A stretch of 64,000 bases of DNA from Phycisphaerae bacterium (GCA_022072445.1 JAJVHV010000024.1:1-64000), one strand, 5' to 3'; shown: positions 1 through 64,000, counted from the stretch's first letter. The notes: a model not told the origin generated them from the sequence alone. Numbers and translations are program-made.

Positions 1-2
1 CG

Positions 3-512
3 CCGCTGGCCGTCTTTGAGGGGAAGGTCTACATCCCGGTCTCCAGCGGCGGTGGCCTGCACATCGTCGACGAGCAGACCGGAAAGCTCATCCGCATCCT
101 GGACCAGGGACGCTACATCACCGGCACCGCGGTCGATCGCAGCGGGACAGTATTCTTCCACTCGGAATCCCAACTGACGGCCTACGACCGCTTCGGCAAT
201 CTGCTGTGGCGCGAATACGCCGGGCCGGCAACGACATGGATGCCGGTGGTGATCGGGCACAACGGCCTGGTGCTGTCGTGCAACAGCGAATACCTGCGGG
301 CGTTCGAGTCGCGCTACGCGCCGGCGGACCTGAACTGCGACGGCAGCGTGAACGCCTTTGACCTCGATCCGTTTGTGCAGGTGCTGACCGACTTCGAAGG
401 CTACGAGCTCTCGCACCTGGCCTGCGACCCCTGGCTGGCCGACGTCAACCGCGACGGCAGCGTCAACGGGTTCGACATCGAACCGTTCGTCGAAACGCTG
501 GCCGGGCCATGA
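3..512 (+). CDS. PQQ-like beta-propeller protein with C-terminal dockerin-like domain (5' incomplete)
   Basis: The frame is open from the window edge, so the N-terminus lies outside. The visible part first reads as beta-propeller blades of the PQQ/WD type (GKVYIPVSSGGGLHIVD, then TAYDRFGNLLW). It ends in two calcium-loop repeats, ADLNCDGSVNAFDLDPFV and ADVNRDGSVNGFDIEPFV, about 40 residues apart. This is the planctomycete variant of the type I dockerin or EF-hand tail. Such proteins are normally secreted and the tail probably mediates anchoring or protein contact; this is inference. The substrate or ligand of the propeller cannot be judged from this fragment. Confidence 0.85.
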   Translation, partial: PLAVFEGKVYIPVSSGGGLHIVDEQTGKLIRILDQGRYITGTAVDRSGTVFFHSESQLTAYDRFGNLLWREYAGPATTWMPVVIGHNGLVLSCNSEYLRAFESRYAPADLNCDGSVNAFDLDPFVQVLTDFEGYELSHLACDPWLADVNRDGSVNGFDIEPFVETLAGP

Positions 513-584
513 GACGACGCCGGCGGAAACGAATCGTGTCGCCGGTGGTGAGTGGTCTCGCGCCCGCCGCGCCCCGAATTGTGC

Positions 585-643
585 TCCCAGCCGAGCCCCG
601 CATCCGAGCCGCGAGTGACGCTCCCATCCGAGCCCCGAGGGTC
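585..643. repeat. Dispersed CCATCCGAGCCCCG repeat, short copy
   Basis: The stretch contains CAGCCGAGCCCCG, CATCCGAGCC and CCATCCGAGCCCCGAG. These are the same words that make up the large array near 41 kb, 40 kb away. It is best explained as a small outlying copy of the same repeat family. Confidence 0.6.
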
Positions 644-774
644 AGCGACGGGCCTTGTCCGCCAACATGCGTACCTTCGCGCGAACGTGCTGGCGATCGG
701 ACCTCCTCCGGCGAACAAGACCCCTCACTGCCGTTCGGGGTTCGGATCACGCGTACTGCGCGCGGTGAGCCTCG

Positions 775-809
775 GACCCCTGAACCCTGAACCCCGAACC
801 CTGAACCCT
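775..809. repeat. Five tandem heptamers of GAACCCY type
   Basis: GACCCCT, GAACCCT, GAACCCC, GAACCCT and GAACCCT follow each other without a gap and end just before the 3' end of the minus-strand cytochrome gene. On the other strand the unit reads AGGGTTC. It is a simple-sequence tract with no known function here. Confidence 0.75.
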
Positions 810-814
810 CAGCT

Positions 815-1897
815 CTACGGCCGTGGCCCCACGCCGATGTCGGGCAAGTGGAACGGTTCGCCTTTGGAAATGTGCTCGATCATGCGGAAGATCGCCGGCT
901 CGTGCAGCTCGCGGCGGCGGGTCTCCGGGTAACCCAGGCGCGCAAAGTCGATCAGCGAACCCTGCTCGCGATGGCACGCGCCGCAATCGAGCGGCGTCTC
1001 GCGCTTCCGCGGATGAACGGCCCTGAGCATGTTTTCGCGCTGCTGCCCGGTCGCCGCCGCGCCGTTGGCCAGCCAGTCGCGGATGGCACCGGCCGTGCCC
1101 GGATGACCGAGAATCGGCCGATCCGCCCCGCCGCGCAGCGCCAGCTTCGTCCCATACGCGCCGCGCAGCGCTCGTCGCACGACGATGCGGGCTTCCTCGA
1201 CCGCGTCGGCGAATCCGCTGCTTCCAGCGCGGAACGCGTCCAGGTGCGCCGCGAGCCGCACCAGCGTCGGGTCATCGTCCGATTGCCGCACCGCATCCCC
1301 CACCAGCCCCAGCAACGTCCGCTGATCATCGGCCGTCCAGCTCGGCGCGGCCGCGGGCGTCGGATGCGTGTCCAGCCACGCAATCGCACGCAACAGCGCC
1401 GGCGGCTCGCTCGCCCGCCCGTCGGAAACCGAATACCACGTCAGTTCGAGTGGCGTCGCGTCGGACTGCACGTGGCAGACGCCGCACTGAATGCTGGTCG
1501 CGTGCATGTTCAGGAAGGCCCGCACTTCCTTCCGTTCGGAGTGCGGCAACGGCGCGTGGCAACCGCTCCGCGTGCAGTCGTTCCGCGGGTCGGACTGAAG
1601 CCAGGTGTCGAAACGGTGGAAGTGCGCCAGCGGCGTGCGCGGGTTCTCGACCGCCGCCAGCCCGGTCCAGTCCGGGCGATGCCCGTGCAGCAGGGCCTCG
1701 TCGACGCGCCGCGGAAGCTGCGCGATCTGCGCGGGCGTGCGCGGCGGCGTCATGAGCTGCGTGATGAGATACGAGACCGATTGCCAGCTCGCATACAGGA
1801 TGACGGCCATCAGCGCCGCGGCATAGCCGCGCCGGATCAGCTCGGCGCCTGCCGCGCGCAGGGCGCGCAGCGCGAATCGGCCGACGCGCGTCAGCAT
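815..1897 (-). CDS. Membrane-anchored three-haem c-type cytochrome
   Basis: This 360-residue protein starts at ATG 1897; the open frame continues upstream only into the preceding gene. Residues about 25-46 form one N-terminal membrane anchor, placing the rest outside the cytoplasmic membrane. Haem sites are CTRSGCH (residues 108-114, CX4CH spacing), CGVCH (138-142) and CGACH (305-309). The long stretch between the second and third sites has no recognised domain. It is the last gene of a minus-strand operon with two larger multihaem cytochromes, 28 bases after the previous stop. The likely role is electron transfer between them and a partner. I do not recognise a named family. Confidence 0.8.
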   Translation of the reverse strand: MLTRVGRFALRALRAAGAELIRRGYAAALMAVILYASWQSVSYLITQLMTPPRTPAQIAQLPRRVDEALLHGHRPDWTGLAAVENPRTPLAHFHRFDTWLQSDPRNDCTRSGCHAPLPHSERKEVRAFLNMHATSIQCGVCHVQSDATPLELTWYSVSDGRASEPPALLRAIAWLDTHPTPAAAPSWTADDQRTLLGLVGDAVRQSDDDPTLVRLAAHLDAFRAGSSGFADAVEEARIVVRRALRGAYGTKLALRGGADRPILGHPGTAGAIRDWLANGAAATGQQRENMLRAVHPRKRETPLDCGACHREQGSLIDFARLGYPETRRRELHEPAIFRMIEHISKGEPFHLPDIGVGPRP

Positions 1898-1925
1898 CGA
1901 GTCCCTGCCCGGCGTTGGCTTGGCG

Positions 1926-3854
1926 CTACTCACTGGCCGCCTCCGGCCGCAGCATGCCCAGCTCCTGCGCCACTTCCAGCACAAATTCTCCGTTCTCCTC
2001 GGCCAGCTTCGTCGCCGGCGTATACCCGCTCAGCGTCGCCATCGACATCGGAAACACCGCCGGGTTCAACACGACGTTGTAGATGTGCAGGATGCCGACG
2101 TGAATCGCGGCGAGAAACGCCTCGTACGTGTGGATGATCAGCGCGATGTTGAAGAGCCGCCCGCCGAACACGTGGCTGGCTAACTGCTCGCCCCACAGCA
2201 TCAGGCCCGTCAGCCCCAGCAGCGACGTGCCCCACGCAACGCCGAAATACTCGAACTTCTCCGTGATCGTGAAGCGCCCGAACATCGGCCGCGTCCGCCG
2301 CAGACCAGTCAAATAGCCGAGCAGTTCGCCCGCCTTCCGCGCGTCGGTCGGCGTGATGACAAAGGGCATGCCCCAGAACGCGCGAACCAATCCGTGTGGA
2401 CGCCCGTTGCCGTCGTGCTCGCGTGCCCGGCGGATGATCCCGAGCATGATGTCGCCCAGATGCGCGATGAACCCAACCACCAGCGCCACACCCGCCCAGT
2501 GGTGAATCAGCCGCGCCATCGTCAACCCGCCGCACAGCCGCACCGCCACCTCCGCCCAGGCGCTGTCGGCGAACTTCAGCGGAAACCCCGTCAGGCACAG
2601 TAGCACGAACAGAACCGTCAGAATCCAGTGCTGGATGCGGTAGCGCGGCGAAAAACGCTGCAACCGACGGTGACCGTCGGGATGACGCATCAGTTCCTCG
2701 GCGACGCGCTCGATCTCCTCGGTCGCGTGGTAGTAGCGCCCGATCACAAGCTGCGCCAGCTCAAGCAGAACGATCAGCGCCGACGGCCCGAACGAGAGAA
2801 TCGTCAGGATGATGAACGCGATCGCCAGCAGATACTCCACCGTGCCGCTCGCCGCCGTGAGATCCAGGTGTACCGCCGCGGCGCTGAATCCCGGGTCGGC
2901 GCCCGGATGGCAATCCGTTGTCCGGCAGGAGTCCGCCACGTTTGAAACGTGAACCGCCGACGCCCGGTTGTCCGGCCCCAGCATCAGGTGCACGTTTTCG
3001 CGCGCCCGAATGTGGCAGGACAGGCAATTCGCCGTGTCCGACTGACCCAGCAGCGCCGCCTTGCCGTGGAAGCTGCGCACATAACTCGCGACCGAATTTC
3101 CGACTTCATGAGTCGCAAGAAATCTCGGGTCGCTGTGGCAAACGGCGCACACCTGCGCCAATTCCAGCGTCGGCCGCGCCGTCTGCAAACGCGACGTCAC
3201 GTGCCGCAACGCATACCGCGTGTCCAGCGGCAACTGCGACGTATGACAAACGTCGCAGCGATCAAAGAGCCGGTCATTCGAGTTGTGAATCGTCCCGAAC
3301 AGGCCGGAATTGCGGAATACCGGCTCGTCGTGGCAAAACAGGCATTGCGACTGACCGGGATCGAGCAGCGGCCCCCCCGTGAATTCCAGCTTGCCCAACG
3401 CCTCGCTCGTGTGAACGCTTTGCGCGAGCATCCGCGCAATGTTCTCATGGCTGAAGCGCCGTTCCGGCCCGTTCGGCGTCACCAGGTGGCACTGACGCGT
3501 GCAATCGACCGGCGTCGTTTCATGGTGCGGGACGACGCTCACTTCTTCGCGCACGTGGCAATCCGTGCATGCCAGCCGCGCATGCGGCCCGCGCAGCGCA
3601 TGCACGTAGCTCGGGTCGACGTAGTACAGCCGGACGCGATCCGTTGCGCTATCAAAACGGCTCAGCCCAGCGAATTGATGGCAGTAGAGGCAATTCTCGC
3701 GGTCCTGCGCGCCAGCGAGACCGGCCGCCGTCAGAATGACCAGGCCCGCAAGTGCTGCGCGAACCGCTGCGCGACTTCGCTCATTTGCGCGGACAGCCGA
3801 CGCCGATCGAGGAAAAGCGTGCATACCGGATTCTGTGCCGCGGTCATGCAACAT
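1926..3854 (-). CDS. Octahaem c-type cytochrome fused to membrane cytochrome b (FdnI/b561-like) domain
   Basis: This is a 642-residue protein. A signal peptide ends near AGAQ, about residue 50; ATG 3824, ten codons downstream, is an equally possible start. The periplasmic half carries eight haem motifs: CLYCH, CTDCH, CTRQCH (CX3CH), CLFCH, CDVCH, CAVCH, CLSCH and CRTTDCH (CX4CH). The C-terminal half has five membrane helices with helix-borne histidines (IQHWILTVLF, RLIHHWAGVAL, HTYEAFLAAIHVGILH), as in the di-haem cytochrome b subunits of formate dehydrogenase and hydrogenase. One chain can therefore link the quinone pool to a periplasmic haem wire. It lies between the 12-haem and 3-haem genes in one operon. 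The direction of electron flow is unknown. Confidence 0.85.
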   Translation of the reverse strand: MLHDRGTESGMHAFPRSASAVRANERSRAAVRAALAGLVILTAAGLAGAQDRENCLYCHQFAGLSRFDSATDRVRLYYVDPSYVHALRGPHARLACTDCHVREEVSVVPHHETTPVDCTRQCHLVTPNGPERRFSHENIARMLAQSVHTSEALGKLEFTGGPLLDPGQSQCLFCHDEPVFRNSGLFGTIHNSNDRLFDRCDVCHTSQLPLDTRYALRHVTSRLQTARPTLELAQVCAVCHSDPRFLATHEVGNSVASYVRSFHGKAALLGQSDTANCLSCHIRARENVHLMLGPDNRASAVHVSNVADSCRTTDCHPGADPGFSAAAVHLDLTAASGTVEYLLAIAFIILTILSFGPSALIVLLELAQLVIGRYYHATEEIERVAEELMRHPDGHRRLQRFSPRYRIQHWILTVLFVLLCLTGFPLKFADSAWAEVAVRLCGGLTMARLIHHWAGVALVVGFIAHLGDIMLGIIRRAREHDGNGRPHGLVRAFWGMPFVITPTDARKAGELLGYLTGLRRTRPMFGRFTITEKFEYFGVAWGTSLLGLTGLMLWGEQLASHVFGGRLFNIALIIHTYEAFLAAIHVGILHIYNVVLNPAVFPMSMATLSGYTPATKLAEENGEFVLEVAQELGMLRPEAASE

Positions 3855-3902
3855 CAGTGCCGGACCAGAATACGCGCAATTCGTTCATAACGAAAGCCCA
3901 AG

Positions 3903-5687
3903 TTATTGGGCGTTCAGTGCCTTATCAACCTCGTCGAGCTGTTCGCGTGCCGCGTCGAGACATTGCAGCGCAAAGTGTCGGTTATGCAGCCCGCCGCCCG
4001 CCCGCACCAGGCGAACGTTCTCACGGGCCTCGGCCAGCCGTTCCGCCAGCGCCTGCGGCAGGGCGCGGCCGGCGGCGGCGGCGGCTTCCGCCGCGGCGGT
4101 GACTTTCGCGAGTCGTGCGTCGGATTCGCGCACGTAGCCGTCGATTTCGCCCTTCCACTGATCAAACAGCTTGATGTACTCGTCGCCGTGACACGTGGCG
4201 CAGCCGCGCTGCGTGGCACGGACAAGCAGATCGCCCTTCATATCGCGGGCGGAATGCGTGTGGCACGCGCGACAGTTCAACCGCGAACCCATCATGGCGC
4301 TCGGCGTGCGATGCTCGATGCCGGCCCCGCCGGTGCCCGTCAGCAACGCAACCTGCTCGCTGTGGTGCCGGGGGTGACAGTGCTGACAGTCGGACAGCAC
4401 CGGCTGAAGGAAGCTGGCGTCGTCCATGCGCAGCGGGTCGAGCAACCCATGCTGGACGGCGCGGTGGCAGTCGGTGCAACGGGCGCGCTGCGCGTGAACG
4501 TGCTTGGCGTGCAGGTCCTCGACGTAGGCCGTGTCGCGGGCCGCGAACCCTTCCAGATAGCGGCCCTGATCGTGGCAGTGCGTGCAATCGCGCTCCATGA
4601 CGCGCGAATCGCCGCGAACCACGTCGGCGTGGCAACTGGCGCAGTCAACCTTGCGCTTGACGATGTCGTGATGGTCCATGAGCACCGGCGTCACGGCACC
4701 GGCCGCCGGCCGCTCATGGACGAGGATCGAGCGGGTGGGCGCTTCATGACAACGCAAGCACTCGCCCGTGCCGTGATTGAAGGACTCGTTGGTGAAGTGG
4801 CACGTGTAACAGACCTGCCGATCAACCGCGAAATGACGACTGCCGCCGGGGTCGTAGCCGTGGCAGGAAGCGCAATTCAGGCCGTCGAGCTGCGCCAGGC
4901 GGATGCGGCGGTGTTCGAGGTCGAGCCACTGCATGGCGTCGACGCGGGAGGCGTTATCGAGCGCGAGTTCCGAAGCAGCCTTGGCCAGCAGAGCGTCACG
5001 ATCGGCGGACGCGGCGATCGAGCGGGCGACCGACTCCAACCGCTGAAAGCCCTCCGGCGAGACCGTGGCCCGCAAACGCTCGGTCAACTGCTCGATGGCG
5101 TGCTCGGTTTCCGTGCGTGATTTAGCCGCCTGGAGGTGCTTTTCGTGGAAAAACCGCACCGTAGGTGTGCGTACGACCTCGATTTCCTGGTCGGCGACCC
5201 AGCGTTTTTCCGTGCGAGGCTCGCCAATGAGGAACATCTTGCTCTCGAAGTCCCGATCGCCGTGGCAATTCGACCGCAGACAGCTTTCGTCGGAAACGTG
5301 CGCGCGTGGCCGGCCGGTGCCGTAGCGGCCGCTGAAATAGCTGGCGACCTGGGAGAGGCCCTTGAACTTGGCGCGGAACGTGAGCCGCTCGCCCGGGGCG
5401 TAGTGGCAGTCGATGCAGCGTGCGCCGATCTTGGCGCCGTGCAGGTCGTGGCTCCAGGATTCGTAGTACGGGTCCATGACGTGGCAGGTGCCGCAGAACT
5501 GTGGCCGGCCGGTGTAATACTCCGCTCCGCACAGCCCGACCGCGCCAATGAGGGCGAAAGCGAACAGGGCGATTCCGACGGCGGTGAGCACGCGACGCAG
5601 GGCGCCGCGTCGCTTGCGCGTCGTGGTGCTCCCGTCGGGCGGGGCAGGGGGATTGACGGGCGTCGGATGCGGGGGAGACTGAGACAT
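3903..5687 (-). CDS. Dodecahaem NapC/NirT-type membrane cytochrome c
   Basis: This 594-residue protein has a proline-rich cytoplasmic start and one membrane helix (about residues 34-54). A NapC/NirT-like section follows, with FCGTCHVMDPYYESW and RCIDCHYAPGERLTFRAKFKG. Twelve haem motifs are present: eleven CX2CH and one CX4CH (CLRSNCH). NapC-type proteins take electrons from quinol; the extra haems make this a long conduit rather than a simple tetrahaem donor. A helical section without cysteines (residues about 150-270) separates the NapC part from the rest, and the C-terminus is again helical. It is the first gene of the minus-strand operon. Its promoter should lie in the 285-base divergent gap upstream. 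Confidence 0.85.
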   Translation of the reverse strand: MSQSPPHPTPVNPPAPPDGSTTTRKRRGALRRVLTAVGIALFAFALIGAVGLCGAEYYTGRPQFCGTCHVMDPYYESWSHDLHGAKIGARCIDCHYAPGERLTFRAKFKGLSQVASYFSGRYGTGRPRAHVSDESCLRSNCHGDRDFESKMFLIGEPRTEKRWVADQEIEVVRTPTVRFFHEKHLQAAKSRTETEHAIEQLTERLRATVSPEGFQRLESVARSIAASADRDALLAKAASELALDNASRVDAMQWLDLEHRRIRLAQLDGLNCASCHGYDPGGSRHFAVDRQVCYTCHFTNESFNHGTGECLRCHEAPTRSILVHERPAAGAVTPVLMDHHDIVKRKVDCASCHADVVRGDSRVMERDCTHCHDQGRYLEGFAARDTAYVEDLHAKHVHAQRARCTDCHRAVQHGLLDPLRMDDASFLQPVLSDCQHCHPRHHSEQVALLTGTGGAGIEHRTPSAMMGSRLNCRACHTHSARDMKGDLLVRATQRGCATCHGDEYIKLFDQWKGEIDGYVRESDARLAKVTAAAEAAAAAGRALPQALAERLAEARENVRLVRAGGGLHNRHFALQCLDAAREQLDEVDKALNAQ

Positions 5688-5972
5688 TCAGCGAATCCTG
5701 GGCGAAGGCCGAGTCGGAACGAGACCGAATCTGCACCATCATGCATGCCGCATACCAGCGGCTCCAGTGGTGGGGCTCAAAAAAATCGTCAGACTAGCAT
5801 GAAAAGATGAATATCGTGCCCGGTTGGCGCGCAAGTTGCGGGCGGTTAGCATGCCTTTGGCCGAAGGGTTGGAATGGGTACACGTCTTGCGAGTGTCAGC
5901 GCGCACCGCCCGCGGCGCCGGGCGGTGGGTCTTGTGTGATTCGGTCGTTGGTCCAACGTCGGAGGAAAGTTC

Positions 5973-7454
5973 GTGTCTCGTTCGAGCGTTCACCTCAAGC
6001 CGTTCGCGGTCCTGTGCACCTGTGCAGCATTTTCACTCGTCATGATGGGCGGTTGTCCGTTCTTCGATGATCTGTTCAATTCGAATTCGAACACGAATGC
6101 GAATGCGAATGCGAACGACAACGCGGACGACAACGCCAACGACAATGAGAAGGTGACCGGAAACACCGGCCTGACCGGCTCGTACGTCGGCTCGGAGCGC
6201 TGCTCGCTGTGCCACAACAACACGCACGCCAAGTGGGCCGAGACGCTTCACAGCAAAGCGCTCGAATCGCTCGAGGAAATCGGCCAGGACAAGAATCCCA
6301 ACTGCATCACTTGCCACACCGTCGGCTATGGCCAGTCAGGCGGCTTCGTCGATCGCGAAACGACCAACGCCCTGGCCGGCGTCGGCTGCGAAGCCTGCCA
6401 CGGGCCCGGCAAGGACCACGTCAACAACATCGAGGACGAGTCGCTTCGCCCGCCCAAGAGCATCGCCGCCAGCGTCTGCGGCGCCTGCCACACGGGCGAG
6501 CATCAGCCGAACTACGACGACTGGCTCACGTCGCGACACGCCGAGATTCAACCCTCTTTGGTGGAGGAATTCGCAGAGGGCACCAACGCGTCGAGCTGCG
6601 GCGTCTGCCACTCCGGCGACGTGTTCGTCGCGAAGCTGAACGGCGAAACCGTTGGGGCCGACTACCTGGAAGGCAAAACCGAAGAAGAGCTGAATCCGAT
6701 CACCTGCGCCGTCTGCCACGACCCGCACCAGAAGACCGAAAACGCCGCCGCTCCCGAAGACGGCCGCGACTATCAGCTCCGCTTTGCTCAGATCAAGTAC
6801 ACCACCCCGAGCACCAGCCTGGCGGACGCCCAGGACGGAACGCGCTTCAACCTGTGCGGCCAGTGCCACCACGCCCGCAACCGCGTCTGGACCGATTCGT
6901 CGCGCGAGCCGCACCCCAGCGACCAGGTCAACGTCTTCTTCGGCGAGATCCCGCTGCCCGACAGCGATCCGACCCCGATCGTCGCCTCGCGCGCGTCCGT
7001 GCACCTGAACACCGCCGAGCAGTGCTCCACCTGCCACGTGGTTCGCAAGCCGTTCGAGCAAGACATCGCCCCGGCCGTGTCGGGTCACACGTTTGAAGTG
7101 AATTTCGACGGCTGCGTCGATTGCCACGGAACGGCTGAAATCGCAGAAGCAAAGTTCAATGCCCTCAAGGTCGAGTTCGATTTCCGTGCCGAGCTCGTGC
7201 TGGAAGCGCTCGACGAGTGGGCTACGAACAACGACATCGACGGCAAGGGTACCAACAGTTGGGAGTTCACCAGCGAAGGTGGCCCGGCGTCATCGGGTCA
7301 GGCCAAGATCCCCAACGAGATCAAGAAGGCACGCTACCTCTACTACTACGTGGTGCAGGGCGGCGGCAACGGCGTTCACAACCCCGATTTCGTCCGCGAG
7401 GCGCTCGTTCGAGCGCTCGAGTATGCTGAAACGGCTCCGGCGCGGCTCCCGTAA
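5973..7454 (+). CDS. Nine-haem c-type cytochrome lipoprotein (cytochrome c554-like)
   Basis: The GTG start at 5973 is fixed by GGAGGAA at 5961-5967. The signal peptide ends in a lipobox-like MMGGC, so the mature protein of about 465 residues is probably lipid-anchored. An Asn-rich spacer (residues about 36-60) resembles linkers common in planctomycete lipoproteins. Nine CX2CH motifs follow: CSLCH, CITCH, CEACH, CGACH, CGVCH, CAVCH, CGQCH, CSTCH and CVDCH. The opening YVGSERCSLCHNNTHAKWAETLHSKAL resembles cytochrome c554-type proteins, which pass electrons between oxidoreductases. It is transcribed divergently from the 12-haem operon. A strong hairpin follows it, so it may be its own transcription unit. 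Confidence 0.85.
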   Translation: MSRSSVHLKPFAVLCTCAAFSLVMMGGCPFFDDLFNSNSNTNANANANDNADDNANDNEKVTGNTGLTGSYVGSERCSLCHNNTHAKWAETLHSKALESLEEIGQDKNPNCITCHTVGYGQSGGFVDRETTNALAGVGCEACHGPGKDHVNNIEDESLRPPKSIAASVCGACHTGEHQPNYDDWLTSRHAEIQPSLVEEFAEGTNASSCGVCHSGDVFVAKLNGETVGADYLEGKTEEELNPITCAVCHDPHQKTENAAAPEDGRDYQLRFAQIKYTTPSTSLADAQDGTRFNLCGQCHHARNRVWTDSSREPHPSDQVNVFFGEIPLPDSDPTPIVASRASVHLNTAEQCSTCHVVRKPFEQDIAPAVSGHTFEVNFDGCVDCHGTAEIAEAKFNALKVEFDFRAELVLEALDEWATNNDIDGKGTNSWEFTSEGGPASSGQAKIPNEIKKARYLYYYVVQGGGNGVHNPDFVREALVRALEYAETAPARLP

Positions 7455-7497
7455 TTTGCGCCACGTAACGATGTAATCGACGGCCGGGTTGCGTTTT

Positions 7498-7526
7498 GGC
7501 GCTGGCGGGTTCCCCCCGTCAGCGCC
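7498..7526 (+). terminator. Strong stem-loop between two cytochrome genes
   Basis: GGCGCTGGCGGG (7498-7509) pairs with CCCGTCAGCGCC (7515-7526) around a five-base loop, with one G-T wobble. It follows the stop of the nine-haem lipoprotein by about 43 bases. There is no clear T-run, so it could be a terminator, an attenuator or a transcript-stabilising hairpin. Confidence 0.5.
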
Positions 7527-7596
7527 ACTTCGCTTTCCCGACTCGCGCCGGCGCGGACTGCCGGCCGCCGTAATCACGGCATCGCTGGATTCCGCC

Positions 7597-9543
7597 ATGA
7601 CCGACCTCGCTCCGCTCGCGCATGCCGCCATCCCACCCGCCGCGATTCGCTGCCTGGCCGCCTTGCTGCTGCCCCTCTCCGCCACCGCATACGCTCAGCC
7701 CGTGCGCACCGAGTGCGCCGACTGCCACCGCGCTCAGGCCACCCAGTTCGCCGAATCCATCCACGGCCCGCGGCTGAAGTGCCAGGAGTGCCACGGCGGG
7801 CCGTACGAATATCGCCTCGAACCCGGCGCCGCCGACGCCTACGTGGCGCGGCTGGCGGCGGGCGAGAAGCCAGCCGCAACGTTCGATCACGGCGCGTCGT
7901 TCCGCGGCAAGGCCGCCCGCAAGGACGTACCCGAGGTGTGCGGTACATGCCACGCCGACGTCGGCCGCATGAACGCCTACGGCCTGCGGACCGACCAGCT
8001 CGCCTCCTACTGGGTCAGCGGCCACGGCCGAAGGCTCAAGGAGGATGGCGACGAACGCGTCGCGGTCTGCATCGACTGCCACGGGTCGCACGACGTGCTG
8101 CGGCACGACAATCCCAAAAGCCGCACCTATTTTCAGAACGTGCCGACGACCTGCGGGCACTGCCACGCCGATCGCGAGCTGATGCGGGCCTACAACCGCT
8201 CGGCCGACATCGTCGAGCAGTACAAGCAGAGCATCCACGGCCGCAACCTGCTCGAACGCTCAGACTCCGGCTCTCCCAACTGCGCAACCTGCCACGGCAG
8301 CCACGCCGCCGCTCCACCCGGAGTCGCCGAGGTCGGGCACGTCTGCGGCAAGTGCCATCAGCAGATCGAGCAGGACTTCGCCACCGGCGTCCACGCCCGC
8401 CTGCCGCTCTTCCCGCGCTGCGTCGGCTGCCACGCGAAGGACGGCGTTCGCGGCGACCACCGCATCGGCGAGGCCACGCCGCCCACCACCGAGCTGGTGA
8501 ACGCATTCGCCGAGGTGAGGGCGGCGGTCGGCGACGACGAGACCCGCGCGCCGGCGGAGTTCGCCCGCCGCGTCCGCGCCATGCCCGACTCGCTGCCGAT
8601 CGAGCGCGTCTGCTCCAACTGCCACGCCACCAAGCGCCCCGACCCGCACGCCCAGCTCGTCGCCTCCAACGACCTCTTCGCGATGGACAAGGCCAAGGAC
8701 CTGGCCGGCGCGACGGCGGCGGCTCAGTATCAATACGCGCGCGCCGCCGAACGCGTCGAACGCCTCGGCCGCGGCGTGCTGCTCGTCAAGAACGAGGCCC
8801 TGAGCGTCGAGGAAATCCGCGGCGAGCTAATGTCGCTCAACGTCTTCCTGCACACCATGAACGCCGAAGGCGTGCGCGAACGGCTCAAGAAAATCGAGAC
8901 GATGTGCGCCGAGGTCCACGCCGCGCTCGACGTCAAAGAGCTCGGCCTCACGCGCCGGCATCAGGTCGTAGGGGCGGCCTGGATCGTCATCCTGATTTTC
9001 GGCACGCTGATGTACCGCAAGTACCTGCTCCTTCGCGCCGAGTACGTCCGTGGCGGGCACGGTTCGCCGCAGGCCGTCGCGTTGCCCCTGGCACCCTCAG
9101 CCGCCGCCGCCCCGGCCCCCATCGCGCGACGCCGCTTCCTCGACAACGCGCTGCGCGGCTTCGGCGCGCTGGCCGCCGTCGCCCTGCTCTGGCCCGCGCT
9201 GGCGTACGTGTTCCCCGCCCGGCGGCGCGGCGGAGCCGACGAGCGCGCCAGCGCCGGAAAGCAGGACGGCTGGGCCGTCTGGGAGATGCGCAAGGTCGCG
9301 CTGGGCGGCAAAGCCGTCGGCGTCATCCGCACCGAACAGGGCTTCCGCGCGTTCTCACTGGTCTGCACGCACCTCGGCTGCATCGTGCACTGGAACTCCG
9401 CCCAGCGCGAGTTCGAGTGCCCCTGCCACGCCGCCAAATTCGACGCCGACGGCCGCGTCCTGGCCGGTCCGCCGCCGTCGCCTCTTCCGGCGTTCAGCGC
9501 GGCCGTGGTGCAGGGTGATGTGATCGTGAGTCGCGCGGGCTGA
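7597..9543 (+). CDS. Nine-haem cytochrome c fused to Rieske [2Fe-2S] protein
   Basis: ATG 7597 begins a signal peptide ending near AYAQ; a TTG start 108 bases upstream would bury it. The 648-residue protein has nine CX2CH motifs (CADCH, CQECH, CGTCH, CIDCH, CGHCH, CATCH, CGKCH, CVGCH, CSNCH) in residues about 45-345. A helical section and two membrane segments follow (about 457-473 and 515-537, the second after an Arg-Arg-Arg). The tail is a Rieske domain with CTHLGC at 590-595 and CPCH at 608-611, giving the two Cys and two His ligands. The next gene is cytochrome b, so this single chain likely replaces both the Rieske and cytochrome c1 subunits of a bc-type complex. Confidence 0.9.
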   Translation: MTDLAPLAHAAIPPAAIRCLAALLLPLSATAYAQPVRTECADCHRAQATQFAESIHGPRLKCQECHGGPYEYRLEPGAADAYVARLAAGEKPAATFDHGASFRGKAARKDVPEVCGTCHADVGRMNAYGLRTDQLASYWVSGHGRRLKEDGDERVAVCIDCHGSHDVLRHDNPKSRTYFQNVPTTCGHCHADRELMRAYNRSADIVEQYKQSIHGRNLLERSDSGSPNCATCHGSHAAAPPGVAEVGHVCGKCHQQIEQDFATGVHARLPLFPRCVGCHAKDGVRGDHRIGEATPPTTELVNAFAEVRAAVGDDETRAPAEFARRVRAMPDSLPIERVCSNCHATKRPDPHAQLVASNDLFAMDKAKDLAGATAAAQYQYARAAERVERLGRGVLLVKNEALSVEEIRGELMSLNVFLHTMNAEGVRERLKKIETMCAEVHAALDVKELGLTRRHQVVGAAWIVILIFGTLMYRKYLLLRAEYVRGGHGSPQAVALPLAPSAAAAPAPIARRRFLDNALRGFGALAAVALLWPALAYVFPARRRGGADERASAGKQDGWAVWEMRKVALGGKAVGVIRTEQGFRAFSLVCTHLGCIVHWNSAQREFECPCHAAKFDADGRVLAGPPPSPLPAFSAAVVQGDVIVSRAG

Positions 9544-9552
9544 GGATCGAAG

Positions 9553-10806
9553 ATGGCGTCGAAACCGGAGTCGAAGCGCTGGCACGAGATCCTCCACGAG
9601 CGGATGCGCTTCAAGACCGTCCGCGACTTCAGCCACAAGCAGCTCTACAAGCGCCTGCCGCCCCACACCGGCTGGGTCCACGTCTTCGGAAGCGTCGCCC
9701 TGCTGATGTTCTTCAGCCAATTCGTCACCGGCATCCTGCTTCTGCTCTACTACCGCCCGACGCTCAAGGAAGCACACGAATCGATCCAGTACATCACCGG
9801 CGAGGTGCCGTTCGGCTGGCTGTTCCGCCAGATTCACGCCTGGGGTGCGACCGTGATGATGCTGGCCGTCGTGCTGCACATGGTCCGCACCTATTTCATG
9901 GCGTCGTTCAAACGGCCGCGCGAGCTGACCTGGGCCCTCGGTGTGCTGCTCTTCGTCGTCACGCTCGTCTTCGGGTTCACCGGCTATCTGCTGCCCTGGA
10001 ACCAGCTCTCCTACTGGGCCACCACCGTCGGAACCGAAGTGGTCGGCGCCGTGCCCTTCGTCGGCGAACAGCTCAAAGAGGTCGTGCTCGGCGCGCCCGC
10101 CGTCGGCCAGGAGACTCTCTCGCGCTTCTTCGTCGTGCATGTCGCCGTCCTCCCCTGGATCATCGTCCTGCTCGTCGCCGCCCACCTGATCCTGATGCGC
10201 GTCCACAACCTGGCGACGCTCGAAGACGTCGGCGCCGAAAAGCCGTTCCCGCCCGAATCCGGCGTCCCGTTCTGGCCGGTCCACATGGCCAAGGAGGCGT
10301 GCGTCGCGGCCATCATCCTCGGCCTGCTGCTGACGCTCTCGGTCTTCTCGCCCTGGGAAATCGGCGAGCCGGCCGACCCGCTCAAGACGCCCGAGGGCAT
10401 CAAGCCCGAGTGGTACTTCCTGCCGACCTACCAGCTTCTCAAGTACTTCTCCGGCCCGCTCGGAAAGTTCCTCGGCATCCTCGTCTCCGGCGTGCCGTTC
10501 ATCCTGCTGCTGGTCTGGCCGCTCCTCGACCGCACCACCGCGCGACACCCGCGCAAACGACCCGTTTCCTTCTGGCTCGGGATGATCGCCATCATCCTGG
10601 CCGTGTTCTTCGGGCTCCTCGGGCACTTCTCCGAGACGACCATGAACATCGGCGGGATGCGCGTGCACTTCGACATGTACGGCGTTCCACACGTGCTGGA
10701 GGCCGAAGCCGCGGCGCCGGCCGGGGGCGAGGCGGGCGAGTCCGAGGCGCCGCACGGTGGACCGTCGTCGCAGACCTCGGGGGCGCCGGCGTCCGGTCAC
10801 GGTTGA
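9553..10806 (+). CDS. Cytochrome b of a bc1/b6f-type complex
   Basis: This is a 417-residue membrane protein starting nine bases after the Rieske fusion. Haem b ligands are visible as His pairs in the HAWGATVMMLAVVLHMVRTYF and FFVVHVAVLPWIIVLLVAAHLI helices. The quinol-site motif PEWY is present in IKPEWYFLPTYQLL. The C-terminal half continues into three further helices, so the b6-like and subunit-IV-like parts are in one chain. Residues after about 375 form a low-complexity Gly/Ala/Ser tail. With the upstream multihaem Rieske protein it should oxidise quinol and pass one electron into the haem wire. No separate cytochrome c1 gene is seen. Confidence 0.92.
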   Translation: MASKPESKRWHEILHERMRFKTVRDFSHKQLYKRLPPHTGWVHVFGSVALLMFFSQFVTGILLLLYYRPTLKEAHESIQYITGEVPFGWLFRQIHAWGATVMMLAVVLHMVRTYFMASFKRPRELTWALGVLLFVVTLVFGFTGYLLPWNQLSYWATTVGTEVVGAVPFVGEQLKEVVLGAPAVGQETLSRFFVVHVAVLPWIIVLLVAAHLILMRVHNLATLEDVGAEKPFPPESGVPFWPVHMAKEACVAAIILGLLLTLSVFSPWEIGEPADPLKTPEGIKPEWYFLPTYQLLKYFSGPLGKFLGILVSGVPFILLLVWPLLDRTTARHPRKRPVSFWLGMIAIILAVFFGLLGHFSETTMNIGGMRVHFDMYGVPHVLEAEAAAPAGGEAGESEAPHGGPSSQTSGAPASGHG

Positions 10807-10829
10807 AAACGGAAGCGTTCGGCCGTTTT
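10806..10829 (+). terminator. Candidate terminator after cytochrome b
   Basis: AAAACGG (10806-10812) and CCGTTTT (10823-10829) form an inverted repeat around a ten-base loop, and the right arm ends in a T-run. It sits directly at the cytochrome b stop codon and would separate the bc unit from the Rrf2-HAO unit. Confidence 0.45.
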
Positions 10830-10843
10830 GACCATCATCTCGC

Positions 10844-10859
10844 TGGTACGTCGTTTGCT
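10844..10859 (+). promoter_or_regulatory. Candidate sigma-54 promoter
   Basis: TGGTACG, four bases, then TTTGCT places GG and GC exactly 12 bases apart, as in the -24/-12 consensus TGGCACN5TTGCW. It lies 78 bases before the Rrf2 regulator start, and the window also encodes sigma-54 at 32952. No enhancer-binding activator gene is nearby. Confidence 0.45.
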
Positions 10860-10881
10860 TGAAATTCCAGCAGTTGGCGCT

Positions 10882-10909
10882 GAATTGTGGACTCACCGGT
10901 CCACAATTC
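10882..10909. promoter_or_regulatory. Perfect 11-bp inverted repeat, probable Rrf2 operator
   Basis: GAATTGTGGAC (10882-10892) is followed after six bases by its exact reverse complement GTCCACAATTC (10899-10909). The dyad lies between the candidate promoter and the regulator start, where autoregulating Rrf2 proteins bind. Just upstream, AATTCCAGC and GCTGAATT form a second, imperfect dyad. The hairpin could also act in RNA. Confidence 0.6.
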
Positions 10910-10936
10910 CGCACTCGACGGCTGGAGTTGGCGCGC

Positions 10937-11371
10937 GTGATCTCCCAGACCACCGAATATGCGCTCCGCGCTGCCGCGCGGCTCGCCTCGTGCCCGGGAA
11001 CGGTTCAGCAGGTGCGCGAAATCGCGCGGGCCACGCAGGTCCCCGCCAGCTATCTGTCCAAAGTGCTGCGCACGCTGGCGCGGGCCAGACTGGTTGAATC
11101 CCAACCCGGACCAGGCGGGGGGTTTCGCCTGGCGCTCGACCCGCAACGCATCAGCGTCCTCGACGTCGTCAACGCCATCGACCCCTTCAAGCGCATCGAG
11201 ACCTGCCCGCTGGGACTGCCGGAACACGAGCAACGTCTCTGCCGGCTCCACCGACACCTCGACCATGCCTGCCGGCAGATTGAGCGCCTTTTCGGCGGCT
11301 GCACTCTGGCCGCGCTGCTCGAACGCACCCCCTGGCCGGCGGACTTACGCGCCAAAGGCAGGCCGCGATGA
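10937..11371 (+). CDS. Rrf2-family transcriptional regulator
   Basis: GTG 10937 gives the family's usual start (VISQTTEYALRAAARLA) and is preceded by GGAG. The 144-residue protein has the winged helix (VREIARATQVPASYLSKVLRTLARARLVES), the glycine-rich wing (GPGGGFRLAL) and the dimerisation helix. Three cysteines follow in ETCPLG, RLCRLH and HACRQI, in the area where IscR/NsrR relatives bind an Fe-S cluster, though the spacing is wider than in those. A redox- or NO-responsive role for the downstream HAO operon is inferred from family and position. Its stop overlaps the next start (ATGA). Confidence 0.9.
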   Translation: MISQTTEYALRAAARLASCPGTVQQVREIARATQVPASYLSKVLRTLARARLVESQPGPGGGFRLALDPQRISVLDVVNAIDPFKRIETCPLGLPEHEQRLCRLHRHLDHACRQIERLFGGCTLAALLERTPWPADLRAKGRPR

Positions 11372-12093
11372 GCACCGCCCAGCCGAGCACACGCGGTGCC
11401 TGGGTCGCCGCGCTCATGGGGCCCGCCTTCGCCTCCCTGGCAGCCTGGTTCATCTGGGGACCCGCACTCACGCGCCTACCCGTCGGAAAACCCGCCGTCG
11501 TCCCCGATGCAGCGCTCAGCACCGCGGCCCGCCGCACCACCGTCGGCGATCCACCCACGATTCTCATCAACAACTTCCGCCGAACCTGCACCGATTGCCA
11601 CCGCATCTTCGACGTCGCGGCCCGCCCCGAGGGCGACCGGCTCCAGCACGCCCACGTCAAGCTCGAACACGGCATCAACGATCGCTGCCAGAACTGCCAC
11701 AACTATCGAAACATGAACGAGCTGGTGCTCTACGACGGCGGCGCCGTGACGTATTCCGAAGCGCCGCGCCTCTGCCAGAAGTGCCACGGGCTGATCTTCG
11801 AAGACTGGGAACGCGGCATCCATGGACGCGTCAGCGGCGCCTGGACCTCCGAGCTGGGTCCGGTGCAAAGGCTGCGCTGCATCGAATGCCACGACCCGCA
11901 CCAGCCGCGCCATCCCGCCATGGACCCGCTCCAACCGCTGCCCGGTCCGGCCACGCTGCGGATGGGAACGCCGCCCGCCGGCGGCGCGCACGCGCCGGAG
12001 CTGCGCGAGGGCGACCCGCTCCGCCGCGCACTGCTGCACCCCCAACTCTCCGGCAACAACCGCACCGAAAGGGCGCAGCATGAAAAACCCTGA
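11368..12093 (+). CDS. Tetrahaem c-type cytochrome
   Basis: This 241-residue protein has an uncleaved or cleaved N-terminal hydrophobic segment (residues about 10-32) and four CX2CH motifs: CTDCH, CQNCH, CQKCH and CIECH. NNFRRTCTDCHRIF, the HVKLEHGINDRCQNCHN section and LIFEDWERGIHGR give extra histidines that can serve as distal haem ligands. It overlaps the Rrf2 gene and the following Fe-S protein gene, so it is translated as part of the HAO-type operon. The probable role is an electron carrier between the NrfC/NrfD-like proteins and the octahaem enzyme. The C-terminal 40 residues are Pro/Gly-rich. Confidence 0.85.
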   Translation: MSTAQPSTRGAWVAALMGPAFASLAAWFIWGPALTRLPVGKPAVVPDAALSTAARRTTVGDPPTILINNFRRTCTDCHRIFDVAARPEGDRLQHAHVKLEHGINDRCQNCHNYRNMNELVLYDGGAVTYSEAPRLCQKCHGLIFEDWERGIHGRVSGAWTSELGPVQRLRCIECHDPHQPRHPAMDPLQPLPGPATLRMGTPPAGGAHAPELREGDPLRRALLHPQLSGNNRTERAQHEKP

Positions 12094-13153
12094 CAGCACG
12101 CCCGCCGCCGGCGGACCGCAGATCACCCGCCGAAGCGTCCTGCGCGGAGCACTCAACACCGCCGGGGGGCTGGCGGCCTTCGCCGCCGCCGTCAGCCCGC
12201 TGCGCGACCTCGACCGCGACGAGCTGACTCTCGAACGCTTCCTTCAGAAGCACTACAAGGAGATGACCCCCGACGAAAAGGACCGCGCGCTGCAACGCAT
12301 CGCCGCCGAAGTCGAGCGGCGATACGCCGCCAGGCCCGAGCTGCGCGATCTGCCGGCGATGGACGGCGTCGAGTTCGCCTACGCGCTCAATCTCGGCCGC
12401 TGCATCGGCTGCCGCCGGTGCGTGCACGCCTGCGTCGCCGAGAACAACCAGAGCCGCGATCCGGAGGTTCAGTACATCCGCGTGCTGGAGCTGCCGCGCG
12501 GCAGCGTCGACGTGGAGCGCGCCGATCATTATTACGATCGGCCCGCGGTGCCCGATCCCGACCACTTCTACATGCCCGTGCAGTGCCACCAGTGCGCCAA
12601 TCCGCCCTGCGTCAAGGTCTGCCCCGTCGAGGCCACCTGGCAGGAACCCGATGGCGTCACCGTCATCGACTACGACTGGTGCATCGGCTGCCGCTACTGC
12701 GAAGCCGCCTGTCCCTACTTCGCCCGACGATTCAACTTCGCCGAACCGTCCGTCCCGCGCGAGAAGCTGAACACCGACATGACCTACCTGTCGAACCGCC
12801 CGCGGCGCAAGGGCGTCATGGAGAAGTGCCACTTTTGCCTCCAGCGGACACGCGCCGGGCGCATGCCGGCCTGCCTGGAGGTCTGCCCGGTCGGAGCGCG
12901 CAACTTCGGCAACCTGCTCGACCCGGACAGCCAGGTCGCGCAGATTCTCAAGACCAAGCACGTGCTCGTCCTCAAGCAGGAGGCCAACACCCTGCCGCGC
13001 TTCTTCTACTACTTCGACGAGGACTTCCCGCGGAACCGCGGCAGCGCCCCCGCCCGCGGCAGCGAGGCGCACCGCAAGGGTCTCTCGCTGACCGTCCTCA
13101 ACCCACAGGCGGCGCAAAGCCTGCCCGGCCGCGGCCGCGGGGGGCCGGCGTGA
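12080..13153 (+). CDS. Tat-exported four-cluster Fe-S protein (NrfC/HybA/PsrB type)
   Basis: ATG 12080 overlaps the tetrahaem gene by 14 bases. The 357-residue protein starts with a twin-arginine signal (TRRSVLRGALNTAGGLAAF). Four ferredoxin-type cysteine groups follow: CIGCRRCVHAC, CHQCANPPCVKVC, CIGCRYCEAAC and CHFCLQRTRAGRMPACLEVC. That is the ligand pattern for four [4Fe-4S] clusters in the electron-transfer subunits of NrfCD- or DMSO-reductase-like complexes. No molybdopterin subunit is adjacent, so its partner is the NrfD-like protein encoded next (GTGA overlap). The C-terminus ends in a short Gly/Arg-rich tail. Confidence 0.92.
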   Translation: MKNPDSTPAAGGPQITRRSVLRGALNTAGGLAAFAAAVSPLRDLDRDELTLERFLQKHYKEMTPDEKDRALQRIAAEVERRYAARPELRDLPAMDGVEFAYALNLGRCIGCRRCVHACVAENNQSRDPEVQYIRVLELPRGSVDVERADHYYDRPAVPDPDHFYMPVQCHQCANPPCVKVCPVEATWQEPDGVTVIDYDWCIGCRYCEAACPYFARRFNFAEPSVPREKLNTDMTYLSNRPRRKGVMEKCHFCLQRTRAGRMPACLEVCPVGARNFGNLLDPDSQVAQILKTKHVLVLKQEANTLPRFFYYFDEDFPRNRGSAPARGSEAHRKGLSLTVLNPQAAQSLPGRGRGGPA

Positions 13154-14391
13154 AAACCTACCTCACATTCCTCTGGCGCTGCTTCCGCATGAGCTTTAAC
13201 GGCGACTGGCGCTATCACACCTGGATGTTCGTGCTGACGGCCATCGCCCTCCTCGGTTTGAACGCCTATTGCCGCCAGCTCGTCCACGGGCTGGTCATGA
13301 CCGGCATGACCGACCAGGTCTCATGGGGAATGTACATCGCCAACTTCACGTTCCTGGTCGGCATGGCCGCCGCCGCGGTCATGCTCGTCATCCCGGTCTA
13401 CGTCTACCGCAACCGCGACCTGCACGACCTGGTGATCTTCGGCGAGCTGCTCGCCGTCGCCGCCATCATCATGTGCCTGCTCTTCGTGCTGGTCGACCTC
13501 GGCCGGCCTGACCGCTTCATGCACATCTTCTGGCGGTTCAATTTCCCCATCTCGATGCTGAGCTGGGACGTGATCGTGCTGAACGGCTATCTGCTGCTCA
13601 ACCTGCACATCTGCGGCTACCTGATCTACTGCGCCTATCGCCGCGTCCCGCCCAGCCAGTACTTCTACGTGCCGTTTGTCTTCATCGCCATCGCCTGGGC
13701 CATCAGCATTCACACCGTGACCGCGTTCCTTTACGTCGGTCTGGGCGGCCGGCCGTTCTGGAACACCGCGATCATCGCGCCGCGCTTCCTCGCCTCGGCC
13801 TTCGCCGCCGGCCCGGCCCTGATCATCCTGACGCTTCAGATCATCCGCCGCTTCGCCGGCGTGCACGTCGCCGATCGCAGCCTGCTGCTGCTGCGGAACA
13901 TCGTCACCGTCGCGCTGACCATCAACATGTTTCTGCTCGTCTGCGAGCTGTTCACCGAGTTCTACACCGATTCGGCACACGTCGCCTCGACGGTCTATCT
14001 CTACTTCGGCCTGCACGGCTACGCCGCACTGGTGCCCTGGATCTGGACCGCCGTCGCCCTGAACACCGCCGCCCTCGTCATCCTCTACCTGCCGCTCACC
14101 CGCAGCCTGCAATCCCTCAACGCGGCCTGCCTGCTCATGATCGTCGGAATCTGGATCGAGAAGGGCATGGGGCTGATCGTGCCGGCGTTCATCCCCTCGC
14201 CTCTCGGCGAGATCGTCGAGTACTCCCCGACCGCCAACGAAACGCTCATCTGCCTGGGAATCTGGGCCTTCGGACTGCTGCTCTACACGATCATGGTGCG
14301 CATCACCGTGCCCGTGCTTTCCGGACAACTGACCATCAACGCCGATTCGGGCGGCTCACCCGCCCGCGCGCCGCATCTCGAAGAGGTGTAA
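13150..14391 (+). CDS. nrfD: NrfD/PsrC-like quinone-interacting membrane subunit
   Basis: GTG 13150 overlaps the Fe-S protein stop. The 413-residue product is almost entirely membrane helices, about ten of them, as expected for the NrfD/PsrC/ActC family. These anchor Fe-S subunits and exchange electrons with quinones. The fold is suggested by the helix pattern and segments such as MYIANFTFLVGMAAAAVM and LVDLGRPDRFMHIFWRFNFP. With the four-cluster protein and tetrahaem cytochrome it should connect the quinone pool to the octahaem enzyme. The gene symbol is by family only; a true NrfA pentahaem nitrite reductase is not seen here. Confidence 0.88.
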   Translation: MKTYLTFLWRCFRMSFNGDWRYHTWMFVLTAIALLGLNAYCRQLVHGLVMTGMTDQVSWGMYIANFTFLVGMAAAAVMLVIPVYVYRNRDLHDLVIFGELLAVAAIIMCLLFVLVDLGRPDRFMHIFWRFNFPISMLSWDVIVLNGYLLLNLHICGYLIYCAYRRVPPSQYFYVPFVFIAIAWAISIHTVTAFLYVGLGGRPFWNTAIIAPRFLASAFAAGPALIILTLQIIRRFAGVHVADRSLLLLRNIVTVALTINMFLLVCELFTEFYTDSAHVASTVYLYFGLHGYAALVPWIWTAVALNTAALVILYLPLTRSLQSLNAACLLMIVGIWIEKGMGLIVPAFIPSPLGEIVEYSPTANETLICLGIWAFGLLLYTIMVRITVPVLSGQLTINADSGGSPARAPHLEEV

Positions 14392-14393
14392 CC

Positions 14394-15896
14394 ATGAGGC
14401 CAATCTCACAACTCGTCGTTTCTTTCCCCGCGGCACGGCACCCCGCGCTGCGGGCCGCCGCCGCCGCCCTCCTCGGCGCGGCCGCGATCCAGCCCGCCGC
14501 CGGACAGGCCATCGGCCTGCCCGCCATCAGCGAAGCCTCCGCCGAGTGCATCAACTGCCACCGCAAGACCGACCCGGTCATCTACCAGCAGTGGGGCGAC
14601 AGCAAACACTTCCGCGGCAACGTCGGCTGCTACGAATGCCACGCCGCCGAAAAAGGCGATCCCGACGCCATGGAGCACTACGGCCTCACCATCGCGACGC
14701 TCGTCACGCCCAAAGACTGCGCCCGCTGCCACAGCCGGGAAACCGCCGAGTTCGCCAGCTCGCACCACTCCAAGGGCGGCCGCATCCTCGGCTCGCTCGA
14801 CAACCACCTGGCCGAAATCGTCGAGGGAGACCGGCGCTTCATCTCACCCGCGTTTCCCGGCGGCGTCTCGGCGGCGGCGGTTAGCGGCTGCTGGCAGTGC
14901 CACGGCTCGGAGGTCAAAGTGCTCGCCGGCGGCAAGCTCGACCCAGCCACCTGGCCCAACAGCGGAATCGGACGCCTCAACCCCGACGGCTCGGAAGGCT
15001 CGTGCAACGCCTGCCACACGCGGCACTCGTTCTCCGCCGCCCAGGCGCGGCACCCGAACACCTGCGGCAAGTGCCACCTCGGCCCCGACCATCCCCAGAA
15101 GGAAATCTATGAGGAATCCAAACACGGCATCCTCTTCTTCGCCAACGTCGACAAGATGAACCTCGACAACAACAAGTGGATCGTCGGCGAAGACTATTGG
15201 GCCGCCCCGACCTGCGCTACCTGCCACATGTCAGCCACCAAGTCCCAGCCCGTCACCCATGACATCGGCTTGCGGATCAGTTGGAACAACCGTCCGGCAC
15301 TCTCCATCCGCCCCGAAGAATCCGACGCCAAGATGAATCTTCCCGGCAAGGACGTTCCCTGGCAGATGCGCCGCGCCAAGATGCAGGAAGTCTGCCTGAA
15401 CTGCCACAGTAAGCCCTGGGTCGACAACTTCTACGTCCAGTACGACGCCTTCGTCGAGCAGTACAACGAGAAGTTCGCCCGCCCCGGCCTCGACCTCTAC
15501 GCCCTCGCCAAGCCGCTCCGCGCCTCACCCGACGAATTCGCCAACAGCATCGACTGGTCCTGGTACGAAATCTGGCACCACGAAGGCCGCCGGGCACGCC
15601 ACGGCGTCTCCATGTTCGCTCCCGACTACGCCCACTGGCACGGCTCCTACGAGGTCGCCAAGCACTTCTACACCCGGTTCATCCCCGAACTCCAGGAGCT
15701 GATCGAAAAGGGCAAGACCTCCGGCAACGCCGACAAGGTCAAGGCCGCCGAAACCCTCGAAAAGAAACTCGACGAGGTGCTCAACCGCAGCGACCACCAG
15801 TGGTACATCGGAAAAATGGACGCTGCCGAGAAAGAACGCCGCAAAAAAGCCGCCGATGAGTTCAAGCAGCGCTACTCCGGCGGCGCGAAGCCGTGA
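14394..15896 (+). CDS. hao: Octahaem hydroxylamine-oxidoreductase-family protein
   Basis: This is a 500-residue protein with a signal peptide ending near AAGQA (about residue 39). Eight CX2CH motifs lie at residues 52, 79, 109, 166, 204, 224, 274 and 334. The fourth, CWQCHGSEV, is at the place of the catalytic haem in HAO. HAO relatives oxidise hydroxylamine or hydrazine, or reduce nitrite or NO when the cross-linking tyrosine is missing. A tyrosine is present at 412 in FAPDYAHWHGSYEV, in the C-terminal part where the cross-link tyrosine is expected; I cannot confirm the alignment. It starts two bases after the NrfD-like gene, so it belongs to this quinone-linked operon. Confidence 0.9.
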   Translation: MRPISQLVVSFPAARHPALRAAAAALLGAAAIQPAAGQAIGLPAISEASAECINCHRKTDPVIYQQWGDSKHFRGNVGCYECHAAEKGDPDAMEHYGLTIATLVTPKDCARCHSRETAEFASSHHSKGGRILGSLDNHLAEIVEGDRRFISPAFPGGVSAAAVSGCWQCHGSEVKVLAGGKLDPATWPNSGIGRLNPDGSEGSCNACHTRHSFSAAQARHPNTCGKCHLGPDHPQKEIYEESKHGILFFANVDKMNLDNNKWIVGEDYWAAPTCATCHMSATKSQPVTHDIGLRISWNNRPALSIRPEESDAKMNLPGKDVPWQMRRAKMQEVCLNCHSKPWVDNFYVQYDAFVEQYNEKFARPGLDLYALAKPLRASPDEFANSIDWSWYEIWHHEGRRARHGVSMFAPDYAHWHGSYEVAKHFYTRFIPELQELIEKGKTSGNADKVKAAETLEKKLDEVLNRSDHQWYIGKMDAAEKERRKKAADEFKQRYSGGAKP

Positions 15897-16041
15897 GGGA
15901 AGCGATCGGAGGCGATTGAGATCGAGGGATCGACGGGCTGAGGGGCCAGAGGACGAGAAACCAAGTCCCTCGGCCTCTCGCCCCCTCGCCCCCGATACGC
16001 CTTGTACCCACCATTCACCGCCCGCTACGCTAAAAGGGCGA

Positions 16042-17979
<1,938 letters not shown>

Positions 17980-17981
17980 AC

Positions 17982-18323
17982 GTGCGGCGCTGCGTGGCGC
18001 TGGTCGCCGACCTGATCTTCGAGTCGAAAATCGCCGAGACCGCGCGGCAGCTCGGGGCGTCCGTCACAACCGCCCGCACGCCGGCCCAGGCCCTCGCACA
18101 ACTCGCCGACGGCGACCGGTTCCTCGTCGATCTCAGCGTCGACGCCGAAGCGACGCTGGCCCTGCTCGCGCAGCTCCGCTCCCAACGTCATGACGTCCAC
18201 GTCGTCGCGTTCCTGTCGCACGTGCAGGTCGAACTCGTGCAGAAGGCCCGCGCCGCCGGCGCCGACCTCGTCCTGCCGCGCTCCGAATTCACCCGCCGTT
18301 TGCCCGAGCTGCTGTGCGCGTAA
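17982..18323 (+). CDS. Small receiver-like (CheY-fold) protein
   Basis: This 113-residue protein starts at GTG 17982, two bases after the ABC-F stop. It has the alternating strand-helix pattern of a receiver domain (VALVADLIFESKIAETARQLG, then FLVDLSVDAEATLALLAQLR, then VHVVAFLSHV, then GADLVLPRSEF). The Asp of FLVDLS is at the phosphorylation strand, but the N-terminal acidic pair is reduced. A pseudo-receiver is therefore possible. No kinase is nearby. The function is unknown. Confidence 0.7.
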   Translation: MRRCVALVADLIFESKIAETARQLGASVTTARTPAQALAQLADGDRFLVDLSVDAEATLALLAQLRSQRHDVHVVAFLSHVQVELVQKARAAGADLVLPRSEFTRRLPELLCA

Positions 18324-18338
18324 GCCGCCTGCCGCAGC

Positions 18339-19703
18339 TCACTCCGCCGCGCCGCCGGCGCCCCCCGCCAGCACCTCCCGCCGCTCCTGCCGCAGCCGCC
18401 GGGCCGCGTCGTCCACGCCGCTCCGCCTATCCTCCGCCGTCGCGTGCAGCGCCGCATAACTGAACACGCAGTAGCTCCCGCCCCACTTCTCGCACAGCTC
18501 GAGTTGCCGCCGCATCTGCCCCGCGTCGTGCCTGTAGATGCCCAAGCCGGGAACCACCCGCCGCCGCGGCGCCGCCTGGCGATACGACGCCACGTCCTTC
18601 TCCACCACCCGCGCATCGGTGCTGTACGCCATCGGATACGCCGCGTCGATCAACCCGCGCCGCAGCCAATCCGCCCCATTCTGCAAATAGTTGCTCATCG
18701 CGTTCCGTGCGTCGCCGTGCACCGCCGCCGTCAGCGTCGCCCCCGGGCGATGCTTGCGCAGCGCCTGCCTAATCTCATGCACAAGCTGCGTCAGTTGCGC
18801 GGCGCGCCACTGGTCCCAGCGCCCCACGTCCTCATCCGGCGTCCGCCCGGTGTGCGATTCAAACAGCGCCAGCGTCCGGGCGTCGCGCGGATAGAGCTTC
18901 TTCCCGTTCGGCGTCTTGTCCCAGGCGTATCGGACGTAGTCCATGTGCACGCCGTCGATCGCATAGCGACTCGCGAGCTCCTCGATCACCGCGCTGATGT
19001 GTCTGCGCACCTCCGGCAGACACGGATTCAGAATGCTGTAGAAATCCGTCAGCGGCTGCCGCTGACCGCGCGCGTCGCGGATGAACCAGTCCGGATGGGT
19101 GCGATAAAGCTGGTTCTCGATCGGCGGCGGCTGCGGCCCGCGCCAGCCCGGCAGCACGTTCACCCACGCCTCGATCCGCAGCCCCTGCGCGTGAGCCTCC
19201 TCGACCGCCAGCGCCAGTGGGTCATACCCCGGGTCGCGATAGTCAAACTCCTCCGCCCACGGCTCCAGCTCCGACGGATACATCACCGTCGCGTTGCCCC
19301 GCACCTGCCACAGCACCGTGTTGAACCCCAGCCGCCGGCAATTCCGCATGATCGTGCGAATGTCGTCCGGAAACACATAGTGCATCCGCGCCACCCACAC
19401 CGCGCGAATCGGCCCCGGCATCGGCCGCGGCGCCGGACGCGAAACCCCCGCCGAAGGCGCCTCCGTCCGCCGCGGCTGCGACGCCACCCGCGGCGATTCC
19501 ACCGCGGCCGACGTTGGCGCCGACTCCACCCGCGCCGCGGGACCCGCCGATCGTGGCGGCGGGCAGCCCAGCAGCGACAGCCCAAGCAACCCCAGCGCCG
19601 CGGCACTCGCGACGCCGCACGTCCGCTGCCCGTCGCGCGCCCTTTCCCAGCGCCCGGCGCGCCGCCGACGCAGCCCCCGCCGCCGGCCGTTATCATGCTT
19701 CAT
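18339..19703 (-). CDS. GHL10-type glycoside-hydrolase-like lipoprotein
   Basis: ATG 19703 is preceded by GGAGGAGC. The 454-residue precursor has a basic N-terminus and a lipobox LSLLGC (Cys 47), then a Pro/Ala/Ser linker. The GHL10 (DUF187) barrel follows, with PIRAVWVARMHYVFPDDI, GFNTVLWQVRGNA, LRIEAWVNVLPGW, HPDWFIRD and YAIDGVHMDYVRYAW. The DGVHMDYVRY segment carries the conserved acidic residue of this clan. Members are thought to act on cell-surface or extracellular polysaccharide; the activity is not established for most. It is convergent with the receiver-like gene. Confidence 0.88.
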   Translation of the reverse strand: MKHDNGRRRGLRRRRAGRWERARDGQRTCGVASAAALGLLGLSLLGCPPPRSAGPAARVESAPTSAAVESPRVASQPRRTEAPSAGVSRPAPRPMPGPIRAVWVARMHYVFPDDIRTIMRNCRRLGFNTVLWQVRGNATVMYPSELEPWAEEFDYRDPGYDPLALAVEEAHAQGLRIEAWVNVLPGWRGPQPPPIENQLYRTHPDWFIRDARGQRQPLTDFYSILNPCLPEVRRHISAVIEELASRYAIDGVHMDYVRYAWDKTPNGKKLYPRDARTLALFESHTGRTPDEDVGRWDQWRAAQLTQLVHEIRQALRKHRPGATLTAAVHGDARNAMSNYLQNGADWLRRGLIDAAYPMAYSTDARVVEKDVASYRQAAPRRRVVPGLGIYRHDAGQMRRQLELCEKWGGSYCVFSYAALHATAEDRRSGVDDAARRLRQERREVLAGGAGGAAE

Positions 19704-19729
19704 GCCGCTCCTCCATGAACGAGCCGCCA

Positions 19730-19757
19730 TTTATAGCCGTTGCCGGAGCGTTCGCAA
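19730..19757 (-). promoter_or_regulatory. Sigma-70-type promoter of the GHL10 gene
   Basis: Reading the minus strand, TTGCGA (19757-19752), a 16-base spacer and TATAAA (19735-19730) lie about 27 bases before the ATG at 19703. This is one of the few AT-rich spots in the area. Confidence 0.55.
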
Positions 19758-19826
19758 CCGCATCCGCGCCGCGCCAGGCGCGCCGCATGCGCCGCGACCG
19801 ACCCGCGCTTGAGAAAGTCGCCACGC

Positions 19827-20705
19827 ATGCCTGCCGAAACATGGTTGCTCACCGGCGCCACGGGCCAGCTCGGCGGCTGGGCACTGCACGAGCTCTGCCA
19901 TGACCCAGCCCGGCCGCGCGTCTTCGCCTTGGCGCGCCAGCCGGCCGAACGCGCGGGCGCCACAGTCGTGGCTTGCGACCTGGCGCAGCTCGACACCCTG
20001 CGCCCGCTCGTCACCGACCTGCGTCCGACACACGCCCTGCACCTCGGCGCCGTCACCTCCGTCGCCGACGCCTTCGCCGATCCCGCCCGCGCGCAGCGCG
20101 TCAACGCCGACGCAACCGCCGAACTCGCCGCCGCCGTCCGCGCCTGCGGCGCACGCTTCGTCTACGCCTCGACCGACATGGTCTTCGACGGCGATCACGC
20201 GCCCTACGCCGAGGGCGACGAGCCGCGGCCGCTCAGCGTCTACGGCCGCACGAAGCTCGCCGGCGAACGCGCCCTTGCCGGTTCGCCTCACGCGCTCACC
20301 GTCCGCATCCCGCTCATGTACGGCCTGCCGCGACACCCGCGCCGCACCACCTTCGCTCAGCAGCTCGACGCCCTGCACGCCGCAACGCCGCTTCGGCTCT
20401 TCCACGACGAGTTCCGCACGCCCGTCTGGCTCCGCGACGCCGCCCGCGCCCTCATCGGCCTGGCACGCAGCGACCTCGCCGGCGTCATCCACCTCGCCGG
20501 ACCGCAGCGCCTCTCGCGCCTCGACCTGATCGCCCGCGCCGCGACGCTGCTCGGCTTGCCCACCTCCGGACTGACCGCCGTCTCGCGCCTCAGCGTCGGC
20601 GGCGACGAACCCCGCCCCGCCGACCTCTCGCTCGACGGCGCGCGTCTCGCGCAGGTCATGCCCGCGCTGACTCCCGGGCCGCTCCGCATCGACGCGCTGC
20701 GCTGA
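19827..20705 (+). CDS. RmlD-like NAD(P)-dependent sugar-nucleotide reductase
   Basis: ATG 19827 gives 292 residues. The start shows the Rossmann motif LTGATGQLGGWAL. YASTDMVFDGDHAPYAEGD and VYGRTKLAGE match the SDR active-site region of dTDP-4-dehydrorhamnose reductases (YxxxK). The C-terminus has the TPVWLRDAARAL-type substrate-binding segment of this branch. It probably reduces a nucleotide-activated keto-sugar, but no other rhamnose-pathway gene is beside it. The exact substrate is open. Confidence 0.85.
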   Translation: MPAETWLLTGATGQLGGWALHELCHDPARPRVFALARQPAERAGATVVACDLAQLDTLRPLVTDLRPTHALHLGAVTSVADAFADPARAQRVNADATAELAAAVRACGARFVYASTDMVFDGDHAPYAEGDEPRPLSVYGRTKLAGERALAGSPHALTVRIPLMYGLPRHPRRTTFAQQLDALHAATPLRLFHDEFRTPVWLRDAARALIGLARSDLAGVIHLAGPQRLSRLDLIARAATLLGLPTSGLTAVSRLSVGGDEPRPADLSLDGARLAQVMPALTPGPLRIDALR

Positions 20706-20732
20706 CCCGCCAGCCGCACGCCGCGCCGCCGC

Positions 20733-22628
20733 TCAGCTCGCGCGCCGCGCCGAGTTCCACATCCCCGCCAGCAGCCGCGTCAGCCCGATGCCGCAGACCA
20801 CAAAGACCGCGGCCAGAATCGTTCCGGACAAGCTGTGTCCCAGCAGAAACTGCCCGACGCTGAACAGCGCGCCATAGATCATCGCGCAGCCCAGCACAAC
20901 GCCCAGCAGCGCCGTTCCGATCGAATCCGCCGCCGACACGTCGCCCGCTTCCCGCCGCACATGCGCCCAGCCCGGCCCCGCCGGCCGCACCAGCCGATAG
21001 AACGCGACCAGCCGCTCCTTCGACGTCGGAGCCGTCACCAGCGTCACCAGCAGCCAGCCCACCGTCGTGGCCACCACCGTCGCGATCAGGCCGACGTGGC
21101 TCGAAATCTCCAGCACCGACTTGCTGTTCAGCGACAACCAGCCCGCGTTCTTCCAGGCCAGCACCGCCGCACTGTAATCACCCCCCGCCGCCAATCGCCG
21201 GTTCACCAGAAACACCGCCAGCGCTGCCGCGAACGAGACGACCATCCCGCTCAGCTCGCTCCACGCGTTCACCCGCCACCAGAACCAGCGCAGCAGGTAG
21301 ATCAATCCCGTCCCCGCCCCAACCGACAGCAGCAGATTGAACGCCTCGCCCGCCGTCGTCAGCGCGAACATCAGCGCCCCCGAAAGCACCATCAGCACCG
21401 CCGAAACCGCCCGCCCCAGCCACACCACCGCCCGCTCGCTGGCCGCCGGATCGATGAACCGCCGGTAGAAATCCAGCACCAGGTACGACGTGCCCCAGTT
21501 CATGTGCGTCGTCATCGTCGAAACATACGCCGCCAGCAGCGACGCCACCAGCAGCCCCAGCAGGCCGTGCGGCAGCAGCGTCAGCATCGCCGGATAGGCC
21601 AGGTCGTGGCCCAGCAGATCGTCGCTGACGTGCGGCAATGCCTTCTGAATGTCCGACAGCTCCGGAAAAACCAGCATCGAGCAGAGCGCCACAATAATCC
21701 ACGGCCACGGCCGGATGGCGTAATGCGCCAGGTTGAACCACAGCGTACCCGCCAGCGCATCCTTCTCCGTCCGCGCCGCCAGCATCCGCTGCGCGATGTA
21801 ACTGCCGCCCCCGGGCTCCGCACCCGGATACCACACGCTCCACCACTGCACCAGCAGCGGCAGCAGAAACAGCGGCAGTAGCCCCTCCCAGTTCGTCACC
21901 GCCGCGCCCGCCGCGTCCGTGATCGTCAGCGGCGGAAAAATCGTCAGCTTGTCGGCGTGCGTGGCCGAGAGCTTCTCGATCAACCCGCCCAGCCCGCCGA
22001 CCTGCGGCTGCTGCAGCGCGTAATAGGCCGCGGCGATCACGCCGACCATGGCCAGCGCGAATTGGATCATGTCAGTCGTCAGGACGCCCCACAGCCCGGA
22101 GAAACTGCCGAAAACCACGCAGATGATCGTGCACACCACGACCGTGCGCTCGCGCTCCCACCCCAGCATGACGTTCGCGATCTTGGCCGCCGCCAGCGTC
22201 ACCGTCGCCATGATCATGCAGTTGAAAAAGAGCCCCAGGTAGATCGCGCGAAAGCCGCGCAGGAACGCCGCCGACACCCCGTCATACCGCAGCTCGTAGA
22301 ACTCCAGGTCGGTCAGCACCCCGCTCCGCCGCCACAGCCGCGCATACAGAAACACCGTCGTCATGCCCGTGATCAGAAACGCCCACCACAGCCAGTTCTT
22401 CGCGATCCCGCCCGTCCGCACGAAATTCGTCACCAGGTTCGGCGTGTCGGTGGAGAACGTCGTCGCCACCATCGACGTGCCGATCAGCCACCAGGGCGCC
22501 GCCTGCCCCGAGGCGAAGAACTCGCTGGCGCTGCGGCCCGCCCGCCGGGCATAGAAGATCACCGGCAGAAACGTCACCACCAGGCTCGCCACCACCACAA
22601 ACCAGTCCAGACTGTTCATCGGCTGCAT
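20733..22628 (-). CDS. Sodium:solute symporter family transporter
   Basis: This is a 631-residue, highly hydrophobic protein with about 14 predicted helices. ATG 22628 begins MQPMNSLDWFVVVASL; a TTG further upstream lies in a repeat and is less likely. SSS-family signs are the second-helix region ASGQAAPWWLIGTSMVATTFSTDTP and the sodium-site stretch LLVASLLAAYVSTMTTHMNWGTSYLV. SSS carriers move sugars, amino acids or organic acids with sodium. The substrate is not evident. The gene stands alone: a repeat-rich spacer lies upstream and a convergent gene downstream. Confidence 0.9.
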   Translation of the reverse strand: MQPMNSLDWFVVVASLVVTFLPVIFYARRAGRSASEFFASGQAAPWWLIGTSMVATTFSTDTPNLVTNFVRTGGIAKNWLWWAFLITGMTTVFLYARLWRRSGVLTDLEFYELRYDGVSAAFLRGFRAIYLGLFFNCMIMATVTLAAAKIANVMLGWERERTVVVCTIICVVFGSFSGLWGVLTTDMIQFALAMVGVIAAAYYALQQPQVGGLGGLIEKLSATHADKLTIFPPLTITDAAGAAVTNWEGLLPLFLLPLLVQWWSVWYPGAEPGGGSYIAQRMLAARTEKDALAGTLWFNLAHYAIRPWPWIIVALCSMLVFPELSDIQKALPHVSDDLLGHDLAYPAMLTLLPHGLLGLLVASLLAAYVSTMTTHMNWGTSYLVLDFYRRFIDPAASERAVVWLGRAVSAVLMVLSGALMFALTTAGEAFNLLLSVGAGTGLIYLLRWFWWRVNAWSELSGMVVSFAAALAVFLVNRRLAAGGDYSAAVLAWKNAGWLSLNSKSVLEISSHVGLIATVVATTVGWLLVTLVTAPTSKERLVAFYRLVRPAGPGWAHVRREAGDVSAADSIGTALLGVVLGCAMIYGALFSVGQFLLGHSLSGTILAAVFVVCGIGLTRLLAGMWNSARRAS

Positions 22629-22689
22629 CGGCCGCGCATCCTCTCTGGTCGTCCTGCCCCCGCCATCCAACTGTGTTCCGCGTCACGCG

Positions 22690-22983
22690 CCTGCGATCTG
22701 CACTGCCGGTAGCGTCGGCCCTCCGTGGCCACGCTTCTGCATTCTGCATCATTCATTCTGCATTGCCGTATGGAGAGCAGCCGCCCTCGGCTGCACTCCC
22801 GCTCACTCGCTGGCGCTTCGTGCTCTGAGGTGACTCGCGCTTCACTCGCTGGCGCTTCGTGCTCTGAGGCGACTCCCGCCGCACGTGCTCGCGTTCCGCA
22901 TTCTGCATTCTTCATTCTGCATTGCCGTATGGAGAGCAGCCGCCCCCAACCCCACTTCACCGCGGCCGCCGCGCCACAGCAGC
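22690..22983. repeat. Composite of dispersed repeats upstream of the symporter
   Basis: Together with 22629-22689 this region has no gene. It contains GTAGCGTCGGCCCTCC and following bases (22709-22733), two ATTCTGCATT-rich blocks (about 22735-22768 and 22894-22928), a hairpin GCAGCCG-CCCT-CGGCTGC (22777-22794), and a 39-base direct duplication around TCACTCGCTGGCGCTTCG (22803 and 22842). The same words recur at 38.7 kb and, inverted, inside a glycosyltransferase at 49.7 kb. Confidence 0.8.
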
Positions 22984-23766
22984 TCATGCGTCCGCAATCT
23001 CGGCGACGACACCCATCTCGCGCAACTCATCGAGCACGGCCGGCTCGACGCCCGCATCCGTAATCAGCCGGTCAACCTCCGAAAGCTGCGCGAAAAACTC
23101 GACCGCCCGTCGCCCGAACTTGCTGCTGTCCACCAGCAGATACAGCCGGTCCGCCAGGTCGATCATCCGCCGCTTGATCCGGGCGTGCTCGTCCGCCGAA
23201 ACGCTCAACCCGCGCTTCAGATCAACGCCCTGGCTCGAAAGAAACAGCTTGGTGATGTGAAACCGCTCCAGCGCCTGCTCCGACATCGACCCCAGGTACG
23301 ACAGCGACGGCGCGTCCAGAATCCCACCCGTCAGAATCACCCGCACCCGCGTCCGGTCAACCAGCGCCGACCCCACCACGTGCGAATTCGTAATCACCGT
23401 CAGCGCAATGTCCGGTATCACGTGCGCCAGCTCCACCGCCGTCGAACTCGCGTCCAGCGCGATCACGTCCCCCTCGCCGATGTGCCGCGCCGCCGACCGC
23501 GCAATCGCGCGCTTCTCCGACAGGTGCTCCGCCTCCCGCACGCTGTAGGGCAGGTCGCGACGGTCGTTCTCCACCACCATCGCCCCACCGTGAATCCGAA
23601 CCAGCTTCCCGTCGTTCCCCAGCTTCTCCAGGTCCCGCCGAATCGTCTCCTCCGTCACCTGCAGCTCACGCGCCAGCGTCGTCACACGAACCGTGCCCGA
23701 CGACACCACGCGGTTCACGATCTGACGGTGACGCTCTTCGGCGAGAATCGGCGACTCGCGTTTCAT
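22984..23766 (-). CDS. DeoR-family transcriptional regulator
   Basis: ATG 23766 gives 260 residues. The N-terminal helix-turn-helix (RHRQIVNRVVSSGTVRVTTLARELQ, then VTEETIRRDLEKL) and the LVRIHGGAM link are classic DeoR. The C-terminal sugar-phosphate sensor domain follows (VIALDASSTAVELAHVI, VITNSHVV, LTGGILD, FLSSQGVD, LYLLVDSSKFGRRA). DeoR proteins repress sugar-catabolic genes until a phosphorylated effector binds. No catabolic gene is adjacent. The divergent lipoprotein gene or its own promoter may be its target. Confidence 0.9.
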   Translation of the reverse strand: MKRESPILAEERHRQIVNRVVSSGTVRVTTLARELQVTEETIRRDLEKLGNDGKLVRIHGGAMVVENDRRDLPYSVREAEHLSEKRAIARSAARHIGEGDVIALDASSTAVELAHVIPDIALTVITNSHVVGSALVDRTRVRVILTGGILDAPSLSYLGSMSEQALERFHITKLFLSSQGVDLKRGLSVSADEHARIKRRMIDLADRLYLLVDSSKFGRRAVEFFAQLSEVDRLITDAGVEPAVLDELREMGVVAEIADA

Positions 23767-23790
23767 AATCCCGGGAAATGCGCGTTTTTC

Positions 23791-23822
23791 TGCGACGACC
23801 GGCTGCGACGACGTTGCGACGA
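23791..23822. promoter_or_regulatory. Triple direct repeat TGCGACGA in the DeoR divergent region
   Basis: TGCGACGA occurs at 23791, 23804 and 23815, that is, at about helical-turn spacing, between the divergent DeoR and lipoprotein genes. A TTGCGA-16-TATATG pair overlaps the third copy. It is a candidate operator for the DeoR protein. Confidence 0.4.
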
Positions 23823-23838
23823 TTCCGATATTCTCTAT

Positions 23839-24102
23839 ATGCTGTCCACGCGGCGCGTCAGTATAGCCGGCACCGCCGGAGTTGCGAGCAGCCCGCACCC
23901 GCGGGTGGCCACCGCGGCCGCCTTTCTGGTCGGCCTGCTGCTCGGCCTCGCCGGCTGCCAGGCACAGGACCGCCCGGAATTCGACCCGGGCGACACACGC
24001 GCCCACGACCGGCCGCTCCTGCAACGCGCCGACGGCCTCATGAACGATGCCAACGCCGCCATCGACGAGCTCGACCGACTCCTCGAACACGCGCTCTATT
24101 GA
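23839..24102 (+). CDS. Small lipoprotein of unknown function
   Basis: ATG 23839 encodes 87 residues with a hydrophobic segment ending in a clear lipobox (LLLGLAGC, Cys at about 40). The short acidic mature part is helical (LMNDANAAIDELDRLLEHALY). The sequence is otherwise unfamiliar. GTG 23905, just before the hydrophobic segment, is an alternative start. It is divergent from the DeoR gene and 30 bases before a phosphoesterase gene. It could be a short structural or regulatory lipoprotein, but the evidence for function is nil. Confidence 0.55.
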   Translation: MLSTRRVSIAGTAGVASSPHPRVATAAAFLVGLLLGLAGCQAQDRPEFDPGDTRAHDRPLLQRADGLMNDANAAIDELDRLLEHALY

Positions 24103-24132
24103 GCCGTCCCACAGGAACCGCATGGGCCGCCG

Positions 24133-24972
24133 ATGAGAATCTGCTTCACCAGCGACCTGCACGGAAGCCCCGAGCTCTTCGACCAGCTCGAACGACTCGT
24201 CAGCAGCGAGCGCCCCGCCTTGCTGATCCTCGGCGGCGACATGCTGCTCGACGGCGACCCGCACGACCCCGTCGCCTCGCAGTGCCGGTACGTCCGCGAG
24301 CAATTCATCCCCCGCGTCCGCCAGCTCCGCGCCCGCGTCGACGGCCTGCGCGTCGCCTGCATCATGGGCAACCACGACTGGATCCCCGCCGAAGTCGAGA
24401 TCGCCCGCCACCATCGCGAGGGGAGCATCGTCCTGCTCAGCACGGAACAGCCCTGGTACTTTGGCGGCCTGAACTTCCTTGGCTACTCCCACACCCCGCC
24501 GACGCCCTGGTGGGTCAAGGACTACGAGCGCCTCGATCTGCCGACCGACGCCCTGCCGCAGCAGGGCGGCAGCGCCTGGAACGTCAGCGAGCAGCGCGTC
24601 TGGTCGCGCAGCGCGCAGGAGCACTACCGCGCGCACCCCGCCATGGCCAGCGACCTCGCCACCGCAGCCGCCGTCCGTGGCCGCTGGATCTTCGTGAGCC
24701 ACACGCCTCCGCGCGACACCGCCCTCGACCTGCTCCCGCACGTCGACCGGCCGGTCGGCTCACGCGCCGTCCGCGCCTTCATCGAGCACCGCCAGCCCCA
24801 GGTCGCGCTCCACGGCCACATCCACGAGTCCCCGGCCATCTCCGGCGCGTACGTCGATTCCCTCGGCGCCACGCTCTGCGTCAACCCCGGTCAGGGCCTC
24901 TCGCGCCTCCACGCCGTGCTCTTCGACTCCGACGACCCCGCCGCCTCGCGGCGACACACGGTGTTCGATTGA
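24133..24972 (+). CDS. Calcineurin-like metallophosphoesterase
   Basis: This 279-residue protein shows the five metal-binding blocks of the superfamily: TSDLHG (residues 6-11), ILGGDML, MGNHDW, VSHTPP and LHGHIHE. These ligate two metal ions that hydrolyse phosphoester or phosphodiester bonds. The family spans nucleases, phosphatases and cyclic-nucleotide phosphodiesterases, so the substrate is open. No signal peptide is seen, so it is cytoplasmic. The stop overlaps the TTG start of aroK. Confidence 0.88.
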   Translation: MRICFTSDLHGSPELFDQLERLVSSERPALLILGGDMLLDGDPHDPVASQCRYVREQFIPRVRQLRARVDGLRVACIMGNHDWIPAEVEIARHHREGSIVLLSTEQPWYFGGLNFLGYSHTPPTPWWVKDYERLDLPTDALPQQGGSAWNVSEQRVWSRSAQEHYRAHPAMASDLATAAAVRGRWIFVSHTPPRDTALDLLPHVDRPVGSRAVRAFIEHRQPQVALHGHIHESPAISGAYVDSLGATLCVNPGQGLSRLHAVLFDSDDPAASRRHTVFD

Positions 24973-25529
24973 GCGCCCAGCCGCCCACCGACGCCGGCCT
25001 CGTCCTCTTCGGAATGCGCGGCAGCGGAAAATCCAGCGTCGCCCGGTCGCTCTCCGCCCTCACCGGCCGCGCATCCGCCGACACCGACGATCTCATCGAA
25101 CGCGCCACCGGCCGCACGGTCAGCGATATCTTCGCGCGCGACGGCGAACCGCGCTTCCGCGACCTCGAACGCAGCGCCGTCGCCGACGCCGCCGCGCATC
25201 CCGGTTGGATCGTCAGCGTCGGCGGGGGCGCCGTCCTCCACACCGACAATCGCCGCCTGCTCAAGACCGTCGGCCCCTGCGTCTGGCTCCACGCCGCACC
25301 GGAATTTCTGTGGGACCGCATTCGCACCGACGCCGCCAGCCCCGGCCGCCGCCCCGCGCTCACCGCGCTGCAAGGCCTCGACGAGCTCCGCGAACTGCTC
25401 CACGTGCGCGAGCCGGTCTACCGCGACTTCGCCGACTTCACCGTTGATACCGCCGGCCGCAGCGTCGACGATGTCGCCATGATCGTCCTGCAAGCGTGGC
25501 AATCCTGGCCGCGGAGTGCCCCGGCGTGA
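24969..25529 (+). CDS. aroK: Shikimate kinase
   Basis: TTG 24969 overlaps the previous stop (TTGA) and gives 186 residues. The P-loop [14 protein letters not shown], the substrate-binding DTDDLIE, the FRDLER arginine and the glycine stretch VSVGGGAV are the family landmarks, and PGRRPAL supplies the lid arginine. It phosphorylates shikimate at O-3 in aromatic amino-acid biosynthesis. The stop overlaps the prepilin peptidase start. No other shikimate-pathway gene is in the window. Confidence 0.88.
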
Positions 25530-27091
25530 GCGGCCTCCTGCACGTCGTCCTCGGCGCTTTCGTCTGGATGCTCGGCGCTTGCGTCGGCAGCTTCCTCAAC
25601 GTCGTGATCTACCGGTTGCCGCGCGGCCTCTCCGTCGCCCAGCCGCGCCGCAGCTTCTGCCCCCACTGCCACCAGCTCATCGCGCCCTACGACAACCTCC
25701 CCATCCTGAGCTGGCTCCTGCTCCGCGGACGCTGCCGCCGCTGCGGCGGACCAATCGCTCTGCAGTATCCGCTCGTCGAGGCGCTCACCGCCGCCCTCTT
25801 CGCCCTGGCTTACCTCCTCCTCGTCGTCGCCCGCGCCCGCGACGGCGTCGCCGCCGTCACGCCGCTCGACACCCCGCTCGTCGTCGCCTGGCTGGTCCTC
25901 ATCGCCGCGATGATCGTCTGCTCCGCCACCGACCTCGTCAGCTACACCATCGACATCCGCGTCACCGACGTGGCGCTCGCCGCGGCATTACTCCTCCATG
26001 CCCTCTGGCCGCTCGCACCCCACACCGGGTTCGCCAGTCGCGCCGCATCCACCGCCGCCGCCGCCGCCTGCGCCGCTTTCCTCGTCAGCGCCTGGGTGCT
26101 CTTCCGTACACCCCGCGGCGACGCAGCCGCCGACGCCGCCCCGGAGTCGGAGTCGAACGACACCGCCCAACGCGACGACCGCCGCCCCGACCAGCCCGAC
26201 AGCTCCGCGTTGGCCAGCCCCTCGGTCTTCAGCGCGCCCAACGTCGCCGCCGTCGCTGTGATCGCCCTCCTCGGTTTGCTGTGCGTCGCAGCACTCGCAC
26301 CCGACCCGTCGTTGGCCAGGCTCCGCCACTATCCGGCGGCCGCGATCCTGCTCTCCGTCTTTGCCGCATTCGTCATCACCAGCGGGCGTCAACGGCCGGT
26401 CGACGACGAGCTTGACGAGGCCATCGCCGCCGAAAGTCCGCGCGCCCGCCGCGAAGCCCTGCGCGAGCTGCTCTGGCTCGTGCCCATGATCGCCGCCGCC
26501 CTCATCGTCGCGATTGCGTTTGCCGCGCTGCCGGCCTGCCACGCCGGTTGGCGGACGGCGCTCGGCTGGAGTGTGCCGTGGTTCGGCGGAACGACGCTCC
26601 AGCCGCTCGCTGGCGCCGCGTTTGCCATGCACGGCGCGATCGTCGCCGCCCTCGCCGGCTGGATTCTCCGCCTCGTCTTCACGCTCGCGCTCGGAAAAGA
26701 GGCTTTCGCCACTGGCGATATCTACATGCTCTCCGCAGGCGGCGCGGCTTGCGGCTGGGACATCGCCCTCGCCGGGCTCTTCGCCGCCGTCGTGCTGGCG
26801 CTGCTCGGCTTTCTCGCGACGCTTTTCTTCAAGAACAGCGGGATGATCCCGTTCGGACCGTGGCTCGGACTTGGTTTTCTCGTCGCCCTCTGGCTCAGCC
26901 GCCCGCTCAACGAGCACGTCGCCGACCAGGCCGCCGCCGTCGCCGCCGCCTGGCGCAGCAACCCGGCCCTGGTCGTCGCCCTGGCCGGCATCCTGCTGGT
27001 CGCAACCCCCCTGGCGCTCCTGCTGGCGCGCACGCTCCGCCGCCTCGTCGCCCCCGACGACGATCAGCCCACTACGCCTGCCCGACCGTGA
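25526..27091 (+). CDS. pilD: Enlarged prepilin peptidase / N-methyltransferase (A24 family)
   Basis: GTG 25526 overlaps the aroK stop; GTG 25496 is possible. The 521-residue membrane protein begins with the methyltransferase domain ([20 protein letters not shown] at 45-48, [23 protein letters not shown] at 71-77). The two catalytic aspartates of the GXGD-type protease are likely D136 ([10 protein letters not shown]) and D398 (FATGDIYM). The usual GxGD is ATGD here. They are about 260 residues apart, instead of about 60, because of an inserted hydrophilic and multi-helix section. PilD cleaves and methylates type IV pilin-like proteins. Neighbouring pilin genes are not seen. Confidence 0.82.
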
Positions 27092-27407
27092 ACGCCACCC
27101 CCACGCCGAGCCGCGACTCGTGCGCGTCCTCGATCACTTCCGTGTGCACAATCGTCCCGAGCGGCCCGCACACCGACTGATAACCCGGGATCGGCATCAC
27201 TCCCGGGTGAATCGCCCGCAGCTCATATTGCTGCCCCTCGGCGATGCCGTACCCCAGCGGAGCAATCAGGTGCAATCCGCGCTCCGACGCGTTATCGCAC
27301 CGGCAACGCAGCACCGTCCCCGCCTCGTGGCTGATCAGCCACATCTCCCCGTGAGAGTCCGAGCGTGTCGCGTGTCGTCGATCGCCCGGCGCCGCCATGT
27401 CGCTCAT
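27072..27407 (-). CDS. Small PilZ-domain-like protein
   Basis: ATG 27407 has a good GGGAGG site and overlaps the stop of the NYN gene (ATGA). The 111 residues contain RRHATR and, about 35 residues later, DNASERG. These match the RxxxR and (D/N)xSxxG signatures that bind cyclic di-GMP in PilZ domains. A beta-rich remainder fits. A c-di-GMP receptor role is likely from these motifs but untested. The 3' end overlaps the convergent prepilin peptidase gene by 20 bases. Confidence 0.7.
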
Positions 27408-27940
27408 TCGAGACCTCCCAACTCCTGATTCTCGCCCGCCGATTCGTCCGAAAACCCGAACATCCGAAGCCACTCGTTCGATGCGGCGGCGTCAGGTTGG
27501 TCACCGGAGAACTTTTCCCGCGGCTCGCCGGGTCGCCGCTCCGGCCGCTCCAGATCACGCCGGATGCCGACCCAGAATTCGCTCGAACCGATCGCCTTCG
27601 CACGCCGCCGCCGCGCCGACCGTTGCACCTGCCGGTCGGAACTCACCACCAGCAGCCGCCGAGCGGCGGAATCGGCAGTCAGCGCCTCCGCTATCGCAAC
27701 ATCGGCAGTAATGCCCGACCCGCTGAATCGGACTTCCACCTCCGTTCCCGTAATCTGCTCCCGCAGCCCGCTTTCCGGGGCACGCCCGTCGAAAATAATC
27801 CGCACACGCTCGCCGCGACGCCTCGCCCAGCGACCCACCCGCTCGCAAACCGCCGCCCGGCCGATCGCCAACCCCGTCCCCTCCACCGAGCGGGCGGCGT
27901 GAACCAGGTTGTCGCCGTCGATCAGCACCGGCATCGCCAT
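27404..27940 (-). CDS. YacP-like NYN-domain nuclease
   Basis: ATG 27940 gives 178 residues starting MAMPVLIDGDNLVHAA, the NYN/PIN-like opening whose Asp residues bind metal. VRIIFDGRAPES, DVAIAEAL and LLVVSSDRQVQRSARRR follow in the expected order. YacP/Rae1-type NYN proteins are RNA endonucleases, some ribosome-associated. The C-terminal about 45 residues are polar and unassigned. It is co-transcribed with the PilZ-like gene. The RNA target is unknown. Confidence 0.82.
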   Translation of the reverse strand: MAMPVLIDGDNLVHAARSVEGTGLAIGRAAVCERVGRWARRRGERVRIIFDGRAPESGLREQITGTEVEVRFSGSGITADVAIAEALTADSAARRLLVVSSDRQVQRSARRRRAKAIGSSEFWVGIRRDLERPERRPGEPREKFSGDQPDAAASNEWLRMFGFSDESAGENQELGGLE

Positions 27941-28090
27941 CGCCTCAAGAAGTCTACGTGCGCTTTTGCCAAGCGGCCAGTAATTCTCGGACGACACCGG
28001 TTACGGCCAACGCACACACCCACGTATTTCTCCGCGTGAGGACCGTAGGCCGCCCTGTTGCCCGCTTGGCGCATCGACTAGCTTACCGCC

Positions 28091-28561
28091 ATGTGGGCGG
28101 GCGCATCTTTGATCGGGCTGTACGCCGCCATGGGCATGACGCGCGCGTCGGCGCCGCCCGCCGTCAACGAAGTCTTCGGCTGGAGCTGGGTCGCAGTCGG
28201 CCTCGCCGCCGGTGCCTGGCTCGGAATGCACTTTCAGAAGCCCGACTTCCTCGGCGGGTACCAGTCCTATCCCCGGCGGCTCGTGCGCCTGGGGCATATC
28301 GCCTGCGTCGCGCTCGGGCTGATGAACGTCCTCTTCGCGCACAGCGCGGCGCGCTGCCTTGCCACGGGCGCCGCGGCGGCGAGCGGCACCCCGTCGCGGA
28401 TCGCCGCCGCCGCGTGGCTGCTCATCGTCGGCGCCATCACCATGCCGCTCTGCTGCGGTCTGACCGCCTGGCGACCAGCCCTCAAACCCGCGTTCGTGGT
28501 CCCGGTCGCAACGCTCCTGACCGGCGTCATACTCACGGCGCTCGAAGTGGCGGCGCGGTGA
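28091..28561 (+). CDS. Hypothetical four-helix membrane protein
   Basis: This is a 156-residue protein with about four hydrophobic segments (residues 1-15, 30-46, 68-85, 100-125 and a C-terminal helix). A central polar loop reads HFQKPDFLGGYQSYPRRLVRLGH. The paired histidines and small-residue helices resemble small haem- or quinone-associated membrane proteins, but no motif is decisive. I do not recognise the family. It precedes a radical SAM gene in the same direction by 52 bases. Confidence 0.65.
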   Translation: MWAGASLIGLYAAMGMTRASAPPAVNEVFGWSWVAVGLAAGAWLGMHFQKPDFLGGYQSYPRRLVRLGHIACVALGLMNVLFAHSAARCLATGAAAASGTPSRIAAAAWLLIVGAITMPLCCGLTAWRPALKPAFVVPVATLLTGVILTALEVAAR

Positions 28562-28613
28562 GGCGGGAGTCGCCGCCGCCGCCGATGCGGCCGTACAATC
28601 AACCGGTGGACGC

Positions 28614-29942
28614 ATGCGTATCGGGCTGATAGCCATGAGCGGCATCCGGGCGGAGAACCCGGAGCTGATCAAAGTCGGCCTGACGTTGCCCGGCGTGGTC
28701 GAGCGCAGCCGCGTAGTGGCGTCGCTGCCCAGCCTCTCGCTGCTGACCATCGCCGGCACGACCGCCAACCTGCCCGACGTGCAGTACCAGTACTTCGAAG
28801 TTGCGGATCTGCGCGCCGCGTCCGCCCTTCCGACGGACATCGACCTGGTGGCGATCTCCAGCCTCTCCGCTCAGATCGACGAGGCCTACGCCATCGCCGA
28901 CCGCTACCGCGCCGCCGGCGTGCCCGTGGTCATGGGCGGCCTGCACGTCAGCGCCCTGCCCGACGAAGCCGCGCAGCATTGCACGGCGGTCGCCGTCGGC
29001 GAGGGCGAGCCGCTCTGGCCGCGGATCGTCGCCGACGCGCGGGCCGGCTCTCTCCAGCCGCGCTACGACGCGCCGCCGGGCGCCTATTTCGACCTCGCCC
29101 ATGCGCCCATGCCGCGTTTCGACCTGCTCGACGCGTCGCACTACAACCGCTTCACCGTGCAGACCAGCCGCGGCTGCCCGCACCTGTGCGACTTCTGCGC
29201 CAGCTCGGTGCTCCTGACGCCGCGCTACGCCCTCAAGCCCGTCGAGCGCGTCATCGCCGAGATCCGCCAGCTCAAGTTGCTCCGCCGCCGGCCGTTCATC
29301 GAATTCGCCGACGACAACAGCTTCTCGTCCCGGGCGCACTACAAGCGGCTGCTCGCCGCCCTGCGCGAGGAGCGCGTCAAGTGGTTCACCGAGTGCGACA
29401 TCTCGATCGCCGACGACCCCGAGCTGCTCGACCTGATGCGCGCCAGCCGCTGCCGCCAGGTCCTCATCGGCCTGGAAAGCCCCGTGCCCGACGGGTTGAA
29501 CGGGCTTGAGCTCCGGCGGAACTGGAAGCTGAAGCAACACTCGGACTATGAGTCCGCGATCCGCACAATCCAATCGCACGGCATCACCGTCAACGGCTGC
29601 TTCATCCTCGGACTCGACGGCCACGACGCGAGCATCTTCGAGCGCGTGCATCAGTTCGTGGAACGCTCGGAGCTGTATGAAGTGCAGATCACCGTCCTGA
29701 CGCCCTTCCCCGGTACGCCGCTCTACGAGCGCCTGGGGCACGAAGGGCGCCTGCTCGAACCCCGCAACTGGCGCAAGTGCACGCTCTTCGACGTGAATTT
29801 CGCGCCGACGCACATGTCGGTTGAAGCGCTCGAACGCGGCTTAATCGACCTGGCGCAGCGACTCTACGAACCGGGTTTCGTCGCGCGGCGGCGGCAGCGC
29901 TTCATCGAGAGGTTGGCGGCGCAAGCAAACCCGTACCTCTGA
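28614..29942 (+). CDS. B12-binding-domain radical SAM protein
   Basis: This is a 442-residue protein. An N-terminal Rossmann-like cobalamin-type domain (residues about 1-150, with VMGGLHVSALPDEAAQHC and VAVGEGEPLW) precedes a radical SAM core with the cluster motif CPHLCDFC (near residue 188). VLIGLESP and GCFILGLDG are the usual downstream SAM-binding blocks. Members carry out methylations or rearrangements on unreactive carbons, for example in hopanoid or natural-product pathways. The substrate is not shown by the context. A TACAAT box at 28593 suggests a very short leader. Confidence 0.85.
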   Translation: MRIGLIAMSGIRAENPELIKVGLTLPGVVERSRVVASLPSLSLLTIAGTTANLPDVQYQYFEVADLRAASALPTDIDLVAISSLSAQIDEAYAIADRYRAAGVPVVMGGLHVSALPDEAAQHCTAVAVGEGEPLWPRIVADARAGSLQPRYDAPPGAYFDLAHAPMPRFDLLDASHYNRFTVQTSRGCPHLCDFCASSVLLTPRYALKPVERVIAEIRQLKLLRRRPFIEFADDNSFSSRAHYKRLLAALREERVKWFTECDISIADDPELLDLMRASRCRQVLIGLESPVPDGLNGLELRRNWKLKQHSDYESAIRTIQSHGITVNGCFILGLDGHDASIFERVHQFVERSELYEVQITVLTPFPGTPLYERLGHEGRLLEPRNWRKCTLFDVNFAPTHMSVEALERGLIDLAQRLYEPGFVARRRQRFIERLAAQANPYL

Positions 29943-30015
29943 CGTCCCCAATCTACCAATCGGCGCGCCGCTCTCTCGCTCGCAATATTTTGTGACTTAA
30001 TGGGTTACGATTCGG

Positions 30016-30053
30016 ACTATCAATGAATTATCAATCTCATTGATATTGATAGT
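30016..30053. repeat. Nested AT-rich inverted repeats
   Basis: ACTATCAAT (30016-30024) and ATTGATAGT (30045-30053) are exact reverse complements. Inside them ATCAAT-CTC-ATTGAT (30030-30044) forms a second exact dyad. The tract is far richer in AT than its surroundings and lies downstream of the two minus-strand island genes. Its function could be termination, a protein-binding site or a recombination relic. Confidence 0.7.
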
Positions 30054-30143
30054 TTATGCCGACCCGGGGGGGCGTTCGGTCACTGGGAATCGCGCATCAG
30101 ATTCAGAAGTTGTTCAGGCGGGGGAAACGCCGACTCAGTCCGG

Positions 30144-30677
30144 TCAACCGTCAATCTGAGGCTTGTCCTCTTCAACGGACCAGGCGCGGGGCCTCTTCGA
30201 AAGGCGTGACAGTCGTTCTCGAGCAGCTTCCGCGCTGTGCTTGTCAGGAAATCGTAGGACGAGTCCAGCGTCTATGTCGACCGCACCCTCGTTACGCATC
30301 AGTTCACGAAGACCCGGGCCGTCGCCCCGATCGAGCTCGATGCACTCCACTCGCCAAGGCAAGAGTCCGAGGTCTATCGCCTCCTGCGTTGTCACGGGAT
30401 TCACAGTCACGATCTTCGGCGCCTTGGCCGGCTCTGCGGTTTCATACGCTTCATAGATGATCTTGGCCCTTTGCGAGGCCGGCAGCAGCCGCCATTTCTC
30501 CCACACCACCCAGACATTCAGACCGCCATCTTGGGAGTTTTCGTTCTGAAAAATGAGCGGCTGCAGCAACGGCTGTTCATCGCTCGGCTGCGTCTGAAGC
30601 TCGCGCGACAGTTCCCGCCGGAGGACATCCTCAAGCACGGTGGACGATTCGAACACGCGGGTGCGAATAACGGGCAT
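30144..30677 (-). CDS. Unknown protein paired with HEPN-like gene
   Basis: ATG 30677 gives 177 residues, starting only two bases after the stop of the HEPN-like frame, so the two are an operon. A helical start is followed by NVWVVWEKWRLLPASQRAKIIYEAYE, then IVTVNPVTTQEAIDLGLLPWRV and a charged C-terminus. No catalytic motif is obvious. Base composition is lower in GC than the neighbours and the region carries a nested palindrome, which hints at transfer. It could be an antitoxin or partner of the HEPN protein. This is inference from pairing only. Confidence 0.65.
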   Translation of the reverse strand: MPVIRTRVFESSTVLEDVLRRELSRELQTQPSDEQPLLQPLIFQNENSQDGGLNVWVVWEKWRLLPASQRAKIIYEAYETAEPAKAPKIVTVNPVTTQEAIDLGLLPWRVECIELDRGDGPGLRELMRNEGAVDIDAGLVLRFPDKHSAEAARERLSRLSKRPRAWSVEEDKPQIDG

Positions 30678-30679
30678 TG

Positions 30680-30976
30680 TTAACTCCACAGCCAATTATA
30701 ATTATCTCTGACCCAAATTGCAGCGGTCTGAACTTCTCGAAGCTGCTGGGGTGTCGGCACCAACGCCTTGTAACGCAGTCGCGGTCGCCAGTGCTCGTAG
30801 ATACTCTGGGTCGCCGCCGTCACGTTCAGAGCGATCTCCCTCGTCGTTTTCATCCCAAGCGTTCCACGCCGGTGAAGCAAGTAACGCCCGAGTCCGACCA
30901 GATCGTGCGGTTCGGAGGTCATGAGCTTCTTCTGTCGAGCCTCCTTCCGCAACCGGTCAATCGCGCCCAGGCTCAC
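30680..30976 (-). CDS. HEPN-like protein, C-terminal part with conventional start
   Basis: GTG 30976 is the only standard start in this frame and gives 98 residues (SLGAIDRLRKEARQKKL onward, ending YNWLWS). The frame is open upstream to 31192, and its upstream codons encode the missing HEPN-like helices (see 30977-31146). The short form is therefore probably only part of the ancestral protein. HEPN proteins are often RNases in toxin-antitoxin or defence systems, but no RX4-6H motif can be pointed to with confidence here. It is followed after two bases by its partner gene. Confidence 0.55.
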   Translation of the reverse strand: MSLGAIDRLRKEARQKKLMTSEPHDLVGLGRYLLHRRGTLGMKTTREIALNVTAATQSIYEHWRPRLRYKALVPTPQQLREVQTAAIWVRDNYNWLWS

Positions 30977-31146
30977 TGGCTCGCTGAGACTGTACCCGGT
31001 CAGCCGCAGAAGCGCCGCCGTGAGGCGAATTTCAACCGCAAAGCCGCACCAATAAAGCGCGGCTGCGCGCCGACCAGCCCCTTCGAGGAGTGTGGCCTCC
31101 GCCCACCGCCACTCCGCAGCCTGCTGGAGGGAGTGAATGGACCCAT
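30977..31146 (-). pseudogene. In-frame upstream part of the HEPN-like gene lacking a start codon
   Basis: Translated in the frame of the downstream gene, this stretch reads SLQQAAEWRWAEATLLEGAG, then GRRAAALYWCGFAVEIRLTAALLRLTGYS. That is the usual first-helices pattern of HEPN proteins (two helices, then A-x-Y-x-x-G-x-x-VE). No ATG, GTG or TTG exists in frame up to the stop at 31193. An ATG at 31146 lies one base out of frame, next to a GGG run. A one-base loss in that run, real or from assembly, would explain it; otherwise ATT at 31138 would be the start. Confidence 0.5.
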
Positions 31147-31182
31147 CCTGCCCAACTGTGCCGCGAATCCCGACATCGCGTG

Positions 31183-32646
<1,464 letters not shown>

Positions 32647-32951
32647 GGTGGGTTCCTTAGTGCGAGGATTTCGGCGCCCATCGTAACCGTTGGGCCGGCT
32701 GCTGCAAGACGACATAACCGCTTTGCTCTCAGTGAGTTGCAAACCACTCGAAATGCCCTGCGTCTTGATGCCGCCGACCGCCGATAAAGAAATTACCACT
32801 GTAGCACGCGGATTGCATGCGGCGCGCTTTGCGGGCTGGGTCGCACAATCCTATACTCCATGATGTGCCGTGAAGTCGGCGTGCGCCGTCGGGTGGGGGC
32901 ACTGCGGCCCCGACCCGCGTCGTTCCGCACGGCCCGCTCCGGGAAGCTCGG
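32647..32951. other. Divergent icd-rpoN intergenic region
   Basis: These 305 bases hold no gene. The rpoN side carries a clear sigma-70-type promoter (32829-32857). The icd side has a short dyad TTTGC/GCAAA near 32722-32745 in a moderately AT-rich stretch and probably contains the icd promoter, but no single -35/-10 pair stands out. Confidence 0.6.
32829..32857 (+). promoter_or_regulatory. Sigma-70-type promoter of rpoN
   Basis: TTGCGG (32829-32834), a 17-base spacer and TATACT (32852-32857) match the vegetative consensus well. Transcription would start near 32864, giving a leader of about 88 bases before the rpoN ATG. Confidence 0.6.
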
Positions 32952-34418
32952 ATGTCGCAGATACTCTCACAACTCCCGCGACAGCAGATGCACTTGCAGC
33001 AGCGGCTGACCCCGCAGCAGATTCAGTCGCTCAACATCCTCCAGCTTGGCGTCCAGGCCCTCGAAGCCCGCATCGACCAGGAACTCGACAGCAACCCAGC
33101 CCTCGAATCCGTCCCGGTCGACGAGGCCGCCGCCGGCGACCCCGATCCCGAAGCCCCGGTCGAAACGCCCGCGCCCACGGACGACCGCACCAGCGACGAG
33201 TTCGAACGCCTCGAAAACCTCGTCCGCGAGTACGACTGGGCCACCGACGACACCGAATACCGCGGCTCGCGCTCCGCGGCCCAGCTCCAGGAAGAAGGCG
33301 ACGCCAAGCTCGAGGCCATGGCCAACGCGCCGTCGCGCGGCGGCTCGCTTCAGGAACACCTCCTCGCCCAATGGGCCCTCACCGACACCGCCGACCGCCT
33401 CCGCGCCATCGGCGTACGCATCATTGAGAGCCTGGCCGACAGTGGCCGACTCGAAACTCCCCTCGAGGAAATCGAGATTCACATCGAGCCACCCGCCACG
33501 CGCGAGGAACTGCTCGACGCGCTCTACCTCGTCCAGGAGCTCGATCCGCCCGGCGTCGCCGCCCGCTCGCTCCAGGAGTCCCTGCTGTTGCAGATCGATG
33601 CGCTGCCCGGCCGAAACGACCTCGAAGCACACATCGTCGAAAGTCATTTCGAAGACCTGCAGCGCAACCGCCTGCCGCACATCGCCGAGAGCCTCGGCGT
33701 CGACCTCGAAGAGGTCAAGGCCGCGCTCGCCGTTCTGGGCCGCCTCACGATCCACCCGGGTGCGGAGTGGTCCGTCGCCCGCGCCCCGCTTGTCACGCCC
33801 GACGTCCTCGTCGAGTTCGACGAGCACGCCAACGACTATGACGTACGCCTGGTCCGCGGCCGCTCGCGCGAGCTGCGCATCTCCCCGGAATTCCGCGAGG
33901 CGCTCGAAACCTCCCGCGGCGACCGCAAGCTGCGCGAGTTCCTGAAAGAAAAGCTCGACGCCGCCCGCGGAATCATCGACGCCGTACGATTCCGCAGCGA
34001 CCGCCTGCTCGACGTCGCCCGCGCCGTCGTCCGCGCCCAGCGCGACTTTCTCGACCGCGGCGAGCAGCACCTCAAAATCCTCCGCATGAGCGATATGGCC
34101 GCCGAAATGGGCTGCGACCCCTCCACCATCAGCCGAACCGTCGACGACAAGTACATGCAAACCCCGCGCGGAATCTTCCCCATGCGGCGATTCTTCACCG
34201 GCGGAGCCGACACCGGCGACGGAGAGGCCCTCGGCTGGGAGAGCATCAAGGCCAAGGTCCAGGAGATCGTCGCCGCCGAGGACAAGCGCCATCCGCTCAA
34301 CGACGACGAAATCGTCGAACGCCTCGAAGCCCAGGGCATCAGCATCAAACGCCGCACCATCGCCAAGTACCGTCAGCAGCTCGACATCCCCACCGCCCGC
34401 CAGCGGCGCGTCTTCTGA
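32952..34418 (+). CDS. rpoN: RNA polymerase sigma-54 factor
   Basis: This 488-residue protein is in the usual length range. Region I is Gln/Leu-rich (QRLTPQQIQSLNILQLGVQALEARI) and contacts activators. An acidic region II follows, then the core-binding part. The helix-turn-helix reads MSDMAAEMGCDPSTISRTVDDKYMQTPRGIFPMRRFF, and the RpoN box reads IKRRTIAKYRQQL near the C-terminus. It directs transcription from -24/-12 promoters with AAA+ activators. None is encoded in this window, although a -24/-12-like site precedes the HAO operon. The last residues ARQRRVF end soon after the RpoN box. Confidence 0.94.
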   Translation: MSQILSQLPRQQMHLQQRLTPQQIQSLNILQLGVQALEARIDQELDSNPALESVPVDEAAAGDPDPEAPVETPAPTDDRTSDEFERLENLVREYDWATDDTEYRGSRSAAQLQEEGDAKLEAMANAPSRGGSLQEHLLAQWALTDTADRLRAIGVRIIESLADSGRLETPLEEIEIHIEPPATREELLDALYLVQELDPPGVAARSLQESLLLQIDALPGRNDLEAHIVESHFEDLQRNRLPHIAESLGVDLEEVKAALAVLGRLTIHPGAEWSVARAPLVTPDVLVEFDEHANDYDVRLVRGRSRELRISPEFREALETSRGDRKLREFLKEKLDAARGIIDAVRFRSDRLLDVARAVVRAQRDFLDRGEQHLKILRMSDMAAEMGCDPSTISRTVDDKYMQTPRGIFPMRRFFTGGADTGDGEALGWESIKAKVQEIVAAEDKRHPLNDDEIVERLEAQGISIKRRTIAKYRQQLDIPTARQRRVF

Positions 34419-34459
34419 CACCCGGTCTCCAGAGCCACCCGCGACCCAGGCGCTCCATC

Positions 34460-35371
34460 ATGCCACGTGCCGTCCGCATCATCGGTGTGCCGCTCGACCT
34501 GGGAGCCGGACGACGCGGCGTCGACATGGGACCCTCCGCCATCCGCGTCGCCGACGTCGAACCCGCCATCGAACGCCTCGGAATCCCCGTCCAAGACGCC
34601 GGCGACCTCGCCGTCACCGTCCCCGAAACCGTCGCCTACGGCTCCAAAAGCCTGCGATTCATCGAGGGCGTCATCGCCGTCAACGCCCAGCTCGCCCAAG
34701 CCGTCCAGACCGCCCTCGACCAGGGCTTCCTCCCGCTCGTCCTGGGCGGAGATCACAGCATCGCCATCGGAAGCCTCGCCGGAAGCAGCGCCCATTTCGC
34801 CAGCCACGGGCAACGCGTCGGCGTCGTCTGGCTCGACGCCCACGGCGACATGAACACGCCCGAAACCACGCCCAGCGGCAACATCCACGGCATGTGCCTG
34901 GCCGTCTCGCTCGGACTGGGCGACGCGCGCCTCGTCAATCTCCACCGCCCCGGCCCCAAGCTCGACCCGCGCAACGTCGCCCTCGTCGGCATCCGCGACC
35001 TCGACCCCGGCGAGCGCGAGAATCTGCACCGCGCCGGCGTCCGCGTCTTCACCATCCGCGACGTCGACGAACGCGGCATGGCCGCCGTCATGCGCGAGGC
35101 CATCGCCATCGCCTCCGACGGAACCAGCGGCATCCACCTCCAGCTCGACATGGACGTGCTCGACCCCGAGGAAGCCCCCGGCACCGGCACGCCCGTCTGG
35201 GGCGGCATCAGCTATCGCGAGGCACATCTCGCCATGGAGATGCTCGCCGACCACGGCATGCTGCGCGTCATCGACGTCGTCGAGATCAACCCCATCCTCG
35301 GCCAGCGCAACGAAACGGCCGAAGTCGCCGTCGAACTCATCACCTCCGCCCTCGGCAAGCGTATCATCTAA
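34460..35371 (+). CDS. rocF: Arginase
   Basis: This 303-residue protein begins with the arginase-type IIGVPLDLGAGRRGVDMGPSA. The manganese-binding motifs are LGGDHS, DAHGDMN (near residue 128) and LDMDVLDP (near residue 234). It hydrolyses arginine to ornithine and urea. Family members of this exact layout are arginases rather than agmatinases, but substrate choice is not proven by sequence. It lies 41 bases after rpoN; co-transcription is possible. No other arginine-catabolic gene is present. Confidence 0.9.
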   Translation: MPRAVRIIGVPLDLGAGRRGVDMGPSAIRVADVEPAIERLGIPVQDAGDLAVTVPETVAYGSKSLRFIEGVIAVNAQLAQAVQTALDQGFLPLVLGGDHSIAIGSLAGSSAHFASHGQRVGVVWLDAHGDMNTPETTPSGNIHGMCLAVSLGLGDARLVNLHRPGPKLDPRNVALVGIRDLDPGERENLHRAGVRVFTIRDVDERGMAAVMREAIAIASDGTSGIHLQLDMDVLDPEEAPGTGTPVWGGISYREAHLAMEMLADHGMLRVIDVVEINPILGQRNETAEVAVELITSALGKRII

Positions 35372-35440
35372 CGCCGCGCAAGCCTCCACTCAGCGCAGCG
35401 CTCGCCGCGTCGCAAGCGCGACGCACCCGCGGCGTGAATC

Positions 35441-36514
35441 TCACACGATACCCGGCAAAAGCCCCTCCGCCGGACCCGCCTCGGCCTCCTCGTCGCCGTA
35501 GCGCGTCGCGATCACCCGGCTGTTCCAGCCGTTCTCGCCCAGGTAGCGCGCCAGCGTCGCCGCATACCCATGCGTCACACCCACGTTCGCCGCGCCCGTC
35601 TCGCGAATCGTGCGGAGCAGCCCGTCCCAGTCGGCGTGGTCCGACAGCGCAAAGCCCGCCTGCTCCAGCCGCGGCCGGCCGTTCCGCGTCGACGCCCACC
35701 CCGATGCCGTCGCAAGCACGCACGGGCGAAACTTCCGCAGCCAGCGCGTGCCGCGGGCCTGCGGCGGCGCGATCACCAGGCCGCGCCCCCGTGCCGCCGC
35801 CACCGCCAAATCCTCGGCGAAGCGCACGCGTGGCAGCGCAACGCCCGCCTCGCGATACGCCCGCACGAACCGTCCGATCTCGCGGTGCACGACGATCGGC
35901 CCGATCGACGCGTCGACGCCCGCCAGAATCCGCTGCGCCTTGCCAATCGCATACGCCAGCACCACGCTCGTCGTCCGCTCGCGCTGATTCCGCCGCCACC
36001 AGGCGTTGATCGCGTCGAAAATCTCCGCCGCCGGCCGCCAGCGGTAGATCGGCAGCCCGAACGTCGACTCTGTGATGAACGTCTCGCAGCGCACCGGCTC
36101 AAACGCCGCGCAGGTCGGATCGGCGTCGCGCTTGTAGTCGCCGCTGATGACGCAGCGAAAACCGCCGCTCTCGATCAGCACCTGCGCCGATCCCAGCACG
36201 TGCCCGGCCGGATGCAGCGACACGCGCACGTCGCCGAGCGTCAGCACCGCGCCATACTCCAGCGGCTCGATCGCGGCCCGCGCCCCCAGCCGCTCGCGCA
36301 GCACTCCCACCCCCGGGGCCGCGCACAGATAACGCGCCGAGCCCGGCCGGGCATGATCGCTGTGCGCGTGCGTGACGACCGCCCGCTCCACCTTCCGCCA
36401 CGGATCGACGTAGAAATCCCCCGCCGCACAATACAACCCCCGCGGCGTCACCTCGACCAGCGCAGGAAACGCGTCCGCCCGTCGCTCCGCTACCCGCAGC
36501 TCATCGCCCTGCAC
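35441..36514 (-). CDS. MBL-fold exonuclease of the ligase-associated type
   Basis: The GTG start at 36514 gives 357 residues; a TTG at 36544 would overlap the preceding gene. The metallo-beta-lactamase motif THAHSDHARPGS and later LHPAGHVLGSAQVLI and VISGDYKRDADPT are typical of the beta-CASP-like ligase-associated DNA exonucleases, as is FITESTFGLPIYRW. The C-terminal SDHADWDGL completes the metal site. These enzymes usually sit beside an ATP-dependent DNA ligase and an Lhr-like helicase in a repair operon; neither is next to it here. It probably acts in DNA repair. Confidence 0.82.
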   Translation of the reverse strand: MQGDELRVAERRADAFPALVEVTPRGLYCAAGDFYVDPWRKVERAVVTHAHSDHARPGSARYLCAAPGVGVLRERLGARAAIEPLEYGAVLTLGDVRVSLHPAGHVLGSAQVLIESGGFRCVISGDYKRDADPTCAAFEPVRCETFITESTFGLPIYRWRPAAEIFDAINAWWRRNQRERTTSVVLAYAIGKAQRILAGVDASIGPIVVHREIGRFVRAYREAGVALPRVRFAEDLAVAAARGRGLVIAPPQARGTRWLRKFRPCVLATASGWASTRNGRPRLEQAGFALSDHADWDGLLRTIRETGAANVGVTHGYAATLARYLGENGWNSRVIATRYGDEEAEAGPAEGLLPGIV

Positions 36515-36527
36515 GCCCGTTTCCGCC

Positions 36528-37517
36528 CTACGGCACGCCCACAATCGCCGTCTTCATGAACGCCCGATACTCGGATTCGATGTCCGCCAGGTTTTCGCCG
36601 ATGTAGCTGCGGAAAAGCTGCTCCCCGGCCGAGCGCGCCCCGCGGCCATCATCGGCCACCGTCCGCACGACGCGCTGCGCCTCCAGCCCGCCCAGCTCGC
36701 CGAGCATCGTCTCGAACGCCGGAGCATACGCCCCGTCGCGCCCCTCGCGCAGGAACAAAATCAGCGCCCAGAGCTGCGCGTAATACGTCCCGACCTCGCG
36801 ATTCGAAAGCTGGATGATCCGGCCGGCGTGCGTCTCCAAGAGCTGCTCCAGCCCGAACAGCCGATCCTCCAGCACCGCCTCCGCCAGGATGTTCCGCCGC
36901 GCCGGCAGAAACTGCGGGTCAAACCGCACCAGCCGGTCGCCGTTCCAGCGCTGCCCTTCGCACATCACCGCCATCCCCTCGTTCAGCCATGCGGGGACGT
37001 ACGGATTGACGTGATGGTGCAGATACTGGTGAAACCCCTCGTGCGCCAGCAGCGGAAACGTCGTCGGGTGCGAGACGTAGCGGATCACCGTCACGCCGCG
37101 CTCGCAATACCCGCCATACGTGATCCGCAGAAACTCCGGCGCCCGCGGCCCCGTGAAGCGCTTGGTGAAATCCGCCCAGTCCTGCCGCTCGAGAAACAGG
37201 TACACCTGCATCTTCTCGCGCGGCTCGCGCGCCGCCGGCACCAGCCGCTGGTAATAGTCAAACGCACTCTCCATCAGCCCCGGCACGGCGCTCAGCAGAT
37301 ACTCGTCCGTCAGCGTCGTATAGACGTCATAATGCTCGGTCGAGACCTTCCGCCCGGCTCGCCCGCGGTAGTCCCAGGCCTCGATCGCCGCCGCCACCGG
37401 CTCGCGCCGCGCCGCGTACATGTCGTCGCGCCGCTCGCCGCAGCCCGCCAGCACCACGCCGCCCGACAGCACCAGCCCGATCCGCACCGCGCGCCGCCTC
37501 ACCGCTCCGCAATTCAT
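36528..37517 (-). CDS. DUF1570-type zincin-like lipoprotein
   Basis: ATG 37517 overlaps the purM stop. The 329 residues begin with a lipoprotein signal (VVLAGC, Cys near 26). The body resembles planctomycete DUF1570 proteins: TEHYDVYTTLTDEYLLSAV, an FLERQDWADFTKRF section, and the zinc motif HEGFHQYLHHH followed by PAWLNEGMAVMCEG, which supplies the third ligand Glu. This predicts a metallopeptidase fold anchored to a membrane. The substrate and activity are unknown. It is expressed downstream of purM. Confidence 0.8.
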   Translation of the reverse strand: MNCGAVRRRAVRIGLVLSGGVVLAGCGERRDDMYAARREPVAAAIEAWDYRGRAGRKVSTEHYDVYTTLTDEYLLSAVPGLMESAFDYYQRLVPAAREPREKMQVYLFLERQDWADFTKRFTGPRAPEFLRITYGGYCERGVTVIRYVSHPTTFPLLAHEGFHQYLHHHVNPYVPAWLNEGMAVMCEGQRWNGDRLVRFDPQFLPARRNILAEAVLEDRLFGLEQLLETHAGRIIQLSNREVGTYYAQLWALILFLREGRDGAYAPAFETMLGELGGLEAQRVVRTVADDGRGARSAGEQLFRSYIGENLADIESEYRAFMKTAIVGVP

Positions 37518-38563
37518 CGAAACTCCAGTCGGCCGCGCCCGCGTCGCACCTGGCCGATCACAAAGGCCCGCTCGCCTACCCTCTCCAGCGCCCGCAGCAC
37601 CACCCCGGCCGACCTCGGCCGCACCGCCAGCACAAACCCGATACCCATGTTGAACACACGATACATCTCGTCCTCAGCCACACCGTGATGCTCGATCAGC
37701 CCGAACACCGCCGGCACCGGCCACGTGCCGCGCCGCACGACCGCGTCGCAGTTGTCCGGCAGCAGCCGCGGCAGATTGCCCGGAATGCCGCCACCCGTGA
37801 TGTGCGCCATCCCGCTTACCGCCGTCCGCGCATAACGCTGCAGCACGTCCAGCACCGCCCGCACGTAAATCCGCGTCGGCCGCAGCAACGCCTCCACCAG
37901 CGGCTCGCCCAGCGAGCGCACCACGCCATTCAGCGGCAACCCGGCCCGCTCCAGCAGCACCCGCCGCGCCAGCGCATAGCCGTTCGAGTGCAGCCCGGCC
38001 GACGCCAGCCCGATCAGTTGATCGCCCGGCCGCACCAGCGCCCGCGTGATCATCCGCCGCCGCTCCACGACGCCCACCGCAAAACCGGCCAGGTCGAAGT
38101 CGCCCGCCCGATACAGGTCCGGCATCTCCGCCGTCTCGCCCCCCAGCAGCGCACAACCCGCCTGCTCGCATCCCGCCGCCACGCCCGCGACCAGCGCCGC
38201 GACCTGTGCCTCGTCTACCTTGTGAACCGCCAGGTAGTCCAGAAACGCCAGCGGCTCGCCGCCCGACGTCAACAGATCGTTGACGTTCATCGCCACCAGG
38301 TCGATCCCCACCGTGTCGTAGCGCCGCGCCGCGATCGCCACCAGCACCTTGCTCCCCACCCCGTCCGTGCACGAAATCAGCACCGGCTCGCGATAATTCC
38401 GCGCAAACAGCCGATCGTCGTAGTCCAGCCGCAATGCCCCCGCAAAACCGCCGAAGTCGTCGATCACCCGCGGCCCGAACGTCCGCCGCACCATCGGCCG
38501 GATGCGCTCCACCGCCCGATCGGCCGCATCCACGTCCACCCCGGCCTGCGCATACGAAAGCAC
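37514..38563 (-). CDS. purM: Phosphoribosylformylglycinamidine cyclo-ligase
   Basis: GTG 38563 gives 349 residues opening VLSYAQAGVDVDAADRAVERI, exactly where the family begins; upstream GTG codons would add an Arg-rich tail. ISCTDGVGSKVLVA, VNDLLTSGGEPLAFLDYLAV, LLGGETAEMPDLY, ASAGLHSNGYALARR and HITGGGIPGNLPRLLP are the PurM signature blocks. It closes the imidazole ring of AIR, using ATP, in purine synthesis. Repeat-rich DNA with three hairpins lies immediately upstream. Confidence 0.93.
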   Translation of the reverse strand: MLSYAQAGVDVDAADRAVERIRPMVRRTFGPRVIDDFGGFAGALRLDYDDRLFARNYREPVLISCTDGVGSKVLVAIAARRYDTVGIDLVAMNVNDLLTSGGEPLAFLDYLAVHKVDEAQVAALVAGVAAGCEQAGCALLGGETAEMPDLYRAGDFDLAGFAVGVVERRRMITRALVRPGDQLIGLASAGLHSNGYALARRVLLERAGLPLNGVVRSLGEPLVEALLRPTRIYVRAVLDVLQRYARTAVSGMAHITGGGIPGNLPRLLPDNCDAVVRRGTWPVPAVFGLIEHHGVAEDEMYRVFNMGIGFVLAVRPRSAGVVLRALERVGERAFVIGQVRRGRGRLEFR

Positions 38564-38670
38564 CGCCCGTCGCCGCGATCCATTCCCGTTTCCACGCCGC
38601 ACCGCCGCCAAGCCACGCCTCCGCACGCACCCGACACGCCGCCGTCCCGCAAACCCGCCGCCATACTCCG

Positions 38671-38905
38671 CCTATGGAGAGCAGCCGCCTCGGCTGCACT
38701 CCCTCACCGCCCTCCGCCTATGTACAGCAGCCGCCTCGGCTGCACTCCCGATGGCGCAAGTGCGTTCTGCATTCTGCATTCTTCATTCTGCATTGCCACT
38801 GCAGCCGCCCCCGGCTGTCATGGAGAGCAGCCGCCTCGGCTGCACTCCCGATGGCGCGAGTGCGTTCTGCATTCTTCATCCTGCATTGCCACTGCAGCCG
38901 CCCGC
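38671..38905. repeat. Dispersed hairpin and ATTCTGCATT repeats between purM and fabG
   Basis: The 342-base gap between purM and fabG (38564-38905) has no gene. Three copies of GCAGCCG-CCT-CGGCTGC (38681, 38727, 38827), each an exact seven-base stem, alternate with two ATTCTGCATT-rich blocks (about 38763-38796 and 38863-38888). The same modules occur at 22.7 kb. This looks like a REP-like mobile or amplified element rather than a terminator. Confidence 0.8.
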
Positions 38906-39655
38906 TCACCCCATGTACAAACCGCCGTTAACGTTGATCACCTCGCCCGTGATGAACGCCGACTGTGGCGACGCCAGAAAACGCACCGCGTCGGCCACTT
39001 CCTCCGGCTTGCCCAACCGTCCGATCGGCGTGTTCTTGCGGATGCCCTCCAGGTTCTCGTCCGACACGATCGCCGTCATGTCCGTCTCGATGAACCCCGG
39101 CGCCACCGCGTTGATCGTCACGCCCTTCCGCGCCACCTCGCGCGCCAGCGAACGCGTCAGCGAGATCAGCCCGCCCTTGGCCACCGCGTAGTTGCTCTGC
39201 CCGAAGTTACCCATCTGCCCGATCACCGACGTGATGAAAACCACCCGGCCCCAACCCTGCTCCACCATGTCCGGCAGCAGCGCATGCGTCACCATCGCCG
39301 GACCCGTCAGGTCAACGTCCAGCACTTCCTTCCACAGCTCGTACGTCATCTTCGCAAACGTCTTGTCGCGCGTGATGCCCGCGTTGTTCACCAGCACCGA
39401 CAGGCGCCCCAGCTCCTTGTGAATGTGCTCGACCATCGCGTGGTTCTCCTCGTCGATCGCGATGTTCGCCCTGAACGACATCGCCCGACGACCCTTCTGC
39501 CGGATCGCCTTGCACGTCTCCTCGGCCGCGGCGGGATTGCTCGTGTAGTTGATCGCTACGTCGCAGCCGTCCTCCGCCAGCGCCAGCGCGATCGCCCGCC
39601 CGATCCCGCGCGACCCGCCCGTGACCAGCGCATTCTTGCCATCCAGGTGTCCCAT
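38906..39655 (-). CDS. fabG: 3-oxoacyl-ACP / acetoacetyl-CoA reductase (SDR family)
   Basis: This 249-residue protein has the classical SDR layout: nucleotide motif VTGGSRGIGRAIA, NNAG at VLVNNAGITRD, catalytic Ser in ITSVIGQMGNFGQSN and the YxxxK of NYAVAKGG. GFIETDMTA and the ending FITGEVINVNGGLYMG are FabG-like. It reduces a 3-ketoacyl group with NADPH. PhaB acetoacetyl-CoA reductases look very similar, and MGNFGQSNYAVAKGG is close to that branch, so polyhydroxyalkanoate synthesis is an alternative. No fab or pha partner is adjacent. Confidence 0.85.
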   Translation of the reverse strand: MGHLDGKNALVTGGSRGIGRAIALALAEDGCDVAINYTSNPAAAEETCKAIRQKGRRAMSFRANIAIDEENHAMVEHIHKELGRLSVLVNNAGITRDKTFAKMTYELWKEVLDVDLTGPAMVTHALLPDMVEQGWGRVVFITSVIGQMGNFGQSNYAVAKGGLISLTRSLAREVARKGVTINAVAPGFIETDMTAIVSDENLEGIRKNTPIGRLGKPEEVADAVRFLASPQSAFITGEVINVNGGLYMG

Positions 39656-39783
39656 GACCTTTCCTCCGCGTTTCGACGACGCGGCCGGCTCCCGCCCGGG
39701 GAGACGGATTTGCCGCCAGCATGTTCCCTGTTGCGGCGTCTATCCTATCACGCGCGGCGGGACACCGAAAGCCGCAGGAGCCA

Positions 39784-40992
39784 ATGCACCGCATGAGACC
39801 ATTCGCCACGTTCGCCGCGCCCTCGCCCGTGTCACCATCGTCACGCGTCAACGAGCTGTGCGTGGCCGCGCTGCTCGCCGCCGCGCTGCTCACCACTCCG
39901 GCGCACGCCCAGCGACACCCCGCACCGGTCACCGCGTACTCCGCGGCACCGTCGGCATCCGCGCCCCATCCGTCGGATTCACAGCGCCCCTTTCTCGACC
40001 TGCGCATCAGCCCGCTCGCGGACATGCACTTCCTGCTGCGCGCCCTGCTCGCGCCCGACGAGCCGCGCCCCGCGCTGCCCGGCCTCGACCAGGCACTCGC
40101 CGCCGTCGCCGACGTCGACCGCGCCGCCGTCTGGCCGCTGATCGAAGGTCTGCTCAGCGACTGCGCCAGCGCGGCCGATCTGCCGGCCGTCGCGCAGCAC
40201 GCTCCGGAGTCCCTGACCACCCGCGACGGCCGCACCGTCCGCCTGCGCGCGCATCTCACGTGCCTCGCTGACGCCTATCGCCAGTTCGAGCCGCAGTTCA
40301 TGGCCCAGCTCTGGCCCACCCACCGCGCCACCATCGAGGAAGCGCACCGCCGCCTGTGCGACGAACTCCTCAGCCGCCAATCCGCCTGCTACGACTTCCT
40401 CTGCCGGCTCCTCGATCTACCGCCACCGCAGCGCCCCATCCCCGTCTACCTCGTCGCCGTCGCGCCACGCCCCGGCGGCTTCACCCACCGCCTTCGCGGC
40501 GCCGGCGTCAGCTTCGTTTCCATCCGCGGAAACGAAGGCCCGCTCCTCCGCGAAACCGTCATCCACGAGTCCATCCACGCCCTCGACATCGCCAGCGCCG
40601 AACACCCCTCCGCCCTCAACATCCTGCGCGGCGAACTCCAGCAGCGCGGCGTCGCCCGCACCGATCCCATGCTGCGCGACCTGCCCCACACGCTCATGTT
40701 CTTCGCCGCCGCCGAAACCATCCGCCGCTGCCTCGATCCGGCGCACCGCGATTACGGCGACGTTGCCGGCTATTACGCGAAAGTCCCCGCCGCCACTGCC
40801 GCCATCCGCGCGCACTGGAGCGACTGGGTCGCGGGCACCCAGCCCCGCGCCGCCACCGTCCGCGCCCTGGCCGACGCAACACCGCGCCCACCGGCGTCCC
40901 CAGCCGAGCCCCGAACCGCGTTCCCATCCGAGCCCCGAACCGCGTCCCCAGCCGAGCCCCGAACCGCGTTCCCAGCCGAGCCCCGACCATGA
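39784..40992 (+). CDS. Secreted HExxH-type hypothetical protein with repeat-derived C-terminus
   Basis: ATG 39784 has GGAG just upstream and yields 402 residues with a signal peptide ending near AHAQ. The mature part contains LRETVIHESIHALDIASAEHP, an HExxH zinc motif, so a metallopeptidase-like fold is possible. The rest has no recognised domain. The last about 30 residues (from about residue 372) are SPAEPRTAFPSEPRTAS-type repeats encoded by the start of the tandem array that follows. The original stop codon has apparently been lost to the repeat. Confidence 0.75.
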   Translation: MHRMRPFATFAAPSPVSPSSRVNELCVAALLAAALLTTPAHAQRHPAPVTAYSAAPSASAPHPSDSQRPFLDLRISPLADMHFLLRALLAPDEPRPALPGLDQALAAVADVDRAAVWPLIEGLLSDCASAADLPAVAQHAPESLTTRDGRTVRLRAHLTCLADAYRQFEPQFMAQLWPTHRATIEEAHRRLCDELLSRQSACYDFLCRLLDLPPPQRPIPVYLVAVAPRPGGFTHRLRGAGVSFVSIRGNEGPLLRETVIHESIHALDIASAEHPSALNILRGELQQRGVARTDPMLRDLPHTLMFFAAAETIRRCLDPAHRDYGDVAGYYAKVPAATAAIRAHWSDWVAGTQPRAATVRALADATPRPPASPAEPRTAFPSEPRTASPAEPRTAFPAEPRP

Positions 40993-41630
40993 AGGCGAGC
41001 GAGGAGCGAGCCTGAATGGAGGGGTTCGACCTGAGTGCACTATCGAACTCGGCACATCGCGCCGCCATCCGAGCCCCGAACCGCGTTCCCATCCGAGCCC
41101 CGACCATGAAGGCGAGCGAGGAGCGAGCCTGAATGGAGGGGTTCGACCTGAGTGCACTATCGAACTCGGCACATTGCGTCCCCATCCGAGCCCCGACCGT
41201 AAGGGAGGGGTTCGACCTGAATGCACTATCGAACTCGGCACATTGCGCCGCCATCCGAGCCCCGAACCGCGTCCCCAGCCGAGCCCCGACCATGAAGTTG
41301 AGCGAGGAGCGAGCCTGAATGGAGGGGTTCGACCTGAGTGCACTATCGAACTCGGCACATCGCGCCGCCATCCGAGCCCCGAACCGCATCCCCATCCGAG
41401 CCCCGACCGTAAGGGAGGGGTTCGACCTGAGTGCACTATCGAACTCGGCACATCGCGCCGCCATCCGAGCCCCGAACCGCATCCCCATCCGAGCCCCGAC
41501 CATGAAGGCGAGCGAGGAGCGAGCCTGAATGGAGGGGTTCGACCTGAGTGCACTATCGAACTCGGCACATCGCGCCGCCATCCGAGCCCCGACCATGAAG
41601 GCGAGCGAGGAGCGAGCCTGAATGGAGGGG
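40899..41630. repeat. Large tandem repeat array (117/93/69-base units)
   Basis: Six copies of the core GGGGTTCGACCTGA...CTATCGAACTCGGCACAT occur at about 41022, 41139, 41208, 41325, 41418 and 41535. The spacings are 117, 69, 117, 93 and 117 bases, all multiples of three. Between them lie CCATCCGAGCCCCG words and a GCGAGCGAGGAGCGAGCCTGA block. Open frames run through on both strands, but the sequence is not gene-like and no frame has a domain. The copies are near-identical, so expansion is recent. The 747-base gap 40993-41739 is otherwise empty apart from a promoter-like site at 41663. Confidence 0.9.
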
Positions 41631-41662
41631 CAGCCCTGTTCTCACAAAAGTGCCAGTGTTTC

Positions 41663-41691
41663 TTGCTTTTCTAGCTTTCTCGTGTTACACT
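41663..41691 (+). promoter_or_regulatory. Sigma-70-like promoter in an AT-rich spot after the repeat array
   Basis: TTGCTT (41663-41668), a 17-base spacer and TACACT (41686-41691) fit the vegetative consensus. TGCCAGT (41651-41657) and ACTGGCA (41692-41698) flank it as an inverted repeat. It points into the 3' end of the minus-strand PIN gene, so a transcript would be antisense. Confidence 0.4.
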
Positions 41692-41739
41692 ACTGGCATG
41701 AGAAACCTGATCGCCATCGCCCGCCGTTATCGCACCCGC

Positions 41740-42873
41740 TCACCCCGGCGTGACCCGCGGCCGCGGCCGCCGCGGCCCAAGCACCGGAACGCTTCCCTCC
41801 GGACGCCCGAAAACCATCCGCCCCGCCGAGGTCTGCAGCACGTTCGTCACCGTCAGAACCACGTCCTCGTTGATCTTGTCCCGGCAGTTCTCCGCCACGA
41901 TCATGGTCCCATCTTCCAGATAGCCGATCCCCTGCCCCGGCTCCTCCCCCGGCTTGATGATCTTCACCGTGATGTTCTCGCCGTGCAGCAGCACCGGCTT
42001 GAGCGCGTTGGCCAGGTCGTTGATGTTGATCACGTCCACACCGCGCAATTGCGCGATCTTGTTCAGGTTGTAGTCGTTGGTCACCAGCCGCCCGTCCAGC
42101 TTCTTGGCCAGCGTCACCAGCTTCTCGTCGACCGCCTCGCCCTCCTCCATCGTCGTCAGCCGCGCGTCCGAAATCTTGATCTCGATCTTGTCGTTGGTCT
42201 GAAGCTTGTTCAGCATGTCCAGCCCGCGCCGCCCGCGATTCCGCTTCAGCTTGTCCGAACTGTCCGCGATCGCCTGCAATTCCTGCAGAATGAAGCGCGG
42301 AATGATGATCGGCGCGTCCACGATCCGCGTGTCGCACACGTCCGCGATGCGCCCGTCGATGATCACCGACGTGTCCAGAATCAGCGGCCGCGCCCCCTTC
42401 GACTGCTTGGCGAACTCCACGTACGGAATCACAAAGCGGATGTCGTCTTTCGTCTGCAGGATCAGCGTGATCGTCAGATAACAGCAGATGATGCCCAGAA
42501 TCAGCTTCAACGCGCTCACCACCGTCTCCCCCGACGACGGCACAAACTTCGTCCCCTCCGCGCTCTCGATCTTCACCTTGTCCAGCAGGCTCGGAGCGTA
42601 CGTCTGCACCAGCAGGTCGATGATCAGCGACAGCCCGTAGGCGATCACCATCCCCACTACCAGTCCCAGAAATCCGCCCGAAAGTGCCGCCAGCGACTTC
42701 CGCGGCAGGAAAACATCCACCGCCACCACCACCAGCGCCATCCCCAACCCGGCGATCGTCAGCGGCACACGCAGGTTCGTCACCTCGCCGGGAACATCGC
42801 TCGAACCGCCCGCCGAAAGCGCCACGGCGGCCACCAGCAGGAAAAACAACGCGCGCAGTGCGTGCAGGAGCAT
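41740..42873 (-). CDS. Membrane PIN/TRAM-domain protein (YacL-like)
   Basis: ATG 42873 gives 377 residues. About four membrane helices occupy residues 1-160. A PIN domain follows, with LILDTSVIIDGRIADVCDT, PRFILQELQAIADSSD, EAVDEKLVTLAKKLDGRLVTNDYNLN and the acidic cluster expected for metal-dependent RNase activity. The last about 80 residues form a TRAM-like beta domain (GENITVKIIKPGEEPGQGIGYLEDGTMIVAE). This is the Bacillus YacL architecture, a membrane-tethered probable RNase. It is divergent from a TPR/peptidase-like gene. Confidence 0.88.
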   Translation of the reverse strand: MLLHALRALFFLLVAAVALSAGGSSDVPGEVTNLRVPLTIAGLGMALVVVAVDVFLPRKSLAALSGGFLGLVVGMVIAYGLSLIIDLLVQTYAPSLLDKVKIESAEGTKFVPSSGETVVSALKLILGIICCYLTITLILQTKDDIRFVIPYVEFAKQSKGARPLILDTSVIIDGRIADVCDTRIVDAPIIIPRFILQELQAIADSSDKLKRNRGRRGLDMLNKLQTNDKIEIKISDARLTTMEEGEAVDEKLVTLAKKLDGRLVTNDYNLNKIAQLRGVDVININDLANALKPVLLHGENITVKIIKPGEEPGQGIGYLEDGTMIVAENCRDKINEDVVLTVTNVLQTSAGRMVFGRPEGSVPVLGPRRPRPRVTPG

Positions 42874-43017
42874 GTTCAACCCCGTTCAATGATCATTCGC
42901 GCGCGACCCGCGGCTCCCGCCGCGACCGCACGTCCAGGTATGATGACCCGCCACCGGCACCATTGCGGGCGGCGGGGTGCGTACAATAATCTCAGCGGCG
43001 GGTCGAGCACGACGGTC

Positions 43018-44910
43018 ATGCCCATGCCGGCGATCGGACGCATCCTTCGTTTCGAGTCGAGTCCAACCCGTTCAGGAGTTGCTCCCGTGCACGGCAGACG
43101 CCCCGCAGGTCGTGCTCGCTATCAACAGCTCTCGCCTAATCTTACCCCGCTCCGCCGCGTCCTCAAGGCGGGCCTGCTGCTCGCGGCGGTCGCGGCGATC
43201 GCCGTCGCAACGCCGCCGGCCCAGGAAAACGGGCTGCGCGGGCGGCTGGAGCGGCTGGTGTCGTCCGGTCAAACGGCCGAGGCCGTCCGCCTGGTCCAGT
43301 CGGAGCTTCAGGCGCACCCCGACGATCCGGGCGTCCGCCGCGAATACGTCGACCTGCACATGACGCTGGCGCGGGCCTGGCTGGATCAGCGCATGTTCGC
43401 CGAGTGCCGCGCGGCGCTCGACGCCGTCCGCCGGGCGGAGCCGCGGCACGCCGGAGCCGCGGCGCTGCAGAACGCGCTGGCGTCGGCGTCGGCGGACGCG
43501 CCGGGGCGCATCGGCGACGTGGATCGACTCCTGCGGCTCGAGTTATTCGACGCCGCCCTCGACCTGGCACGCGAGATCGTCGCGCTGCGGCCCGATCTAT
43601 CGGCGGCGCTGCGGCCACGCGAGCGCGCGGCCTGGCTGGGCGCCGCCGACGATCATTATCTGGCCCGGAATTTCAACGAATCGTTCGCGCTCTACGAGAA
43701 GCTGCTGACGCTCGACCCGGGCGCCGGCGCCGACGTGCACTCGCGCTGGGCCGTTTCGCTGGCCCTGGCGCTGGGCGAGTCGGCCGACGATCCGCCGCTC
43801 TCGCAGGATGCCGCCGGCCGGTTGCTGGCCCGCGCGATCGACGTGCTCCGCCGGACCAACGAGCCGGTACTGGGTCAGATCATCGGCGGGTTGTGCGCGG
43901 AGCGTGGCGGGCAGCTCGTCGAGGCGGGACGGGCCTACGCGCAGGCGCTGGGCGTGGCGTTCGAGCTGCCGGCGGCGGAGCAGCGCAAGCCCGCGGTGGC
44001 GCGGCTGCGGCGCGACGCGCTGGAGCGGGCGCGCGGGCTGTACGACGCGATACGCCCGCACCGGCGGGACGGGGCGTGGGCGGCGGCGCTGGGCGACGTC
44101 TGGAAACAAAAGCGCAGCGCGCACTTTGACGTGTTCGCACGCAGCGAGCTGATCGCCGAGCGCGTCGCCGACGCGCTGGAGCATCATCTGCCGCGGGTCG
44201 AAGAGTGGCTGGGCGCCGCGGCCGGCCGCGGCGCGCCGCCGCGCTGCGAGGTGCGCGTCTACCGCGATCTGGACGAGCTGGAGCGCGCCACGGGGGCGAC
44301 GGGCGCGGCGCGGGCCGTGACGCACACGAAGCTGCGCGGAGCGGAAATCGTATCGCGGACGATGAACGTTTATCAGGCCGATCCCTGGCTGCTGGCCGGA
44401 ACGCTGCCGCACGAGCTGGTGCACGTCGTGGTCGCCGAGCGCTTCGCTTCGCTGCACGACGCGCCCGCCACCCAGGAGGCGGTCGCGCGGCGATCGGTCG
44501 AGCCGGCGGACGCCACAGCGCGGCCGCGGCTGGCACTGGACGAAGGGCTGGCGATCCAGGTAGAGCCGGCGGCGCGGCGCCTCCAGTATCGCCGACTGCT
44601 CGACGCGCCGCGCCCCGCGCTGGCGACGCTGCTGGCGGCCGAGCGGATCGACGGCGACGAGGGCGCGTTCTACGCACGCTCCGCCGCCCTGGTGGAGCTG
44701 CTGCTGAAACGCGGCACAACGCGGGACGTGCTGGCACTGGCCGCGGCGCCGCCGGACGACACCTGGACCGCGGCGTTCGGGTGGGAGTCGGCGAGTGCGG
44801 CGGCGGGTGATTGGCGGCGGCACTGCGACTCGGCGCGGCGTCCGCCGCGCATGCCGCTCATGATCCTGACGGAACCGTCGGCGGAACATCGCAAGTCGAA
44901 AGAGCGCTGA
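43018..44910 (+). CDS. TPR-rich secreted protein with HExxH peptidase-like domain
   Basis: ATG 43018 gives 630 residues; GTG 43087, with AGGAG 11 bases upstream, is an alternative. A hydrophobic signal (AGLLLAAVAAIAVATPP) is followed by tetratricopeptide-like helices (LVSSGQTAEAVRLVQSELQAHPDDPGVRREYVDLH and similar). A peptidase-MA-like domain then starts near residue 360 (SAHFDVFARSELIAERVADAL), with LPHELVHVVVAERF as zinc motif and LALDEGLAIQVEP as the downstream Glu. It resembles the DUF1570 group. The 3' end overlaps a convergent glycosyltransferase by 53 bases. Confidence 0.78.
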   Translation: MPMPAIGRILRFESSPTRSGVAPVHGRRPAGRARYQQLSPNLTPLRRVLKAGLLLAAVAAIAVATPPAQENGLRGRLERLVSSGQTAEAVRLVQSELQAHPDDPGVRREYVDLHMTLARAWLDQRMFAECRAALDAVRRAEPRHAGAAALQNALASASADAPGRIGDVDRLLRLELFDAALDLAREIVALRPDLSAALRPRERAAWLGAADDHYLARNFNESFALYEKLLTLDPGAGADVHSRWAVSLALALGESADDPPLSQDAAGRLLARAIDVLRRTNEPVLGQIIGGLCAERGGQLVEAGRAYAQALGVAFELPAAEQRKPAVARLRRDALERARGLYDAIRPHRRDGAWAAALGDVWKQKRSAHFDVFARSELIAERVADALEHHLPRVEEWLGAAAGRGAPPRCEVRVYRDLDELERATGATGAARAVTHTKLRGAEIVSRTMNVYQADPWLLAGTLPHELVHVVVAERFASLHDAPATQEAVARRSVEPADATARPRLALDEGLAIQVEPAARRLQYRRLLDAPRPALATLLAAERIDGDEGAFYARSAALVELLLKRGTTRDVLALAAAPPDDTWTAAFGWESASAAAGDWRRHCDSARRPPRMPLMILTEPSAEHRKSKER

Positions 44911-46351
44911 CGGGTTGGCCGACCGCGGCCGGCGGGGACTGCGTCGCGAGGGCGCCTGCGTCGGCCGTGGCGGTGCGCGCGGGCAGCGCGGTGCACTCCG
45001 CGAACCATTCCAGATATCGGGCCGTCTGATCCGCGAGCGAAAAGCGACGCCGGGCGTCGGCGGCGGCGCGCTGCCCCATGGCGGAGAGCAGGCGCGGGCG
45101 CGCCAGCAGCGACTCGACGGCCCGCGCGATCGCTTCGTCATCGGCGGGCGGCACGAGCACGCCGGTGGAGTCGGCGGCTTGCCCTTCGCGGGCGAAGTCA
45201 TGGGGGCGGATCTGCTCGGGAATTCCGCCGACGGCGGTGGCGACGACGGGCGTTCCGCAGGCCAGGGATTCGAGGATGCTGGTGGGAAAGGTGTCGGCCC
45301 GCGCGGCGTGCAGATAGAGGTCGGCGGCCTGGCAAAAGCGGGCGATGCGCTGCGGGTCGGGCTCGAACGGCAGATAGCGGATGAGCGCCGTGCCGAGCCG
45401 TTCGGGCGGGGCAGCCTCTCCCAGCGCCAGCAGCAGGAGCGGGCGCGACGCGGGCGCGTGGCCGCGCCACGAGACGAGGTGCTGAATGGCGCGCCGCAGC
45501 GTGGCGAAGTCCTTGAAGGCGTTGGTGCGCGTGCGATTGGCGGCGAAGAGGAGAATGTCGGCGTCGAGCGGCAGTCCGAGCGCGGCGCGGGCGTCGCGGC
45601 GGGTGGCGGGCCGAAAGACGTCGGTGTCGATGCCGTTGTGGATCACGCGGGCCGCGCGGACGGCGGGCCAGAGGATGGAGTCGCGGACGGCGCTCATGAG
45701 CCAGTGCGAGGGCGCGGCGACGTGCAGGCGGCAGGCGGCGAAGATCTCGCGCTTGCGCTGCCAGTTGAAGGCGGTGGCGTCGCGGCGGACGGCGGGATAG
45801 GTGTCGAGGTGCGGGCACTGTCCGCAGCCGGTTTTCCAGCGCGTGCACTCCAGCGGGTGGGCGCAATGGCCGGTGAGCAGCCAGGCGTCGTGGAGCGTGA
45901 GAAAGACCGGAAACTGAGCGGCGAGCGCCGGCAAGGCGCGGAGGTCGAAGTAGCGGACGTGCAGGTTGTGAAAGTGAAGCACGTCCGGGGGCTGAGCGAG
46001 CAGGTCGGCGATGCGGGCGGAGCCGGGGTAGCGGAAGTCCTCGCGTCCGGCCCAGGCGTCAAGCGCGGAGAGCGGCTGGGCGAGCGTGTGCGCGGCGCGG
46101 CACAGCCAGCGGCCCAGGGCGCCGCGGGCGTAGAGCGGCTGGACGGCGACGTGGCGTTTCCACCACCAGCGGCTCCAGGACGCGCCGGCGTCTTCATGTC
46201 GAATGCGCAGAATGTGCGGCTCGGCGCTGCGCTGGCGTCCGACGGCCAGGAACGCGTCGTGCCCGGCGGCGCGGAAGGAGCGCAGCAGGTTGAGGGCGAC
46301 GCGTTCGGCGCCGCCGCCGGCGTCGCTGTGGTTGACGGAGAGGATGCGCAT
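44858..46351 (-). CDS. Glycosyltransferase family 4
   Basis: ATG 46351 gives 497 residues beginning MRILSVNHSDAGGGAERVALNLLR, the GT4 donor-domain opening. The acceptor-side section has LTLHDAWLLTGHCAHPLECTRWKTGCGQCP, a motif common in polysaccharide GT4 enzymes. The C-terminal domain has VIHNGIDTDVFRP, ADLYLHAARADTFPTSILESLACGTPVVATAVGGIPEQI, with the E-x7-E donor-binding pair. It transfers a sugar from a nucleotide donor at the cytoplasmic face. It is translationally coupled to a deacetylase gene whose stop overlaps its start. Confidence 0.9.
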   Translation of the reverse strand: MRILSVNHSDAGGGAERVALNLLRSFRAAGHDAFLAVGRQRSAEPHILRIRHEDAGASWSRWWWKRHVAVQPLYARGALGRWLCRAAHTLAQPLSALDAWAGREDFRYPGSARIADLLAQPPDVLHFHNLHVRYFDLRALPALAAQFPVFLTLHDAWLLTGHCAHPLECTRWKTGCGQCPHLDTYPAVRRDATAFNWQRKREIFAACRLHVAAPSHWLMSAVRDSILWPAVRAARVIHNGIDTDVFRPATRRDARAALGLPLDADILLFAANRTRTNAFKDFATLRRAIQHLVSWRGHAPASRPLLLLALGEAAPPERLGTALIRYLPFEPDPQRIARFCQAADLYLHAARADTFPTSILESLACGTPVVATAVGGIPEQIRPHDFAREGQAADSTGVLVPPADDEAIARAVESLLARPRLLSAMGQRAAADARRRFSLADQTARYLEWFAECTALPARTATADAGALATQSPPAAVGQPVSALSTCDVPPTVPSGS

Positions 46352-47265
46352 CAGGCGCGGCTCCGCGTGTGGCGCCAGCGCCGCCACTGGCGCTCGAACT
46401 GCTGGGCGTCCCAGTCGCGGACGACGAAGCGGGGCAGGGCGAAGCGGTTGCTGGCGCGGCTGACCGGGCCGGGCCGGTTGGCGCAGGCGGCGGCGAAGCC
46501 GGTCTGGCGCAGGCAGGCGACGCTGGTGCGATCGAACGCGTCGCGCGTGCCGTAGGGGTAGGAGAACAGGCTGACTGGGCGGCCGATGATGCGTTCGAGC
46601 TGCAGGCGGCCCGAGACGATCTCGTGGTACTGGGCGGCGGGCGCGAGCTGCGCGAGGACCGGGTGCGTGACGGTGTGCGCGCCGATGGCGACGTGGCGTG
46701 ACGAGGCCAGCTTGCGAAGTTCGCCGCGCGAGAGCGCCCGGTGGGTCGGGCGGGCGGCGGCGGGCTGGCGGGTCCAGGCGCGAAGCATGGCCAGAGCGGC
46801 GGCGCGGCGCGGCGGGTCGAGCGGCCGGATGCGCTCGCAGAGGCTCACGTAAAGCTGTTGGCGCGGCGTGCGCGGTGCGGTGTCACAGACGTTCCAACGC
46901 GGATCGGTGGCGTCGTGCGGCGAGAGGATGAGCCGCTCGACTTCGTCCCACCAGAACTCGGCGCCGCCGCCGACCGCGCCCGAGACGATGAAGAAGGTCG
47001 CCGGGATGTCGTAGCGCTTCAAGATCGGCAGTGCGTGGAGCAGGTTGTCGGCGTAGCCGTCGTCGAACGTGATCGCCACGTCGCCGTCGATTCGGCGGCG
47101 CTGGCCGATTTTCTGCAGCATTTCGGCCAGGGAGATGGGGTTGGCGCGGCGGCGCAGGATGGACAGGTGCTGGGCGAAGCGTTCGGGCGAAACGGCGAGG
47201 AGCTGTGGGTCGCTGGGCAGATCGGCGACGCGGTGATAGAGGAGGATCATGCCGCCGCGGGTCAC
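46351..47265 (-). CDS. Polysaccharide deacetylase
   Basis: GTG 47265 overlaps the stop of the upstream gene (GTGA) and gives 304 residues; ATG 47250 is five codons later. The NodB-homology domain shows ILLYHRVADLPSDP, the metal-binding ITFDDGYADN, GAHTVTHPVL (His-x3-His) and LFSYPYGTRDAF. It removes N- or O-acetyl groups from a polysaccharide or a lipid-linked intermediate. No signal peptide is present, so it may act in the cytoplasm on a precursor. It belongs to the surface-polysaccharide cluster. Confidence 0.88.
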   Translation of the reverse strand: MTRGGMILLYHRVADLPSDPQLLAVSPERFAQHLSILRRRANPISLAEMLQKIGQRRRIDGDVAITFDDGYADNLLHALPILKRYDIPATFFIVSGAVGGGAEFWWDEVERLILSPHDATDPRWNVCDTAPRTPRQQLYVSLCERIRPLDPPRRAAALAMLRAWTRQPAAARPTHRALSRGELRKLASSRHVAIGAHTVTHPVLAQLAPAAQYHEIVSGRLQLERIIGRPVSLFSYPYGTRDAFDRTSVACLRQTGFAAACANRPGPVSRASNRFALPRFVVRDWDAQQFERQWRRWRHTRSRA

Positions 47266-48419
47266 AGGTAGCGCTCGGCGAGGGTGACGAGGTCGCGCAT
47301 GCGATGCTGCCAGGTGTGCTCGCGCAACGTGCGGATTTGTCCGGCGGCGGCGACGGCGGCGCGGTGCGGCTCGTCGCCGAGGAAGTGCTCGATCTGAGCA
47401 GCGCACTCTTGCGTGTCGTGGAACGCGGCCACTTCGCGGCCGACATCGAACATCTGGCCGAGATTCTCCTTCCAGTCGGTCAGCAGCAGCGCGCCGACGC
47501 CGGTGGCTTCGAAGAGCCGCAGGTTGTTGGCGAAGGGCGGGATGTCGCCGTGGTGATTCAGCGCGATGCGTGCGCTGCGGAGCAGGCTGTACATGTCGCG
47601 GCCCCAGGCTTCGCCGCGATGCCGGGCGTGAATGGGGGAATCGGGCGGGAGGCGGTGGGCGTCGGGGCTCCAGACGTCGAGCGATTCGAATCGGCGGCAG
47701 AGGGTCTCGAGCCAGGCGACGCGCGAGCGGTGCACGCCGAAAAAGCTGCCGACGAAGACGAGGTCGGCGGCGGGGCGTGGCGTGAGGTTGTCGAGGACGG
47801 CGGGGTCGAAGGCGAGGCGGAGGCGCTCGGCCGGGACGCCGCGGTGGCGGAGGGCGTCGACGGTGGGCGGGAAGGAGGAGACGACGAGGTCGTGTTCGAG
47901 CCAGCAGTCGACGTCGGAGAGCGGCGTGGCGGGGTGCTGGCCGATGATCAGGCGCACGTGGGGGCGCAGCGCGCGGAGCAGCGCGGGGGTGAGCCACTCG
48001 GGGCAGAGATCGACGAGCACGTCGGGCTGCAGCGTGCGGACCTGCTGGGTGAGGATGTCGAAGAACGGCTGCTGCTCATCGGCGGATGCCTGGCGGGCGG
48101 TGGGAAGAAAGGGGCGCGGGGCGCGCGGGGCCGCGGTGCGGGCTGGACCGGCGGCGAGGGCGAGTTCGTGCGCGGGCCAGTCGACGTTGACGTTGTGTTC
48201 GTGCGCCCAGGCGGACTGGGTGTAGCGGTTGTTGATGATGAGGTCGGTGGCTTCGTGGCCGAGGGCGCGCAGGCTGCGCGAGTAGAAGTCGTTAAGGCCG
48301 AAGAGGGTGTCGAAGCGGGTTTGCATCTGGCGGTGGAAGGGCTGGTCGGCGAGCGCGGGGTCGGCGTAGAGCCGCACGAGGAAACGGGGGTAGTCGGTGT
48401 TGATGATCAGCCAGCGCAT
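47262..48419 (-). CDS. CgeB-like glycosyltransferase
   Basis: ATG 48419 gives 385 residues beginning MRWLIINTDYPRFLVRLYAD. The N-terminal half (DFYSRSLRALGHEATDLIINN, DVLVDLCPEWLTPALL) and C-terminal half (RIALNHHGDIPPFANNLRLFEATGVGALLLTDWKENL) match the spore-maturation CgeB/DUF3880 layout with a GT1-like C-terminal domain. The acceptor is unknown. The longer open frame upstream encodes only hairpin-repeat sequence (AQPPPAVWHS) and is not part of the gene. It is first in a three-gene minus operon of polysaccharide enzymes. Confidence 0.82.
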   Translation of the reverse strand: MRWLIINTDYPRFLVRLYADPALADQPFHRQMQTRFDTLFGLNDFYSRSLRALGHEATDLIINNRYTQSAWAHEHNVNVDWPAHELALAAGPARTAAPRAPRPFLPTARQASADEQQPFFDILTQQVRTLQPDVLVDLCPEWLTPALLRALRPHVRLIIGQHPATPLSDVDCWLEHDLVVSSFPPTVDALRHRGVPAERLRLAFDPAVLDNLTPRPAADLVFVGSFFGVHRSRVAWLETLCRRFESLDVWSPDAHRLPPDSPIHARHRGEAWGRDMYSLLRSARIALNHHGDIPPFANNLRLFEATGVGALLLTDWKENLGQMFDVGREVAAFHDTQECAAQIEHFLGDEPHRAAVAAAGQIRTLREHTWQHRMRDLVTLAERYL

Positions 48420-48551
48420 CGGGGGTTCGTTCGGTGGACGGAGCCGTTGAGCCCATCGGATCGTCGGGGCGGCGGGGCGCAGGGGGCGGCGCAGGATCGG
48501 CGTGTGGGTCGGAAGCTCGGGGCTTCGTTTGGGGGGCGCGGTTCGAGGTCC

Positions 48552-48600
48552 ACACAGCCGAGGGCGGCTGTGCCACACAGCCGGGGGCGGCTGTGCCACA
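48552..48600. repeat. Two REP-like hairpins CACAGCCG-NNNN-CGGCTGTG
   Basis: Two tandem copies, 48553-48572 and 48576-48595, each have an exact eight-base stem and a four-base loop, followed by CCACA. They lie between divergent glycosyltransferase genes. Related hairpins occur at 22.8, 38.7 and 57.4 kb. Confidence 0.85.
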
Positions 48601-48643
48601 TGGGGGATCAAGCGTGTGGAGCGGCGAGGTCGATAAATGCGAC

Positions 48644-50512
48644 ATGCCGCGCTTCAGCATCGTCATTCCGACACGGAATCGGGCGCAACTTCTGCGCCAC
48701 GCGCTGCGCAGCGCGTGTGGGCAGGAGCATGACGATTTCGAGGTCGTCGTGTCGCTGAACGGCTGCACGGACGAGAGCGAGCGCGTCGTCAGCGAGTGTC
48801 GGCCGCTCGGTCACACAAGCGGCTTGAGGACAGGCCCGCTCGGATGCAGGGCGGCCGAGGTGGCTTCCGGTCGGCACGGCGTGCGCGACGGCGATGCGAC
48901 GGTGCGCGGCGCCGGTGGCGCGAGGGTGCGCGTGGTACGAACGCCGAGGCCGATGCCGGTTCATGAGCACTGGGATTTCGCGTTGCGGGCGGCGCGCGGG
49001 GAGTACGTGACGCTGCTGTGCGACGACGACGCGCTGCATCCGGCGGCGCTGCGGGCGGTCGAGCGCGTGCTGGAGGCGCGCGGGGCGGACGTGGTCTGCT
49101 GGTCATTCGTCGTCTACCACCACCCGCACGGCGCGGCCGGTGCGGCGCGCAACGCGCTGGACGGGGGCGTGTACACGAATCGATGGTACGAGGTTGGGGC
49201 GGACGAGGCGCTGCACGCGGCGTATGGGCTGCGGCTTGACGAGCGTCCGCTGCTGCCGGTTGCGATCCGCAGCGCGTGGCGCCGGGGCGTACATCAGTCG
49301 CTGTGTGACCGGTTTGGCAACATCTTTACGTCGACGGCACCGGACTATTCGGCGATGGCGCTGTTGCTGAGCGCGGTGGATTCGTACGTGTGGCTGGATG
49401 CGCCGCTGATGATCGGGGGCGTGGCGCCTGAGAGCATCGGCGCGTCGGCGGTGGCGAACGGCGGTGCGTTCCGCCAGCACGTTGACGAGACGGCGACGGC
49501 GGACGGGTGGACGGCGCGGGTCCCGTTGCGGCAGGAGACGTCGGCGAATGGGATTGCTGAGGCGTTGCTGGCGGCCCGGGAGCGGTGTGCGGCGCTGCGC
49601 GGGTATGAGCTGGATTGGGGGATGTATTACGCGCGCTGCGGGCAGATGCTCGAGCTGCGCGCGCGGTGCGGAGTTGACGTGTCGGCGGAGCGCGCGGAGC
49701 TGAGCGCGGCGCTGGCGAACGGCAATGCAGAATGCAGAATGCAGAGTGCAGAAGCGCGGCTGCGGGGGGCGTGGCCACCGAGGGCCGACGCTACAGCCGT
49801 GGCCACGGAGGGCCGACGCTACGGCGCGTGGCTGCGGAGGGCCGACGCTACGGTGCGTGGCCACGGAGGGCCGACGCTACGGCCCTGGCCAGGGGGGGAC
49901 GATGATACGGCCGTGGCCAGGGAGGGCCGACGCTACGGCGCGTGGCCACGGAGCGCCGACGCTACAGACGTGGTCGATGGACTGGGGTCGTTCTGCGTGC
50001 CGCCGCTGGAGGGCGGCGCGGAGGGCTTCGGCGACATTGCGGCGTGTGCCGAGGTGCTGGGCGAGGCGCGATGTTGCGTGTCGCTTGAGGAGATTGCGGA
50101 GCGGGTGGTCGATCGCGCGCGGCGTGGCGTTGCGGGGCTGGAGCGGGTTGTGCTCTTTGGGCTGGGACGCAACGGAAGCGCGATCTTGCCCACCGTCCGG
50201 CGGCGGGTTGAGGAGGCGGGCGCGGCGCTGGAGGTGTTCGACGATGACGCCGGGGCGCGGATGGGGGGCGAGGTTTGGGCTTCACTTCCGGCGCGGCGGG
50301 AGGAATGGAGCGGGACGTTCGTGTTTGTGACGCCGTGGCGGGATGAGACGTTGGGTGCGCGGCTGGTTGAGGCGGGGGGAGTGGAGGGGCGGGACTGGAC
50401 GAGCTGGCGGCGCGTCGTGGACGAGGCGCGGTCTGCGGGGGGGGCGAGCGAGCGGCCGGCGGACGTGTGCGTCGCCGAGGTGGCGACGTGTGGAAGGGAG
50501 CCGCGAGCATGA
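48644..50512 (+). CDS. GT2-family glycosyltransferase with repeat insertions and C-terminal Rossmann-like domain
   Basis: ATG 48644 gives 622 residues. The GT-A fold starts SIVIPTRNRAQLLRHALRSA, and LCDDDAL is the DxD metal site. Residues about 50-93 interrupt the early fold with sequence alien to GT2 proteins. Residues about 360-443 are encoded by a dispersed repeat (49721-49973). The final domain (LERVVLFGLGRNGSAILPTV to the end) resembles the C-terminal nucleotide-binding domain of C-methyltransferases. Despite the insertions there is no frameshift or stop. Its stop overlaps the next start. It probably transfers a sugar in surface-polysaccharide assembly. Confidence 0.78.
   Translation: MPRFSIVIPTRNRAQLLRHALRSACGQEHDDFEVVVSLNGCTDESERVVSECRPLGHTSGLRTGPLGCRAAEVASGRHGVRDGDATVRGAGGARVRVVRTPRPMPVHEHWDFALRAARGEYVTLLCDDDALHPAALRAVERVLEARGADVVCWSFVVYHHPHGAAGAARNALDGGVYTNRWYEVGADEALHAAYGLRLDERPLLPVAIRSAWRRGVHQSLCDRFGNIFTSTAPDYSAMALLLSAVDSYVWLDAPLMIGGVAPESIGASAVANGGAFRQHVDETATADGWTARVPLRQETSANGIAEALLAARERCAALRGYELDWGMYYARCGQMLELRARCGVDVSAERAELSAALANGNAECRMQSAEARLRGAWPPRADATAVATEGRRYGAWLRRADATVRGHGGPTLRPWPGGDDDTAVAREGRRYGAWPRSADATDVVDGLGSFCVPPLEGGAEGFGDIAACAEVLGEARCCVSLEEIAERVVDRARRGVAGLERVVLFGLGRNGSAILPTVRRRVEEAGAALEVFDDDAGARMGGEVWASLPARREEWSGTFVFVTPWRDETLGARLVEAGGVEGRDWTSWRRVVDEARSAGGASERPADVCVAEVATCGREPRA
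49721..49973. repeat. Dispersed repeat block inside a glycosyltransferase gene
   Basis: The block opens GGCAATGCAGAATGCAGAAT and continues with about six degenerate copies of GTGGCCACGGAGGGCCGACG plus CTACGGC. Both modules are the reverse complement of those at 22709-22768, in the same relative order. It keeps the reading frame open throughout. Confidence 0.85.
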
Positions 50513-51753
50513 CGATGCTGGCGAGTGCGCCGCGGGTGGTGGTGTCATCGCGTGATCGCTGCCGCGTGTGTGGAAGCCGCGACGTGAAGGAGTTCCTGTG
50601 CCTTTCCGACATGCCGCTGACCGAGGGGTTTGTCCGCGCGGATGGCGGCGGCGAGGAGTTCGCGGCGCCGATCGGGGTATATCGTTGCGGCGGATGCGGG
50701 CTGTGTCAGACGCAGCATGACGTCAACGTCGCGGATTATTACGACGCGTACGCGTACAGCTCTTCGGCTTCGCCGTTCGTGCAGCGGTTCATGGAGGCGC
50801 TGGCGGGGGAGGTGTGCGGGCGCTACGGGCTTTCGCCAGGCGACGTGGTGGTGGAGGTCGGCTCGGGCGACGGTGCGCAGCTCGGGTGCTTTCAGCGGCG
50901 CGGGATGGGCGTGGTGGGGTTTGAGCCGTCGCACGTGCTGGCGGCGGAAGCCGGGCGGCGCGGGGTGGAGAGCGTGGTCGGATTGTTCGACGCACGGAGC
51001 GCGGCGCGGCTGCCGGCGGGAATGGCTCGGGCGGCGGCGGCGCTGCTGCTGTACACGCTGGATCACCTGCCTGAGCCGCTGGGCGCGCTGCAGGCGCTGC
51101 GGGGGATGCTCGATCCGCGGCGAGGCGTGGTGGTCATCGAGGTGCACGATCTGGCGACGATTGTCGCGCGGCGCGAGTTCTGCCTTTTCGAGCATGAGCA
51201 CACGGTCTATTGCGAGGCGGCGACGCTTCGCGGGCTGTTGGCGCGGGCGGGTCTTGAACTGCTGGAGCTGAAGCTGCTGCCGCGGGCCGTGCGGCGCGCC
51301 AATTCGCTGCTGGCGGTCGCGACGCCGGCGGGTTCGGACCTGGCGGCGGGGGCGCCGGGCGGCGTGGCGGCGGGTGAGCCGCTGGGACTGGAGGCGTTGC
51401 GGGCGGCGGCGGACGACATTGGTGAGAGCATCGAGCGCGTGCGGCGTTATCTGAGCGACGCGCGGCGCGATGGACGAAGGATCGCCGGATATGGGGCGGG
51501 CGGGCGCGGGGTGATGACGCTGGCGGCGTGTGCGCGGCCGGGCGACGTGGCGTACCTGTGCGACGCGAACGCGCGATTTCACGGCTGGCTGACGCCGCGG
51601 AGCCGCGTGCCGGTGGTGGGGCCGGAGCAGGTTGCGCGGGAGCCGGTGGACGAGGTGATCGTGTTTTCATTCGGGTATCTGGACGAGATTCGTGCGCGGC
51701 TGACGGCGTGCGGTTATCGGGGCCTGATCACGCCGCTGACGGAATTGATCTGA
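50509..51753 (+). CDS. C-methyltransferase (zinc-binding, SAM-dependent)
   Basis: ATG 50509 overlaps the previous stop and gives 414 residues. The order is a zinc-binding region with CRVCGS and RCGGCGLC, a class I SAM domain with VVEVGSGDGAQLGCFQRRGMGVVGFEPS, then the C-terminal Rossmann-like domain (RIAGYGAGGRGVMTL, CDANARFHGWLTPRSRVPVVGPEQV). This is the TylC3/NovU-type architecture that methylates a sugar carbon on a nucleotide-sugar. It implies a branched-chain sugar in the surface polysaccharide. A near relative is fused to a transketolase two genes downstream. Confidence 0.88.
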   Translation: MTMLASAPRVVVSSRDRCRVCGSRDVKEFLCLSDMPLTEGFVRADGGGEEFAAPIGVYRCGGCGLCQTQHDVNVADYYDAYAYSSSASPFVQRFMEALAGEVCGRYGLSPGDVVVEVGSGDGAQLGCFQRRGMGVVGFEPSHVLAAEAGRRGVESVVGLFDARSAARLPAGMARAAAALLLYTLDHLPEPLGALQALRGMLDPRRGVVVIEVHDLATIVARREFCLFEHEHTVYCEAATLRGLLARAGLELLELKLLPRAVRRANSLLAVATPAGSDLAAGAPGGVAAGEPLGLEALRAAADDIGESIERVRRYLSDARRDGRRIAGYGAGGRGVMTLAACARPGDVAYLCDANARFHGWLTPRSRVPVVGPEQVAREPVDEVIVFSFGYLDEIRARLTACGYRGLITPLTELI

Positions 51754-51764
51754 CGGAGCTGGCG

Positions 51765-52727
51765 ATGCGGAGCGCGCGGGTATTCATCACGGGTGCGTCG
51801 GGGTTCGTCGGGTCGGCGGTGGCGCGGCGGATGTGCGCGCTGGAGTGTGAGGTGGGCGTGCTGATGCGGCCGGGCAGCCGGACGGCGCGGATCGCGGACC
51901 TGGAGGATCGGCTGACGTTCACGTGTGGCGATTTGCGGGACGCGGCCAGCGTGCGGGAGGCGCTGGAGCTGTTTGAGCCGCAGGTGGTGATTCACGCGGC
52001 GTGGGAGGGCGTGGCCTCGTGTGAGCGAAACGATCCGCGTCAGGCGGAAAACGTGGTGGCGGGGCTGCACCTGCTGGAGGCGGCGACGGAGGCCGGCTGC
52101 CGGGTTTTCGTGGGGATCGGGTCGCAGGCGGAGTATGGCGCGCACGACGCGGCGGTGGCGGAGGACGCGCCGACGAATCCGCTGACGGCGTATGGGGCGG
52201 CGAAGCTCTCGGCGGGGACGCTGCTGCTGAAGCATTGCGAGATGCACGGCATTCGCGGCGTGTGGATGCGGCTGTTTGCGGCGTATGGGCCGCAGGACAA
52301 CACGGCGTGGATGATCCCGGCCCTGATCGACGCGCTGCTGCGTGGCGAGCAGCCGGAGATGACGTCAGGCGAGCAGCGGGTGGACTATCTGCACATCGAC
52401 GACGTGGCTGAGTACATCGCGCGGGCGGCGCAGCGGGAGGCGGCGCGGGGCGTGATCAATCTGGGGTCGGGAGTTCCGCGGCGCGTGCGGGACGTGGCCG
52501 AGTCGGTGCGCGAGCTGGTTCATGCGAGCGGGCCGATCCGGTTTGGAGCGCTGCCGTATCGATCGGACCAGATCATGCATATGGTGGCCGACGTGACGCG
52601 GCTGCGGGCGGCGACCGGGTATCTGCCGCGGGTCACGCTCGAGCAGGGGCTCGTGGAGACGATCGCCTGGCGGCGGGCGGAGTTGGCGGCGGAGCGCGGC
52701 GTACTGCCAGTGGGGGCGGGATCGTGA
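51765..52727 (+). CDS. NAD-dependent epimerase/dehydratase
   Basis: ATG 51765, behind GGAG, gives 320 residues. Extended-SDR signs are FITGASGFVGSAVARRM, DLRDAASV, a serine in VGIGSQAEYG, YGAAKLSAG (YxxxK) and MRLFAAYGPQDN. Such enzymes epimerise or reduce nucleotide-linked sugars. Between two C-methyltransferases, it probably completes the synthesis of the methylated sugar. The substrate is unknown. The GTG start of the next gene overlaps its stop. Confidence 0.88.
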   Translation: MRSARVFITGASGFVGSAVARRMCALECEVGVLMRPGSRTARIADLEDRLTFTCGDLRDAASVREALELFEPQVVIHAAWEGVASCERNDPRQAENVVAGLHLLEAATEAGCRVFVGIGSQAEYGAHDAAVAEDAPTNPLTAYGAAKLSAGTLLLKHCEMHGIRGVWMRLFAAYGPQDNTAWMIPALIDALLRGEQPEMTSGEQRVDYLHIDDVAEYIARAAQREAARGVINLGSGVPRRVRDVAESVRELVHASGPIRFGALPYRSDQIMHMVADVTRLRAATGYLPRVTLEQGLVETIAWRRAELAAERGVLPVGAGS

Positions 52728-54760
52728 GCGGGCCGCGTTGCCGGCTGTGCGCGTCGGACCGGCTGAACGCCGTGCTGACGTTGCCGCGCGCGCCGCGGAA
52801 CATTCAGCGGCTGCTGCGGCGCGAGCAGCTTGCCGACGATCGGTCGATGACGCTGGTGGTCCGGGCGTGTGAGGCGTGCGGGTTGGTGCAACTCGACCAG
52901 TCGCCGGGGCGGCACTACTACGACGACTACGTCATGACGGTGAGCCACTCGCCGCAGATGCGGCGTTATCAGCAGGAGCAGGCTGGGGCGCTGGTGGGGC
53001 GTTACGGGCTTCGCGGGCGGACGGTGGTGGAGTTCGGCTGCGGGGATGGGCACTTCCTGGGGTGTCTGCGGCAGGCGGGGGCGATCCCGGTGGGGGTTGA
53101 GCCGTCGCGGCCGTTTGCGGCGCTGGCGCGGGAACGCGGGTTTGCGATCCATGGGTGTTACGTGGAGCCGGGTCTGTCGCTGCCGGGCAGTCCGTTCGAC
53201 GCGTTCGCGGCGCGGCAGGTGCTCGAGCACGTGACCGATGTTGCTGGGTTTCTGGCGGGCGTGCGGGCGTCGCTGACGGCGGGAGCGGTCGGGTTGGTGG
53301 AGGTGCCGAGCCTCGAGCAGACGATCGAGCGTGAACGGTTCTACGACTTCTTTGCCGACCACGTGAACTACTTCACCGCCGAGACGCTCGAAGCGCTGCT
53401 GCGGCGGTTCGGGTTTGACTGCCTGCGCGTGGAGCGGGGGATGAACGGCGAGTTTCTGGTGGCGGAGGTGCGATGCGGCGGCGCGGCGGGGGTGCAGCGT
53501 GGTGCAGCGGAATCGTCGATGGCCGGGTTGAGCGGCGGCGGGCTGCAAGCGAGCATGCAGCGGCTGATCGGAGAGCTGCGCGCCTACGTCGGGTCGCACG
53601 TGCAGGCGGGGCGGAAGGTGGGCGTGTGGGGGGCGGGCGGGAAGGGGATTGCGGTGCTGGCCGCCGCCGAGCTGAACGGTATCGCACTGCTCGTGGATTC
53701 CGACCCGCACAAACAGGGTGCCTACACGCCGGTGTCGCATCTGCTGGTGCGGTCGCCGGAGGTGTTGCTGTCGGAGCCGCCGGACGCGCTGGTGCTGACG
53801 GCGCTGGCGTATCGGGAGGAGATCATCCGCGAGCTGCGTGGGCGTCTGCGGTATCGCGGTGAGATTGCCGTTCTGGGCCGGCGGTTGGAGGTCGAGCGTG
53901 GCGAGGGCGGCGCGGGGCGGAGAGGGGCGGCTGTGGGGCGAAGCGCGGACGTCGCGGACGTGGTCGAACTGGCGCGGCGCATCCGGGCGCATGTGCTGCG
54001 GATGACGCACGGTGCGGGTGCGTCGCACGTGGGCTCGTGCCTGTCGATCGCGGATCTGCTGGCGGTGCTTTACGGGCGGGTGCTGCGCGTCGATCCGTCG
54101 AATCCGGCGGACGAGTCGCGCGACCGCTTTGTGCTGAGCAAGGGGCATGCGGCCGCAGCCCTGTACGTGGTGCTGGCGGAGCGGGGCTTTTTTCCGGTGG
54201 AGTGGCTTGGGAGTTACTGCGGCGATGGGGCGGCGCTGGCCGGGCACGTGAAGCACGCGGGCGTGCCGGGGGTGGAGGCATCGACGGGTTCGCTGGGGCA
54301 CGGGTTGGGCCTGGCGGTGGGGATGGCGCTGGCGGCGCGGCGCGGCGGGCGGGCGGCGCGGGCTGTGGCGTTGCTTTCGGATGGGGAGTGCGACGAGGGG
54401 GCGGTCTGGGAGGCGGCCCTGCTGGCGGCGCATCACCGGCTCGACAATCTGACGGCGATCATTGACTGCAACGGCATCCAGAGCTTCGGGACGGTCGAGG
54501 AGGTGTTGAAGCTGGAACCGCTGGCTGAGAAGTGGCGGGCGTTCGGCTGGGGCGTGCGCGAGATTGACGGGCACGAACCGGCGGCGATTCTGGCGGCGTG
54601 CGCGGCACTGCCGCTGGAGGGCGGCAGACCGAGCTGCATCGTGGCGCGGACGCGGAAGGGGTGCGGCATTTCGTTCATGGAGAACCGGCTGGAGTGGCAC
54701 TATCGCGCGCCGGACGCGTCCCAACTTCGCTTGGCACTGGAAGAGATCGGCGCCCGATGA
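52724..54760 (+). CDS. C-methyltransferase fused to transketolase N-terminal (TPP-binding) half
   Basis: GTG 52724 gives 678 residues. Residues 1 to about 395 are a complete C-methyltransferase: CRLCAS and ACEACGLVQL zinc ligands, VVEFGCGDGHFLGCLRQAGA, and a C-terminal Rossmann part (VGVWGAGGKGIAVLAAAEL). After a short Gly/Arg linker, about 407-678 are the transketolase N-terminal domain. It shows HVGSCLSIADLLAVLYG, FVLSKGHAAAALY, SLGHGLGLAVGMALA, and the TPP motif SDGECDEG (from about 552) ending in DCNG. The next gene is the other transketolase half. The fusion suggests direct coupling of two-carbon transfer and C-methylation in sugar synthesis. Confidence 0.9.
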   Translation: MSGPRCRLCASDRLNAVLTLPRAPRNIQRLLRREQLADDRSMTLVVRACEACGLVQLDQSPGRHYYDDYVMTVSHSPQMRRYQQEQAGALVGRYGLRGRTVVEFGCGDGHFLGCLRQAGAIPVGVEPSRPFAALARERGFAIHGCYVEPGLSLPGSPFDAFAARQVLEHVTDVAGFLAGVRASLTAGAVGLVEVPSLEQTIERERFYDFFADHVNYFTAETLEALLRRFGFDCLRVERGMNGEFLVAEVRCGGAAGVQRGAAESSMAGLSGGGLQASMQRLIGELRAYVGSHVQAGRKVGVWGAGGKGIAVLAAAELNGIALLVDSDPHKQGAYTPVSHLLVRSPEVLLSEPPDALVLTALAYREEIIRELRGRLRYRGEIAVLGRRLEVERGEGGAGRRGAAVGRSADVADVVELARRIRAHVLRMTHGAGASHVGSCLSIADLLAVLYGRVLRVDPSNPADESRDRFVLSKGHAAAALYVVLAERGFFPVEWLGSYCGDGAALAGHVKHAGVPGVEASTGSLGHGLGLAVGMALAARRGGRAARAVALLSDGECDEGAVWEAALLAAHHRLDNLTAIIDCNGIQSFGTVEEVLKLEPLAEKWRAFGWGVREIDGHEPAAILAACAALPLEGGRPSCIVARTRKGCGISFMENRLEWHYRAPDASQLRLALEEIGAR

Positions 54761-55854
54761 GAACCGCGTTTGTGAGCGAGCTGTGCGAGCTGGCGGCGCA
54801 GGAGCCGCGCATCTGGCTGTTGTGCGGCGATCTGGGCTACTCGGTGCTGGAGCCATTCCGCGACCGTTTTCCGGACCGCTTCGTCAACGTCGGCGTGGCG
54901 GAGCAGAACATGATCGGCGTGGCGGCGGGGCTGGCGCTGAGCGGGCAGACGGTGTTCGTGTACTCGATCGCGAATTTTCCGACGCTGCGGTGCCTGGAGC
55001 AAATCCGCAACGACGTGTGCTATCACCAGGCGGACGTGAAGGTCGTGTCGGTGGGGGCGGGGTTTTCGTATGGCCCGCAGGGGTTCACGCATCACGGGCT
55101 GCACGACGTCGCGGCGATGCGGGCGCTGCCGGGAATGACCGTTGTGGCGCCGGGCGACCCGGTCGAAGCGCGGCAACTGACGCGGTCATTGGCGCGGCAG
55201 AGCGGACCGGCGTATTTGCGACTGGGTAAGGCGGGCGAGCCGGTGGTCCACCGCGGCGCGGTTGAAACGCCGAGCGGTGGCGCGTGTTCGCCGAATGCCG
55301 GCGCTGAGGCGGCGATCGTGCTGGGGCGGGCGGTGAAGCTGCGAGATGGCGACGACCTCACGCTGATCGGCAGCGGGGCGGTGCTGTCGCTGGCGCTGGA
55401 GACGGCGGACGCGCTGGCGCGGGAGGGCGTGCGGGGGCGGGTGCTGAGCATGCACACGCTCAAGCCCCTGGACGTGGACGCGCTGTGCGCGGCGGCGGTT
55501 GAGACGGGCGGCATTCTCACGCTGGAGGAGCACAGCCGAATTGGCGGGTTGGGTTCGGCCGTGGCGGAGGCGCTACTGGCGAACGACGTGCCCGCGCGGC
55601 TGCGCGTGTTTGCGGCGCCGGACCGCGTGATGCACGAGGTGGGCAGCCAGGCGTATCTGCGGCGGTTGTGCGGCGATCCGCTGGCGCTGGCGCGCGAGCT
55701 GCTGGCGGCGCCGCGCGGGATGACGCACGAAACGACGCGCGGAAAGTCGGCGAGCGCGGCGCGCTCGTCGGTGACGACGGAGCGCGGGCCATTCGCGACA
55801 CCGCCGGGGGTGGCCGCGGGCACGAGGTTTGTTTCGCAGACGCTGCCGCCGTGA
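54757..55854 (+). CDS. Transketolase C-terminal half (pyrimidine-binding and C-terminal domains)
   Basis: ATG 54757 overlaps the previous stop and gives 365 residues. FVNVGVAEQNMIGVAAGLAL carries the glutamate that activates TPP. FSYGPQGFTHHGLHDVAAMRALPGMTVVAPGDP and the C-terminal LTLIGSGAVLSLALETADAL, GRVLSMHTLKPLD, TLEEHSRIGGLGSAV complete the split transketolase/DXS-like layout. It must pair with the TPP domain in the fusion protein to be active. The last about 50 residues are low complexity and look like an added tail. Confidence 0.9.
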   Translation: MRTAFVSELCELAAQEPRIWLLCGDLGYSVLEPFRDRFPDRFVNVGVAEQNMIGVAAGLALSGQTVFVYSIANFPTLRCLEQIRNDVCYHQADVKVVSVGAGFSYGPQGFTHHGLHDVAAMRALPGMTVVAPGDPVEARQLTRSLARQSGPAYLRLGKAGEPVVHRGAVETPSGGACSPNAGAEAAIVLGRAVKLRDGDDLTLIGSGAVLSLALETADALAREGVRGRVLSMHTLKPLDVDALCAAAVETGGILTLEEHSRIGGLGSAVAEALLANDVPARLRVFAAPDRVMHEVGSQAYLRRLCGDPLALARELLAAPRGMTHETTRGKSASAARSSVTTERGPFATPPGVAAGTRFVSQTLPP

Positions 55855-55859
55855 TGTGC

Positions 55860-55881
55860 CGCGGCTGCGGATGCAGCCGCG
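55860..55881 (+). terminator. Stem-loop after the transketolase gene
   Basis: CGCGGCTGC (55860-55868) pairs exactly with GCAGCCGCG (55873-55881) around GGAT. It lies six bases after the stop codon. It resembles the dispersed hairpin family in inverted form; a terminator role is possible though no T-run follows. Confidence 0.45.
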
Positions 55882-55902
55882 CGAATTAAGGAGATTGCCG
55901 CG

Positions 55903-56205
55903 ATGACGACGCTGCCGCCGTCGAGATGGGTGAGGAGTTCCCGTTCGTCGCTGCTGTTGACGGCGGGGGTGTTGGGCGTGCTGATGGTGCTGCTGGCTCC
56001 GGCGGGGGCGTCGCTGGGTCAGATACCGGACAGCGGTGCGCAGCGGAGCGAGATGCTGCGCGAGCAACGGCTGACGAACCAGTTGCTGGCGGAGGCGGTC
56101 GGGTTGCTGAAGGAAATTCGCGACGCGGAACTGCGTCGTGACGGGGCGGCGGGTGCGCGGGGGTCGGGCGCGACGTCGCGGCCGTCGCGGCCGGGCAGGC
56201 CGTGA
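55903..56205 (+). CDS. Small secreted or anchored protein of unknown function
   Basis: ATG 55903 is preceded by AAGGAG at a good distance. The 100 residues start with a hydrophobic signal or anchor (LLLTAGVLGVLMVLLAPAGASLG). An amphipathic helix follows, with heptad-like spacing (RSEMLREQRLTNQLLAEAVGLLKEIRDAELRR), which suggests a coiled coil. The Gly/Arg/Ser-rich tail is disordered. Not recognised. It closes the polysaccharide cluster. Confidence 0.6.
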   Translation: MTTLPPSRWVRSSRSSLLLTAGVLGVLMVLLAPAGASLGQIPDSGAQRSEMLREQRLTNQLLAEAVGLLKEIRDAELRRDGAAGARGSGATSRPSRPGRP

Positions 56206-56253
56206 ACTGGGTGACGGGGTGGAGCGATACCCACCCTCCACGCGTCGTCGGGA

Positions 56254-57486
56254 TCAGCCGCCGAGCGTGATCATGCTGACGGACTGGAGCTTCGGGCCGG
56301 CGGGTTGCTTGTGCTCGACGGCCGAGAGGACCCGTTGCTCAACCAACCGGGGCGAGAGGCGGTCGCCGAGCCAGGCGGCGCGCAGGTCGGTTGACCGCGC
56401 GTCGAGCAGACAGGGGAAGAGCCGACCGTCGGCGGTGAGGCGCATGCGCCGGCAGCCGGAGCAGAACGGCTCTGAGACGGGAGCGATGATGCCGATCACG
56501 CCGGTGTTTGCGGCATCGGGCGTGTTGGCGGGCGTTCTGGCAGTCGTGCCGGGCGTGGTGAAGACCAGCGACTCGGCACGATAGCGTTGGGCGGTCTGGC
56601 CGGGTTCGGCCGTGAGCGGCGTCAGCCGGTAGCGCGTGGCCAGGGCGGCGCGAATCTGAGAGGCGGGGACGAAGCGGGCGATGTTGTCAGCGGCCGCCGG
56701 CCCGATCGGCATGGCTTCGAGAAAGCGTGCTTCGAGGTCGCGCCGCAGGCACCAGTCCGCCAGCGACACGATCTCAAAGTCGTTGACACCGCGGAGCACG
56801 ACGCAGTTGATGCGCGGCGGGGGGAAGCCGGCCGCGCGGGCGGCGTCGATGCCTTCGAGGACGGGCGCGAGCCGGCCGCCGGTGATCTGCGCGTAGCGCC
56901 TGGGATCGAGCGAGTCGAGCGAGATATTGAGGCGGTCGAGGCCGGCGCGGCGGAGCAGCGCGGCGCTCGTGGCGAGGCGCTGGCCGTTGGTGGTCATGGC
57001 CAGGCCGATGTCCGGCAGCCGGCTGCGGAGATTGGCGATCAGGTCGACCAGACCTGGATGGAGCAGCGGCTCGCCGCCGGTGAGTCGGAGCTGCGACAGT
57101 CCGAAGCGCTGGTGGAGGCAGGCGATCAGTTCGACGCGTTGTGCGTCGCTGAGGGCGGGGTTGGATTCGTGGGGGCGGACGGAAGGCCGGCAGTAGCTGC
57201 AGCGCAGGTCGCAGGCGGAGGTGACGGAGACGCGGAGGTGGTCGATGTGCCGGCCGCAGCGGTCGATGAGCGCGGCGCTGTGCACGGAGTCCTGCCGCCG
57301 TCGCGATTGCGGGTGCGGCAGTCGCGGCGCGGGTGTGGGCGGCTGGGCGGGGACAGTCGAGGGCGGCGGGATGGGCACAGCCGGGGGCGGCTGCGCTACA
57401 CGACTGGCGAATTCGTCGAAGTCGGCGGCGCGCTGCAACACGCGGAGCGCGAGCTGCAACGGGTGTCGCCGGTCGAGGTCAGGCAT
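56254..57486 (-). CDS. moaA: GTP 3',8-cyclase MoaA with extended N-terminus
   Basis: ATG 57486 overlaps the upstream gene by eight bases and gives 410 residues; GTG 57285 would give a normal 343-residue MoaA. The radical SAM motif CDLRCSYC is at 92-99. RLTGGEPLLHPGLVDLIANLR and TTNGQRLA follow, with the second cluster cysteines in PFCSGCRRMRLTADGRLFPCL. The C-terminus ends in the required GG. It starts molybdenum-cofactor synthesis, fitting the Mo-enzyme genes upstream. Residues about 30-60 (AQPPPAVPIPPP) are encoded by a hairpin repeat. Confidence 0.88.
   Translation of the reverse strand: MPDLDRRHPLQLALRVLQRAADFDEFASRVAQPPPAVPIPPPSTVPAQPPTPAPRLPHPQSRRRQDSVHSAALIDRCGRHIDHLRVSVTSACDLRCSYCRPSVRPHESNPALSDAQRVELIACLHQRFGLSQLRLTGGEPLLHPGLVDLIANLRSRLPDIGLAMTTNGQRLATSAALLRRAGLDRLNISLDSLDPRRYAQITGGRLAPVLEGIDAARAAGFPPPRINCVVLRGVNDFEIVSLADWCLRRDLEARFLEAMPIGPAAADNIARFVPASQIRAALATRYRLTPLTAEPGQTAQRYRAESLVFTTPGTTARTPANTPDAANTGVIGIIAPVSEPFCSGCRRMRLTADGRLFPCLLDARSTDLRAAWLGDRLSPRLVEQRVLSAVEHKQPAGPKLQSVSMITLGG
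57351..57403. repeat. REP-like hairpin inside the moaA 5' region
   Basis: CAGCCG-GGGG-CGGCTG at 57378-57393 and a decayed copy (ACAGTCGAGGGCGGC) just before it belong to the family at 48552. On the minus strand it encodes the Pro-rich stretch in the MoaA extension. Confidence 0.75.
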
Positions 57487-58408
57487 GGCGCACCGGAACG
57501 CGGCACTGGCTGCGGTAGAGCTCGGCGCAGCGGCCGCACAGGCTGTCGGGCGGCGACCAGCCGGGAAAATCGAGCTGAATCTGCGCGGCGCTGGCGGCGT
57601 CCAGATCGGCGGGCCGCGCCCAGTCGAAGGTCGGGAATGCGCACAGCGGGCAGGGCGCGCCCGGTGGCGGTGCGGCGGGGGGTTGCGGGTTGGATTCGTT
57701 CGCGTCGCGCGAGGCGCCGGCGCGGGCGCGCGACAGCAGCGCGGCGTGCGTGGGGCGGCTGTGTCGAAACGCGGCCCAGGTCGAGGCGAAGAGCTCATCG
57801 GCGCGCCGTTCGCTGAGGCCGAAGGCGGCAGCGAATTCGCGCTGCCGGCGGGGCAGCACGCCGGCGGGCAACGTCATGCGGCTCGCGAGCCGGGCGTCGA
57901 CGCTGAGCGACCAGAGCAGCGCGTAGCGGTCGCGGACGAGATTTCGCGCCGCGGCGGTCGGGCCGTCGGGCCGATCCGCGGGGTCGTAGGCGAAGGCTGG
58001 ATCGAGCATGTCTTCGACGTGCTGGAATTCGTGGCGTGCCCAGTACTGAAACGCGGCGTCGTCGAGCAGCGTGGCGACGTGGATGGCGGCGACGACGCTG
58101 TGGTCGCCGGCTTGGCCGAAAAGCTCGCAGCCCTGCGTGCGGCGTGTGGGGGCCTCGTGCAGGACGAGGCGCTCGACGTGCGTGTGCAGCAGCGGGTATT
58201 CGCGGAGGAGGGCGCGGAGGCGTTCGTCGAAGCCGAGATCGCGAAACCACTCGGCGTGCAGTGCGCTGAAGGCCGCGTCGCGCTGCTCCGGCGGCTCGGC
58301 GTGGGCGGCCGCGAAGCGGCGGTGGTAGCGGCGCTCGAGATCGGGCCGCGCGCGGACGGCGGCGAAGACGACGCGCTCCATGAGTTCGGCGTCGGCGACG
58401 ATGTTCAC
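57479..58408 (-). CDS. Unknown protein of the Mo-enzyme operon with HExxH and two zinc-knuckle CXXC pairs
   Basis: GTG 58408 overlaps the chaperone stop (GTGA), giving 309 residues. The N-terminal two-thirds are helical. The middle carries FQYWARHEFQHVEDMLDP, an HExxH-type sequence followed by further acidic residues. The C-terminus has CPLCAF and, about 45 residues later, CGRCAELYRSQC, which could bind zinc or an Fe-S cluster. I do not know this family. Its place between a TorD-like chaperone and MoaA suggests a maturation factor for the nitrite oxidoreductase-like enzyme. This is inference. Confidence 0.7.
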   Translation of the reverse strand: MNIVADAELMERVVFAAVRARPDLERRYHRRFAAAHAEPPEQRDAAFSALHAEWFRDLGFDERLRALLREYPLLHTHVERLVLHEAPTRRTQGCELFGQAGDHSVVAAIHVATLLDDAAFQYWARHEFQHVEDMLDPAFAYDPADRPDGPTAAARNLVRDRYALLWSLSVDARLASRMTLPAGVLPRRQREFAAAFGLSERRADELFASTWAAFRHSRPTHAALLSRARAGASRDANESNPQPPAAPPPGAPCPLCAFPTFDWARPADLDAASAAQIQLDFPGWSPPDSLCGRCAELYRSQCRVPVRHA

Positions 58409-59223
58409 GGCCGCTCCTCGTGCAGGGCCGCGGCCAGCGACTGACCGAGCTGGAACGGGATGAGGGCATCGGTCCGCGAGTCGTCGAGTGCGGACGGGAC
58501 GCCGCAGGAGATGCTGACGTCGTCGGCTTCGACGGGGCGGAGTTCGAGCCACTGGGGGCCGGGGTGCAGGCCGAACGCGGAGCACCAGTCGGCGAGCAAA
58601 GCCTGGCCGAGGGCGGCGACGGGGGCGAGCGGCCCGTCGGGCTCGGCGCGGCGGAGGCGCTCGAAGAAGGCGGGCATCCAGCGGGCGGCGTGGTCGGCGA
58701 GGTAGCGGCGCTGCGCGGCGAGGCAGATTTCGACGGCCTGGGGAGCGGCGCGGTGCGCGGCGAGCAACTGCCGCAGGGCGAGATCGGCGAGGAACTCGCA
58801 TTCGGCGACCAGGTGGTCGGGGCGCTCGGCGAGCGGGCCGGCGGGCGCGTAGCCGAAGGCGGCGTAGAAGCCGGCGAGGTCGGCGAGCGAAGCGGCCTGC
58901 TGGAAAACTTCGGCCCGGCTGTATTCGAGCTCGTAGGCGGGGCAGGCGGAGCGCACGGTGTGGCCGAGATGGCGGGCGCGAGCGGCGACGAGCGCGTCCG
59001 GACGGCGAAGCTGATCGAAGAGCGAATCGGCCAGCGCGGTTTCGAACCCGAGCGCGGCGAAAGCGTCGTCGATCTCCGCGCGGACCTCGGGCGCGGCAAG
59101 TTTGTCGAGCGACGTCGGCGGTACATCAGCGAGCAGCTCGGCGAGGAAGCGCGCCAGGCGGGCGCGGGCCAGCGTGCGGCGCGGAGCGAGCGGGTCGGCG
59201 TCGGCGATGGGAGAAGTGGTCAT
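58405..59223 (-). CDS. TorD/NarJ-family molybdoenzyme chaperone
   Basis: This 272-residue all-helical protein has CPAYELEYSRAEVFQQAASLADLAGFYAAFG and ERPDHLVAECEFLADLALRQ. These are the two conserved blocks of TorD/DmsD-type chaperones. Such proteins bind the alpha-subunit signal sequence and assist insertion of the Mo-bis-MGD cofactor before export. The gene follows the beta subunit by 14 bases. It is longer than TorD, with an extra C-terminal about 50 residues. Confidence 0.85.
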   Translation of the reverse strand: MTTSPIADADPLAPRRTLARARLARFLAELLADVPPTSLDKLAAPEVRAEIDDAFAALGFETALADSLFDQLRRPDALVAARARHLGHTVRSACPAYELEYSRAEVFQQAASLADLAGFYAAFGYAPAGPLAERPDHLVAECEFLADLALRQLLAAHRAAPQAVEICLAAQRRYLADHAARWMPAFFERLRRAEPDGPLAPVAALGQALLADWCSAFGLHPGPQWLELRPVEADDVSISCGVPSALDDSRTDALIPFQLGQSLAAALHEERP

Positions 59224-59237
59224 GACGCTTGCCTCGG

Positions 59238-60515
<1,278 letters not shown>

Positions 60516-60535
60516 AGGACTCTCCCGTACGGCTT

Positions 60536-60554
60536 GCGGCCGGCGGTCGGCCGC
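60536..60554 (-). terminator. GC-rich stem-loop between hemerythrin and nxrB
   Basis: GCGGCCG (60536-60542) pairs with CGGCCGC (60548-60554) around a five-base loop, in the 63-base gap before nxrB. It may attenuate or process the operon transcript. There is no T-run. Confidence 0.35.
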
Positions 60555-60578
60555 TGGTCTGGTGTCAGCGCGTGAGAC

Positions 60579-61178
60579 TCACGATCGCGCGGGCTGGTGC
60601 GTCGGCCCGAAGGCGCGCTGCTGAAGCTCCTCCGCGACGCGCAGGTACTTCTGGTGCCGGTCGCCGTGACCTTCCTCGACGCGCTCGAACGCGCGGGTCA
60701 GCTCCTTTTGCTCGAAGTCGCCGAGCAGGCGCTCGGCCATCTCGAACAGGACGTTGTCTTCCTTGCTGATGTGCTCGCGAAGGAGGTCGATGTAGGCGGC
60801 GATCGCGGAGCGGACGACGCGGCCGGCGGTGGCGTCGCCGGCGGCGGCGGCGTCGAGGTCCTGGAGAATGGCGCGGATGTACTGCCGGCCCTCCTCGTGC
60901 TCGCTCAGCATGCAGCCGATCGGGCCGTCTTCGCGCGGAACACCCGCCTGCTCCAGCATGGGGAAGAGCTGCTTTTCCTCCTTGGCGTGGTGGCAGCCGT
61001 CGGCGAAGTTGCGCACGAAGTCGACGAGCTTTTCGACGAACGCCCGGTCGATGCGCGGCTCGGTGAGCACGCGCTCGGCGGCGTCCAGGACGCGCTCGAT
61101 GACGCGGTGCTCGTCCTTGAGGGCCTCGATCGGGCTGAGGGCGGCGTGGCCGTGTGAACAGTTGCAGCGGCAAGTCAT
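60579..61178 (-). CDS. Hemerythrin HHE-domain protein
   Basis: This is a 199-residue protein. After a short Cys/His-rich start (MTCRCNCSHGH) come the di-iron hemerythrin histidines and acids in KDEHRVIERVLD, FADGCHHAKEEKQLFPML, LSEHEEGRQYIRAIL and LLREHISKEDNVLFEMAERLL. The fold binds O2 or NO, or stores iron. ATG overlaps the stop of the small unknown gene (ATGA). Its place in the nxr operon suggests NO or oxygen sensing or protection for the Mo enzyme; this is inference. Confidence 0.85.
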   Translation of the reverse strand: MTCRCNCSHGHAALSPIEALKDEHRVIERVLDAAERVLTEPRIDRAFVEKLVDFVRNFADGCHHAKEEKQLFPMLEQAGVPREDGPIGCMLSEHEEGRQYIRAILQDLDAAAAGDATAGRVVRSAIAAYIDLLREHISKEDNVLFEMAERLLGDFEQKELTRAFERVEEGHGDRHQKYLRVAEELQQRAFGPTHQPARS

Positions 61179-61588
61179 GGGACCATTCCTTTCGGCTGAG
61201 TCGCCGCGGCGCCGTCCGGGATTGAAGGCGCGCTGCGCGGTTGGACATTGGGCGTGGGGTCAAGGACCGGCAGCCGCAGGCGGCCGCCCGGTTCGAAGTC
61301 GGGCGTGGCGTGCGGGCCGCGCGGGCCCCAGCGCCGGGTTGACGCTTCGATCAGTGCGCGGATGTGCTGCTCGCCCAGGGCCTGAAGCGCCCGGTGCGGG
61401 CCGGCGTAGCCGGCGGTGGCGAAGAGCCGCCAGATGCGGTCGGTGCTGAAACCGAGCCGCATAAACTCGTCGATGAAGCACTCGGCCATCTCGACGTTGG
61501 CGCGCCGCGCTTCGGCGGCGCTGCCGGCGTCGAGCTCCACGCCTTCGAGCGTCATCGGGTCGGTGGCGTCTGGTTCCTGGTAAGGCAT
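61175..61588 (-). CDS. Small protein of unknown function in the nxr operon
   Basis: This is a 137-residue soluble protein with a helical core (AEARRANVEMAECFIDEFMRLGFSTDRIWRLFATAGYAGPHRALQALG) and a Pro-rich unstructured C-terminus. The helical part resembles short domains found beside oxidoreductase genes, but I cannot name it. It overlaps the following hemerythrin gene and lies eight bases after the previous one, so it is co-expressed with both. Confidence 0.65.
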   Translation of the reverse strand: MPYQEPDATDPMTLEGVELDAGSAAEARRANVEMAECFIDEFMRLGFSTDRIWRLFATAGYAGPHRALQALGEQHIRALIEASTRRWGPRGPHATPDFEPGGRLRLPVLDPTPNVQPRSAPSIPDGAAATQPKGMVP

Positions 61589-61596
61589 GCGTCACC

Positions 61597-62042
61597 TCAG
61601 TTGCTGGCGGCCGCGGGGCGCAGCACGTGCAGCGCGGGATAGAGAAAGCGCTCTTCGCGGGCGGCATGGTGTTCGAGCACGCCTTTCAGCGGATGCTCGT
61701 CTTCAATCAGGCGCACGATGGTGCGCGGAGAAAGCGGACCGTCACCCAGCGTCGCCAGGGCGACCTCAAGCTGCGCGACCATTCGCCGAATCTGGCGATG
61801 CTCGGCGTCGAAGAGCTCGGGCTGGCCGCCGGACGGCCACGATCGGAGGGTCCGGTATCGCGGCAGAACCTGCTGCTCCTCGGCATCGATGTGCGCGAGG
61901 AGCGCGGCGCGGAACTCGTGGAATTCGAGGCATGCGCCGCGGAAGTCACCCGCGGCGAGCAGCTCCTGGTGGCGCTCGAGACGGCGATCGAGATCGTCGT
62001 GCGCGTGCAGCAGTTGCGCCAGATGGGGCGCGAGCGGGGCGC

Positions 62043-62046
<4 letters not shown>
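61597..62046 (-). CDS. Second hemerythrin-like protein
   Basis: ATG 62046 overlaps the alpha-subunit stop. The 149 residues carry the di-iron ligand pattern: HDDLDRRLERHQELL, FHEFRAALLAHIDAEEQQVLPRY, DAEHRQIRRMVAQL and HHAAREERFLYPAL. It is shorter than and not a close copy of the first hemerythrin in the operon, so the pair is not a recent duplication. The same role in NO/O2 handling is possible. Confidence 0.82.

Positions 62047-64000
<1,954 letters not shown>

Follow-up and report, generated by a model that had tools for sequence, protein, structure and literature searches.

An octahaem cytochrome c encoded with a DsrOP-like quinol module in a Phycisphaerae bacterium: a conserved gene block and probable nitrite reductase

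Introduction

Among the described octahaem cytochromes, the eHao of Campylobacterota is paired with a NapC-type cytochrome, and MccA carries an unusual long haem motif. The octahaem cytochrome of Ignicoccus hospitalis (IhOCC) was reportedly found by Parey et al. in 2016 to reduce both nitrite and hydroxylamine.

With regard to the direction of catalysis, the absence of the tyrosine cross-link favours reduction, according to published reasoning (PMC8940962; PMC5317091). In 2017, a four-gene locus beside napMADGH was described in the deep-sea sulfur bacteria T. dismutans and D. thermophilus, and nitrite reduction was proposed for it, with sulfur compounds as the alternative (PMC5276818). It has also been proposed, in general, that NrfD-like subunits move protons (PMC8076601). 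In this study, a compact gene block of a Phycisphaerae bacterium is analysed within the window, i.e., the whole 64,000-nucleotide stretch of DNA examined, and compared with these systems.

Gene Content of the Block

The block comprises five genes, all on the + strand and tightly packed within 10844-15896 (gene calls, 64-kb window). Gene calls and Pfam confirmed the first-pass annotation with regard to their place and their adjoining or overlapping arrangement. The genes are as follows:

10859-11371 (likely GTG start 10937), + strand: Rrf2-family transcription regulator (PF02082, 100 bits, cut-off 30; TIGR00738, 109.5 bits)
11368-12093, + strand: tetrahaem cytochrome c with four CxxCH and a putative N-terminal membrane anchor (motif count; a homologue adjoins the octahaem gene in 44 of the 51 well-flanked loci defined below)
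12080-13153, + strand: periplasmic Fe-S protein, DsrO-like (Fer4_11, 63 bits, above cut-off; NCBIfam DsrO, 170 bits, below the cut-off of 200)
13150-14391, + strand: NrfD-superfamily quinol-binding membrane protein, DsrP-like (PF03916, 132 bits, above cut-off; NCBIfam DsrP, 420.9 bits, cut-off 350)
14394-15896, + strand: octahaem cytochrome c (OCC), IhOCC/eHao-like, predicted nitrite reductase (eight CxxCH; PF13447, 85 bits, above cut-off)

Neighbouring genes overlap by 4 (Rrf2/tetrahaem), 14 (tetrahaem/Fe-S), and 4 bases (Fe-S/NrfD-superfamily), and a 2-base gap precedes OCC. The GTG at 10937 is the likely start of the Rrf2 gene since, in the open reading frame, the Rrf2 domain starts only near residue 27.

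The Fe-S protein has a twin-arginine (Tat) leader (RRSVLRGA) and 16 Cys in four groups, from which four [4Fe-4S] clusters are predicted. Among the NCBIfam models, it is closest to DsrO, whose cut-off is not reached, and scores 93 bits against NrfC (cut-off 378). The membrane protein passes the DsrP model and reaches only 28 bits against NrfD (cut-off 348). Judged by these scores, the pair is DsrOP-like, not NrfCD-like; thus, the built-in quinone connection noticed in the first-pass annotation stands, but its assignment to the NrfCD type does not. Neither DsrM nor DsrK was found among the genes adjoining the block (gene calls, Pfam). The tetrahaem protein remains below the cut-off of the NapC/NirT-type family PF03264 (18.5 bits, cut-off 24.1).

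OCC is the only PF13447 protein of the organism's own genome (genome search). A motif scan found no CxxCK in it, so a catalytic haem of the ONR type is absent, and no long-spaced CX(3-17)CH of the MccA type.

Affiliation of the Octahaem Cytochrome

The best solved relative of OCC is IhOCC from Ignicoccus (4qo5), with E values of 4.6e-48 (single sequence) and 2e-65 (profile), as compared with 2e-18 and 5e-24, respectively, for the HAO of N. europaea; the identity to IhOCC is only about 25-32%. An AlphaFold model was built from 58 diverse sequences (pLDDT 88, pTM 0.82), 16 similar sequences having given a pLDDT of 54. The closest solved fold to this predicted structure is again 4qo5 (Z 28.1, 382 residues, rmsd 2.9), followed by HAO, HDH, and kustc0458 (Z 19-22.5). 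The match to 4n4n_A (Z 22.3, 343 residues, rmsd 4.2) indicates that the eight CxxCH motifs are combined with an HAO fold.

In two maximum-likelihood trees, a 100/100 branch parts the OCCs from HAO, HDH, and the kustc0458 type. In the first tree, IhOCC, a long-branched fragment, also fell on the OCC side. The second tree placed on the same side two octahaem cytochromes of 40% identity from plasmids of Desulfosarcina and Desulfobaculum, each encoded beside a NapC/NirT gene; neither tree took in an authentic eHao sequence of Campylobacter or Nautilia. By both trees, the OCC of the window is outside the HAO/HDH clade, a placement that the first-pass annotation itself had named as refuting its reading, and the initial designation as HAO is not supported. 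It was not classed as eHao proper either, because its partner is the DsrOP-like module and the tetrahaem protein is below the NapC/NirT cut-off. A separate observation concerns an anammox 'Scalindua' genome (locus L137), in which a single frame of 843 aa encodes both a cupredoxin-like region at the N-terminus and an octahaem domain of the kustc0458 type and is possibly a NirK-like/HAO fusion, the cupredoxin call coming from reading the sequence only.

Residue Y412 had been put forward for comparison with the cross-linking tyrosine of HAO. Tyr467 of N. europaea HAO (GGWTYTEG) aligns to His414 of the window protein (PDYAHWHG) in three MAFFT modes, which, together with a profile alignment to the kustc0458 type, form the basis of the call; in the C-terminal part, the HAO-OCC alignment has to bridge a deep divergence, and this region was misaligned when global profiles were used. 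His414 is invariant (103/103 members). Y412 had been located correctly but is not the counterpart of Tyr467, and its column is variable (Y 91, I 6, F 4, and W 2 in the 103 members). Elsewhere, the Tyr467 column holds Tyr in the HAO of Ruegeria (haoB neighbour), Trp in the NapC-paired proteins, and Thr in IhOCC. Hence, by alignment, OCC appears to be devoid of the cross-link tyrosine. Asp267 and His268 of N. europaea HAO correspond in the alignment to D232 and H233 of the window protein; IhOCC has PDV where OCC has PDH and is therefore without the His of this Asp-His pair.

Conservation of the Gene Block

A family-alignment scan of species-level genomes detected relatives of OCC in at least 564 stretches. 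Gene neighbourhoods were compared in the best 80 loci of these, a sample that is biased because it is made of best hits and in which related genomes are not independent; 51 of the loci are well-flanked, with 4 kb or more on either side. An NrfD homologue is present beside OCC in 46 well-flanked loci, an Fe-S protein in 46, a tetrahaem protein in 44, and all three in 44, while OCC occurs without the NrfD module in five. By the labels of the metagenome bins, module genes lie beside OCC in Planctomycetota, Verrucomicrobiota, Hydrogenedentota, Myxococcota, Pseudomonadota, Acidobacteriota, Bdellovibrionota, Aminicenantes, Latescibacterota, Thermodesulfobacteriota, Campylobacterota, and Cloacimonadota. 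Two gene orders, tetrahaem-FeS-NrfD-OCC and OCC-tetrahaem-FeS-NrfD, were observed, and the module is on the opposite strand in Cloacimonadota.

The tetrahaem-FeS-NrfD-OCC block is therefore conserved in about a dozen bacterial phyla, in an order far from chance, and the view of the locus as an octahaem cytochrome with its own quinone connection holds for 44 of the 51 well-flanked relatives. Among 100 related genomes, 61 contain an OCC homologue. Among the relatives with a named record, the nearest is a metagenome-assembled genome of Phycisphaerae (L052); by this kinship, the window probably stems from an uncultured planctomycete of that class. A 168-aa protein with no match in Pfam (L032:3962-4468) is encoded 3′ of OCC in roughly one half of the 80 loci and is possibly part of the system; the window has no space for a gene directly 3′ of OCC.

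The first-pass annotation had also included the Rrf2 gene in the gene order and described the module as Rrf2-controlled. This part was not borne out: Rrf2 is near OCC in only 6 of the 51 well-flanked relatives, which rules it out as a defining part of the module. It lies directly 5′ of the block in L068 and also in the nearest relative (L032/L052, 56% identical). Upstream of the Rrf2 gene, one further feature was found in the window:

10883-10908, no strand: perfect 26-bp palindrome AATTGTGGAC-TCACCG-GTCCACAATT, 5′ of Rrf2

This palindrome is, tentatively, a possible candidate for an Rrf2 self-operator. It has one copy in the genome, allowing up to three mismatches, and was not found 5′ of Rrf2 in L032 or L068. 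By chance, a window would contain about 3.5 inverted repeats of this class, and since the class is no rarer than that in the window as a whole, the role as an operator is only a suggestion.

Nitrate Reductases and Other Multihaem Genes

A NapA homologue is located within 12 kb of OCC in 19 of the 80 loci. Twelve of 100 relatives carry a NapA-like gene, all of them together with OCC (Fisher 0.002, kinship ignored), and NapA is 0.1-1.4 kb from OCC in 9 of these 12 genomes. In the nearest relative, OCC, the 168-aa protein, a NapD-like protein, a NapA-like protein, and a tetrahaem cytochrome form one run. A second subfamily shows the layout Rieske-cytochrome b-OCC-NapA-tetrahaem, and the eHao of Caldithrix was published with a Rieske/cytochrome b-Nap cluster of that kind (PMC5317091).

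In three loci (L040, L046, and L078), a type II Nar/Nxr-like enzyme is encoded near OCC, together with a NarJ-like chaperone in L040. These clusters also contain hemerythrin and alginate-export-type porin genes (identified in L040), and a homologue of the porin recurs near OCC in several other loci. An enzyme of this type is encoded at the far end of the window:

59238-60515, − strand: beta subunit of a Nar/Nxr-like enzyme of the type II DMSO-reductase family (identity of 80% to the beta subunits of L040 and L078 and of 79% to that of L046)
62043-64000, continuing to C15:65522, − strand: alpha (Mo) subunit of the same Nar/Nxr-like enzyme, with a Tat leader (TIGR03479, 331 bits, cut-off 985)

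Over 297 aa, the alpha subunit shares 81% identity with the corresponding end of the gene in L078. Since the beta subunit shares 79-80% identity with those encoded near OCC, the window holds the same partner pair, albeit about 45 kb apart and outside the operon. The enzyme is a possible source of nitrite for OCC; it could also work in the opposite direction, as a nitrite oxidase. The alpha and beta genes are followed on their 3′ side by a MoaA-like radical SAM gene (window 56254-64000, − strand).

In the organism's own genome, a model search with positive controls gave zero matches for NirS and Hcp, the best NirK match had 28 bits (far under the cut-off of 296), and no NapA was above threshold. 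The NrfA model PF02335 gave only a marginal match (23.9-24.3 bits, cut-off 24.1), to a nonahaem cytochrome at 5973-7454. This genome is thus likely to be without a convincing NrfA, NirS, NirK, or Hcp, judging by these searches, and the absences are likely rather than certain because it is 96.7% complete.

Additional multihaem genes are present upstream of the block. The region 1926-7454 encodes a b561-type membrane protein with 6 CxxCH, a protein with an NrfH-like N-terminus and 11 CxxCH, and a c554-like protein with 9 CxxCH after a low-complexity lipoprotein-like start. It is followed, at 7489-10806, by a nonahaem cytochrome (9 CxxCH) fused to a C-terminal Rieske domain and by a cytochrome b (b6/subunit IV fused). 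This Rieske/cytochrome b pair, directly 5′ of the module and on the same strand, is possibly a second quinol route in this organism. As a conserved trait of the OCC subfamily, such a feed was rejected, bc genes being near only 1 of the 80 loci.

Proposed Function and Alternative Explanations

From the genes and their order, the position of OCC in the trees, the missing tyrosine in the alignment, the link to nitrate reductases, and the lack of other convincing nitrite reductases, we infer that the four structural genes probably encode a membrane-attached, quinol-linked, ammonium-forming nitrite reductase, which would be reductive and not oxidative. This proposal extends to substrate, direction, product, electron route, and any energy conservation. 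Briefly, the DsrP-like protein would oxidise quinol in the membrane, and the electrons would be handed on by the DsrO-like Fe-S protein with its four predicted clusters and by the tetrahaem cytochrome with its putative anchor. The last step would take place in the periplasm, where OCC, at a haem lacking the Tyr cross-link, would form ammonium from nitrite and probably also from hydroxylamine. The nitrite may come from the periplasmic Nar/Nxr-like enzyme, whose genes are on the same contig at a distance of about 45 kb, and from NapA in many relatives. The direction, which had been left undecided in the first-pass annotation, is hence settled in part: the missing cross-link, the kinship to the IhOCC/eHao type, and the nitrate reductase neighbours, in a genome with no other convincing nitrite reductase, favour the reduction of nitrite, which had been proposed independently for the similar locus of PMC5276818. 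A broader view, that a DsrOP-linked, NrfA-independent complex with a proton-translocating NrfD-like subunit is widely used for respiration in PVC and numerous other uncultured phyla, i.e., an energy-conserving octahaem ammonification, is rather doubtful at present.

The complex may be reductive and yet serve another purpose, such as the detoxification of nitrite, hydroxylamine, or NO, or may release NO or hydroxylamine instead of ammonium. The Rrf2 gene adjoining the block here would suit such a role, and the 40%-identical octahaem cytochrome of the Desulfosarcina plasmid is encoded beside NorR and NO reductase. It was also reported that an anammox octahaem enzyme without the Tyr reduces nitrite to nitric oxide (PMC10732223); however, the kustc0458 type lies across the 100/100 branch from OCC, together with HAO. 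The dedicated quinol module and the operons shared with NapA point to respiration instead, and this genome has no Hcp to finish the conversion from hydroxylamine, so that a purpose of this kind is considered unlikely. The opposite direction, in which hydroxylamine or hydrazine would be oxidised and electrons would flow via the tetrahaem, Fe-S, and DsrP-like proteins to quinone, would be consistent with the fold related to HAO and with the retained Asp-His pair (D232/H233), but is very improbable in view of the His at the position of the cross-link Tyr, the placement outside the HAO/HDH clade, and the nitrate reductase neighbours; a search for AMO gave no match, although it had no positive control and is therefore mute on absence. 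Similarly, a sulfur-compound reductase acting on tetrathionate, polysulfide, or sulfite is brought to mind by the DsrP/DsrO-like partners and the MccACD-like layout, as well as by the alternative named for the Thermosulfurimonas/Dissulfuribacter locus (PMC5276818). It is hardly to be expected here, given that all eight OCC haems have plain CxxCH motifs, unlike the long motif of MccA, and that linkage to nitrate reductases occurs repeatedly.

Implications and Comparison with Known Systems

If the assignment as an ammonium-forming nitrite reductase is true, surveys based on nrfA only would under-count the capacity for nitrate-to-ammonium conversion, relatives of OCC being present in at least 564 stretches. 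Proteins of the OCC type go under names such as 'hydroxylamine oxidoreductase' or 'multiheme cytochrome', and a potential for nitrification or anammox can wrongly be read from them. Furthermore, the block is a case, open to testing, of an octahaem nitrite reductase that brings its own quinol module, possibly a proton-moving one, in place of a feed of the NapC type or by Rieske/cytochrome b.

With HAO and HDH (N. europaea, Kuenenia), OCC has the fold, the octahaem core, and PF13447 in common, but it differs from them in the cross-link Tyr and belongs to a separate clade. IhOCC is its best match in both sequence and fold and is likewise without the cross-link; on the other hand, the identity is low and PDV replaces PDH. 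The eHao proteins (Campylobacterota; Caldithrix abyssi Cabys_2556, PMC5317091) are also octahaem, have no cross-link Tyr, and are encoded beside nitrate reductase genes. OCC shares with them eight plain CxxCH and the absence of both CxxCK and the cross-link Tyr, but not the NapC/NirT-type partner. The Rieske/cytochrome b-Nap layout of Caldithrix (PMC5317091) matches the arrangement of the second OCC family, not the DsrOP-like module of the window.

Among the systems with similar partners, MccACD, an octahaem sulfite reductase, combines an octahaem protein with an Fe-S/NrfD-like quinol module as seen here, whereas the OCC of the window is without the long motif. DsrMKJOP uses the same partner superfamilies, and the DsrP cut-off is reached while that of DsrO is not; however, the window has a tetrahaem protein as opposed to the trihaem DsrJ, and no adjacent DsrMK. 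The partner superfamilies of NrfABCD are the same as well, but the window block has no adjacent pentahaem NrfA, and the NrfC and NrfD cut-offs are not reached. Papers on Deferrivibrio and Acididesulfobacillus were considered as precedents and rejected, since the NrfD operons therein are other ones.

Judged by its description, the locus reported in PMC5276818 contains, as in the window, an HAO-homologous multihaem cytochrome, an NrfD-family protein, a 4Fe-4S protein, and a membrane cytochrome c. That locus lies beside nap, whereas the block of the window lies beside Rrf2 and the Rieske/cytochrome b pair, with the Nar/Nxr-like enzyme 45 kb away. To call the complex little-described, as was done initially, is fair, but because the same gene contents were described in 2017 (PMC5276818), the module is of an already known, uncharacterised kind. 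To that description, the present analysis adds the DsrOP identity of the quinol module, the breadth of its distribution, an answer by alignment on the tyrosine, and two types of nitrate reductase partner.
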